From an uncultured Bacilli bacterium (GTDB taxonomy: Bacteria > Bacillota_I > Bacilli_A > RF39 > UBA660): 41,061 nt of DNA. Under the pieces are notes generated by a model. That model made no database searches, was not told the origin of the DNA, and worked only from the letters and a program-made list of their open reading frames with translations. Every line of letters begins with the position of its first letter. The first letter of the stretch is position 1. Of this stretch, positions 1 through 41,061 are shown piece by piece. Position numbers and translations under genes: made by a program. The stretch is from the NCBI GenBank assembly GCA_944358815.1, contig CALVRX010000002.1, positions 1-41,061 on the forward strand, written 5' to 3'.

Positions 1-276
1 TATAATTATCCAGATGAATTATCTGGAGGGCAACAGCAACGCGTTGCTATTATTCGAACATTATTGATGAAACCACAAATAATTTTATTGGATGAACCAA
101 CTAGTGCTTTAGATAAAGAAATGAAAAATGAGGTATTAAAATTAATAAACGATTTAGTAAAACAAAATTATACTTTGATTATTGTTTCTCATGAAGAAGA
201 CTTTGTTAACAAAGTATCTGATAAAATCATAAAATTGGAAAATGGTAAAGCTAATGTTATCACAAACAAAAGATAA
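1..276 (+). CDS. ABC transporter ATP-binding protein, 3' part only
   Basis: The reading frame is open from base 1, so the gene begins upstream of the window. The 91 residues present hold the ABC signature (LSGGQQQRVAI), Walker B with D-loop (IILLDEPTSALD) and the switch-histidine region (IIVSHEED). These features make it a cytosolic ATPase subunit of an ABC importer or exporter. The signature with the triple Gln resembles polar amino acid (GlnQ-type) ATPases, but the substrate cannot be told from this fragment. The next gene follows within 20 bases, so they probably share a transcript. Confidence 0.9.
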   Translation, partial: YNYPDELSGGQQQRVAIIRTLLMKPQIILLDEPTSALDKEMKNEVLKLINDLVKQNYTLIIVSHEEDFVNKVSDKIIKLENGKANVITNKR

Positions 277-295
277 TGAAATGAGGCATATAATT

Positions 296-1213
296 ATGGA
301 TAAAATGTTAATTTCAATAGAAGAATCTATTAAAATAGTATTTAGATATTTTAATTTAGAAGAAATAAAAGAAATTATTAAATTAAAAAAAGGTTTTAGT
401 AGATTGGTATTTTCAGTTAATGATAAATATGTAATTAAAATTTGTGTTAATCAAGCTAAAGAAAATCAAATGCAAAATGAAAAAGATTTTTATATAAATA
501 ACAAGGCTATTTATACACCTAATCTAATTATATTTGATGATTCTAAAAAGATATTACCCTATATATATAGCATTGAGCAGAAAATAAATGGAAAAAATTT
601 ATTTGAACTATGGCCAAAATTTAATCAAACTTCAAAAGAAAGATTTTTAGATGAATTAGTAAAAATCTTAAAATTAATTCATCAACCTATTATTATAAAC
701 GATGAAAAAAGATTAGAAATAATTTCAAAGTTTAACTTGCTTTTAGATAAATGTATATCTAAAAATATATTCTCTTGCGATGAAATAAAATATTTAAAGC
801 AATTAGAATACTATATGAAAAAATATTTTAGTGATGCTAAATTTGGATATATTCATGGCGATTTACATTTTAATAATATATTTTGGACTGAAGAAGGTAT
901 TAAAATAATTGATTTTGAAAATTATGGAATTGCACCTTTAGATAAAGAATTTGACAGTATTTGGAGAATGGCTAGAGAACCTAATAGCTTTTTGTCTGAT
1001 AAAAAAATATGGCAAAACCCTACAGGCTATAAAATAATTATGGATTATTTAAAAGAAATTTATCCAGAAGTATGTAATCAAACAAATTTTGAAAACAGAT
1101 TACTTATATATGATTGTTTAAATTCGATAAATTGGATATATTATTACCCTAGTTATGAACGTTATCATAAAATTTTATTTCACGATAGTCAAAAATTGCT
1201 TATAAAAAAATAA
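296..1213 (+). CDS. APH/choline-kinase-like phosphotransferase
   Basis: A 305-residue protein with the protein-kinase-like fold of the aminoglycoside phosphotransferase family (PF01636). The catalytic loop HGDLHFNN lies near residue 187 and the metal-binding DFE near residue 206. The N-lobe contains a plausible ATP-binding Lys in the segment YVIKICV. Known members phosphorylate aminoglycosides, macrolides, choline, fructosamine or homoserine; nothing here decides the substrate. The frame extends upstream to 242, but the ATG at 296 has a GAGG nine bases ahead and avoids overlap with the ABC gene. It is followed after 29 bases by a kinase, in a run of nucleotide and sugar-phosphate type enzymes. 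Confidence 0.82.
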   Translation: MDKMLISIEESIKIVFRYFNLEEIKEIIKLKKGFSRLVFSVNDKYVIKICVNQAKENQMQNEKDFYINNKAIYTPNLIIFDDSKKILPYIYSIEQKINGKNLFELWPKFNQTSKERFLDELVKILKLIHQPIIINDEKRLEIISKFNLLLDKCISKNIFSCDEIKYLKQLEYYMKKYFSDAKFGYIHGDLHFNNIFWTEEGIKIIDFENYGIAPLDKEFDSIWRMAREPNSFLSDKKIWQNPTGYKIIMDYLKEIYPEVCNQTNFENRLLIYDCLNSINWIYYYPSYERYHKILFHDSQKLLIKK

Positions 1214-1242
1214 AATGATATAATTTGAAAGGAGCGATAATT

Positions 1243-1947
1243 ATGTTAATCAGTGTAGAAGGACTAGATGGTGTTGGAAAAAGCTCTTTGGTAGATAGAA
1301 TTTCCAAAGAGTTACAAATGTCAATTATTGCAAAACCAATAAAATCTATACTAGAATTGAATTCCTCTCAGGCAAATAAAATTAAAGAAAAAATATATAG
1401 TAAATATTCTTCTAATGTTCAGGCTCTGTATTATTTACTTGGATATTTAAGCGCTTTAGAAGACGGAAAAAAACATGATTACATTTTTGATAGAGGTTTT
1501 TTATCAACATATTATTTTTCTTATTGCAATGAAAATTCACATTTATTTGATTTTTTTGCTAATGAATATGGTTTTCCAGATTTAACAATTTTACTATATG
1601 CTTCTATTGAAAAAAGGATTAAAAGAATCCAAATGAGAGATAATCAAGACAAAGACTTACAGAAAAACAGAATATATGTTCATAACTATGAGAAAATGTT
1701 TGAAGCAATTAGTAAGTATAATATTCCTCATATTGCAATCAATACGGAAAATCTTACTCAAAAAGAGACTTGTGATTTGATACTAGAAATTTTGAACTTA
1801 TGGAAATTAGATGGAGAAAAAAGGAATTATATTTTAAATAATTATTCCATATATAATTTGTCTGAGAATGAAAAATTGTCTTATCAAGATCAAATTGAGT
1901 CATTAATAAATTATCCCCCAAATCAAAAAAAATATATTAGGAAGTGA
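1243..1947 (+). CDS. Thymidylate-kinase-like P-loop kinase
   Basis: A 234-residue P-loop kinase. It starts with MLISVEGLDGVGKSSL, the form of Walker A typical of dTMP kinase (EGxDGxGKS), and carries a DRGF segment near residue 85 and an Arg-rich LID-like stretch (RIKRIQMRDNQ) near residue 130. It probably phosphorylates a nucleoside monophosphate or related small molecule in the cytosol. It lacks a clear dTMP kinase DRY-SSLAYQ block and clusters with an APH-like kinase, NUDIX and HAD protein, so it may be a specialised relative, not the housekeeping Tmk. ATG at 1243 is chosen because AAAGGAG sits 8 bases upstream; an in-frame TTG at 1225 precedes that site. Confidence 0.78.
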   Translation: MLISVEGLDGVGKSSLVDRISKELQMSIIAKPIKSILELNSSQANKIKEKIYSKYSSNVQALYYLLGYLSALEDGKKHDYIFDRGFLSTYYFSYCNENSHLFDFFANEYGFPDLTILLYASIEKRIKRIQMRDNQDKDLQKNRIYVHNYEKMFEAISKYNIPHIAINTENLTQKETCDLILEILNLWKLDGEKRNYILNNYSIYNLSENEKLSYQDQIESLINYPPNQKKYIRK

Positions 1948-1952
1948 AGGAA

Positions 1953-2477
1953 ATGAAAAAAATTATTAATAATCAATATAATTTAAAAGAATCTGATGTT
2001 ACAGAAACTGTTAAAAGAGTAAAGGTATTACTCATTAATTCTAATAATGAAATTTTACTTGGATATTCACACAATGATTATCAATTTCCGGGTGGTCATG
2101 TTGAAGAAAATGAGAATTTAATCCATGCTGTAAAAAGAGAAGTTCATGAAGAAACGGGTATTAATTTAAATGATGAAAATATGACTCCGTTTGCTGAGAT
2201 GATTGGATATTATAAAGACTGGCCTGCTGCTGGCAAAAATAGGAAAATTGAAATTTATTACTATGAAATTAAAACAGATAAAAAGCCAAATTTAGGTGAG
2301 ACTGAATATACAGAAAATGAAAAAGATGGTAATTTTGAATTAAAATATGTCTCTTTAACAAATATTAAACAAGTTTTAAAAGAGAATGCAGAAAAATATG
2401 GCGATAAAAAAGGAATCACCAATGAAATGTTACAATTGCTTGATATATATAATTCTATAAAAAATAATGAGGATTAG
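1953..2477 (+). CDS. NUDIX hydrolase
   Basis: A 174-residue NUDIX protein. The Nudix box begins at about residue 46 with GGHVEENE and continues to REVHEETGI, matching the G-x5-E-x7-R-E-U-x-E-E-x-G-U consensus that binds the metal and hydrolyses nucleoside diphosphate-linked substrates. The specific substrate is not visible. The gene starts just after the kinase gene, and an in-frame GTG at 1944 overlaps the kinase stop. I favour ATG 1953, with AGGA ten bases upstream. Its position between two kinases and a HAD phosphatase suggests a shared nucleotide or sugar-phosphate metabolite, which is inference. Confidence 0.88.
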   Translation: MKKIINNQYNLKESDVTETVKRVKVLLINSNNEILLGYSHNDYQFPGGHVEENENLIHAVKREVHEETGINLNDENMTPFAEMIGYYKDWPAAGKNRKIEIYYYEIKTDKKPNLGETEYTENEKDGNFELKYVSLTNIKQVLKENAEKYGDKKGITNEMLQLLDIYNSIKNNED

Positions 2478-2482
2478 ATATT

Positions 2483-3268
2483 ATGCAATATTTGCTAGGA
2501 ATTGATAGCGATGGGACTTTAAGACATTCAGATGGAACTATATCACTTAAAACAAAACAAATATTAAAAAGTATAATAAGTGGTGGCAATATAATAGTTA
2601 TTTGTACAGCAAGACCACGTTATCATATTTTAAAAATAAGTAAGGAAATTGGAACTATTCAATATTTAATTTCATCAAATGGTACGGAAATTTTTGATAG
2701 TATAAATAATAAAATTATTTGGGGAACATATCTATCCTTTTGTAACTGTAAAAAAATATACGAAGATACATTAAAATTAGATTTAAGAGCTATATTTGTA
2801 TGTGAAAATATTGAATATGTAACAAAATTTACTCGAAATAATTCTCAAATACTATTGGATGAACAAAATATAAATGAACTTTTTTCAAAGAATATCAAAC
2901 AAATAATGATTATTGATAAAGATAGAAATAAAATTGCAATGTATCAGAATATTGTTAAGAATAAGTATCATTTGAATGTTGTTGATACTTCAAATATAAA
3001 CAAAGAAGAAGTTTGGTTTAGTATTATTAATGAAAATGCTTCTAAGGGAAATGCATTAAAACATTTGGCTGAATATTTAAATATTCCCGATTCAAATATT
3101 ATTGCTATTGGAAATGATAATAATGACATATCAATGATTAAAATTGCAAAAATAGGAGTTGCGATGGGTAATTCTACAAGCCAATTAAAAAAAGAAGCAA
3201 ATGTAATTACCAAAACTAATGATGAAGATGGTGTATATCACTTTTTAAAAAATTGCATTCAAAAATAA
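2483..3268 (+). CDS. Cof-type HAD hydrolase
   Basis: A 261-residue HAD-superfamily phosphatase of the Cof/YidA subfamily IIB. Motif I is near the N terminus (IDSDGTLRHSDG, nucleophile D8). A cap insertion fills the middle, and the C-terminal motif IGNDNNDISMIKIA near residue 208 carries the metal-binding acids. Such enzymes dephosphorylate sugar phosphates, flavin or pyridoxal phosphates in the cytosol. It starts six bases after the NUDIX stop with AGGA ten bases upstream, so it is the last gene of this run. A 650-base non-coding interval follows. Confidence 0.88.
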   Translation: MQYLLGIDSDGTLRHSDGTISLKTKQILKSIISGGNIIVICTARPRYHILKISKEIGTIQYLISSNGTEIFDSINNKIIWGTYLSFCNCKKIYEDTLKLDLRAIFVCENIEYVTKFTRNNSQILLDEQNINELFSKNIKQIMIIDKDRNKIAMYQNIVKNKYHLNVVDTSNINKEEVWFSIINENASKGNALKHLAEYLNIPDSNIIAIGNDNNDISMIKIAKIGVAMGNSTSQLKKEANVITKTNDEDGVYHFLKNCIQK

Positions 3269-3322
3269 TTGATTAATTTAAAGTCTTACGATATAATTAA
3301 TACATCAAATACGAATGAACTT

Positions 3323-3359
3323 TTTACTAAAGTGTGCGTAACCCCTTTAGTAAACGCAC
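3323..3359. repeat. Two overlapping inverted repeats
   Basis: TTTACTAAAG (3323-3332) is the inverse complement of CTTTAGTAAA (3345-3354). Inside and beyond it, GTGCGT (3334-3339) pairs with ACGCAC (3354-3359). The two stems share bases, so only one can form fully at a time. No T-run follows, so this is not an ordinary terminator. It lies between the HAD gene and the small-RNA promoter. It may be a protein-binding site, a switching hairpin or a relic of an element end. Confidence 0.5.
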
Positions 3360-3402
3360 CATTGGGAAATTACTCTAACTTTATGAGCCTATATAGAAGA
3401 AC

Positions 3403-3431
3403 TTGAAAAAAGTTCAATTTTATGCTATTAT
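3403..3431 (+). promoter_or_regulatory. Promoter of the candidate antitoxin RNA
   Basis: TTGAAA (3403-3408) and TATTAT (3426-3431) are separated by exactly 17 bases. Transcription would begin near 3438 and run toward the small hydrophobic-peptide gene on the other strand. Confidence 0.6.
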
Positions 3432-3462
3432 TAGTATGTAAGCAAGAAAACTTGCATAAAAT

Positions 3463-3504
3463 AAAAAAGAGGAACATTTAATTCTGTAAGTGAATGTCGC
3501 CTCT
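3463..3504 (-). terminator. Terminator of the small peptide mRNA
   Basis: Read on the minus strand, AGAGG-cg-ACATT pairs with AATGT-t-CCTCT and is followed by a run of T (complement of the A-run 3463-3468). It would end the minus-strand peptide transcript after it has crossed the antisense RNA region. Confidence 0.6.
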
Positions 3505-3517
3505 AAAAATTTAGGGT

Positions 3518-3554
3518 TGACACTCAATCAGAGGTGAGAGGGTGTCATTTTTTT
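3518..3554 (+). terminator. Terminator of the antisense RNA
   Basis: TGACACTC (3518-3525) pairs with GAGGGTGTCA (3538-3547) with a two-base bulge, followed by TTTTTTT at 3548-3554. The 3' arm overlaps the stop codon of the peptide gene on the other strand. Confidence 0.6.
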
Positions 3555-3682
3555 ATTACTATTATCATAATGATAATGAAAAATAAAATGATAGCAATGA
3601 GCTTCAGAATTTTTATAATAAAAGCCTTAGTTTTCATTTTTATCAAATCTCCTCTTTATAAAGATCAGAGGTAGACACTCAA
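3519..3682. repeat. Paired 9-base direct repeats flanking the small peptide gene
   Basis: GACACTCAA occurs at 3519-3527 and again at 3674-3682; ATCAGAGGT occurs at 3527-3535 and again at 3664-3672. The two repeats appear in opposite order in the two copies. One copy lies in the antisense RNA and the other in the template of the peptide mRNA leader, so the antisense RNA can base-pair in trans with the leader as well as with the 3' UTR. Confidence 0.75.
3545..3637 (-). CDS. 30-residue hydrophobic peptide, candidate type I toxin
   Basis: A short minus-strand gene coding for 30 residues: a basic start (MKTKAFIIKILK), one unbroken membrane helix rich in Ile/Leu/Phe, and a terminal KK. AGAGGAG lies 11 bases before the ATG. 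A promoter (TTCTTG-18-TATACT) gives a leader of about 60 nt. In that leader ACCTCT can pair with the AGAGG of the ribosome site across an 11-base loop and so hide it. Single-helix peptides with sequestered ribosome sites and overlapping antisense RNAs are the hallmark of Fst, TxpA and BsrG toxins that act on the membrane. I do not recognise the peptide as a named family member. A chance frame is possible, but ribosome site, promoter, terminator and antisense RNA all agree. Confidence 0.6.
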   Translation of the reverse strand: MKTKAFIIKILKLIAIILFFIIIMIIVIKK

Positions 3683-3703
3683 CAACTGATATTCCCTATA
3701 AAA

Positions 3704-3733
3704 AGTATATATAAAAAAACAAACGAACAAGAA
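3704..3733 (-). promoter_or_regulatory. Promoter of the small peptide gene
   Basis: On the minus strand, TTCTTG (3733-3728) and TATACT (3709-3704) are 18 bases apart. Transcription would start near 3697, about 60 bases before the ATG at 3637. Confidence 0.5.
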
Positions 3734-3760
3734 TTATTTTGATAGATTGTTAAGAATGTG

Positions 3761-3769
3761 TGTTATAAT
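3761..3769 (+). promoter_or_regulatory. Extended -10 promoter for the glycosylase gene
   Basis: TGTTATAAT forms an extended -10 element. The leader to the ATG at 3928 would be about 150 nt, AT-rich, with no riboswitch-like structure that I could recognise. Confidence 0.5.
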
Positions 3770-3927
3770 TTTAGTAGTGGTTGGTTCTTATATTAAATTT
3801 TAAAAAGTTGTAGATAATTTTTCCATTATACAAATTTGTAATAATGTTTTAAATTTTATAAGGAATTTTTAGTATGAATTTATAAGTAAATAATTAATAT
3901 TGAATGGTTATAGCGGGTGATGTTTAT

Positions 3928-4419
3928 ATGAAGGTTAATCATGAATTTGGTCCTTATATAAATGAAGATAGTAAGGTTTTGATATTAGGATCTATACCGT
4001 CTGTTAAATCTAGAGAGTTACATTTTTATTATATGCACCCACAAAATAGATTTTGGAAAGTATTAAGCGATATTTTTGAAGAAAATTATCCAGATACAAT
4101 TCAGGATAAAAAAAATTTACTTAAAAAGCATCATATTGCTTTATGGGATGTACTAGTAGCTTGTGATATTAATGGTTCTTCTGATAGTTCTATTAAGAAT
4201 CCGGAAGTTAATAATATTAAAAAATTAATTCAAAATACAAATGTTGATACTATTTTTGTTACGGGGAAAAAAGCATTACAATTATATAATAAGTATTGTT
4301 TAAATGATGTTGGTATTTCAGCTATATATTTGCCTTCGACTAGTGGAGCTAATTGTGGTATTAGTTATGAGGAATTAAAAGAGAAGTATGAAATAATTAT
4401 AAAATGTTTGAAAAAGTAA
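3928..4419 (+). CDS. DNA glycosylase, hypoxanthine/uracil type
   Basis: A 163-residue protein of the uracil-DNA glycosylase superfamily, close in length and motifs to DNA-deoxyinosine (hypoxanthine) glycosylases of UDG family 6. The active-site segment LGSIPSVKS near residue 22 is followed by FYYMHPQNRFW, which binds the flipped base. The late segment LPSTSGANCGIS corresponds to the DNA-intercalating loop. It would remove deaminated purines or uracil during base-excision repair in the cytosol. The frame is open from 3904, but that ATG lacks a ribosome site; ATG 3928 has GGGTGAT ahead of it. It is transcribed alone and ends in a weak terminator. Confidence 0.85.
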   Translation: MKVNHEFGPYINEDSKVLILGSIPSVKSRELHFYYMHPQNRFWKVLSDIFEENYPDTIQDKKNLLKKHHIALWDVLVACDINGSSDSSIKNPEVNNIKKLIQNTNVDTIFVTGKKALQLYNKYCLNDVGISAIYLPSTSGANCGISYEELKEKYEIIIKCLKK

Positions 4420-4436
4420 TATTTTTCTTTTTTTTT
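4410..4436 (+). terminator. Weak terminator after the glycosylase gene
   Basis: GAAAAA (4410-4415) and TTTTTC (4422-4427) form a short A-U stem overlapping the stop codon, followed by nine T. Confidence 0.45.
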
Positions 4437-4450
4437 ATAAAAAAATAGGT

Positions 4451-4464
4451 TATAATTATATTAT
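4451..4464 (+). promoter_or_regulatory. -10 elements of the large machine's first unit
   Basis: TATAAT (4451-4456) and TATTAT (4459-4464) stand upstream of the GGGAAGGGG ribosome site and the ATG at 4485. The -35 region is a T-run with no clear consensus. Which -10 is used is unclear. Confidence 0.4.
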
Positions 4465-4484
4465 AGGGAAGGGGCGGACTGTAG

Positions 4485-6089
4485 ATGATTTTAAGAAAAC
4501 CATATGCGTTTTTTATTAAATATTTTAAATTACTACATGTTATTATTGCTGGTTTTGCAGTGTTTTTGTTATATCGCTCTTTTTCAATTTACCGTTTTTT
4601 TAGTGCTTATGCAAAAGATTTTTCATCAGCTTTAAACAGTATGTCACCAAGAACATTAATTAATATGTATAGTTTTTTGTTTGCATTAATTATTGTTATT
4701 TTAATTATTGTTTTATTAGCGGTAATGATTTATAAGAAGAAACCTAAAGTTTTATATGTTTATAGTTTATTCGTTTATATTGCGGTTCTTGTATTATTAT
4801 TTGTAACTTATCCAACACTTAGAGATATTAGTGCTTATGTATTAGATGTAAGAACTGTAAGTGCATATCGTGATTTCTTTTTAATGATTACGGTTTTACA
4901 GCTAGTTAGTTTAATTTGGTATGTGGTTAGAGCCACAGGATTTGATATTAAAAAATTTGATTTTGGTACTGATTTACAACAATTAGATATTGATGATAAA
5001 GATAGTGAAGAAATTGAAGTTTCATTAGAATTTGACAAAAATAAATTAAAAAGAGATATAAAACATAATTTAAGAGAAATAAAATATGTATATTCAGAAA
5101 ATAAAGTTATTATTAATACAACAGTGCTTATATTAATGATAATAGCTTGTTTTGTTATTTATATAAATATAGGTATATATACTGTTTCATATAATCAAGG
5201 TCGGAGTTTTAATGCGAGTGGAGTTACGATGAATGTTGAGGATACTTATTTAACACAAAGAGATCCGCTTGGCAATCAAATTACTGATGATATGATAGTT
5301 GTAGTGAAATTTGATATTAAAAGACAAGGAATTGTTAATAGCGCATTGAATACTGGTCTTACTACGCTTATAGTCAATGGTGTATCTTATGGTCAGAATA
5401 GTGATTATGCAAAAGCACTTTATGATTTAGGAACTGCTTATTCTGGACAATCTTTAAGTAATGATTTTCAAAGTTATATTTTAGCTTTTTTGATTCCTAA
5501 AGCGGATGCTGATAAAAAGATGCAGTTAAAATTTAATGATAATGTCAGTTATATTAAAGGTGAAATGGGTGCTAAAAATATATTTGTGAATTTAAAACCA
5601 GTAGATTTATCTAAGGATGCGGGTAATCAAGAGTTTAAAATTGGTGATGAGGTAACTTTTACTGGTAGTATTTTAGAAAATTCTACTTTTATGATAAAAG
5701 GTTATGAGATTAGTAATAAGTTTAGAGTTAATTATAAATTTTGTTATGCAACTAATAAATGTATTGACTCATATGAATATTTAACACCAACGGCAACTGG
5801 TAGTTATCCAAAAACATTGATGAAAATTAATGGATATTTTACTTTAGATGATAGTATTAACAATAGTGAAATTATTTCTTTAGGTTCATTTTTAAATACA
5901 TTTGGAACGATTAATTATAAGGTTAATGATAGTTGGTATTCGAAGAGGCTTAATACACAAATTGTTAAACCAAAAATGGGAACAGATAATTATTATTATA
6001 TTGAAGTTCCTTTAGAAACAATTAATGCGACAGAAATGAATTTAATTTTTAGGTTAAGAAATCGTACCTATAAATATGTGTTAAAATGA
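4485..6089 (+). CDS. Polytopic membrane protein with large extracytoplasmic domain, unknown
   Basis: A 534-residue protein I do not recognise. Four membrane helices lie at about 17-34, 61-83, 89-109 and 130-148, then an acidic cytoplasmic stretch (about 155-200), a fifth helix (about 209-232) and a ~300-residue extracytoplasmic C-terminal region rich in beta-prone and Asn/Thr residues. That region has a single near-adjacent Cys pair in the segment FCYATNKC. It is the first gene of the Tad/T4SS-like locus and may be a scaffold or regulator of the envelope machine; that role is inference from position. A purine-rich ribosome site (GGGAAGGGG) precedes the ATG. No frameshift or truncation is seen. 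Confidence 0.75.
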   Translation: MILRKPYAFFIKYFKLLHVIIAGFAVFLLYRSFSIYRFFSAYAKDFSSALNSMSPRTLINMYSFLFALIIVILIIVLLAVMIYKKKPKVLYVYSLFVYIAVLVLLFVTYPTLRDISAYVLDVRTVSAYRDFFLMITVLQLVSLIWYVVRATGFDIKKFDFGTDLQQLDIDDKDSEEIEVSLEFDKNKLKRDIKHNLREIKYVYSENKVIINTTVLILMIIACFVIYINIGIYTVSYNQGRSFNASGVTMNVEDTYLTQRDPLGNQITDDMIVVVKFDIKRQGIVNSALNTGLTTLIVNGVSYGQNSDYAKALYDLGTAYSGQSLSNDFQSYILAFLIPKADADKKMQLKFNDNVSYIKGEMGAKNIFVNLKPVDLSKDAGNQEFKIGDEVTFTGSILENSTFMIKGYEISNKFRVNYKFCYATNKCIDSYEYLTPTATGSYPKTLMKINGYFTLDDSINNSEIISLGSFLNTFGTINYKVNDSWYSKRLNTQIVKPKMGTDNYYYIEVPLETINATEMNLIFRLRNRTYKYVLK

Positions 6090-6099
6090 TAAAATGATG

Positions 6100-6108
6100 T
6101 GTTATAAT
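6100..6108 (+). promoter_or_regulatory. Extended -10 promoter
   Basis: TGTTATAAT lies 11 bases after the preceding stop codon and ahead of a run of seven G that probably serves as the ribosome site for the gene at 6130. Confidence 0.5.
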
Positions 6109-6129
6109 AGAGGGGGGGATACGTAATAG

Positions 6130-6792
6130 ATGATAAATAAGTTAAAATATTTAGTTTTTACTTTGTTATGTTTATGTGTTACTCCTTTAGTGACACATGC
6201 AGAGTGTGATTATCAAAGAACAGCTGATTTATCTAGGATTGCAAATAATGTGCAATTTAGCTATACGTATGATTTATCAGAAGGGTTAACCTTTACTCTT
6301 TATGTTACTAATTTAACAAATGATATTTATGTTGTTGATGCTTATGGCAATAGATTTAGTGGTGTTGGTGAGAAGTCTTTAGTTTATTCTTCTTCCGATG
6401 TAATTGGGTTTCAAAATGGTGATCAAGTAGCTTTTACTTTTTATTCAAATGATAATAACTGCAAGGGAACAGAGATAACTACAAAATATGTGAATTTCCC
6501 CCAATATAATGGTTATTCAAGACTTGAAGCGTGTCAGCAACATCCCGATTTTAGGTATTGTCAAATGTGGATGGATACATCTTATTTAACTTATGACCAA
6601 TTTGAAAAAGATTTAAATGAATTTATAGCTAATAAAAAAGTAACTTTTGAAACACCAAAGGGAAATGTTTACAACAATATATTTGAATTTTTGAGTCAGC
6701 CTTTAGTTATGGGCGTAGGATTGTTTTTGTTAGCTATATTAATAATTTCAGTAATATTTATGCTTATAAAAAAGTGGCATAAAAAGAGGTGA
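6130..6792 (+). CDS. Secreted, C-terminally anchored surface protein, unknown
   Basis: A 220-residue protein with an N-terminal signal peptide (hydrophobic core to about residue 20, likely cleavage after THA). An extracellular domain of about 165 residues holds five Cys (CDY, NNC, EAC, RYC and none near the anchor). One membrane helix lies at about 192-213, ending in the basic tail KKWHKKR. This is a type I membrane topology with the folded domain outside. No family is recognised. It sits directly before the large Cys-repeat protein, eight bases apart, so the two probably act together at the cell surface, perhaps as anchor and adhesin; this is inference. Confidence 0.75.
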   Translation: MINKLKYLVFTLLCLCVTPLVTHAECDYQRTADLSRIANNVQFSYTYDLSEGLTFTLYVTNLTNDIYVVDAYGNRFSGVGEKSLVYSSSDVIGFQNGDQVAFTFYSNDNNCKGTEITTKYVNFPQYNGYSRLEACQQHPDFRYCQMWMDTSYLTYDQFEKDLNEFIANKKVTFETPKGNVYNNIFEFLSQPLVMGVGLFLLAILIISVIFMLIKKWHKKR

Positions 6793-6799
6793 GACTGTA

Positions 6800-9700
6800 A
6801 TGAATAAAGCAAAAAAATTTGGATGTTTATTGTTATTAGTAGTTGTTTTATGCCCAATTATAGCTATTGCTTGGGATTATTCAGGAACTGGAAGTGGTGG
6901 ACCTGGGGCATCTGGAACTGGTAATTGGCATCCTTGGGTTTTTGGAATTAGAGTAACAGCGGTGGATAAAAATGGTAAACGACTTACTATTCAAGCGGAT
7001 GGAACGACTTATACAAGTCGCAGTATTGATTATTATGGCAATGTGTTATCAGGTGCGAGTGGTAGTAATGAGCACAGTGTATGTGGAGGAAGATTATGTT
7101 CTAAGCCGGAATTAGAGAGCGGAGGATTTAATTCAAATAGTGGTGGTTATCAATATGAGCAATGGCCTTATCAGGGAATTAGTGGTTTTGCTTTACCAAC
7201 GGGTTCTATTGATAATCCATCAGCAGTTAGTCAACTAGTTCGCAGTACTAAAAATTTTGAAAACCGTGAAGATTTAGCTAATGATTTATTCCAAAGATTA
7301 ATGGGTCAGTCGATTACATATTTTCAAAATAATACTACTGGTGACTGCGAGGAGTTAAAAGATAAGTTAACGGAAGCATTTATAATTTTTGAACCGGTAT
7401 CAGAAATGGGTAGTTTTAGTGGAACGGCTTCTGAAATAGCAATTATGTATCATAATAATGAAAATCAAAAATATGGTACTGTTCCAAAATTATATAATGC
7501 TCTTAGAGTAGATCCAGCGGTTGGTAACCGTGGACTTGTATATTTCAATGGTGTTGGGGCAATGCCTACGTATGCGAGTTCAACACTTAATTATACACAA
7601 GCAGCCATTAATGATACACATCAAGGATATGGTGTAGCTATATTGGCTTATGGACCAGAGTTTGTTAAAGATAGTTCTACATGGCTTTGTGATTATGATT
7701 ATTCCTATACTGCTTCTTGCGCGACTTGTGAAAATACAAATAGTGAATATTTAGCTTACACTATTAAAGATACTACTGATTGGGGTGGTATTATGAATAG
7801 TGGAAGTTCATCAAATGCGAATGTTAAAGATTATTTCCATCAAGGTGAATATGCTAGTGGCGATAGTCAAGATCCACAAGGTGATGTGTATTGCCGTGAG
7901 GAGTTTGAAGTTTATTTTCCTAATGCACTTAGTCAAATTTATGTAGATCCTGGAAGATACTTTATTATGTATCCTGATGATACGAGCGGATTATCTACTA
8001 CAGGTAGTCCAGCAGTTCCTAATTTAAAGCCTTATAAAGTATATAGAAAAAGGGAATGCAAAGCAGAAGTAAATTTGTGGCAAAAAGAAAAAGAATCATA
8101 CTCAGCGTTTTTAGCTAGAGTACAAAGGGCTAAAAAGAGGACTTTATCTAATTATGAGAAAGCTAAGAAACAGGATTTTGTCGACGATATGGGTAAAGTT
8201 TGGTTTAGATATAATGAAACTTATGAGAAGAGTAAATATAATATGGATGATCCAGATCAGTTAGACCGTTATCAGATATATATAGATAATCCATTTACAG
8301 ATTATGAGCAAGAAGTAAAACCTATTGGTTCTGATGATGCAAAATTAACAATGGAAAATACGAACAAGTATGAATTACCTGATGATTATTACAATTATAT
8401 TAGATTAAGAGATGGACTTTCTATGATGAAAGCGCCTACTGAGCCTTATATAACGATAGATATTGGTAATTTACCAGTATCATATGAAAATCATGGAGTG
8501 AAGATTAGTGAAACTCAATATAAGGTAGCGGATATTCAATTTGCTTATGATTTACCTGCTAATGCGTTACTTAGTAAAGCGGCTTCAGAAGATGGGTATT
8601 TAGCTACATCTTTAGGTAATGGCGGAACTGGTGGAGATTGCATTTCAAAAGAGACTATTATGGGAGAGCCGACAAGTGGATATTCTTGTAAAGTGTTAAC
8701 TGCGACAATTCCTGATGGTGATCCTGGTGGTGGATGTAAAAGTGAAGATGATGCAAATAAATTAGGCGTTGATTGGAATCCTAAAGGCGGTTATTGTTGT
8801 CCAGTAGGTAAGGTATATAACAGTGAAACTGGAACTTGTGATCCTGGACCTAATACTGGCGATGATTGTAAGACCGAGGCAGATGCTAATAAAATGGGTG
8901 TTGATTGGAATCCGATGACTAATTCTTGCTGTCCAGTAGGTACAAAATATAGTAGTAGGACTGGAAGATGTGAAGATGTACCAGATGATAGTGAGTGTAA
9001 GACTGAAGAAGATGCTGATCGATTAGGATTAGATTGGAATTCAAAAGGTAAATATTGTTGCCCAGCTGGTACGAAATACAATAATATAACAGGAACTTGT
9101 GATCCAGAGCCTGATACAGGTGATGACTGTAAGACTGAAGCTGATGCTAATAGGCTTGGTGTCGACTGGAATCCTAAAGGTAAATATTGTTGCCCAGTAG
9201 GTACAAAATATGATAGTAGTACTGGAAAATGTGAAAATGAGCCAGGAAATCCACCTGGGACAGGTAATGGATGTAAGACTGAAGCAGATGCTAATAGGCT
9301 TGGTGTCGACTGGAATCCAATGACCAAATCTTGCTGTACTGAAGGTTCAACTTATGATCCTAATACTGGAACTTGTGCTGGTGGTAATGAGGAAGATCCA
9401 GTTTGTCCAACTAGTCAGTGTCCTTATGGATGTTGTCCTTCTGGTGAATGTGCACCAATGCCTGATGGAACTTGCCCTGGTTTTGGAGCTATTGATGTTA
9501 TTTATAGGACGATAGATTTGGAAGATCCGTTTCCTGGACAAAGTGCTTCAAATAGGGAAACGGGCTCAAATTGGTGTAGTTATAATATAAGTACTAAGGC
9601 AATTGATTGCAATTATAATAATCAAACCCCAATAAATTTTATTACTAGGGAAAGAAGTAATAAGAAAAATGGTTATAAAGTTTACGATGATGATCATGTT

Positions 9701-9910
9701 TTATATGAAGTTTCTTTAGATTCAAGAACAATTTCATCAATTAGAAGTTATAACAATAAGAATAAATATGATAATGATTGGATCGATCAATGTTATGATA
9801 ATGGTAAAGCATGTAAGAGTAAGTTTTTGAAAGAATATAGTAGTGTGATTACTGGTAAATGTAAATCTACTAGTAAAAGTAATTTTTATACTTGTGATAA
9901 AGATGTATAG
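6800..9910 (+). CDS. Large secreted Cys-repeat protein, candidate tip adhesin
   Basis: A 1036-residue exported protein. A signal peptide ends near residue 24 (IAIA followed by WD). The first ~590 residues are Gly/Ser/Asn/Tyr-rich with scattered Cys and a charged helical stretch near 430-460. Then come five tandem units of 43-48 residues, each with C-x19-CC-x12-C (for example CKTEADANRLGVDWNP then KYCCPVG). A compressed Cys-rich unit follows (CPYGCCPSGEC), then a ~170-residue C-terminal domain with more Cys. No membrane anchor or LPXTG motif is seen at the C terminus. In position and size it resembles the large adhesins that accompany pilus loci, but no known adhesin domain was recognised. Confidence 0.75.
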   Translation: MNKAKKFGCLLLLVVVLCPIIAIAWDYSGTGSGGPGASGTGNWHPWVFGIRVTAVDKNGKRLTIQADGTTYTSRSIDYYGNVLSGASGSNEHSVCGGRLCSKPELESGGFNSNSGGYQYEQWPYQGISGFALPTGSIDNPSAVSQLVRSTKNFENREDLANDLFQRLMGQSITYFQNNTTGDCEELKDKLTEAFIIFEPVSEMGSFSGTASEIAIMYHNNENQKYGTVPKLYNALRVDPAVGNRGLVYFNGVGAMPTYASSTLNYTQAAINDTHQGYGVAILAYGPEFVKDSSTWLCDYDYSYTASCATCENTNSEYLAYTIKDTTDWGGIMNSGSSSNANVKDYFHQGEYASGDSQDPQGDVYCREEFEVYFPNALSQIYVDPGRYFIMYPDDTSGLSTTGSPAVPNLKPYKVYRKRECKAEVNLWQKEKESYSAFLARVQRAKKRTLSNYEKAKKQDFVDDMGKVWFRYNETYEKSKYNMDDPDQLDRYQIYIDNPFTDYEQEVKPIGSDDAKLTMENTNKYELPDDYYNYIRLRDGLSMMKAPTEPYITIDIGNLPVSYENHGVKISETQYKVADIQFAYDLPANALLSKAASEDGYLATSLGNGGTGGDCISKETIMGEPTSGYSCKVLTATIPDGDPGGGCKSEDDANKLGVDWNPKGGYCCPVGKVYNSETGTCDPGPNTGDDCKTEADANKMGVDWNPMTNSCCPVGTKYSSRTGRCEDVPDDSECKTEEDADRLGLDWNSKGKYCCPAGTKYNNITGTCDPEPDTGDDCKTEADANRLGVDWNPKGKYCCPVGTKYDSSTGKCENEPGNPPGTGNGCKTEADANRLGVDWNPMTKSCCTEGSTYDPNTGTCAGGNEEDPVCPTSQCPYGCCPSGECAPMPDGTCPGFGAIDVIYRTIDLEDPFPGQSASNRETGSNWCSYNISTKAIDCNYNNQTPINFITRERSNKKNGYKVYDDDHVLYEVSLDSRTISSIRSYNNKNKYDNDWIDQCYDNGKACKSKFLKEYSSVITGKCKSTSKSNFYTCDKDV
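8735..9376 (+). repeat. Five tandem Cys-rich units in the secreted protein
   Basis: The first Cys codons of the units lie at 8735, 8867, 8996, 9128 and 9272, giving periods of 132, 129, 132 and 144 bases. Units keep GVDWNP and the CC pair, while the linkers between units (Gly/Asp/Pro/Asn) vary in length. Units 4 and 5 are nearly identical at the DNA level over their first part, which points to recent duplication. Confidence 0.9.
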
Positions 9911-9923
9911 GAGGTGATAAAAC

Positions 9924-10325
9924 ATGAAAGAGTCATTTTGGGGTATATTTGTAGTTGGACTTGGTGTTTTATCTATCTTCTTTATTGTTTTGTTTCAAAA
10001 TTTAACTAATACAGATGAACATAATTCGCAACTTTTGAAAGAGGTTACGGAGGCTGCAATGTGGGATGCATTTGATTATGCTTCTTATAGAAAAAATGGG
10101 ACAGTACGTATTTACCGAGAAAAATTTGTAGAAAATTTTGTAAGAAGGTATGCTGAAAGTGCTAGTAGAATGAGAGAATATGTTATAAAGTTTTACGATA
10201 TTAATGAAAGCCCACCCAAAGTTAGCTTAAGTGTACAAAGCGGGGTTGTAGGTATTATGGGAAGAACTAGGATGACTTTTGATTTACAAAATCGAATTGA
10301 TGCAATTTTAGAGACTCCTTATTAA
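9924..10325 (+). CDS. Short single-pass pilin-like protein
   Basis: A 133-residue protein that starts MKESFWGIFVVGLGV with one membrane helix (about residues 6-26). An extracytoplasmic helical region with many Arg/Glu/Tyr follows, then a beta-prone end. Its MKE[S/A] start plus an immediate hydrophobic helix is shared with three other small proteins in this locus (14821, 15113, 15607), which suggests a family of minor pilin or pseudopilin subunits. The classical G|FxxxE prepilin cleavage site is not apparent. A strong AGGAGGTGAT ribosome site precedes it, and it lies 13 bases after the Cys-repeat gene. The pilin assignment is inference. Confidence 0.7.
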   Translation: MKESFWGIFVVGLGVLSIFFIVLFQNLTNTDEHNSQLLKEVTEAAMWDAFDYASYRKNGTVRIYREKFVENFVRRYAESASRMREYVIKFYDINESPPKVSLSVQSGVVGIMGRTRMTFDLQNRIDAILETPY

Positions 10326-10351
10326 AATAAAAGAAAAGAGAGGATGAGTAT

Positions 10352-11419
10352 ATGAATAATTTGGCGGCTTCGGCTAAAAAGTTTATGAAAAACAAAAATA
10401 TGATTACGATTGTTGGTGTTGTAGCAATTTTGATTTTACTGTATATTGGTTATAGTACACAAATCAATAATGCAGTAGAACCAATTTCTATTCCTGTAGC
10501 TACACAAACAATTCAACCAAAAACAGAGATAACTGATGATATGGTACAAGTAATTGATATGCCTAATGTTTCACTTAGTGATAATGTAATTAGGTCTAGA
10601 ACACAAATAGTTGGAAAATATTCAAATGTTAATTCTGTTATTCCTGAAGGTAGTATGTTTTATACAGATACCGTTATTGATGGGGATGAGCTTCCTGATG
10701 CTTCATTTGCAAAAGTTAAAGCTGGTGAAGTAGTTTATAATTTTCCAGTTGATATGGAAAGTACTTATGGTAATTCTATTTTTCCAGGAAATAAGATTGA
10801 TATTTATATGAAAGTTGGTGACGGTCGTGATGAGAAAATCATGATTGGGAAACTAATTGAAAATATCGAGGTATTAGCTGTTAAGGATTCTTCTGGTCGT
10901 GCAGTGTTTGAAGATACTAGTGAGACTAGAAATCCAGCTATGATGATTTTTGGTTTAAAGACTGATTTATATTTATTACTTAAGAAGGCTTCTTATATGG
11001 GTACTTTAGGTGTTGAACTTTATCCAGTACCACATGGTGGTAATGTAGATACTGAGGGTGCTACGCAAGTTTCTACACAACAATTAGTTGATTATATTGA
11101 AGCTCATTCAGTAAATATTCCAATTCCTGAAGAAACTACTGATGATCCATTATTACCAACACTTTCACAAACTGGTGGTCAAAGAAATACTGTAACAATT
11201 ACTTTCCCAGATGGTTGTGATGGTCAGTATACTTGTACTTATGTTAAGGATAATGGTAAATCACAAAGAGTTACTAAAAAGACACAAAATGTTGTTTATA
11301 CTGGTAATGGTAAATTAACAGCAACAGTTCAAGAAGAAAATGGTACAGCGCATTCAATTACAGTGGATATTCCATTAACTAATTCAACTAATTCAAATAC
11401 TTCAAATACTAATAATTAG
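10352..11419 (+). CDS. cpaB: CpaB/RcpC-like SAF-domain protein
   Basis: A 355-residue protein with one N-terminal membrane helix (about 18-36, IVGVVAILILLYIGY). A SAF domain follows (about 45-110, with VATQTIQPKTEITDDMVQ and the later PEGSMFYTD), then a second beta-rich region to about 240. The C-terminal ~100 residues are Thr/Asn/Ser-rich with a Cys pair (CDGQYTC). This is the architecture of the CpaB/RcpC Flp-pilus assembly protein, which lies outside the membrane. The following gene is the CpaF ATPase, the usual Tad order. It starts after GAGAGGATGAG. Confidence 0.82.
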   Translation: MNNLAASAKKFMKNKNMITIVGVVAILILLYIGYSTQINNAVEPISIPVATQTIQPKTEITDDMVQVIDMPNVSLSDNVIRSRTQIVGKYSNVNSVIPEGSMFYTDTVIDGDELPDASFAKVKAGEVVYNFPVDMESTYGNSIFPGNKIDIYMKVGDGRDEKIMIGKLIENIEVLAVKDSSGRAVFEDTSETRNPAMMIFGLKTDLYLLLKKASYMGTLGVELYPVPHGGNVDTEGATQVSTQQLVDYIEAHSVNIPIPEETTDDPLLPTLSQTGGQRNTVTITFPDGCDGQYTCTYVKDNGKSQRVTKKTQNVVYTGNGKLTATVQEENGTAHSITVDIPLTNSTNSNTSNTNN

Positions 11420-11428
11420 GAGTTTGAT

Positions 11429-13048
11429 ATGAATAATAATGTATTTGAACAAATAGATTTTGGTCCATTAAAACCTTATTTAGCGGATGATGATATAACC
11501 GATGTTTCTTATGATAACGGAGGTCAGATTCATTTAAAGACTTTATCAAAAGGTATATTTAGGATTGAAAATCCAGCTGTTAACGATGCTTTTATGGAAA
11601 AATTAGCCTTTCAGTGTTCAAATGTTATGGGAAAAACCTTTAATATGGCTCATCCTTTCTTGGATGCTGAAAGTGCTGAACTTCGTTTAGCTTTTATTCA
11701 TCCTTCAATTGCTCAAAATGGTATTGCTTGTGTTGTTCGTAAAACACCGGCGAAGATAAGGCTTCAGAAGGATAAGATAGTTGCTGATAAGTATGTTGAA
11801 TTAGATATTATTGATTTTTTAGAGCAATGTGTACTTGGACATTGTAATATAATTGCTTCCGGTGAAACTGGTTCTGGTAAGACAGAATTTATTAAGTATT
11901 TAGCTTCGAAGATAGCTGAAGACGAGAAAATTATTACTATTGAAGATACTTTGGAATTGCATTTGGATAAAATATTTCCACATCGCGATATTGTTGCAAT
12001 GAAGACAAATAATATTGCTTCTTATACAGAAATTTTGGAGGCTTGTATGCGACAAAATCCGAAATGGATTTTGCTTTCAGAGGTACGTAGTGCTGAGGCG
12101 GTATTAGCTGTTCGTAACTCTATTTCTTCTGGACATTATATTTTATCAACAATTCATGCTGATAAAGCATCTTCTATTCCTAACCGACTTTACAGTTTAC
12201 TTGAGACAAATCAAGATGTTAATCAATTTTTGAGTTCAATTTGTAGATATATACAGCTTGGCGTATATATTAGAGGTTATACTGATAAAGCAACCCATAA
12301 TTTTAAAAGAGAGATTGCAGAGGTTACGGAGTTTTATGTAACAGAAGATACTAATGAAGCTAGACATAATGTTATTTATAGAAAAGCGGCGGATGGTAAG
12401 GTTATTAGGAATAATCCAAGTCCTTATTTAATTGATTATTTGGAGGTTCAAGGGGTATTTTTACCAAAAGAGCTTCAGAATTTAGCTGGCGAACCATATA
12501 CAGATGCAGATTCATTAAAGAGTAATGCTGAAAATAATAAAAGTAATGGTGCAAGTGTTAATAGTGATAAAATAAATGCGAATGTACAAAAGCCGGTTAA
12601 TGGGGTAAATAATTCAGTTAATAATGGAAATTTCATGAATAATTCTAATATGGATAATAATGTTAATAAAGCTGCAATAAATAATTCTAATATGAATAAT
12701 AATGTAAATAAAACTTCAGTAAATAATTTTAATGCGAATAATAATGTTAATAAAGCTGCAATAAATAATTCTAATATGAGTAATAATGTAAATAGTAATT
12801 TTAATGTTGCTACTAATAATGTTGCTGGTTTTAATAATTCTAATGCGATTAATACAGGTGTTACTAGTAATTCATCTACATTTAATAATAGTGGCACAAA
12901 AGTTAATATGGCATCTAATAATTTAAATACTTCTAATATGAATAATAATGTAATGCCTAATCAAACGATAGTTTCTAGTAGTGGAATGATAAATAATCAG
13001 GTACAAAATTCTACTGGAAATTCGACTGTGGAAAATTTATTTGAGTAA
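11429..13048 (+). CDS. cpaF: CpaF/TadA-type secretion ATPase with Asn-rich tail
   Basis: A 539-residue cytoplasmic ATPase of the VirB11/CpaF/GspE family. Walker A GETGSGKT is at about 145-152, the Asp box IEDTLEL near 171, Walker B-like WILLSEVRSAEA near 213, and the His box STIHADKA near 240. It would power pilus assembly or secretion through TadB/TadC, encoded directly downstream. The catalytic core ends near residue 355. The remaining ~185 residues are an Asn/Ser/Val-rich low-complexity tail with a 14-residue tandem repeat, not part of the known family. The gene begins 9 bases after cpaB, with TTAGGAG as ribosome site. Confidence 0.92.
   Translation: MNNNVFEQIDFGPLKPYLADDDITDVSYDNGGQIHLKTLSKGIFRIENPAVNDAFMEKLAFQCSNVMGKTFNMAHPFLDAESAELRLAFIHPSIAQNGIACVVRKTPAKIRLQKDKIVADKYVELDIIDFLEQCVLGHCNIIASGETGSGKTEFIKYLASKIAEDEKIITIEDTLELHLDKIFPHRDIVAMKTNNIASYTEILEACMRQNPKWILLSEVRSAEAVLAVRNSISSGHYILSTIHADKASSIPNRLYSLLETNQDVNQFLSSICRYIQLGVYIRGYTDKATHNFKREIAEVTEFYVTEDTNEARHNVIYRKAADGKVIRNNPSPYLIDYLEVQGVFLPKELQNLAGEPYTDADSLKSNAENNKSNGASVNSDKINANVQKPVNGVNNSVNNGNFMNNSNMDNNVNKAAINNSNMNNNVNKTSVNNFNANNNVNKAAINNSNMSNNVNSNFNVATNNVAGFNNSNAINTGVTSNSSTFNNSGTKVNMASNNLNTSNMNNNVMPNQTIVSSSGMINNQVQNSTGNSTVENLFE
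12653..12778 (+). repeat. Three 42-base tandem repeats in the ATPase tail
   Basis: Three consecutive units encode NNVNKAAINNSNM-type 14-mers (middle unit NNVNKTSVNNFNA). Units 1 and 3 are almost identical in DNA. A partial fourth unit follows. Confidence 0.85.
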
Positions 13049-13059
13049 AGGAGGGTACT

Positions 13060-13965
13060 ATGACTATTTTAATTCTTTTAGCTGTTACGCTAATTGCTAT
13101 ATTTATTGTTTTATATCGAAATAATAATAGTAGTAATAATGTTTATAAGTTTATAAGTAAAAAATTTAGTGTAATTTATGATAAGTATGCTCCTTATTCA
13201 TTTAAGACAATTAGACAAAAAATTAAAGATCTGGGTCAAGAATATACTAAAAGACAGTATGCTATTCAAATTGTGGTGTTTGCTGTTGGTGCAGCAGTAA
13301 TTACATATTTATATTTTTATAATATTATTGTATCAATTTTGTATGCAATTTTGGCGGTAGCTGTTATTCCATATTTAACTTATTTACGTTGTAAAAGACT
13401 TTATAGTGAGTTTATTTTTGAACAAATCCAGGTTTATACAACTAATACAATTATGGAATTTGCGACTACTCAATCATTTGTTAAGGCTTTAGAGGGGGTA
13501 TATTCATCAAATGTGCTTGAAGATCCGGTAAAAGCCGATGTAAAGATGATGATTGATATGGCATATCAAAATGGTACTATTGAACAGTCTATTAGTTATA
13601 TGAATTCTAAGTATGATTTTTACATAGTTAGAAATATGCATCAACTTTTTTTACAAATTACTAATGAAGGTTCTAGGGATGCCGGAGAATCACTAGAAAA
13701 TATGAGTCAGGATATTGATATGCTAGTTGAAAGTGTATACCGAGATAGAATTGATAGAGCGACTTTCCATAAGAAGTTTTTACAGTTTGGTATTATTCTT
13801 TATTTAATGGTTATGCTTGTACAGTTTATGCTTGGTATGGAAACTTATGTGGAAATGCTTTCAGACTGGTGGGTACAATTATTACTTCATGGTATTATTT
13901 GGTTGAATACGTTCTTCCTTTTATCCGGAGAAAAATATTATAATGAAGATGTGGGGGCTGAGTAA
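13060..13965 (+). CDS. tadB: TadB-like inner-membrane platform protein
   Basis: A 301-residue polytopic protein of the type II secretion F / TadB kind. It has an N-terminal helix (about 2-20), a helix pair near 70-113, a long cytoplasmic region, and C-terminal helices near 245-290. The cytoplasmic part carries the pattern of T2SSF proteins (TNEGSRDAGESLENMSQDI). It would form the membrane platform that the upstream CpaF ATPase turns. AAGGAGGG precedes the ATG, and it runs straight into the TadC-like gene. Sequence similarity to TadB is inferred from topology, order and partner genes. Confidence 0.78.
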   Translation: MTILILLAVTLIAIFIVLYRNNNSSNNVYKFISKKFSVIYDKYAPYSFKTIRQKIKDLGQEYTKRQYAIQIVVFAVGAAVITYLYFYNIIVSILYAILAVAVIPYLTYLRCKRLYSEFIFEQIQVYTTNTIMEFATTQSFVKALEGVYSSNVLEDPVKADVKMMIDMAYQNGTIEQSISYMNSKYDFYIVRNMHQLFLQITNEGSRDAGESLENMSQDIDMLVESVYRDRIDRATFHKKFLQFGIILYLMVMLVQFMLGMETYVEMLSDWWVQLLLHGIIWLNTFFLLSGEKYYNEDVGAE

Positions 13966-13966
13966 T

Positions 13967-14761
13967 ATGAGTATGGGATTAATATTTATACTGATTGCAG
14001 TGATTATAATATTTTTACTAGAAGTTAATCATCATTTTAGTTCTAGTAAATTTATTAAAGAAACAGAGCCATATTTTCAAATTTTAATGGAAGATGATTA
14101 TGAGTTTTTACTTAAAATAAGATATGGCAGTGATGTAGATGTAAAGAAAATGTATGACCTTAGAGTGCGTAATGGTATTGTTGGAATTATCTTTTTCTTA
14201 TTTATTTTTCTACAGAATTTAACTTTTGCTTATATATTACTTTCGTTTTTATTAGGTTTTGCTTTATTTAAATTTCCTTATATGAAACTTAGTAATTATT
14301 ATAAACAGAATTTGAATAAAATTAATTTAATGCTTCCATACTATTTAAAGGGACTAGAAATATTGGTTCAGCATTATACTGTTCCAGTGGCTTTATCAAA
14401 GTCAATTGAAACGGCTCCTGAATTATTTAAGTCTGGATTAAAGGAATTGGTTGCGAAGATCGATGCTGGTGATTCTTCAGTACAACCTTATATGGATTTT
14501 GCACATGAATATCCAGTGCGTGATTCAATGCGTATGATGAGATTACTTTACCGTTTAGGTATTGGTAGTCAGCAAAATAAACAGGAACAATTGCTTATGT
14601 TTTCAAGAACCATTTCTGCTTTACAGAATAAAGCACGTGAGCAAAAGTACAAGGAACGTCTAGAAAAGATGGAAAATAAAACTATGATGATGCTTTTCTG
14701 TACAGGTGGTGGAATTTTAGGATTTTTACTTTTGTCAATGATGATGATGATGAGTTATTAA
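13967..14761 (+). CDS. tadC: TadC-like inner-membrane platform protein
   Basis: A 264-residue second platform protein: N-terminal helix (about 4-20), helix pair near 65-110, a helical cytoplasmic region (about 115-240) with Gln/Lys-rich helices, and a C-terminal helix packed with Met. The order ATPase-TadB-TadC matches Tad loci. The frame extends to an ATG at 13943, but ATG 13967 begins directly after the TadB stop with GGGGGCTGA ahead of it and is preferred. The gene ends this transcription unit; the pilin candidate downstream has its own promoter. Confidence 0.78.
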   Translation: MSMGLIFILIAVIIIFLLEVNHHFSSSKFIKETEPYFQILMEDDYEFLLKIRYGSDVDVKKMYDLRVRNGIVGIIFFLFIFLQNLTFAYILLSFLLGFALFKFPYMKLSNYYKQNLNKINLMLPYYLKGLEILVQHYTVPVALSKSIETAPELFKSGLKELVAKIDAGDSSVQPYMDFAHEYPVRDSMRMMRLLYRLGIGSQQNKQEQLLMFSRTISALQNKAREQKYKERLEKMENKTMMMLFCTGGGILGFLLLSMMMMMSY

Positions 14762-14784
14762 GTATAGTAAAAAAAAATAAATTA

Positions 14785-14793
14785 TGCTATAAT
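14785..14793 (+). promoter_or_regulatory. Extended -10 promoter of the pilin candidate
   Basis: TGCTATAAT forms an extended -10 element, followed by AGGAGGGTAGGTGAT and the ATG at 14821. It gives the small pilin-like gene its own transcription start. Confidence 0.6.
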
Positions 14794-14820
14794 GAACAAT
14801 AGGAGGGTAGGTGATAGTGA

Positions 14821-15057
14821 ATGAAGGAAGCAGCAGGAGAGGCAAACTTAACAGTTGTTGCAATTATCTTAATCGGTGTTATCGTTGCTGTTGTTACTCC
14901 ACTTGTCAATAACTTAATGAGTAATACTGCAGAACGTGCTTGTTGTACAGATGCAGGTGGTATATGGACTGGTGGAAAGTGTGATCCAACATATGCTGAT
15001 ATGGGAGCATATAATGCTTGTGTTGAAAAGTCTAACAATACATCTGGTACTGAATAA
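14821..15057 (+). CDS. Small major-pilin-like protein
   Basis: A 78-residue protein that opens MKEAAGEANLTVVAIIL and continues as one hydrophobic helix to about residue 33. A short extracytoplasmic part with four Cys (ACC, GKC and NAC) follows. Size, N-terminal helix and position directly after TadC fit a Flp/Tad-type pilin subunit, with possible cleavage near AAG|E, although the standard prepilin motif is not exact. The Cys pattern CC-x11-C with a Gly-rich spacer echoes the repeats of the large secreted protein at 6800. It is flanked by its own promoter and terminator, so it is probably made in excess over its neighbours. Confidence 0.72.
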   Translation: MKEAAGEANLTVVAIILIGVIVAVVTPLVNNLMSNTAERACCTDAGGIWTGGKCDPTYADMGAYNACVEKSNNTSGTE

Positions 15058-15064
15058 GTTTAAC

Positions 15065-15087
15065 ACTTGCTACTTAGCAAGTTTTTC
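15065..15087 (+). terminator. Terminator after the pilin candidate
   Basis: ACTTGCT (15065-15071) pairs with AGCAAGT (15076-15082) over a four-base loop and is followed by five T. Partial read-through would supply the downstream pilin-like genes at a lower level. Confidence 0.75.
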
Positions 15088-15112
15088 TTGGATAATAAGG
15101 CGGTGAATTTAA

Positions 15113-15610
15113 ATGCGGGAGAGTATAGGTAGCGTATTTTTATACAATATGGTTATTTTGTTTATCATAATTGTATTTGGTTTGATTTCGGCTACTGTTA
15201 GTTATTACAAGGCATTTAAGGTAAACGAACGAATACTTTTGATAATAGATAAATTTGAAGGTTATAATCGTTTATCTGAAGAGGAAATCGTAAATTATTT
15301 AAAAAGTTTAGGTTATTCTTCTGAACCTAGTGGTCAAGAGGCTTGCCCTAAGGAAAAAGATGGGGGTACATTGGTAACAGCTAGAGATGCTAGACATTTA
15401 TACTGTGTTTATTATTATGCTGATGACCGTGGAAGTAATGAGTCTGGTATGACTAATGGCGATAATCAACCAATATATTATAATTATGCTGTAACTAGTT
15501 ATATTTATATACAGTTACCAATTGCTGGCGCATTTAAATTACCGGTTTTTACTAAAGGAGAGAGAATTTATAATTTTAGCGATAGTCAAAGTCAAGGTGG
15601 TAGAATATGA
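15113..15610 (+). CDS. Pilin-like protein A (pseudopilin candidate)
   Basis: A 165-residue protein starting MRESIGSVFLYNMVILF, with one helix to about residue 27. A conserved segment (YYKAFKVNERILLIIDKFEGY) follows, then an extracytoplasmic domain with two Cys (EAC and YCVYYY). It is clearly related to the next gene: both share the N-terminal helix, the AFK/GFK-x-N-x-I-L motif, a Gly-Tyr pair, a single Cys-Val-Tyr strand and a terminal strand ending in LPV/IPV. They are probably minor pilins at the tip or base of the filament. The start is preceded by AAGGCGGTG. Its stop overlaps the next start by four bases. Confidence 0.72.
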   Translation: MRESIGSVFLYNMVILFIIIVFGLISATVSYYKAFKVNERILLIIDKFEGYNRLSEEEIVNYLKSLGYSSEPSGQEACPKEKDGGTLVTARDARHLYCVYYYADDRGSNESGMTNGDNQPIYYNYAVTSYIYIQLPIAGAFKLPVFTKGERIYNFSDSQSQGGRI

Positions 15611-16083
15611 AAGAGGCAATAGCAAATGCTGGGGTATTTAATTTAATTATTATTTTTGTAATAGTTTTAATTCTTTTGTTTATTGGTTCTCTTTCTTATT
15701 CTCGTGGCTTTAAAGCTAAGAATAAAATATTAGAAGAAATTGAAAAAGATCAAGGTTATACTAGTGATACAGAGGCAAGAATAGATGATTGGCTTGGTAA
15801 TATTGGTTACCGTGTTAATACTGGTTTGAATAGTAATTCAGATGATTGTCCAGCTTCAGCTGAGGGTAATGGTGGCAGTCATGGAAAATTGGTAAGTGGT
15901 TCAGCTCTTTATCAATACTGTGTTTATGAATTTGATACTTGCACTTCTGGTTCGGATAATTCTAAGTGCGGTAAATATTATAGAGTTATTGCTTATATGT
16001 ATTTTGATATACCTTTACTTGGTGGTTTACTTAAGATACCAGTAAATGGAGAGTCTGTGATATTTAATGAAATTACTAGTTAG
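15607..16083 (+). CDS. Pilin-like protein B (pseudopilin candidate)
   Basis: A 158-residue paralogue of the preceding protein, starting MKEAIANAGVFNLIIIF, with a helix to about residue 30. The shared YSRGFKAKNKILEEIEKDQ motif follows, then an extracytoplasmic region with four Cys (DDC, YC, DTC and KC). The ATGA overlap with the upstream gene implies translational coupling and similar amounts of the two products. Together with the genes at 9924 and 14821 it makes four short proteins with the same type of N terminus. No known family name is claimed. Confidence 0.72.
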   Translation: MKEAIANAGVFNLIIIFVIVLILLFIGSLSYSRGFKAKNKILEEIEKDQGYTSDTEARIDDWLGNIGYRVNTGLNSNSDDCPASAEGNGGSHGKLVSGSALYQYCVYEFDTCTSGSDNSKCGKYYRVIAYMYFDIPLLGGLLKIPVNGESVIFNEITS

Positions 16084-16095
16084 GATGGTGGAATC

Positions 16096-17103
16096 ATGAA
16101 TGTTTTAATTGTTAATAAGTTTCGCGATGCTTTGGCTAATTTAGATATTGAAGTTATCAAAGAGTTGGAAGGGGAATTTACAGTTGATGAAATAATCAAT
16201 ACTTTTCAAAATTTCTTTTTTCAAAAAATGATTATCGATGTGACTGCAATAAAAAATTATAAAGAGGTAAAAACTTTACAGCAGCTTTCTTTATCTTTAG
16301 ATGTGGATAAGGTTATTTTACTTCTTGATGGTTCACCTGAAACCACTGATCCTGAGTATTTATCGGATTTAATTTCTATGGGAATATATAATTTTACGAT
16401 GAATGTTGATGGTGTTAAATGGCTTATTGATCATCCTAATAGTTATCGCGATGTGGCACAATATCATCAATTAGATACAACACATGGTTCTTCTTATACT
16501 AATGCAGAATCTGTTTCTTATAGTCAAAATTTTAAGAAGTGTTCTGTAATATGTTTTAAGGATATTACACCTAGTGCGGGAGCGACTACTTTAATATATA
16601 TTGCGAAAAAGCAGTTGCAACGTAATTATGATGTGGTGGCAATTGAAATTGATAAACATGATTTTATGTATTTCGATGAAGATAAAATGTACAGTATAAC
16701 TAGTGGTGAGATTGGCAATACTATTTCTAAATATAGTTCTTCTGATATTATTTTAGTGGATGGAAATGGTAGCCCTGTAATAGATACTTTTGCAAGTGAA
16801 GTTATTTATTTATTAGAACCATCTAAAATACAGTTAAATAAATTATTAGCACGGGATCCAAAGGTGCTTGAGAGAAATAAAAATAAGAAAATTGTGTTAA
16901 ATCAGTGTATGCTTAGTGAACAAGATGTTTCGGATTTTGAATTTGAAACTGGTTTAAAGGTATATGCTAAAATACCACCACTTAATGACCAAAGCGATGA
17001 AAATGTGGCTTTAGATAATTTTTTTGTTAAACTTGGATTTTCAAAGCAAGGTAGTTCTAGCGGTGGAGAAGAAAAAAAAGGAATTAAAGGGTTATTTAAG
17101 TAA
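16096..17103 (+). CDS. TadZ/CpaE-like ParA-family protein with degenerate P-loop
   Basis: A 335-residue cytoplasmic protein with two parts. An N-terminal receiver-like domain (about 1-115, with VILLLDGSPETTD) is followed by a ParA/MinD-like domain whose P-loop position reads ITPSAGATT near residue 157, lacking the usual KGGxGK lysines. A second-half segment SSDIILVDGNGSP corresponds to Walker B. Atypical Walker A motifs are known for TadZ/CpaE proteins, which place Tad pili in the cell. Its position after the pilin-like genes fits that role. The protein ends in a basic tail (KKGIKGLFK). A terminator overlaps the stop. Confidence 0.75.
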   Translation: MNVLIVNKFRDALANLDIEVIKELEGEFTVDEIINTFQNFFFQKMIIDVTAIKNYKEVKTLQQLSLSLDVDKVILLLDGSPETTDPEYLSDLISMGIYNFTMNVDGVKWLIDHPNSYRDVAQYHQLDTTHGSSYTNAESVSYSQNFKKCSVICFKDITPSAGATTLIYIAKKQLQRNYDVVAIEIDKHDFMYFDEDKMYSITSGEIGNTISKYSSSDIILVDGNGSPVIDTFASEVIYLLEPSKIQLNKLLARDPKVLERNKNKKIVLNQCMLSEQDVSDFEFETGLKVYAKIPPLNDQSDENVALDNFFVKLGFSKQGSSSGGEEKKGIKGLFK

Positions 17104-17113
17104 TTCTTTTTTT
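17081..17113 (+). terminator. Terminator closing the Tad-like half
   Basis: GAATTA (17081-17086) pairs with TAATTC (17101-17106), extended by A/T pairs and followed by seven T. The stem spans the stop codon of the TadZ-like gene. Confidence 0.55.
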
Positions 17114-17143
17114 GTAAAATCAATGTATTGGAAAATATATCTA

Positions 17144-17172
17144 TTGACAAATTTTTGAATAAAATGTATATT
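17144..17172 (+). promoter_or_regulatory. Strong promoter opening the T4SS-like half
   Basis: TTGACA (17144-17149) and TATATT (17167-17172) are 17 bases apart. AAGAGGAGG precedes the ATG at 17201. This is among the best sigma-A-type promoters in the window, and it drives the two VirB2-like genes. Confidence 0.75.
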
Positions 17173-17200
17173 TAATATATAGATTAAGAGGAGGTTTATT

Positions 17201-17569
17201 ATGAATTTAATCAGTGCTTTGTATTGCGAAAGTGTTATATCAGGAGGTATTCCAAATGGTATTGGTAATGCTATTCATTTAATTGTTGTAGCAATTCAAA
17301 TAGTAGTACCAATATTACTTATAATTTGGGGTATGATTGACTTCGCTAAGGCTATAATTGGACAAGATGAGGATAAAATCAAAGCAGGTCAAAAGTTATT
17401 TATGAAAAGACTTATTGCTGCTGTATTAGTATTCCTAATTGTAACAATTGTTCAACTTTTAATTAATGTAGCTGCTAGTGTGGCAAATGGAGATGGTTCT
17501 GGTACAGATGTTAATAATGTATGGAATTGTGCTAAAGAGCTAATTAGTGGTAAAGCATCAGGTGCGTAA
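17201..17569 (+). CDS. VirB2/T4SS-pilin-like two-helix protein 1
   Basis: A 122-residue protein with two membrane helices (about 26-50 and 70-92) joined by a charged loop (FAKAIIGQDEDKIKAGQKL) and a short polar tail with one Cys. This helix-loop-helix with a basic cytoplasmic loop is the shape of VirB2/TrbC and the broader T4SS-pilin family. No clear signal-peptide cleavage site is seen. A strong promoter and ribosome site point to high expression, as expected of a filament or channel subunit. The next gene is a paralogue, and the C-terminal end of the gene at 18103 has the same module. Confidence 0.72.
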   Translation: MNLISALYCESVISGGIPNGIGNAIHLIVVAIQIVVPILLIIWGMIDFAKAIIGQDEDKIKAGQKLFMKRLIAAVLVFLIVTIVQLLINVAASVANGDGSGTDVNNVWNCAKELISGKASGA

Positions 17570-17599
17570 ATAAAATAGTTTAGAAAGTGGGAATAAGAT

Positions 17600-17992
17600 A
17601 TGGATTTAATTTATATGTTAGATGCAGCTGATTCGACTTTATGTGAAGGTATTTTGATACCTAATGTTATATTTAATGCAGTGTCAACTATTATTAAAGG
17701 TATTAAAATTATAGTTCCGGTATTACTTATAATATGGGGTATGATGGATTTTGCAAAGTCTGTAGTTGCTAAAAAAGAGGAAGATATAAAAAAATACCAA
17801 AAGGCTTTTGTTTCACGTCTTATTTCTGCTTTAATTGTATTTTTGATTATATTTATTGTACAACTCGCCGTTAATTTAGTTTCTGGTGTTGAGGATTCTA
17901 CAAATTCTGAAGGCACTACAGTGAGTGATATTTGGAGCTGTAGTAAGAAATTTATTAATGGTGTGGATACAACTGAACAAACAGAAGAATAA
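17600..17992 (+). CDS. VirB2/T4SS-pilin-like two-helix protein 2
   Basis: A 130-residue paralogue of the upstream protein. The core KIIVPVLLIIWGMMDFAKS is nearly identical, followed by the charged loop (KKEEDIKKYQKAF) and a second helix. It starts with a short Cys-containing N-terminal region and ends in an acidic tail. The ribosome site (GAAAGTGGGAAT) is weaker than for the first copy, so it may be the minor subunit. A terminator follows directly, so the two paralogues form a short bicistronic unit. Confidence 0.72.
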   Translation: MDLIYMLDAADSTLCEGILIPNVIFNAVSTIIKGIKIIVPVLLIIWGMMDFAKSVVAKKEEDIKKYQKAFVSRLISALIVFLIIFIVQLAVNLVSGVEDSTNSEGTTVSDIWSCSKKFINGVDTTEQTEE

Positions 17993-18020
17993 GAGTTATC
18001 TTTTATGATAATTCTTTTTT
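17993..18020 (+). terminator. Terminator after the VirB2-like pair
   Basis: GAGTTATC (17993-18000) pairs with GATAATTC (18007-18014), with one G-U pair and a six-base loop, followed by six T. Confidence 0.75.
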
Positions 18021-18040
18021 GATTTTTTGGACAATGATGT

Positions 18041-18068
18041 TTGTTGATTTATAAATTTATGTTATAAT
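18041..18068 (+). promoter_or_regulatory. Promoter of the VirB6-VirB4 unit
   Basis: TTGTTG (18041-18046) and TATAAT (18063-18068) are 16 bases apart, and TG at 18060-18061 makes an extended -10. It precedes the gene at 18103. Confidence 0.6.
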
Positions 18069-18102
18069 GAATATGTATGTTATGTTTAAGGTAGGGGAAT
18101 CT

Positions 18103-19062
18103 ATGAAAAAATATCTTATATCTGTTTTTTTAATTATTGGAATTCTTTTTATTAATATAAACGGAGTTAATGCTGCTAATATCCAAGGTGGTGGTGGAGG
18201 ATCAGATCCTGATTCTCTTAAAACTGAAGATGGCTATGCTAGATGTGTATATGCTGGATATGGAAGAATATATTCAACTATTCAACTTACCATTACAGTT
18301 TATAAAGATACAGATGGTGTTGTTCGTTCTTATGCGGATATGCAGTGTGCTAAGAAAGGTGAAGATACTTTATCTCATTGTGATATTCATAATTATAATG
18401 ATATTTTCCATAATGCAGATGCTACATTATATAGTAAATTTCACGATAATAACGGTTGGAAATGTTATGATGGTATATATGCTACAACTGGAAATGGTGG
18501 TAGAATTGAATTGATAATAGATGAAGCAGCAGGAACACATTTCGAATTGTTAGATGATGAATCAGAAGTAGTTAATGAAAATGATTCTATAGATACTAGT
18601 CATGATGGTGATAGTGTAGTAGATGTTGAGGATCATTATTCTGATTCAGACTCAGGTTCAAGCACTGGTACTGGTACTGGTGACGCGGCTGTAGATGCTA
18701 TTTTGGATTGGGCAAATGGTCAAGGATATGGTAATAATATTAGGGCAGTAGGTGATCCTTGTAATATTATTAATAATAATTTAAAAGACATTTTAAGTAG
18801 TGTGTTTTGGCTTATCAGTGTTGCTGGAATTATATTAGTTGTTGTTATGACGGCGATTAGTTTTATTAAAGCGATTGTTGGTTCTGATGATGAAAAGTTA
18901 AGAAATGCTTTAAGCCATTTAATAACAAGAGTTATCGTAGTTATTATTTTACTTTTATTACCGATGCTTTTACAATTTGTTATTAATCTAGTAAATGATA
19001 GCTTTGAAGGTCAAGTTAAAATTGGTGATGATGGAAACGTCTTCTGTGATATAACGAGATAA
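18103..19062 (+). CDS. Exported domain fused to a VirB2-like two-helix module
   Basis: A 319-residue protein in three parts. A signal peptide (MKKYLISVFLIIGILF, cleavage near NAA) leads into an extracytoplasmic Cys-containing domain (about 25-140), then an acidic Ser/Asp/Gly linker (about 145-205). The C-terminal part has two helices joined by FIKAIVGSDDEKLRNAL, matching the FAKAIIGQDEDKIKAGQ loop of the small proteins at 17201 and 17600. It thus looks like a pilin-module protein carrying an extra exported domain. The frame is open from 18067, but that ATG lies inside the -10 box; ATG 18103 has AGGGGA ahead of it. Confidence 0.75.
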   Translation: MKKYLISVFLIIGILFININGVNAANIQGGGGGSDPDSLKTEDGYARCVYAGYGRIYSTIQLTITVYKDTDGVVRSYADMQCAKKGEDTLSHCDIHNYNDIFHNADATLYSKFHDNNGWKCYDGIYATTGNGGRIELIIDEAAGTHFELLDDESEVVNENDSIDTSHDGDSVVDVEDHYSDSDSGSSTGTGTGDAAVDAILDWANGQGYGNNIRAVGDPCNIINNNLKDILSSVFWLISVAGIILVVVMTAISFIKAIVGSDDEKLRNALSHLITRVIVVIILLLLPMLLQFVINLVNDSFEGQVKIGDDGNVFCDITR

Positions 19063-19077
19063 AAGAGGAGGTACTAT

Positions 19078-21318
19078 ATGGAAATTGTACAAAATCTTTT
19101 TAGGACTTTGATGTTCTTTTTGGATAATATTGTATACGGTTTGATTCCAACAATTTATAAGCTATTTGTATATTTAGCTAATTTAAATTTGTATGGTAAT
19201 GATTCAGGTAATCCTATTCAAGAAATTGTTAATCATATATATGTATTACTTGGTATATTTATGCTATTTAAAGTTAGTTTTTCCCTTTTACAATATATTG
19301 TTGATCCTTCTTCTTTTAGAGATAGTTCGAAAGGAATGGGAAAACTAGTTACAAATGTATTGGTAGCTATGGTTTTATTAGTAAGTGTCCCTTTTATTTT
19401 CGAAAAGGCTATGGAGTTGCAAGCAGTAATTGTAGAAAATAATGTAATTGGTCAATTAATTTTAGGTCAAGACATGGGAGGAAGTAGTGATAATACTGTT
19501 GATGTGATAAACACTAAAGCAAAGGATTTACAATTTCTGATGTTTGGGGCTTTTTATTCTTTAAATCCTGAAGTAACTAATAATGAAACATTTGCTGGAT
19601 GTGCTGGTACAAGTGGAGTGTTTGGATCTATAGATATGGCAACGGAATCTTGTTTGACCGCTTTAGATAGCGCCTTAAGCGGCTATGAAGACGCATCGGC
19701 TAATAATGTTACTTTATATAGTTTCTTTAAGCATGGTTCAGATGGATTAGATGAGAGAAAATTTGGTGATTTTGATAAATTACTTTGGTGGAAAGTTGAT
19801 GGACAGTATGTTATTAATTATTTACCTTTTATTTCGACAGCAGTTGGGATTTATGTAGTATTTTTATTGATTACATTTTGTGCTGATATTGCACTTCGAG
19901 CTATTAAATTATTATTTTTACAAATGATTGCTCCAATTGCTATAGTGTCTTATATAGATCCTAAAGAGTCAATTAGTAATGGTAAAATGAGTGCATGGAT
20001 AAAAGAAACAGCTTCAACTTATTTTTCATTATTTATCAGATTAGCAACTGTTTTCTTAGTTGTAATGTTAGTTTCATTAATTGCATCAAGTGTTTTAGCT
20101 GACGGTGGTTATATTTCTGGTATGATTAATCCACAAGAGTATAATATATGGATATATTTATTCTTAATTATTGGTGCTTTTATGTTTGCTAGACAAGTTC
20201 CTAAAATAATAGAATCTATTTTCGGAATTAAAGGTTCTGGTAATCTTAGTCTTAATCCATTTAAAACTGTTAGTAATTTCTTATCTACTCCAATTGTAGC
20301 AGCTGGTGGTGCGGCAGTTGGTGGTGCTTTAGGAGCAGCTGCAGCTAATACAATAGCAGCTGCAGCACCGATTACTAATAATATAAAAACTAGATTGGAT
20401 AATAAGTTTGGTAATAATTCCGCGCTTATAAATTTTAGAAATAAAGTTAGTAATGTTAAAAATGCTGTTAAACCTTTTGCTTCCGCCGCTTCGCCTTGGT
20501 TAGGTATTGGTACTGGTGCTGTTAGTGGTGCTGTTCGAGGTGCTCGTGCTGGATATAGCGATAAAAATATTTTAAGCGGTGCCAATAAAGCTCGTTTGGG
20601 TACAAATGATGCAAGATTACGTAGGGATGTTTATGGTACTGAATATCCGGATCCAAAAACTGGTCAGATGAAAAAGGCTTATTCTTCGACAGAAAGAATG
20701 CAAGATGCTGTTCGAAATTTTGCAGGTATAAGGAATAAAGATGGTGGAATTGGTAAGATTGATAAACAGATTAAGGATCTTTCTAAGAGTATATCAGATA
20801 AGAGTATGGAAGAATCAGGTTTAAGAGAACAAATGTCTAAATTTAAAGGAAAATTTGATGAAGATCAATTAAAAGCAGCTCTTCATTCTGATACTTATGA
20901 GGAATATTTAAGGTCTCAAAGTGTTAATGTTCCAACTGCACGTACTATTAATGAAGATATTAATAGAAGAGTACCAGAAGTTTCTGCTTCATCTTCTAAT
21001 ACAACTTCAAGTAGTACCACAACTATTAATCCAACAGTTGTAGTATCATCTAATTCAGATGTCAATAGAGAGGTGACTAATGTGAATAATGTACCATTAT
21101 ATGCTCAAAATAATGCTCAAAATACAACTCAAAATAATGCTCAAAATACTCAATCATTTACATTACCAGCTGGTATGTTAGATAAGGAATCATTTGAAGA
21201 ATATAAGAGATATAATGCGGCTATTAATAGTGTTAATGAGGAACAACATAAATTAGAGGATGATGTCTCTTTATATCAAAAAGTTTCTGATATAAAACAT
21301 AATGCGAAAAAGCAATAA
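19078..21318 (+). CDS. VirB6/TrbL-like polytopic channel protein
   Basis: A 746-residue protein. Hydrophobic helices lie at about 8-33, 55-78, 97-116, 245-290, 313-340 and 355-373. The block ALRAIKLLFLQMIAPIAIVS is characteristic of TrbL/VirB6 proteins, which form the inner-membrane channel of type IV secretion systems. After the last helix come a Gly/Ala-rich segment (about 400-435) and a ~300-residue soluble tail with charged helices and a Thr/Ser/Asn/Gln-rich stretch (NNAQNTTQNNAQNTQ). An extracytoplasmic loop of about 125 residues with two Cys lies between helices 3 and 4. AAGAGGAGG precedes the ATG. It heads the VirB6-PrgI-VirB4 order typical of Gram-positive T4SS. Confidence 0.85.
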   Translation: MEIVQNLFRTLMFFLDNIVYGLIPTIYKLFVYLANLNLYGNDSGNPIQEIVNHIYVLLGIFMLFKVSFSLLQYIVDPSSFRDSSKGMGKLVTNVLVAMVLLVSVPFIFEKAMELQAVIVENNVIGQLILGQDMGGSSDNTVDVINTKAKDLQFLMFGAFYSLNPEVTNNETFAGCAGTSGVFGSIDMATESCLTALDSALSGYEDASANNVTLYSFFKHGSDGLDERKFGDFDKLLWWKVDGQYVINYLPFISTAVGIYVVFLLITFCADIALRAIKLLFLQMIAPIAIVSYIDPKESISNGKMSAWIKETASTYFSLFIRLATVFLVVMLVSLIASSVLADGGYISGMINPQEYNIWIYLFLIIGAFMFARQVPKIIESIFGIKGSGNLSLNPFKTVSNFLSTPIVAAGGAAVGGALGAAAANTIAAAAPITNNIKTRLDNKFGNNSALINFRNKVSNVKNAVKPFASAASPWLGIGTGAVSGAVRGARAGYSDKNILSGANKARLGTNDARLRRDVYGTEYPDPKTGQMKKAYSSTERMQDAVRNFAGIRNKDGGIGKIDKQIKDLSKSISDKSMEESGLREQMSKFKGKFDEDQLKAALHSDTYEEYLRSQSVNVPTARTINEDINRRVPEVSASSSNTTSSSTTTINPTVVVSSNSDVNREVTNVNNVPLYAQNNAQNTTQNNAQNTQSFTLPAGMLDKESFEEYKRYNAAINSVNEEQHKLEDDVSLYQKVSDIKHNAKKQ

Positions 21319-21333
21319 AAAAGGGGTGATTAG

Positions 21334-21663
21334 ATGCAGTTTTTAATTCCGGCAAATTCAAAAAAGTCTATGCTTATATTTGGTGCTTTTACAACATTTG
21401 ATTTAATTTTATTTGCTAGTGGTTTAGGTGTGTCTATTATTATGTTACTTATTATAGCACCGAATAGTTTTGCAACAGCGGTTATTGATTTATTACCTGG
21501 TTTAATATGTGGATTTTTGGTTTTACCAATTCCTAATTATCACAATTGTATGGTAATATTAGTAGAAATGTATAAATTTTTTACATCTAGACAAAAATTT
21601 ATTTGGAAAGGATGGTGTGTGAAAGATGAGTTCAAAGAAGAATCGGAGCAAGTACACAAATGA
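21334..21663 (+). CDS. PrgI/VirB3-like membrane protein
   Basis: A 109-residue protein with two adjacent helices (about 14-42 and 48-68), a start of MQFLIPAN and a short basic tail (FTSRQKFIWKGW). Size, topology, the early IP and position directly before VirB4 match the PrgI family, the Gram-positive counterpart of VirB3. It would link VirB4 to the membrane channel. The end of the gene overlaps the next start by 38 bases, so translation of the two is probably coupled. AAAGGGGTGAT is the ribosome site. Confidence 0.78.
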   Translation: MQFLIPANSKKSMLIFGAFTTFDLILFASGLGVSIIMLLIIAPNSFATAVIDLLPGLICGFLVLPIPNYHNCMVILVEMYKFFTSRQKFIWKGWCVKDEFKEESEQVHK

Positions 21664-22177
21664 TTTTGTACCGATAAGGTCGATTACAAATGGTGTTATT
21701 ATTTGTGAGAATAATGAGAAGGTTACAGGAGTAAAAATATTTCCTAGAAATATTTTTATTCTTGAACCTGATGTTCAAAATATGATTATTTCCAATTTGA
21801 AAAATGTTTATAATTTAATTGATTATGAATTTTGGATTATTGTAGCTGATAGACCTGTTGATATAACTTCATATTTGTCAAGATTACAATTACTTTATAA
21901 TTCACAAACTAATCCAGTAAAAAGGAAGCTAATTTTAGAGGATATTAATAAAGCTAATATGTTTACAACGACAATGAATGTTGTGGATACAGAATATTAT
22001 TTACTTTTTAAAGAGAAAGATATGGATAAAATTCAAAAGAAGATAAGAAATTTAATCCAGGCTTTTGCGAATGCGGGATTGAATGCGGCACAAACATCTA
22101 ATGATGATTTGAGAATTATTTTGGATAATTTCTTAAACGGCGGAATGACTACTTCGTTTGGGACGGTGATGAGTTAA
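21626..22177 (+). CDS. virB4: VirB4 N-terminal domain as a separate gene
   Basis: A 183-residue soluble protein whose start (FVPIRSITNGVIICENN) and following alpha/beta region match the layout of the N-terminal domain of VirB4/TraE-type ATPases, which contacts VirB3/PrgI. It ends in TAA at 22175-22177, and the ATPase part begins at ATG 22177 in another frame, sharing one base. Together the two products give about 777 residues, the usual VirB4 length. The clean stop-start overlap suggests a true two-gene arrangement with coupled translation; a frameshift or base-call error is the alternative. No strong ribosome site precedes 21626; reading is probably coupled to PrgI. Confidence 0.7.
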   Translation: MSSKKNRSKYTNDFVPIRSITNGVIICENNEKVTGVKIFPRNIFILEPDVQNMIISNLKNVYNLIDYEFWIIVADRPVDITSYLSRLQLLYNSQTNPVKRKLILEDINKANMFTTTMNVVDTEYYLLFKEKDMDKIQKKIRNLIQAFANAGLNAAQTSNDDLRIILDNFLNGGMTTSFGTVMS

Positions 22178-23961
22178 TGGATATTAAAACGCAAATTGCG
22201 CCTAAGGGTTTGGAATTTAAACCTAGTGGGTTTGTTGCTAGTGATAAATATTCAACAATATTAACAGCTATTAGTTATCCAAAAATGATTTCTCCTGGTT
22301 TTTTGGCTAATTTAACTAGTATTCCTGGGGTAAAAATGGTTATTAAACATTTACCACTTCCTTTTAGCGTTATTAATAAGATGATTAATAAGGAAATTGC
22401 GGATATGAAAGTTCGTTATCAAGAGGAACATGATGTAACGATGCAGGAGAAAATTCGCCAGGATTATGAATCTTTGGAGGCTTTTATTAAGCAGTTAGCG
22501 GCTTCACAAGCTAAAATTTGGGATTTCCAATTACATTTGATGATTACTGCGGATTCGGAAGATGAACTTACTAGTAAAAAGTTACAGGTTAAGAATTATT
22601 TGGAAGCTATGGATATGAGGGCAATTCCTTTACGATTTGAACAAGAGAAGGTTTTGAAGAGTATGCTACCAATTTTTCCGAAGCAGGATATTGAAGATAG
22701 AATTGGTACACCAATACCTTCACCAACATTGGCAGCTATGTATCCATATGTATTTGATAGTATAAAAGATCCTGGATTATCTACTTTACTTGGTGTGGAT
22801 TTTTCTGGTGGTGTTATATTATTTAATCAATTTTTATATCAAATTCAAAAAGAACATAATAGAAATAATGCAAATATGATTATTTTGGGTACTTCTGGTA
22901 GTGGTAAATCGACAGCAGCTAAGTTACTTTTAAGAAGTCATATTAGGAATGGTTATAAAATGGTTTTAATCGATCCGGAAGGTGAACTTGAGGATATGAC
23001 TAAACTTTATGGCGGTGATTTTATCGACCTTGGTAAAGGTGGAGAATTTGGTATGATTAATCCGCTTGAAGTTATTATGGATGCCGACGAGGAAGAAATT
23101 AGACAAGGTATGGGGTATGCGGTACTTACACGTTCTTTACAAACGATAAAGGCTTTTATGAAGTATTATGATCCATCAATTACAGAAGATGTACTTAATA
23201 TTTTTAGTGAGGTAGTACAGGAAACTTATAAACGTTTTGGTGTTGATTTTAATTCAGATTTTACACATTTTACTTCTAAGGATTATCCAACTTTTAAAGA
23301 TGTATATGCGACTGTTAGAGGAAAAATTACTGCGATGCCTGATCAAAGTAAAGAAAGAGATATTTTAGAGCAGCTAGAATTAAAATTGCGTCCATTGATT
23401 AGAGAGTTAAGATTTTATTTTGATGGTACAACGACTATCACGCCTAAGAGTAATTTTATTGTTTTTAATATTAGAGAGTTAATGAATGCGGATGAAAATA
23501 TTAGAAATGCGTTATTCTTTAATGTTTTGAAGTTTGCGTGGAGTTTGACTTTGGATTCTAGTATTAATACGGTTTTGACAGTTGATGAGGCACATGTGCT
23601 TTTATCAGGTAATAATACTTTAGGTGCGGATTTCTTAGCGCAGATACAAAGACGTGCTCGTAAGTATAATACTGGTACAATTATAATTACACAGCAACCT
23701 ACAGACTTTAGTGATCCTAGCGTTATCACTCAAGGAAAGGCAATTTTTGATAATGCTTCATATTATTTGATTATGGGTCTTAAGAAACAAGCAGTTGAAG
23801 ATTTAGGAAAATTAATTGATTTAAATGATAATGAAAAAGAGAGTATTAAAGGATACAATCAAGGTGAGGCTTTGTTTGTATGCGGAAGCAAGCGTATGAG
23901 AATTAATGTTGTAGTTACTCAGCAAGAACTAGATTCATTTGGTTCTGGTGGTGGACTATAA
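22177..23961 (+). CDS. virB4: VirB4 ATPase domain
   Basis: A 594-residue protein that starts at the junction of VirB4 domains (IKTQIAPKGLEFKP). Walker A GTSGSGKS is at about 238-245 and Walker B VLTVDEAHVLLS near 467. The downstream RRARKYNTGTIIITQQP segment is typical of VirB4/TraC hexameric ATPases. It would energise substrate transfer or pilus dynamics on the cytoplasmic face of the membrane. It ends with a Gly-rich tail (GSGGGL), and the NlpC/P60 gene follows after 21 bases, as in Gram-positive transfer operons. The N-terminal part of the family is supplied by the overlapping upstream gene. Confidence 0.9.
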   Translation: MDIKTQIAPKGLEFKPSGFVASDKYSTILTAISYPKMISPGFLANLTSIPGVKMVIKHLPLPFSVINKMINKEIADMKVRYQEEHDVTMQEKIRQDYESLEAFIKQLAASQAKIWDFQLHLMITADSEDELTSKKLQVKNYLEAMDMRAIPLRFEQEKVLKSMLPIFPKQDIEDRIGTPIPSPTLAAMYPYVFDSIKDPGLSTLLGVDFSGGVILFNQFLYQIQKEHNRNNANMIILGTSGSGKSTAAKLLLRSHIRNGYKMVLIDPEGELEDMTKLYGGDFIDLGKGGEFGMINPLEVIMDADEEEIRQGMGYAVLTRSLQTIKAFMKYYDPSITEDVLNIFSEVVQETYKRFGVDFNSDFTHFTSKDYPTFKDVYATVRGKITAMPDQSKERDILEQLELKLRPLIRELRFYFDGTTTITPKSNFIVFNIRELMNADENIRNALFFNVLKFAWSLTLDSSINTVLTVDEAHVLLSGNNTLGADFLAQIQRRARKYNTGTIIITQQPTDFSDPSVITQGKAIFDNASYYLIMGLKKQAVEDLGKLIDLNDNEKESIKGYNQGEALFVCGSKRMRINVVVTQQELDSFGSGGGL

Positions 23962-23982
23962 GTTTGATTTGGAGGTGGTATT

Positions 23983-24675
23983 TTGGCTTTACCGACGGCA
24001 TTTATAAAGGCAAAGAATGCTATTTCTAAGGGTGTACAGTCTGCAAGAACGGCTAGAGCGGTAAATGCTGCCACCTCGAACTCAAGTGAACAAGGTGTAA
24101 ACTCTTTTTTTAGTATTTTTAAACTTCCTTTGATGATTGTTATTCCCATAGCTGGGACAATTGCGGCTTTTATTTTTGTGGTTTTTCTGGCTATTGTTGC
24201 TATTCCACAAATTTTAGTTGGTACTATTTTTGGCGGTGGTTCACTTTCTAGTAATATCAATGGTGGTGTTAGTGGTGGACCTGTTGGACCAGGTTTAGCA
24301 TCATCGGTTGTCGAATGTGCTAGACAACAAATTGGTAAGCCTTATGTATGGGGGGCTGAAGGTCCTAATGCTTTTGACTGTTCTGGTTTAGTTACTTACT
24401 GTTATAGACAAGCGTTAGGCGTTGAAGTTCCACATCAGACTAAAAAATTGGCAAAATCTTCGGCGTTTAGAACGGTTTCATCTGTGGATCAGCTTTCACC
24501 TGGTGATATTATTTTGGATGGTGGAAACAATATTAGTCATGTTGGAATATATTCTGGTAATGGTACGGTGATACATGCACCTGAACCGGGTAGTAATGTT
24601 ACAGAGATTTCTTTGGAGAGATTTCAAAATGCGGTTGCAGGTTTTGAAACTTATAGGACATATATTGGTCAGTGA
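23983..24675 (+). CDS. Membrane-anchored NlpC/P60 peptidoglycan hydrolase
   Basis: A 230-residue protein with a basic cytoplasmic N terminus, one membrane helix at about 48-75 and a Gly/Ser linker. An NlpC/P60 (C40) domain follows from about 100: catalytic Cys in FDCSGLV near residue 133, His in SHVGIYSG near residue 186, and a following IHAPEPG. It would cut cell-wall peptide stems to open a path for the T4SS-like apparatus, the VirB1 role in Gram-positive systems. The start is TTG at 23983, six bases after GGAGGT; no ATG lies nearby in frame. The context between VirB4 and another hydrolase supports the role. Confidence 0.88.
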   Translation: MALPTAFIKAKNAISKGVQSARTARAVNAATSNSSEQGVNSFFSIFKLPLMIVIPIAGTIAAFIFVVFLAIVAIPQILVGTIFGGGSLSSNINGGVSGGPVGPGLASSVVECARQQIGKPYVWGAEGPNAFDCSGLVTYCYRQALGVEVPHQTKKLAKSSAFRTVSSVDQLSPGDIILDGGNNISHVGIYSGNGTVIHAPEPGSNVTEISLERFQNAVAGFETYRTYIGQ

Positions 24676-24688
24676 TGTAGGTGAGAAT

Positions 24689-25378
24689 ATGAAAAAAATG
24701 TTATTATTAGGTTTATTTTTAATTTTATTGACTGGCTGTAGTGCACAGTATAATTTAAAAATAGATAAGGATAAAATCGAAGAAAATGTGGAAGTTTCAT
24801 TTCCCAAAAATACTACTGACCGTACTTTATTAGAACCATATTTAACTATAGCTAATAGGGTGTATCCTAAAAATGATAATTTATCAGATGTGTATAAAAC
24901 TTCTTTAGATGAGGATGATTATAATTATTATTTACGATATAATTATAATCATAGTTATGATTTGTTTGATCAAAGTTTGTTTTTAAATCAGTGTTATGAA
25001 GATGTTTCTTTTGTCTATACTGATGAACAAGTAGAGTTATCAACTAGTAATATGTTTATGTGTTTAAATATGCTTGATGATGGTTTATATTTAAATGATG
25101 CGAGTATAAGAATTACTACTGATATGAAAGTTGTTAACAATAATGCAGATTCAGTAGATGGCAATACTTATATTTGGAATGTTAATAATTCAAATTACGA
25201 TAATAAACCAATTAATTTGGTTATACAAAAAGTTTCTACTCCTTTAGATAGTGTTGTGGAGGTTTCTGAAAATAATCCTTCATATTTGCTTATTTTTATA
25301 ATAGTTGGAATTTTAGTAATTGCTATTTTGCTATTTATTGTAGTTAAGCGTAAGGCAAGGAATAACAATGCTTTTTAA
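24689..25378 (+). CDS. Lipoprotein with C-terminal membrane helix, unknown
   Basis: A 229-residue protein that begins MKKMLLLGLFLILLTGCSA, a type II signal with lipobox LTGC. A folded extracytoplasmic domain follows (about 20-190), then a second membrane helix at about 194-218 with a basic tail (KRKARNNNAF). It would therefore be held outside the cell at both ends: a lipid at the start and a helix at the end. No family is recognised. The frame runs in from 24575, inside the previous gene, but ATG 24689 follows a GTAGGTGAG site. It lies between two hydrolases of the T4SS-like unit. Confidence 0.75.
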   Translation: MKKMLLLGLFLILLTGCSAQYNLKIDKDKIEENVEVSFPKNTTDRTLLEPYLTIANRVYPKNDNLSDVYKTSLDEDDYNYYLRYNYNHSYDLFDQSLFLNQCYEDVSFVYTDEQVELSTSNMFMCLNMLDDGLYLNDASIRITTDMKVVNNNADSVDGNTYIWNVNNSNYDNKPINLVIQKVSTPLDSVVEVSENNPSYLLIFIIVGILVIAILLFIVVKRKARNNNAF

Positions 25379-25393
25379 TTAGGTGGTGTTTAA

Positions 25394-27553
25394 ATGAATG
25401 ATAGAATAGAAAATATAAAAAAGAATTTTAAATTATTTTCTTATTTATTTTTAATTTTCTTAATTCTTTTTGTCAATATAGGTCCTGCGTTTGCTATTAG
25501 TAGAGGAGATTATTTAGAGGAACATACTAATGGAAATAAAAAAGAAGAGCAATTACTTAGAAAAATTGAAATTATTCATGAGGCGTTTCCACAGCAAACT
25601 GACGAAGCTGCTTTATATGCTACTTTGGTTCATAGAGGTACTTTGACTGATTATATAGAAGATTCTTATGATGAAGATTTTGATGAAAATCAATATAGAA
25701 ATATTTGGACGGATTTACGAAGCAGTTTTGATAGTATAATTAACAATGCCTTTAATATGGCACAGGTTATGGCCATGACTATTTTGGCTGGACTTGAATG
25801 TTTGGTTGAATATATAGTCGGTGAAGGGACAGAAGATGAGCATACAGAAAGTTATTATGAAACTAACTGTGTTTTAGAGAAGGTTATTGAAAAATATGCG
25901 GATGTTTGGAGCCACACAACCGATGAAAATTTGGAGGCGGCTATTAAAAAGCCAAAATCTGTTGATTTACTTACGGCAGCTACTATTGTTATGCTTGATT
26001 CAAGTGGATGGATTGGCACATATAGTGATGAAAATTATAAAAAGGCTTTAGCTGGTGATGGATTAGTTGGTAATTTGATTCATAGAGATAATTTAATTAC
26101 CAATTTTGTTGCGACAGCTTTAAATGGAGTATTTTGTGCAGTTAGAAATATTTTGGATGTAGTGACTGATGGGGCATTTGATGATTTTGCTTTAAGCGGT
26201 TTCAATCCTGGCAATAGTTTTGAAGATTTAAAAGGATTTACTACTCAAGGTACTTCAATGGCGGATAAATTAAGTCGGTTTTATACAATGGAAAAAATTT
26301 GTAAGTATGGATTTATAGGTGGTACTTATGAACATGTACAAAATCCAGATTGGAATACTGAGGCTGGTAAAGAAAGGTATCAAGCTAAAAAAGATATTGT
26401 GGCTGAACAAATAGTAGGATTAGCTGAGGATTTGAGAGCTAGTAGTGGTGGTGGATTTGGAAGTAATAACTGTGTGGTTAATCCATCTTCTTCTGGAGCT
26501 TTTAGTACTTGGAAACAAGGAGATCCACAATGGGGGTCTATTAGCTTAGGTGGTGGCGGAAGTATGGCTGAAATTGGCTGTCTTGTTACGTCATTTGCTA
26601 TAACGATTGCCCGTTCTGGAACACAAATTACTAATTTACCTAGTGGATATAGTAGTTTTAATCCTGGAGCTTTAGCTACAGTACTTAATCAAAATGGTGG
26701 ATTTGTTAGTGGTGGTGCGTTTACTTGGAATGGTTATCAATCTATTGCACCTAATGTAAAATATTATCCTTTTGTACATACTCATATTACTAATACTCAA
26801 AAGTTAGCAAGCACTTTGTCTAAAGAATTATCGACACCTGCGGAAGGAAAGTATCAAAAATTTATTATAATTAATATTCATCACAATGCTAGTAGCCAAC
26901 ACTGGATTGCAGTTGACAGTGTAACTAATAATGAAGTTACTTTATTTGATCCAGGTGGTGTAAGTGGCAATACTTTAGATGCTAATTATAGTGGTTGGGT
27001 AGTTGATGGATATAAGGTTGTATATGCAACAGATGTTTTATTTGGTCAAGCTGGTACATCTACTGGTGGTGGAAGTGGTAGTAGTAGTAACTATTGTGAA
27101 ACATCTGGAAGTATTGTAATTCCTCCAGAGTTTGGTGGCGGCGGCTTTACTGTAACGGTTTACAATGATTTTAACTGGGCTTATAATCAAGGTAAAGTTT
27201 ATGATATGTGGGCTGCTGCTGGCGGTCAATGGGATGATGGAATTGCTGTTTTAGATGGAAGATATTTAATAGCATGTACTAAGAAGTTTGGTAATGTGGG
27301 TGATAAGGTTGATTTCTTCTTGGATGATGGCACTAAAATACCTTGTATAATTGCCGACATTAAAAATGAAAATGACCCTGGTGCTAATGAATGGGGTCAT
27401 AATAATGGCCAAAGTGTTTTGGAATTTGAAGTTTCACATGTAGCTTTCTACGAGATCTATGGCTGTAATCCAGGAACTGGTGGTTGGCATATGGAATGGT
27501 CTGGTAAGAGAGTTAGTAGTGCATCTAATTTAGGACAAAATATTTTAGGTTAA
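25394..27553 (+). CDS. Secreted multidomain hydrolase with C39-like peptidase fold
   Basis: A 719-residue exported protein. A hydrophobic export signal lies at about 12-36 (ending PAFA). Residues 40-370 form an unknown mostly helical region with Cys. A papain-like C39-type domain follows (about 375-560) with Cys396 in IGCLVTSFA, His503 in QHWIAVDS and Asp near 519 in LFDPGG. A Gly/Ser linker leads to a C-terminal domain (about 585-719) with DGRYLIACTKKFGNVGD and PCIIADIKN, suggestive of a double-psi beta-barrel (3D/RlpA-like). It is probably a second wall-processing enzyme. Domain calls rest on motif order and are tentative. A strong terminator follows. Confidence 0.75.
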   Translation: MNDRIENIKKNFKLFSYLFLIFLILFVNIGPAFAISRGDYLEEHTNGNKKEEQLLRKIEIIHEAFPQQTDEAALYATLVHRGTLTDYIEDSYDEDFDENQYRNIWTDLRSSFDSIINNAFNMAQVMAMTILAGLECLVEYIVGEGTEDEHTESYYETNCVLEKVIEKYADVWSHTTDENLEAAIKKPKSVDLLTAATIVMLDSSGWIGTYSDENYKKALAGDGLVGNLIHRDNLITNFVATALNGVFCAVRNILDVVTDGAFDDFALSGFNPGNSFEDLKGFTTQGTSMADKLSRFYTMEKICKYGFIGGTYEHVQNPDWNTEAGKERYQAKKDIVAEQIVGLAEDLRASSGGGFGSNNCVVNPSSSGAFSTWKQGDPQWGSISLGGGGSMAEIGCLVTSFAITIARSGTQITNLPSGYSSFNPGALATVLNQNGGFVSGGAFTWNGYQSIAPNVKYYPFVHTHITNTQKLASTLSKELSTPAEGKYQKFIIINIHHNASSQHWIAVDSVTNNEVTLFDPGGVSGNTLDANYSGWVVDGYKVVYATDVLFGQAGTSTGGGSGSSSNYCETSGSIVIPPEFGGGGFTVTVYNDFNWAYNQGKVYDMWAAAGGQWDDGIAVLDGRYLIACTKKFGNVGDKVDFFLDDGTKIPCIIADIKNENDPGANEWGHNNGQSVLEFEVSHVAFYEIYGCNPGTGGWHMEWSGKRVSSASNLGQNILG

Positions 27554-27579
27554 AAGTTGTTTAAAAGACAACTTTTTTT
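27552..27579 (+). terminator. Terminator of the VirB6-hydrolase unit
   Basis: AAAAGTTGT (27552-27560) pairs with ACAACTTTT (27568-27576) over a seven-base loop, with a T-run to 27579. Confidence 0.85.
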
Positions 27580-27582
27580 GTT

Positions 27583-27613
27583 AAAAAAAAACATATTTTA
27601 AGAAAAATATGTT
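27583..27613 (-). terminator. Terminator of the minus-strand gene
   Basis: On the minus strand, AACATATTTT pairs with an AAAATATGT arm and is followed by eight T (complement of the A-run 27583-27590). It lies back to back with the plus-strand terminator. Confidence 0.7.
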
Positions 27614-28172
27614 AAATAGCGTTAGGATCTTTTAATGTTATGTATTTGACATTGATGTTATTTTTTTCAAAAATTTGATTAATTTCTTTTTCAAATGCTT
27701 GGGCTTCTTTTTTCATATCTGGGCAAGTGGTTTTAAAACCATTGTTACTAATTATTTGACATTTAAATTCACCATTTTTATAGGTTCCTTTTTGATAAAG
27801 AGTGCCAATTTCGTGATTTGAATTATATCCTTCTAATTTATAAGATATTTCGATTGTGCCGTCTTGTTTATAACCGGCTTCAATATTTAAAACTTGGGTG
27901 TTAGATGTATTAATAACGGCTTTGGATAATAGATATTGATCAATAAGGGCTTGGTAAGTTGTTTTTTCATCGCCGTTATTAGTAGTTTTAGTATATATGC
28001 CATCGCTGTCTTTTTTAAAGTTATTTTCATTAATATATGAAGTAAATCTATCATTATTTATATTTTGCATTATTTTTTGATACACAATAATACCAATAAC
28101 GGTTATAGTGGCAATTATTAATACAGCAATGATAATATTGATTATCTTTTTAGCTTTATTTTCATCTTCCAT
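27612..28172 (-). CDS. Single-pass membrane protein, unknown
   Basis: A 186-residue protein and the only long minus-strand gene in the machine region. An acidic/basic N terminus (MEDENKAKKI) is followed by one helix (about 10-30). The extracytoplasmic domain has two Cys (FKCQII and TTCPDM) and a Lys-rich end. GGAGG precedes the ATG, and a TTGATA-17-TATAAT promoter lies just upstream, divergent from the next gene. No family is recognised. The opposite orientation inside the cluster suggests separate control or a later insertion. Confidence 0.72.
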   Translation of the reverse strand: MEDENKAKKIINIIIAVLIIATITVIGIIVYQKIMQNINNDRFTSYINENNFKKDSDGIYTKTTNNGDEKTTYQALIDQYLLSKAVINTSNTQVLNIEAGYKQDGTIEISYKLEGYNSNHEIGTLYQKGTYKNGEFKCQIISNNGFKTTCPDMKKEAQAFEKEINQIFEKNNINVKYITLKDPNAI

Positions 28173-28195
28173 TTTTATCCTCCATTCTATTTAAA

Positions 28196-28224
28196 TTATA
28201 TCAGTAAAAAAAAATATTATCAAT
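28196..28224 (-). promoter_or_regulatory. Minus-strand promoter of the divergent pair
   Basis: On the minus strand, TTGATA (28224-28219) and TATAAT (28201-28196) are 17 bases apart, about 23 bases before the ATG at 28172. Confidence 0.7.
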
Positions 28225-28230
28225 AACAAT

Positions 28231-28260
28231 TGACAGTATAAAAAATAATTCGTTATAATG
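28231..28260 (+). promoter_or_regulatory. Plus-strand promoter of the divergent pair
   Basis: TTGACA (28231-28236) and TATAAT (28255-28260) are 18 bases apart. The two -35 boxes of the divergent promoters are only six bases apart, so their activity may be mutually exclusive. Confidence 0.7.
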
Positions 28261-28279
28261 TTAATGATAGGTGATAGAT

Positions 28280-29065
28280 ATGGATATAAAAGAGGAATTA
28301 AGAAAAAATTTAAAGTATATTATTATTTTAGTATGTTTATTACTATTATATATTGTGTTTGCGGTATTTTTGACAGATAAAGATGAAAAAGCGGATGGAT
28401 ATTTAATTGTTGGCGATGCCCTTATATATCAAAAAAATGGCGATTCGTGGGAACAATTGGATGAGGTTCCCGATTTAGATAATTTAGTTTTTGATGTTTA
28501 TGATGGTGATGAAAAATTATCTAATATTACAATTCAATATAATGCGGGTAGATTTTATTTCTTTGATGAAGATTATAATGAAATGGATTTTGCTGATTTT
28601 AGAGTGGCGTATACTGATAATTTAGATGTAAAGATTAATAGTAATGAAATTCAAAAGTATGAAGAATCTGATGAAAAATATATTAAGGCAGTTACTAATA
28701 CGACTAATGAGGATTCTTTGAGTGCATACAGAACTTCATTAGATAAACTTAGAGTTGATTATGATGGCGATGGTACTAATGAAGTGCTATATACTATTAC
28801 AAATTTTTCATATCAAGTGGAAGATTATCCAATGAATTCTTATATGTTTATGGTGGACAATAGTAAAGTAAAAATAATTGGTAAATCTGAAGGATTAAAA
28901 CCATTTACTATTATTGATTCACTTGATTTAGATAATGATGGTAATTTTGAGGTTATTGTGGCTAATGAGGTGGTAGATGTTCCAAGGTTTGATACTTGTT
29001 ATCAAATTTATGGAATGAAAAATAATAATTTTGATTTGGTTCAAAAGTGTTCAACTTTTGAATAA
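28280..29065 (+). CDS. Anchored protein with FG-GAP/calcium-type Asp repeats
   Basis: A 261-residue protein with one N-terminal helix (about 14-32) and an extracytoplasmic domain. The domain contains two acidic loops, DYDGDGTNEVLY and DLDNDGNFEVIV, each followed by a short strand as in FG-GAP/VCBS beta-propeller blades that bind calcium. Only two clear loops are present, so it is a partial propeller or a divergent relative. GTG at 28271 is in frame but forms part of the AGGTGAT ribosome site, so ATG 28280 is taken as the start. It is transcribed alone between two terminators, next to the VirD4 gene. Confidence 0.72.
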   Translation: MDIKEELRKNLKYIIILVCLLLLYIVFAVFLTDKDEKADGYLIVGDALIYQKNGDSWEQLDEVPDLDNLVFDVYDGDEKLSNITIQYNAGRFYFFDEDYNEMDFADFRVAYTDNLDVKINSNEIQKYEESDEKYIKAVTNTTNEDSLSAYRTSLDKLRVDYDGDGTNEVLYTITNFSYQVEDYPMNSYMFMVDNSKVKIIGKSEGLKPFTIIDSLDLDNDGNFEVIVANEVVDVPRFDTCYQIYGMKNNNFDLVQKCSTFE

Positions 29066-29090
29066 AGGAATTTAGAAATATTCCTTTTTT
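29064..29090 (+). terminator. Terminator before the VirD4 gene
   Basis: AAAGGAAT (29064-29071) pairs with ATTCCTTT (29080-29087), followed by T to 29090. Confidence 0.8.
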
Positions 29091-29101
29091 CTTGGCTTTT
29101 A

Positions 29102-29130
29102 TTGCGGATATTATTTTGGCGTGATATAAT
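29102..29130 (+). promoter_or_regulatory. Promoter of the VirD4 unit
   Basis: TTGCGG (29102-29107) and TATAAT (29125-29130) are 17 bases apart, with TG at 29122-29123 giving an extended -10. The ribosome site is AAGGAGTGAT ahead of ATG 29173. Confidence 0.65.
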
Positions 29131-29172
29131 ATTGGTGTTTATATAGTTCGGTTTTATAAGGAGTGATATTTC

Positions 29173-31545
29173 ATGAAATTAAAGTTTAGAGCGTCAAAAA
29201 AAGATTGGATGATTTTTGGGGGTTATTGTGTTGTTTTACTTTATTTTGTGGCGATTGCTCTTTTAAATATTATTCAATTTGCAAAAGGTGATTTAGATCA
29301 TCCTTTTCATGGTTTAAATCCATTTCCAGCTTTTTCATCTGATTATATCGGGTTGACATTTACTTGTTATATAATTGCTTTAGTCGCTAGTATATTTAGT
29401 GTTTCTGATCGCTTTTTTGATAGAGAAAAAGGGTTTGGTTTTTCAACAGAAGCTAAAAAGTCATCTAAAGGTTATTCTAGATGGACTTCAGCTGATGAAA
29501 TGAAAAAGGAACTTACAATGGTTAAAGTACAGGCGCCTGAAGCAGATGCTGGTGGATTACCACTTATTAATGACGGTAAAAAAATGTGGGTTGATGATGG
29601 TGAAGCTCATACTTTGATTATTGGTTCTACTGGTGCTGGTAAAACACAAGTGGCTATTTTTCCATTGGTTCATTCACTTGCTAAACATAATGAGTCTATG
29701 ATTATTACGGATCCTAAGGGTGAGATTTATGAAACAACAGCTGAGATGCTTAGGAAAAGAGGATATAATGTTGTTTTATTAAATTTCCGTAATCCACAGC
29801 AAGGTAGTGGATGGAATCCGCTTCATTTACCATATAAATATTATAAAGAGGGTAATTCGGATAAGGCTAACGAACTTACGGACGACCTTGCTATGAATAT
29901 TTTGTATGATGAAAATGCGCAAAATAGCGATCCGTTTTGGGAGAAAACTTCTGCAGATTATTTTTCTGGTATATGTTTGGGGTTATTTGAAGATGCTAAA
30001 GAGGAAGAGATTAATTTAAATAGTGTCAATTTATTTACGACAATTGGCGAGGATACATGTGGTCCTAAGTCAAATTACGCTAATGAATATTTTAAAACTA
30101 AAGATCCAACTTCACCATCTTATATAAGTGCTTCATCAACTATTTCAGCACCTGATGAGACTAGGGGAAGTATTTTATCAGTATTTAAGCAGAAAATAAG
30201 ATTGTTTGCCGCTCGTGAAAATTTATCAGAGATGCTTTCGCATAGTGATTTTGAATTTGAAGATATTGGTAGAAAAAAGACCGCAGTATTTATTGTTATA
30301 CAAGATGAGAAAAAGACTTATCATTCTTTAGTGACTATTTTTCTTAAACAGTGTTATGAGACATTAGTGGATTATGCCCAAAAATGTGGTGGAAAACTTC
30401 CTTATAGGACAAATTTCTTACTTGATGAGTTTGCGAATATGCCACCTTTAAAAGATGTCGATACAATGGTATCAGCAGCCAGAAGTAGAAAGATGAGATT
30501 TTTCTTTGTTATTCAGAACTATGCACAACTAGCAGAAGTTTATGGTAAAGAAAAAGGAGATACTATTAGAGGTAACTGTACAAATATTGTATATTTGATC
30601 AGTACAGAGCTTGCAGCATTAAAAGAAATAAGTGAGATGTGCGGAGAAGTTAAAGTTAAGACCGATAAAAAAGATAAAGATGGTAAAGCTATTGAAGAAA
30701 CTAGGCCACTTATTACGGTTAGTGATTTACAGAAGTTAAAAATGGGAGAAATTATTTTACTTCGTCTTCGTATGGATCCTTTTAGAACGAAACTTAAATT
30801 AAATTGGCAAATTGATTGGGGAGAAGCTGATAAATGTGATAAGGCTACTTATCCAACTAGAGAAAAACAACCTTTGCATGTGTTTGATTTAAAGAGCTTT
30901 GTTGATAAGAAAAGAGCAGAAAAAAGGGAAGAGAGTATGAATAAGCTGATTAGTCAAGTGATGCCTAATATGAAGCGTAATACAGGACTTCCTGGAATGA
31001 ATAATCAGGCTCCAACGAGAAAACCAATGTCTATGGAAGATATGTTAAAAAATATCGATAAGGCTGTGGAAAAATTAGAAAAAGAAGAGCAAAAGAAACA
31101 AGCTGGTGTTATGGGTAAAGGAACTAATGTTGGAAGAATAACTCCAGTGAAAGTACCGGCAAGTATGGCTGGTGATAGTTCTATTGATCCGTCAAAAGTC
31201 AATGCGGAAGTTAAAAGAGAAACTAATAAAAAAGATGTGGATAAGGTTGAAAAGAAGAGCACAAAGCCAGTGATTAATGGAGCCGATTTTGCAGCTAAGA
31301 TTACAAGTAAAGTTAATAAAACGGTATTAGAAAAAGAACATGAAAAGAAAGTTAAAGCTGAGCATAAGCCGGATATAAAAGTGCCAGTTCAAAAAGAGAA
31401 TAAAAGTGTAGAGAAGGCGCCAAAGAAAGAAGAAAAAATTATTTACAAAACTGAGTCAAGTGTTAAAGAGGATAAAAAATATGATCCAGATTATGTGACT
31501 GATGATCAATTTTTCGATGATTTTTTTGCGGATGACGACGATTAA
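29173..31545 (+). CDS. virD4: VirD4/TraG-type coupling ATPase with long charged tail
   Basis: A 790-residue type IV coupling protein. Two N-terminal helices (about 14-36 and 57-77) are followed by Walker A GSTGAGKT at 151-158, MIITDPKGEIYE near 176, Walker B FLLDEFANMPP near 415, and the RSRKMRFFFVIQNYAQL segment typical of VirD4/TraG. It would select DNA or protein substrates and feed them into the VirB4/VirB6 channel. The family core ends near residue 580. The last ~200 residues are Lys/Glu-rich low-complexity helix ending in FFDDFFADDDD, unusual in length and possibly a substrate or partner dock. It has its own promoter and is followed at once by a PH-domain gene. Confidence 0.92.
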   Translation: MKLKFRASKKDWMIFGGYCVVLLYFVAIALLNIIQFAKGDLDHPFHGLNPFPAFSSDYIGLTFTCYIIALVASIFSVSDRFFDREKGFGFSTEAKKSSKGYSRWTSADEMKKELTMVKVQAPEADAGGLPLINDGKKMWVDDGEAHTLIIGSTGAGKTQVAIFPLVHSLAKHNESMIITDPKGEIYETTAEMLRKRGYNVVLLNFRNPQQGSGWNPLHLPYKYYKEGNSDKANELTDDLAMNILYDENAQNSDPFWEKTSADYFSGICLGLFEDAKEEEINLNSVNLFTTIGEDTCGPKSNYANEYFKTKDPTSPSYISASSTISAPDETRGSILSVFKQKIRLFAARENLSEMLSHSDFEFEDIGRKKTAVFIVIQDEKKTYHSLVTIFLKQCYETLVDYAQKCGGKLPYRTNFLLDEFANMPPLKDVDTMVSAARSRKMRFFFVIQNYAQLAEVYGKEKGDTIRGNCTNIVYLISTELAALKEISEMCGEVKVKTDKKDKDGKAIEETRPLITVSDLQKLKMGEIILLRLRMDPFRTKLKLNWQIDWGEADKCDKATYPTREKQPLHVFDLKSFVDKKRAEKREESMNKLISQVMPNMKRNTGLPGMNNQAPTRKPMSMEDMLKNIDKAVEKLEKEEQKKQAGVMGKGTNVGRITPVKVPASMAGDSSIDPSKVNAEVKRETNKKDVDKVEKKSTKPVINGADFAAKITSKVNKTVLEKEHEKKVKAEHKPDIKVPVQKENKSVEKAPKKEEKIIYKTESSVKEDKKYDPDYVTDDQFFDDFFADDDD

Positions 31546-31561
31546 GGAGTGAGTATGAATA

Positions 31562-32209
31562 TTGAATAAGTATGATAGAAGTGTGCAGTATGAGGAGTCT
31601 TTACCTAGTCCTTTAATAGAAGGTGAAAATGTTTTGTGGAGTGCTAAACCTAAAAGAAAAGCCTTTATAATAAATAGAATAATAAGAATGATGCCTTTTG
31701 CATTGATATGGTTATTTTTGGATTTATATGTAATTTTGACATTTATAAATATTGATTATTCAGTAAATTTATTAGTTATTATTCCCTTTTTTGCAATACA
31801 TTTATTTCCGGTGTGGATTTGGATAGGTGATATTGCTACAGCGAATATTAAGTGGAAGAATACAAAATATTATGTTACTGATAGAAGAATTATTATTCAA
31901 ACAGGAATTATTGGAGCGAGTTATCAAACTATTTATTATAAAGATATTAAGAATGTGAATTTGAAGATAGGTTTGATCGACAAATTGCTTGGAGTTGGAG
32001 ATATTTATATCGATACTGGTGAAGTTAGGCAAGTAAAACATGGAGTACAAAACGTCTTTTATTCACTTTTAGATGTTGAAAGACCTTATGAAATTTATCC
32101 TAAATTGCAAAAGTTTGTGATGGATATACAGACAGATATGGAGTTTCCAAACGCATATAGGCCAGGAGAAAATCTTGGATATAATACTAAGTATAAAGGT
32201 GAGAAATAG
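31562..32209 (+). CDS. Bacterial PH-domain (bPH2) membrane protein
   Basis: A 215-residue protein with two helices (about 38-58 and 67-90) followed by a bacterial PH domain: YVTDRRIIIQTGIIG, then YYKDIKNVNLKIG and GDIYIDTG. Proteins of this shape (DUF304/bPH2) sit at the membrane and have no settled function. The only in-frame start that keeps the N terminus is TTG 31562. The well-spaced ATG at 31555, after AAGGAGTGAG, opens a four-codon frame (MNIE, then TAA) that overlaps it, so re-initiation or a sequence error is possible. It is co-transcribed with virD4 and ends in a terminator that includes its stop. Confidence 0.78.
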   Translation: MNKYDRSVQYEESLPSPLIEGENVLWSAKPKRKAFIINRIIRMMPFALIWLFLDLYVILTFINIDYSVNLLVIIPFFAIHLFPVWIWIGDIATANIKWKNTKYYVTDRRIIIQTGIIGASYQTIYYKDIKNVNLKIGLIDKLLGVGDIYIDTGEVRQVKHGVQNVFYSLLDVERPYEIYPKLQKFVMDIQTDMEFPNAYRPGENLGYNTKYKGEK

Positions 32210-32226
32210 GTGACTATTTCTTTTTT
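32203..32226 (+). terminator. Terminator closing the machine locus
   Basis: GAAATAG (32203-32209) pairs with CTATTTC (32214-32220) over a four-base loop, followed by six T. The 5' arm contains the stop codon of the PH-domain gene. Confidence 0.8.
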
Positions 32227-32230
32227 AGTT

Positions 32231-32239
32231 TGGTATAAT
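32231..32239 (+). promoter_or_regulatory. Extended -10 promoter of the rhodanese gene
   Basis: TGGTATAAT forms an extended -10. A second TATAAT at 32262-32267 lies closer to the gene; either could be used. Confidence 0.45.
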
Positions 32240-32284
32240 TTTTATTTGTTTAGATATTTCATATAATGTGTTAGAGGTGGTATA

Positions 32285-32566
32285 GTGGAAATTTCTATTG
32301 CTGATTTTTTGAAAATAAATAATCCTAATGTAATAGATATTAGGATTCCGCAAAAGTTTAATGATAATCATATTCCGGGAGCTTTAAATATAAATGCTAG
32401 TATGCTTATGAATTATCCGGAAAAATTTTTAAATCCTAGTTTGACATATTATATTTATTGTCAGCAAGGGAGTTCTTCTAGAACTGTAGCTCAAGTACTT
32501 AATGTTAAAGGATATAGAGTTATAAATATTACTGGTGGATATGAGGCTTGGATTTTGAATTCTTAA
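32285..32566 (+). CDS. Single-domain rhodanese
   Basis: A 93-residue protein covering one rhodanese domain: VIDIRIPQKFNDNHIPGALN (the D-R and HIPGA landmarks), then the active-site loop YCQQGSSSR with Cys59, and ITGGYEAW at the end. It would carry a persulfide on Cys59 for sulfur transfer in the cytosol. The start is GTG at 32285, five bases after AGAGGTGG. It is transcribed alone, between a terminator upstream and one that overlaps its stop. It has no evident link to the secretion locus. Confidence 0.9.
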   Translation: MEISIADFLKINNPNVIDIRIPQKFNDNHIPGALNINASMLMNYPEKFLNPSLTYYIYCQQGSSSRTVAQVLNVKGYRVINITGGYEAWILNS

Positions 32567-32588
32567 AAAGTTCTTTTTTGAACTTTTT
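32565..32588 (+). terminator. Terminator after the rhodanese gene
   Basis: AAAAAGTTC (32565-32573) is a perfect inverse complement of GAACTTTTT (32580-32588). Confidence 0.8.
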
Positions 32589-32686
32589 AATTATTGCAAA
32601 TTTAAGTGTTTTATTGTTATATGTTATATTAAAATTGTAAAATTAAGGTAAATTTCTAAATTTTTAAATTGCTTTAAGTTAATATA

Positions 32687-32716
32687 TTGTTGTAATTTCT
32701 ATTTTTATATTATATA
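32687..32716 (+). promoter_or_regulatory. Possible promoter of the zinc-ribbon gene
   Basis: TTGTTG (32687-32692) and TATATA (32711-32716) are 18 bases apart in a very AT-rich stretch, so the call is weak. Confidence 0.35.
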
Positions 32717-32743
32717 CTGAATATAATAGAGAGGATGTTTTAA

Positions 32744-33721
32744 ATGATATGTAAAAGGTGTGGCGCCTTAAATAAAGAAGGCGTGTTTTGGTGTGAGAAA
32801 TGTGGATTGCCGCTTACAATTCAAAATGTTAATGCTCAGCAGGATGGAGTTCAACCGTCAGTTACTCCAAATAATGTAGGAAGAGTTCAACCGTCAGTTA
32901 CTCCAAATAATGTAAGTGGAGTTCAACCGTCAGTTACTCCAAATAATGTAGGTGGAGTTCAACCAAGTTTAAATGATAATATTAAAAGTGATAATATTTC
33001 ACAAAGTCAAGATGATTATGCTTCGATGGTTAGAGTAGCAATAAAAATGGATGCTAAAAAAAGGAAAAAAGGTACTATAATTGCCGCTTTGCTTTTTACA
33101 TTTATTATATCTATTTTTAGCAGTATTGGTATTAGTATATTGCCTTTTATTTTAACTGCCAATTCTGTGATGCCTGTTGGAAGATTATATGTTGCATTAT
33201 ATGTAGTTGTTTTTTTAGTGATAAGTATTTTGAATATTCAAGTTATGATGAAGGTGTCATTGGAAGTTAGTCGTGGAAATCATGTTACCTTAGGTAGTGC
33301 ATTTAAGTATGTGTTTATGCATATTGGTAATGCTTTTAAAGTTTTAGGTATATATTTTATTTTTGTCATTTTAACTATATTATTTATGTTTTTTGTAATT
33401 CAAGCGTTAGGAATCTTGATTACTTTGATTATGATGATAATAATTGCGATTTATTTTGGTACAGCTTTATCGTTATGCAATTTGATTGCGGTAGATGATT
33501 TGAATCATGGTAAAATGCAAGGTGGTATGTTTAGCAGATGTATGAAACTTATGAGTGGTCACCGTGTTGAATATATTTGCTTGATATTTAGTTTTATTGG
33601 TTGGATATTACTTATACCATTTACTTTGGGACTTTTGAGTTTATGGGTAATTCCATATATGTCAATATCTTTTGCAAGTTTTTATAGGCATTTGAATAAA
33701 GAAGTTGAATATAAGATGTAA
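32744..33721 (+). CDS. Zinc-ribbon polytopic membrane protein with tandem linker
   Basis: A 325-residue protein. The N terminus is a zinc ribbon with Cys3, Cys6, Cys17 and Cys20 (CKRC and CEKC). A linker contains three identical 12-residue units (VQPSVTPNNV plus two variable residues) and a truncated fourth. After a charged region (AIKMDAKKRKKG) come about five to six membrane helices from residue 105 to 315, with the segment FSRCMKLMSGHRVEY between them. The membrane part resembles the DUF975/GlpQ-membrane type of integral proteins in layout only. The role is unknown. It starts after GAGAGGATG and stands alone between terminators. Confidence 0.78.
   Translation: MICKRCGALNKEGVFWCEKCGLPLTIQNVNAQQDGVQPSVTPNNVGRVQPSVTPNNVSGVQPSVTPNNVGGVQPSLNDNIKSDNISQSQDDYASMVRVAIKMDAKKRKKGTIIAALLFTFIISIFSSIGISILPFILTANSVMPVGRLYVALYVVVFLVISILNIQVMMKVSLEVSRGNHVTLGSAFKYVFMHIGNAFKVLGIYFIFVILTILFMFFVIQALGILITLIMMIIIAIYFGTALSLCNLIAVDDLNHGKMQGGMFSRCMKLMSGHRVEYICLIFSFIGWILLIPFTLGLLSLWVIPYMSISFASFYRHLNKEVEYKM
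32847..32963 (+). repeat. 36-base in-frame tandem repeat
   Basis: GAGTTCAACC recurs at 32847, 32883, 32919 and 32955, an exact period of 36 bases. The first three units are nearly identical over the full length and the fourth is cut short. Each unit encodes 12 residues of a Pro/Asn-rich linker, so copy number can change without breaking the frame. Confidence 0.9.
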
Positions 33722-33757
33722 ACTATTAGTTGTTTACATCTTATATTTATTTTTTTA
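33711..33757 (+). terminator. Strong terminator after the zinc-ribbon gene
   Basis: ATAAGATGTAAAC (33711-33723) is a perfect 13-base inverse complement of GTTTACATCTTAT (33732-33744), followed by a T-rich tract. The ~170 bases beyond it to the next promoter are AT-rich, with nothing recognisable. Confidence 0.8.
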
Positions 33758-33924
33758 GCTTTAATATTATTTAGCCAATTATATAGAATAACTAAATCAC
33801 TTTTAATAGGAAATACACTTTTTGTAAATTTTAAAAATAGATGTCCATTTTTATTTGAGATTAAAATTATTGTAGATATTATTACTATAATATGTATAAT
33901 TGGATAATTTCTTTCAATATTGTT

Positions 33925-33952
33925 TTGAATTATTGTTTAGATGCGATATAAT
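33925..33952 (+). promoter_or_regulatory. Promoter of rmuC
   Basis: TTGAAT (33925-33930) and TATAAT (33947-33952) are 16 bases apart, 25 bases before the chosen ATG. Confidence 0.6.
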
Positions 33953-33977
33953 GGGTTTATGAATAGGAGAGATGTAT

Positions 33978-35042
33978 ATGGAGTATGTTATAATTGGTCT
34001 TTTAGTGGTTATATTAATTGTCGCAATTATTTCTTTAACTAAAAATGTGAATGAGTCTAATATTACAGAAAGGCTTGGAAAATTGGAGACCGAAATGGTA
34101 CGAGAACTTGGTGAATTTAAAAATGATATTAATAAGAATTTACTCGATGATTTTACAGCTTTAAATGAGAGAATTGAATATAGACTAAATTTAATTAATG
34201 ATAAAGTTAACGAAAGATTAGATCAAAATTTTGAAAAAACAAATAAGACATTTACGTCAGTTTTAGAGAGATTATCTAAGATAGATGAAGCTCAAAAGAA
34301 AATTGATTCTCTATCTAGTGATATTATTTCTTTACAGTCGATTTTAACTGATAAAAAAACTCGTGGTATATTTGGAGAAGTAAATTTAAAACATATTTTA
34401 GTGAATGTTTTTGGTGAAAATAAAGATAATATATATAGACTTCAATATACGCTTAGTAATGGAACTATTGCTGATAGTGTTATTTTTGCTCCAGAACCAC
34501 TAGGACTTATTGCAATTGATTCAAAGTTTCCACTTGAAGATTATGAGGCAATGGTCGATAAGAAAAATCCAAATCCAGGATTGGCAGAAAAGAAGTTTAA
34601 ATCTGATATGAAGAAGCATATAGATGCTATAGCTTCTAAGTATATTATTCCAGGAGAGACTACTGATCAAGCAATACTGTTTTTACCAGCAGAGGCTATT
34701 TTTGCGGAGGTTAATGCTTATCATCAGGATATTTTGGATTATGCTTATAAGAAAAGAGTTTGGATTACTGGACCTACTACATTGATTAGTACACTGACAA
34801 CTTTACAAATTATTATTAAAAATATTGAAAGGGATAAATATACTAAAGTTATTCATCAAGAACTTAGATTACTTGATGTGGAGTTTAAACGTTATAAAGA
34901 TAGATGGGATAAACTTTATAGAAGCATTGAAACAGTTAGTAAGGATGTGAAGGATATTCATACAACGACGGATAAAATTACTAAGAGATTTAATGCGATT
35001 AATCAAGTGGATGTGGAGGAAATTGGTCATGAAGAAAATTAA
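33978..35042 (+). CDS. rmuC: DNA recombination protein RmuC
   Basis: A 354-residue protein with an N-terminal helix (about 3-19) and a coiled-coil region (about 35-120). The RmuC domain contains KTRGIFGEVNLKHIL, LIAIDSKFPLEDY and the late WITGPTTLISTLTTLQII block, which carry the nuclease-like fold. RmuC limits inversion of short inverted repeats and is thought to act on DNA ends near the membrane. Length and order are normal for the family. ATG 33978 is chosen because AGGAG is eight bases upstream; the earlier in-frame ATG at 33972 would be too close. The next gene overlaps its 3' end. Confidence 0.92.
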   Translation: MEYVIIGLLVVILIVAIISLTKNVNESNITERLGKLETEMVRELGEFKNDINKNLLDDFTALNERIEYRLNLINDKVNERLDQNFEKTNKTFTSVLERLSKIDEAQKKIDSLSSDIISLQSILTDKKTRGIFGEVNLKHILVNVFGENKDNIYRLQYTLSNGTIADSVIFAPEPLGLIAIDSKFPLEDYEAMVDKKNPNPGLAEKKFKSDMKKHIDAIASKYIIPGETTDQAILFLPAEAIFAEVNAYHQDILDYAYKKRVWITGPTTLISTLTTLQIIIKNIERDKYTKVIHQELRLLDVEFKRYKDRWDKLYRSIETVSKDVKDIHTTTDKITKRFNAINQVDVEEIGHEEN

Positions 35043-35595
35043 TATAGCTTTGCTTTTTATTACTTTGATTTGTTCTTTTGTAACAATTATAGGAGAAGTT
35101 GATAGAGGTATTGTTATTGTGTTAAAAGATTCTAGTATTGTACTTACGGCTTCTTTACCTTTTATTGTTAATAAATTTTTTAAAGGTAAACTTAATGATG
35201 GAGTAATATTTGTATGGCTTATATTTATTTTTCTAGCTCATTATATGGGTGTGACACTTGAAATGTATAATAAATGGCCTGGTTTTGACAAGGTGGTGCA
35301 TACTTTCTCTGGAATTTTAACGGCTTATGTGGGTATGCTTTTTTTACCAAAGGGCAGCAAGATTGGTTTTAGTATTTTGTTTATAGTTTGTTTTAGTGCG
35401 ATGTGTGCATTTATGTGGGAAACTTTTGAATTTGTTTGTAATTTGTTAGTTGGTGGCGATGCACAGAGAGTGGCAGCTACAGGAGTTACGGATACGATGC
35501 TCGATATGATTGTGGCCTTTATTGGGGCTTGTTTATTTAGCGTGTTTTATTATGTTAGAACGAAGAAAATTAATGTAAAAAAGAAATATATATAA
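35029..35595 (+). CDS. DUF2238/YjdF-like membrane protein
   Basis: A 188-residue integral protein with about five to six helices. The signature residues are FDKVVHTFSG near residue 83, MWETFEF near 122 and GVTDTMLDM near 149, which match the conserved His and acidic positions of the DUF2238 (YjdF) family, whose function is unknown. The ATG at 35029 has GGAGG nine bases upstream, inside the end of rmuC, so the two genes overlap by 14 bases and are probably translated together. A weak terminator follows. Confidence 0.75.
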   Translation: MKKINIALLFITLICSFVTIIGEVDRGIVIVLKDSSIVLTASLPFIVNKFFKGKLNDGVIFVWLIFIFLAHYMGVTLEMYNKWPGFDKVVHTFSGILTAYVGMLFLPKGSKIGFSILFIVCFSAMCAFMWETFEFVCNLLVGGDAQRVAATGVTDTMLDMIVAFIGACLFSVFYYVRTKKINVKKKYI

Positions 35596-35597
35596 TT

Positions 35598-35625
35598 AAA
35601 AGACTATATTTTTAGGCTTTTTTAC
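35598..35625 (+). terminator. Weak terminator before rnr
   Basis: AAAAGACTA (35598-35606) pairs with TAGGCTTTT (35613-35621) with one mismatch, followed by more T. A TATAAT at 35628-35633 just after it may serve as the rnr -10. Confidence 0.5.
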
Positions 35626-35655
35626 TTTATAATGATTATAAAGGGGTGTGATACC

Positions 35656-37785
35656 ATGGAGGAAAAGGTATTTAATATTATAAATCAACACAATAAGGCA
35701 ATGAGTTATGACGAAATTTTAAGTTATTTAACTGATGAAGAAATTCCAGAGTTACCAGAGGTATTAAGTAAATTAATTAAAGATTTGAAAGTTAGATATA
35801 CTAATAAGGGAAAATATGCGAAGTACGATGATAAATCACAAAAGATTGGCGTTTTTGCAGCAAATAAAAAAGGGTTTGGTTTTGTGATTATCGATGGTGA
35901 AGATACGGATTATTATGTATCAAAGGATAATGTTAATGGGGCAATTAATGGCGATGAAGTTGTCATTAAGGTATTAGATGAATCAAAACATGAAGCGGCA
36001 GTTTTGAGAGTTAATGAGCGTCATTTAAATAATGTTTTAGTGGGTGAATTTTATAAAAAAGATGATAAAAATTATTTAAAGTTAGATGATGATAAGTTGA
36101 ATATTATTGTAGAGATTCCTGAAGAAGATATAAATGGGGCAGTTCCTGGTCATAAGGTAGTTGTGAGAGTGGATAATAAGATTGAGAAGACTAATTATTA
36201 TCAAGGTAAAGTTATTCGTATTTTAGGACATAAAGATGATCCTGGTGTTGATATTTTGTCAATTGCGGCAAGGTATCAAATTAATGATGTTTTTCCTGAT
36301 GGTGTAATAGAAGAACTTAAAAGTATCCCAGATGAGGTTAGTGAAGAAGAACTTAAGGGACGCCGTGATTTAACTGATGAAGTTATTTTTACAATTGATG
36401 GTGATGATACAAAAGATATTGATGATGCTATTAGTATTAAGAAATTAGATAATGGTAGTTATTTACTTGGAGTGCATATTGCAGATGTTAGTCATTATGT
36501 GAAAGAAGGTACAGCGCTTGGTGATGAGGCATATGCAAGGGGAACTAGTTCTTATTTAGCCAATACAGTTATACCAATGCTACCACATCAACTTTCAAAT
36601 GGAATTTGTTCTTTAAATCCTGGTGTTGTAAGATTAGCTTTGTCATGTGTTATGGAAATTGATGATAAAGGTAATGTTTTAGATAGTGAGATTTTTGAAA
36701 GTTATATTAAATCTAGAAAACAGATGACTTATAAAAATGTCAATAAAATACTTAATGAAAATGTGATTCCAGAAGGTTATGAAGATTTTGTTGATGATTT
36801 GAAGTTGATGGAGGAACTTTCAAAAATTATTAGAAAGAGAAAAATTGAAAAAGGTTATATTGATTTTGATGTACCAGAGCCTAAAATTATTACTGATGAA
36901 AATGGTAAGGCTATAGATATTCAAAGAAGGGTGCAGGATACTGGCGAAAATTTAATTGAAGATTTTATGATTATAGCTAATGAGACGGTGGCTAGCACTA
37001 TTGCCTATATGGATTTACCATTTATTTACCGTGTGCATGGTGAGCCTGATGAAGATAAAATTAAGAATTTTATGCGTTTTGTCAATATTTTAGGTTATAA
37101 GATTCATGCGAATATGAAAAAAGTGACGCCTAAGACGATTCAAAATATTTTAGGACAATTGAAAGATAAGAAAGAATACAATATTTTATCTTCAATGTTG
37201 CTTAGAAGTATGCAGAAAGCAGTTTATGATAATGTGAATATTGGACATTTTGGTTTAGCTAGTAAATTTTATACGCATTTTACTTCACCAATTAGGAGAT
37301 TTCCAGATTTGACGGTTCATAGATTACTTAGGGCATATTTATTTAATCATAATATTGATAGTCAAATTGTAGATTATTATAATCAAACTTTACCAGAAAT
37401 TGCTAAACATTCTTCTGATAGGGAGATGGCAGCAACACAGTGTGAGCGAGATGTCGATGATATGAAGATGGCAGAATATATGGAAAGTCATATTGGTGAG
37501 ACTTATAGAGGAATTATTAGTACGGTTACTAATTATGGTATTTATGTTGAGTTAGATAATTTAGTAGAAGGAATGATTAAAATAGATCAATTAGATGATG
37601 ATTATTATTTTTATGATGAAAGTACTTTTAGTTTAGTTGGTAAACATAGTAAAAAAAGATATATTTTGGGACAGAGTATAGATATTATAGTTGATAGTGT
37701 AGTAAAGGATAAAGGGCTTATTAATTTTAAACTGTTTAAAAAAGGTGATAAGAATGGAAATAGTAAACAGGAAGGCGAAGTTTAA
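35656..37785 (+). CDS. rnr: Ribonuclease R
   Basis: A 709-residue 3'-to-5' exoribonuclease. An N-terminal winged-helix region (about 1-60) and cold-shock domains (about 65-220) lead to the RNB catalytic domain with [16 protein letters not shown] near residue 245, which supplies the metal-binding Asp residues. A C-terminal S1 domain follows from about 614 ([18 protein letters not shown]). It degrades structured RNA, including mRNAs released by trans-translation, so its place directly before smpB and ssrA is functional. ATG 35656 follows AAGGGGTG; an in-frame ATG at 35632 lies in the -10 region. The end is a short basic/polar tail. Confidence 0.96.
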
Positions 37786-38188
37786 TTATCAAATTTTTGA
37801 AACTGTTGAGGCAGGCATTGTTTTAACTGGGACAGAGATTAAATCATTAAAAGCTGGTAAAGCCAATATTAAAGATAGTTATGCAGTAATTAAGCATGGA
37901 GAGATATTTCTTTTAAATATGCATATTAGTAGTTATGAGAACGGTAATATTTTTAATCATGATGAGACAAGAACTAGAAAGTTATTATTACATAAAAAGG
38001 AAATATTGAAGTTTCGTGATAAGATTAAGTTGGAAGGTTATACTATAGTGCCCTTGAAGGTTTATTTAGTGAAAGGTAGAGCAAAGGTGTTGCTTGGACT
38101 GGCTAAGGGTAAGAAAAATTATGATAAGAGAGAAGATATTAAAAAAAGAGATATTGAGCGCAGTATAAGGGCAAGATTGAAAAGGTGA
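37754..38188 (+). CDS. smpB: SsrA-binding protein SmpB
   Basis: A 144-residue protein of normal SmpB length. It begins [21 protein letters not shown] and carries [19 protein letters not shown], the RNA-binding beta-barrel face, and ends in the basic helix ([14 protein letters not shown]) that enters the empty mRNA channel of the ribosome. It brings tmRNA to stalled ribosomes. It overlaps the last 32 bases of rnr. ATG 37754 has AAAGGTGA five bases upstream, so it is preferred over GTG 37745, which is part of that site. The ssrA gene lies one gene downstream. Confidence 0.96.
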
Positions 38189-38192
38189 TGTT

Positions 38193-38828
38193 ATGGAATA
38201 TGAGATAAAAGATGTTCAAAAATGGGGTATTGATGAGGCAAGAAAAAAATTTATCAGTGAAAATAAGAGGCTTAGTGATAAGTGTGAAATTATGTTACAA
38301 CAAATTTCAAATATAACTGAGGATAATTTAAATTTGAGTAATATTGTGTTAGTTTATCAAGAAAAGATTTTACAGCTTGATGATAAACTTTTAGAGAATG
38401 ATCATTCATTATTTGAAAGAAATAGTATTTTAATTGATTTGAAATTATATTTTGTTAATAAAATAACAGATATACTTAATCGTTTGTATTTTTTAATTCC
38501 AGTTTTGGATAAGATTCAAAATATGGAAAATTTAGCTTCATCAGTTTATTATAATAAAGCATTAAATATATTTTTGAATAATTTTGGGAGATTAAAAGAA
38601 GAAATTGTGAATTTTGAGATAAATAATATAGCTAAAATTATGGTAGAAAATTTTGTTAATTTAGAAAATTATAGTTCTTATGAATCGGGTGATTTTAAAG
38701 CAAATTATGAAAAAAAGGTTTTATATTTATCCAATATAGGTGAAAAAAGAGCAATGGAAAATTTAGCTTTGTTTGTAAAACCAGTGATTGAAAAAAGAGA
38801 ACAGTTAATTAATAAAAAGGGAGATTAA
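38193..38828 (+). CDS. Helical cytoplasmic protein, unknown
   Basis: A 211-residue protein I do not recognise. It has no membrane helix or Cys pair. The first ~70 residues look coiled-coil-forming (DEARKKFISENKRL then QISNITEDNLNLSN), and most of the rest is predicted helical with many Asn/Lys/Glu. AAAAGGTGATG precedes the ATG, and the gene starts four bases after smpB, so it belongs to the rnr-smpB transcript. The ssrA promoter begins two bases after its stop. Insertion between smpB and ssrA may be incidental or point to a role in ribosome rescue; nothing in the sequence decides. Confidence 0.75.
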   Translation: MEYEIKDVQKWGIDEARKKFISENKRLSDKCEIMLQQISNITEDNLNLSNIVLVYQEKILQLDDKLLENDHSLFERNSILIDLKLYFVNKITDILNRLYFLIPVLDKIQNMENLASSVYYNKALNIFLNNFGRLKEEIVNFEINNIAKIMVENFVNLENYSSYESGDFKANYEKKVLYLSNIGEKRAMENLALFVKPVIEKREQLINKKGD

Positions 38829-38830
38829 TT

Positions 38831-38858
38831 TTGTATAAGAGCTTTTATGTGTTATAAT
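38831..38858 (+). promoter_or_regulatory. ssrA promoter
   Basis: TTGTAT (38831-38836) and TATAAT (38853-38858) are 16 bases apart, and TGT directly before the -10 makes it an extended element. The mature RNA starts 17 bases later, so a short 5' leader would be removed. Confidence 0.7.
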
Positions 38859-38875
38859 ATAAGAGCTTTATAAAT

Positions 38876-39223
38876 GGGCCCGTTTTGGTTTCGACAGAAA
38901 TGCGGAAGAATAAATGGCAAGTCGGAGTGACACGTTAAGTCTAAACTTAAATATAACTGGAAACAGAAATAATTACGTACCTGCATTTGCCTAAGGCAAG
39001 GGTACACTCTTTTAATTCTTTTACTTTCGAAGAATTTTAAGGGTTCGCTTTTAGAAAGTTATATCGTTTTTTTGCCTAAAGAAAACGATGAATTTTATAG
39101 GCTTACTGGTAAAATAGTTGTTAGTTACTAATTTTTATCAGGACATTTATTAACTAACTAAACTTGTAGATGTTTATTTGGATGTATTTTTGGACAGGAG
39201 TTCGATTCTCCTCGGGTCCACCA
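38876..39223 (+). ncRNA. ssrA: Transfer-messenger RNA (tmRNA)
   Basis: A complete one-piece tmRNA of 348 nt. The 5' end GGGCCCGTTTTGGTTTCGAC and the 3' end GGAGTTCGATTCTCCTCGGG with encoded CCA form the tRNA-like domain; GGGCCCG pairs with CGGGTCC, including one G-U. The tag frame, taken from GGA at 38959 to TAA at 38994, reads GNRNNYVPAFA; with the tRNA-borne Ala it would be AGNRNNYVPAFA. The tag stop lies in the loop of a TTGCC/GGCAA hairpin, as in other tmRNAs. The resume codon is inferred from the frame, not proven. It works with SmpB and RNase R, encoded just upstream. Confidence 0.97.
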
Positions 39224-39234
39224 ATTTTGTTATT

Positions 39235-39257
39235 AAAGAACTTATAAGTTCTTTTTT
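39235..39257 (+). terminator. ssrA terminator
   Basis: AAAGAACTT (39235-39243) pairs with AAGTTCTTT (39246-39254), followed by more T. Confidence 0.8.
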
Positions 39258-39303
39258 CTTAAAAAATGTTAAATATTAAATTTTAGATAAAGGATGATCA
39301 ATA

Positions 39304-39891
39304 ATGAAAAAAATATTGTTAGATGTGGATGAAGTTATTTGTTTTTCAGGCTTTTTAGAAGCAGTTAACGATTTTTTAGGAACAAATTATGAGATTGATG
39401 ATTTTACAGAATATTATATTGATGTGGCAGCAGTTCCGGAAAATAGAATGGAGGAGTTTGCTGAGTTTGTAAATAATAGAAATTTATATAAAGATGCCAA
39501 TATTTTGCCTGATGCAATTGAGACTATAGAGAAATTAAATAAGGTATATGATATTTATATATGTTCATCTTGTGTGAATAGTTTAGATGTTATAGGATCA
39601 GGTAGAATATTTAAAGATAAATATGATTTTTTAGTTACAAAGTTACCTTTTTTAGATCCTCAAAAATTTATTTTTACAAATACGAAAAATTTGTTTAAGG
39701 CGGATATTCAAATAGATGATAGACTTTCTAATTTAGGCGGTGAAATAGAGACTAAGATACTTTTTCCATCATATCATAATAGAGAAATAACTGATGATGA
39801 GCTTAAAAAAAATGGTGTTATTAGGGCTGGGAATAATTGGAAAAAAGGTTGGCATGAGGTTGAAAAAATACTTATAAAAAATAAAAAATAG
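39304..39891 (+). CDS. 5'(3')-deoxyribonucleotidase-like HAD protein
   Basis: A 195-residue HAD-fold protein of the NT5C type (PF06941). Motif I is LLDVDEVIC near residue 5, the middle motif II is YICSSCVNS, and IQIDDRLSNLG near residue 139 supplies the later Asp residues. Family members remove phosphate from (deoxy)nucleoside monophosphates; distant relatives act on other phosphates. It is cytosolic. AGGATG lies about nine bases before the ATG. It stands alone after the ssrA terminator. Confidence 0.82.
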   Translation: MKKILLDVDEVICFSGFLEAVNDFLGTNYEIDDFTEYYIDVAAVPENRMEEFAEFVNNRNLYKDANILPDAIETIEKLNKVYDIYICSSCVNSLDVIGSGRIFKDKYDFLVTKLPFLDPQKFIFTNTKNLFKADIQIDDRLSNLGGEIETKILFPSYHNREITDDELKKNGVIRAGNNWKKGWHEVEKILIKNKK

Positions 39892-39897
39892 TATAAT
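39892..39897 (+). promoter_or_regulatory. -10 element of the lipoprotein gene
   Basis: TATAAT lies directly after the preceding stop, 42 bases before the ATG at 39940. No good -35 box is seen. Confidence 0.4.
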
Positions 39898-39939
39898 TTT
39901 TTGATAACTTTCCAAAATATATAGTGAGGAGGAAAAGTT

Positions 39940-40644
39940 ATGAAAAAAGTACTATATTTGTTAATTGGAATAGTATTACTTACAGGATGTAGTTGTACGG
40001 CAGATATGGGTAATACACCGACTAAAAAAGTTGAAGAGTATTTAAATAAATATCAGACTAATGATGCGGATGTAACTAATGATTTAAATGATGTACTTAC
40101 AAATGATACGACATTAACTGATGAAGAGAGAAATAATTATAATGATTTTATGAAAAAACATTATCAAGATTTACAGTATGAGATTAAGGATGAAAAAATT
40201 GATGGTGATACAGCTACTGTAGAAGCAGAGATTACAGTTAGAAGTTATGCGGATGCGATAAATAATGCAAATCAACATCGTTTAGATAATCCTGATGAAT
40301 TTAATGATACTAATACTTTTGCGACTTATAGATTAGAGAGGTTAAAGGAAGTAACAGATACAGAAACTTATACAATTACTTTTCATTTAACGAAGGAAAA
40401 TGATGAATGGAAAGTGGAAAATTTAAGTGATGATGATTTGAGAAAACTTAGTGGAGTTTATGGTGTTACTGATGTAAATACGATGAGTCCTAGTACAACT
40501 GATGAAAATAGCAATTCGACAACTGACGAAAATAATGAGACAAATAAGACAACAACTGATGAGAGTAATACGGATAATGATAATGATGGTATAGTTGGTG
40601 ATGCTATTGAAGATGCAGCGGATAGTATGAAGGATAATAGTTAA
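39940..40644 (+). CDS. Lipoprotein with Thr/Asn/Asp-rich tail, unknown
   Basis: A 234-residue lipoprotein with signal and lipobox (MKKVLYLLIGIVLLTGCSC, Cys17). A ~150-residue domain resembles in layout the small NTF2-like/DUF5105-type lipoprotein domains: an early KVEEYLNKYQ helix, then TATVEAEITVRSYADA and WKVENLSDDDLRK strands. A low-complexity Thr/Asn/Asp/Glu tail from about residue 183 has three TTDENxx-like repeats. It would be anchored on the outer face of the membrane. GAGGAGG precedes the ATG. The function is unknown. Confidence 0.8.
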   Translation: MKKVLYLLIGIVLLTGCSCTADMGNTPTKKVEEYLNKYQTNDADVTNDLNDVLTNDTTLTDEERNNYNDFMKKHYQDLQYEIKDEKIDGDTATVEAEITVRSYADAINNANQHRLDNPDEFNDTNTFATYRLERLKEVTDTETYTITFHLTKENDEWKVENLSDDDLRKLSGVYGVTDVNTMSPSTTDENSNSTTDENNETNKTTTDESNTDNDNDGIVGDAIEDAADSMKDNS

Positions 40645-40652
40645 AAATAAAG

Positions 40653-40675
40653 TGGACATATTTGTCCATTTTTTT
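40653..40675 (+). terminator. Terminator after the lipoprotein gene
   Basis: TGGACA (40653-40658) pairs with TGTCCA (40663-40668) over a four-base loop, followed by seven T. Confidence 0.85.
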
Positions 40676-40700
40676 GTATATAATTTCTTAGGTGGTTTAT

Positions 40701-41061
40701 ATGAAGAAATTACTTTTAATCCTCCTTTTATTTTTACCATTTAAGGTTTGGGCTTATTCTTCTAGTGCGAAGGCAGTAATACTTATGGATATGGATAGTG
40801 GTCGAGTGCTTTATGGCAAAAATGTTCATTATGTTCAAAGTGTGGCATCAATTTCTAAAATTATGACAGCGATTGTAGCTATTGAAAATAGTGACATTAA
40901 TAAAGAGGTGACAATTGGAAATGAGGTTTTAAAGGCTTATGGTTCAGGGATTTATGTACAGATTGGTGAAAAGATTAAGTTAAAAGATTTACTTTATGGA
41001 CTTATGCTTAGAAGTGGTAATGATGCGGCTATTGCTATTTCGGTGGCTGTAAGTGGAGATA
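40701..41061 (+). CDS. dacA: D-alanyl-D-alanine carboxypeptidase (S11), 5' part only
   Basis: The first 120 residues of a PBP5/DacA-type enzyme; the gene runs off the window. A signal peptide (MKKLLLILLLFLPFKVWA) leads into AVILMDMDSGRVLYGKN. The catalytic SISK (SxxK, within SVASISKIMTA) and the second motif SGN in LMLRSGNDAAIA follow. It trims the terminal D-Ala of peptidoglycan stems outside the cell. AGGTGG is five bases upstream of the ATG. A TATAAT at 40679-40684, just after the previous terminator, may be the -10. The KTG motif lies beyond the window and could not be checked. Confidence 0.93.
   Translation, partial: MKKLLLILLLFLPFKVWAYSSSAKAVILMDMDSGRVLYGKNVHYVQSVASISKIMTAIVAIENSDINKEVTIGNEVLKAYGSGIYVQIGEKIKLKDLLYGLMLRSGNDAAIAISVAVSGD

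Follow-up and report, generated by a model that had tools for sequence, protein, structure and literature searches.

VirB2-like two-helix modules in a type IV secretion locus of Bacilli, one of them joined to a variable exported domain

Three adjacent genes of an uncultured Bacilli bacterium, here called A, B and C, encode one and the same two-helix module, and in C the module is preceded by a signal peptide, an exported domain and an acidic linker. We lean, with modest conviction, towards A and B being abundant VirB2-like subunits and C a rarer subunit that displays variable domains by way of the same hairpin. The genes lie in the window, by which we mean the whole stretch of DNA that was analysed (41,061 nucleotides, contig C2 of an incomplete genome of 1.05 Mb that is 63% complete); the three genes, their signals and the Tad-like and secretion genes around them are on its + strand. 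The records of its nearest relatives are labelled "uncultured Bacilli bacterium", with a few labelled "Tenericutes" or "Firmicutes".

Gene order and context of the locus

About 30 congeneric loci (some cut by contig ends) share the order A-B-C-VirB6-PrgI-TrsD-VirB4, and the family's other genera have it in most sampled loci, with between one and five module proteins mid-block. Directly 3' of C is a gene for a VirB6/TrbL-like polytopic protein (19078..21318; NF045890 at 1.9e-11 and TrbL_4 at 2.1e-4, both below cut-off), and it is followed by PrgI/VirB3-like (21334-21663), TrsD-like (21626-22177) and VirB4 (22177-23961) genes, each corresponding to a part of NF045975. These three (21334-23961) are consecutive parts of what is a single 894-aa VirB4 in Mycoplasma ICEs. 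A frameshift or sequencing error as the source of the split was rejected, since the split recurs across the genus and the family, its second part being about 594 aa long, and TrsD plus VirB4 is a known arrangement that matches the split seen here (PMC12102498). Further downstream are an NlpC/P60 protein, a possible VirB1-type wall hydrolase (23983..24675; PF00877, 1.4e-21), and a VirD4-type coupling protein (29173..31545; NF045973 at 314 bits, above cut-off, and PF02534).

Upstream of A is a Tad-like block (9924..17103) of DUF5411, CpaB, CpaF/VirB11-type ATPase, TadB-, TadC-, pseudopilin- and CpaE-like genes, in which DUF5411, CpaB and the ATPase were assigned by family and the TadB, TadC, CpaE and pseudopilin labels were given from gene order alone, an order that is conserved. 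The Tad-like operon and the type IV secretion system (T4SS) with its coupling protein make up one conserved block (9924-31545) in many genera of one Bacilli family. Three small genes within it (14821-16083), each with one N-terminal hydrophobic helix, resemble Tad pilins or pseudopilins by inspection and may be such, and profile libraries gave no convincing family match for them. Ahead of the block, a large exported protein of 1036 aa (6800-9910) with tandem Cys-rich repeats of the CKTEADANRLGVDWNPKGKYCCPVGTKY type has no Pfam family, and its homologues occupy the same place in relatives.

The locus is a fixed block beside housekeeping genes, with a uracil-DNA-glycosylase-family gene on one side and the RNase R and SmpB genes on the other, and it is not an ordinary ICE. 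A search for the relaxase family PF03432 gave no match in the window's own genome (63% complete), and the 9 of 40 congeners that had a match had it on a contig other than the locus contig. A mobile or viral origin was rejected, as no relative was found in plasmids (searched with protein A) or in viral contigs (searched with protein A1). Among the sampled relatives, matches to protein A were confined to genomes of the genus and were found in nearly all of them, and a search of 395 genomes with the module profile added 49 more from the same family and just two from elsewhere in the class. Two genomes of the genus, L095 and L096, contain a different module relative of 150 aa with neither of the flanking cysteines described below; L096 also has a VirB4-like gene (793 aa), so this relative may belong to a mobile element.

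The two-helix module and its nearest family

A (122 aa, 17201..17569) is a VirB2-like two-helix subunit whose hairpin is flanked by Cys9 and Cys110, and B (130 aa, 17600..17992) is a second such subunit, flanked by Cys15 and Cys114; the pilin-type module of C extends from Cys232 to Cys327 (18760..19047). A sequence-only reading had placed the loops FAKAIIGQDEDKIKAGQ in A, FAKSVVAKKEEDIKKYQ in B and FIKAIVGSDDEKLRNAL in C between the same pair of helices, and from them had proposed one module common to the three proteins. The loops are where it put them, and the common module was borne out both by profile-profile comparison and by a six-frame search of the genome, which, with A alone as the query and E up to 10, returned only A, B and C (B at 48% identity and 3.5e-30, C at 24% identity and 1.5e-5). 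When profiles of the three modules (from 33 A, 33 B and 42 C sequences) were compared, the match probability was 100% for A against B (E 4.9e-44), 98.6% for the A module against the C module (E 6.3e-16) and 97.6% for the B module against the C module (E 3.6e-12). Control profiles of TadB-, TadC-, PrgI-, VirB6- and pseudopilin-like proteins from the same loci reached at most 4.5%, and two other comparisons were weak, at 19% and 30%. Because the module profiles score far above these membrane-protein controls, the resemblance of A, B and C is one of homology rather than of shared hydrophobicity. By the same comparison, a fourth module copy in VirB6 was not supported (4.5%).

On comparison with T4SS-pilin families, the nearest curated family proved to be the VirB2-type T4SS_pilin (Pfam PF18895), and the three proteins did not scatter into unrelated families, the outcome that would have told against the sequence-only reading. 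PF18895 gave weak matches (E up to 0.01) in 41 of the 44 A/B proteins and 39 of the 59 C-type proteins, and in both sets it was the leading family, above any other. Taken singly, the window's proteins scored 16.7 (A), 20.6 (B) and 22.2 bits (C), below the curated cut-off of 26.6 bits, and in a genome-wide scan C reached 26.4-26.6 bits, at the cut-off, and was counted as over it; that these scores lie below or at the cut-off weighs against the reading we favour. The model of the Mycoplasma ICE pilin-like protein (NF045849) also picked up C, at 5.5e-5 and below the model's cut-off. The module profiles did not confirm a further weak PF18895 match, at G000:C12:9310 (L220).

The place of the genes beside those for VirB3, VirB4 and VirB6, in conserved order, is that of a VirB2-type gene, and so is the fold predicted for A and C, a two-helix hairpin with a short loop, which AlphaFold2 models as two long helices in each. 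The confidence of these models is moderate, and this counts against the favoured reading, as does the absence of VirB2 from the PDB fold searches with A and C, which returned long-helix or unrelated matches and no solved VirB2, a result that carries little weight for a hairpin. PDB sequence searches likewise returned nothing relevant and no solved VirB2-type pilin, and the missing matches were not read as a sign of a new fold. A and B show no obvious cleavable leader by inspection, and the want of the long cleaved leader of classical VirB2 is a further point against the reading. A pilin of the Tad/Flp type would have a prepilin-peptidase site followed by just one N-terminal hydrophobic helix, which does not fit the two-helix hairpins of A, B and C.

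The module also has a cysteine on each side of the hairpin, one ahead of helix 1 and one beyond helix 2. The two are invariant in 44 A/B and 25 C proteins, and the pair occurs in 112 of the 115 module proteins from the genus and in 64 of 68 from the family's other genera. The readable PF18895 proteins of other Bacilli families are short and have no downstream cysteine. Because the head of C precedes the module and the wall- or peptide-acting domains (NlpC/P60, C39-type) of its relatives follow it, both ends of the hairpin are placed outside, and the loop inside, in the orientation that we infer; the loop carries several lysines and arginines, as expected of a segment inside. With both cysteines outside, the pair could form a disulfide. 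DsbB and VKOR were absent from all 40 of 40 genomes, which weighs against the favoured reading and leaves the disulfide staple a hypothesis.

The A-B transcription unit and the parts of C

Upstream of A is a promoter, TTGACA-17-TATATT (17144..17172), that has 11 of the 12 consensus bases, and in 33 of 33 loci the region upstream of A has a match of at least 10 of 12 with a spacing of exactly 17, a match reached by 3.8% of order-1 Markov shuffles of these regions. The ribosome-binding site of A, AGAGGAGG (17187..17194), was recognised by its sequence and is similar in relatives. After B comes an intrinsic terminator, a hairpin followed by T6 (17993..18020), and a terminator stands there in 26 of 34 loci, compared with no more than 3 after each of nine other genes of the block and 1 of 34 for shuffled B regions; the promoter and terminator counts are drawn from related loci and are not independent events. 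The sequence of the terminator hairpin varies between genomes with its pairing kept. Judged by these signals, A and B are a transcription unit of their own, conserved from promoter to terminator. Because a strong promoter and a terminator bound this unit and C lies outside it, the plainest expectation is that the cell would produce more of A and B than of C and the secretion proteins. The suggestion of the sequence-only reading that the three could include one major and one minor subunit is refined by this, as A and B both look abundant, belonging to one strongly promoted and terminator-bounded unit.

This unit bears on the main alternative, possible though on the whole doubtful, namely that the hairpin is a channel or platform subunit of the T4SS and a membrane anchor that never polymerises, A and B surrounding the translocon as a ring in the membrane, C proteins being T4SS-associated surface proteins anchored by way of that ring, and the Tad-like system making the sole pilus. 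The Tad-like genes are linked in the block, and this linked system could be the only pilus, which also counts against the reading we favour; a prepilin peptidase, one per genome, is encoded in nearly every genome; VirB2-type pilins can be required for transfer without visible pili (PMC12857230); and C-type proteins are found also away from T4SS genes. However, the separate strong promoter and the terminator of A-B suggest a product beyond the needs of a ring, and the arrays of divergent module genes resemble the VirB2 arrays of Patescibacteria (PMC12102498).

The longest open reading frame of C begins at 18067, and its true start is probably the second ATG, at 18103 (MKKYLIS...), because a ribosome-binding site is present there, Met13 is nearly invariant among 59 homologues, and the ATG at 18067 overlaps a TATAAT. 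The probable coding sequence (18103..19062) is thus one of 319 aa, and the TATAAT belongs to a candidate promoter with a weak -35, TTGTTG-16-TATAAT (18041..18068); the TATAAT before C recurs in most relatives and loci. The parts that the sequence-only reading had described in C were confirmed in their order: a signal peptide, a Cys-containing exported domain that is variable and predicted to be beta-rich (residues 57-151 of the longest frame, 18235..18519), an acidic linker predicted to be disordered (residues 154-205, 18526..18681, pLDDT below 50), and the two-helix module, homologous to A and B and with both cysteines invariant in the 25 C proteins.

C genes precede virB6 as one to three tandem copies, and some genomes have further ones at other sites, away from T4SS genes. 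Across 780 pairs of C proteins, identity averages 42.5% in the module and 24.5% in the remainder, with the module the more similar part in 98% of pairs, and between tandem copies in one genome the module is 77-97% identical and the remainder, i.e., the exported domain, 26-38%. Codon alignments of tandem C genes change abruptly near the module boundary, and in several pairs identity at the third positions of identical codons reaches 96-100% within the module. Because of this abrupt boundary and the near-identical synonymous sites, the alignments point to recent homogenisation of the C modules by gene conversion or recombination, with heads that have diverged or been replaced. The heads fall into many groups, and that of the window's own C is a singleton among the heads compared.

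The sequence-only reading had suggested that one of the three could be a capped or initiating subunit. The position of C outside the A-B unit, its variable copy number and its divergent exported domains fit a displayed subunit of minor abundance. A role for C at the tip or in initiation, VirB5-like but fused to a VirB2-like body and docking on VirB6 before A and B are added, strikes us as rather unlikely. C does lie directly before virB6, no separate VirB5 candidate was noticed, and known VirB5 docks on VirB6 and ends up at the pilus tip (PMC12857230), but a unique initiator needs neither up to three array copies nor paralogues elsewhere, and the present data fit lateral display equally well.

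Fusion of the module to other domains was observed in several relatives. An NlpC/P60 domain follows the module in L197 (94.4 bits) and precedes it, as a weak match, in L078, and C39-like peptidase domains follow it in L207 and L159. PF18895 is above cut-off in L159, L197 and L192, including in chains that also hold an exported domain. Such fusion is not confined to the window's family, because L192, which is from another Bacilli family, is also fused: there, a 511-aa exported protein (L192:169-1701) has repeated beta-type segments and then a PF18895 module above cut-off, the latter without the downstream cysteine. In L207 (7868-12500), two adjacent giant module proteins (938 and 575 aa) have exported parts both before and after the hairpin, and the second of them has its C39-like peptidase domain at its end. 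That A, B and C are unrelated to pilins, being small channel- or transporter-type hairpins that lie in the operon by chance, is very improbable. The matches that speak for it, to MscL, 7TM and transporter models, are weak and below threshold, involve few members and shift from protein to protein, whereas T4SS_pilin is matched by 41 of 44 A/B proteins. In the inspected genera the genes also have a T4SS setting, and fused relatives score above the pilin cut-off.

On the favoured reading of A and B as VirB2-like subunits and C as their displaying counterpart, the locus would encode a T4SS that is fixed in the chromosome, has no relaxase linked to it and is joined to a Tad-like pilus system. In the membrane, A and B would form hairpins whose two ends face outwards and whose charged loop faces inwards, and VirB6, PrgI/VirB3 and VirB4 would probably draw them out of the membrane to build a short filament or the stalk of a channel. 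C would join this assembly at a lower dose, perhaps at the tip, along the filament or only around the channel, through its homologous hairpin, which would serve as a socket, and its signal peptide, variable exported domain and acidic linker would place a recognition or wall-acting domain outside. In tandem C genes, the socket half would be homogenised by recombination as the displayed half diverges.

Known systems and the meaning of the locus

According to a 2025 review of T4SSs, Gram-positive systems lack VirB2 pilins, the one exception being the recently recognised case of Patescibacteria (PMC12857230). In Patescibacteria, arrays of 2-11 divergent VirB2-like genes occur with homologues of PrgI, TrsD and VirB4, mostly without relaxases (PMC12102498), and the locus described here is the same kind of array in Bacilli. 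As there (PF18895 and related profiles), it is a divergent array in a monoderm, near PrgI-TrsD-VirB4 (PMC12102498). Unlike there, it is linked to a Tad-like operon, its modules carry the flanking cysteine pair, some members have large exported domains, and A-B is a separate transcription unit. The Mycoplasma ICE pilin-like protein (Mbov_0395 family, NF045849) is also a small hairpin encoded near VirB4, but differs in its ICE context.

The VirB2-type paralogues of the Bartonella and Anaplasma T4SSs are tandem and diversifying, and their variation is thought to alter contacts at the surface (cited in PMC12102498), but these bacteria are Gram-negative and it is the pilin itself that varies, whereas here the pilin-like part is constant and the fused domain varies. 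In T4SSs of the pCF10 type, the surface adhesin PrgB and the wall hydrolase PrgK tie adhesive or wall-acting extracellular domains to a monoderm T4SS (PMC12857230); PrgB is anchored by sortase and PrgK by an ordinary membrane anchor, whereas here the anchor is the pilin-like hairpin itself. No description of such an array with exported-domain fusions was found in the open-licence literature.

A broader idea, which we put forward tentatively and think somewhat improbable as it stands, is that in a monoderm lineage the T4SS pilin hairpin serves as a general display socket, one constant hairpin kept uniform by gene conversion, through which many swappable domains (recognition folds and NlpC/P60-, C39- and CHAP-like domains) are carried as minor subunits of the A/B filament for contact with neighbouring cells or host surfaces. 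A family-wide, chromosomal VirB2-like array in Bacilli would be the second case after Patescibacteria. The fusion of module and domain, in which the outer half diverges and the constant half is homogenised, leads to the testable idea of a secretion pilus with changing recognition or wall-cutting heads, and, if this is true, these bacteria would maintain a constant/variable repertoire on a secretion pilus.
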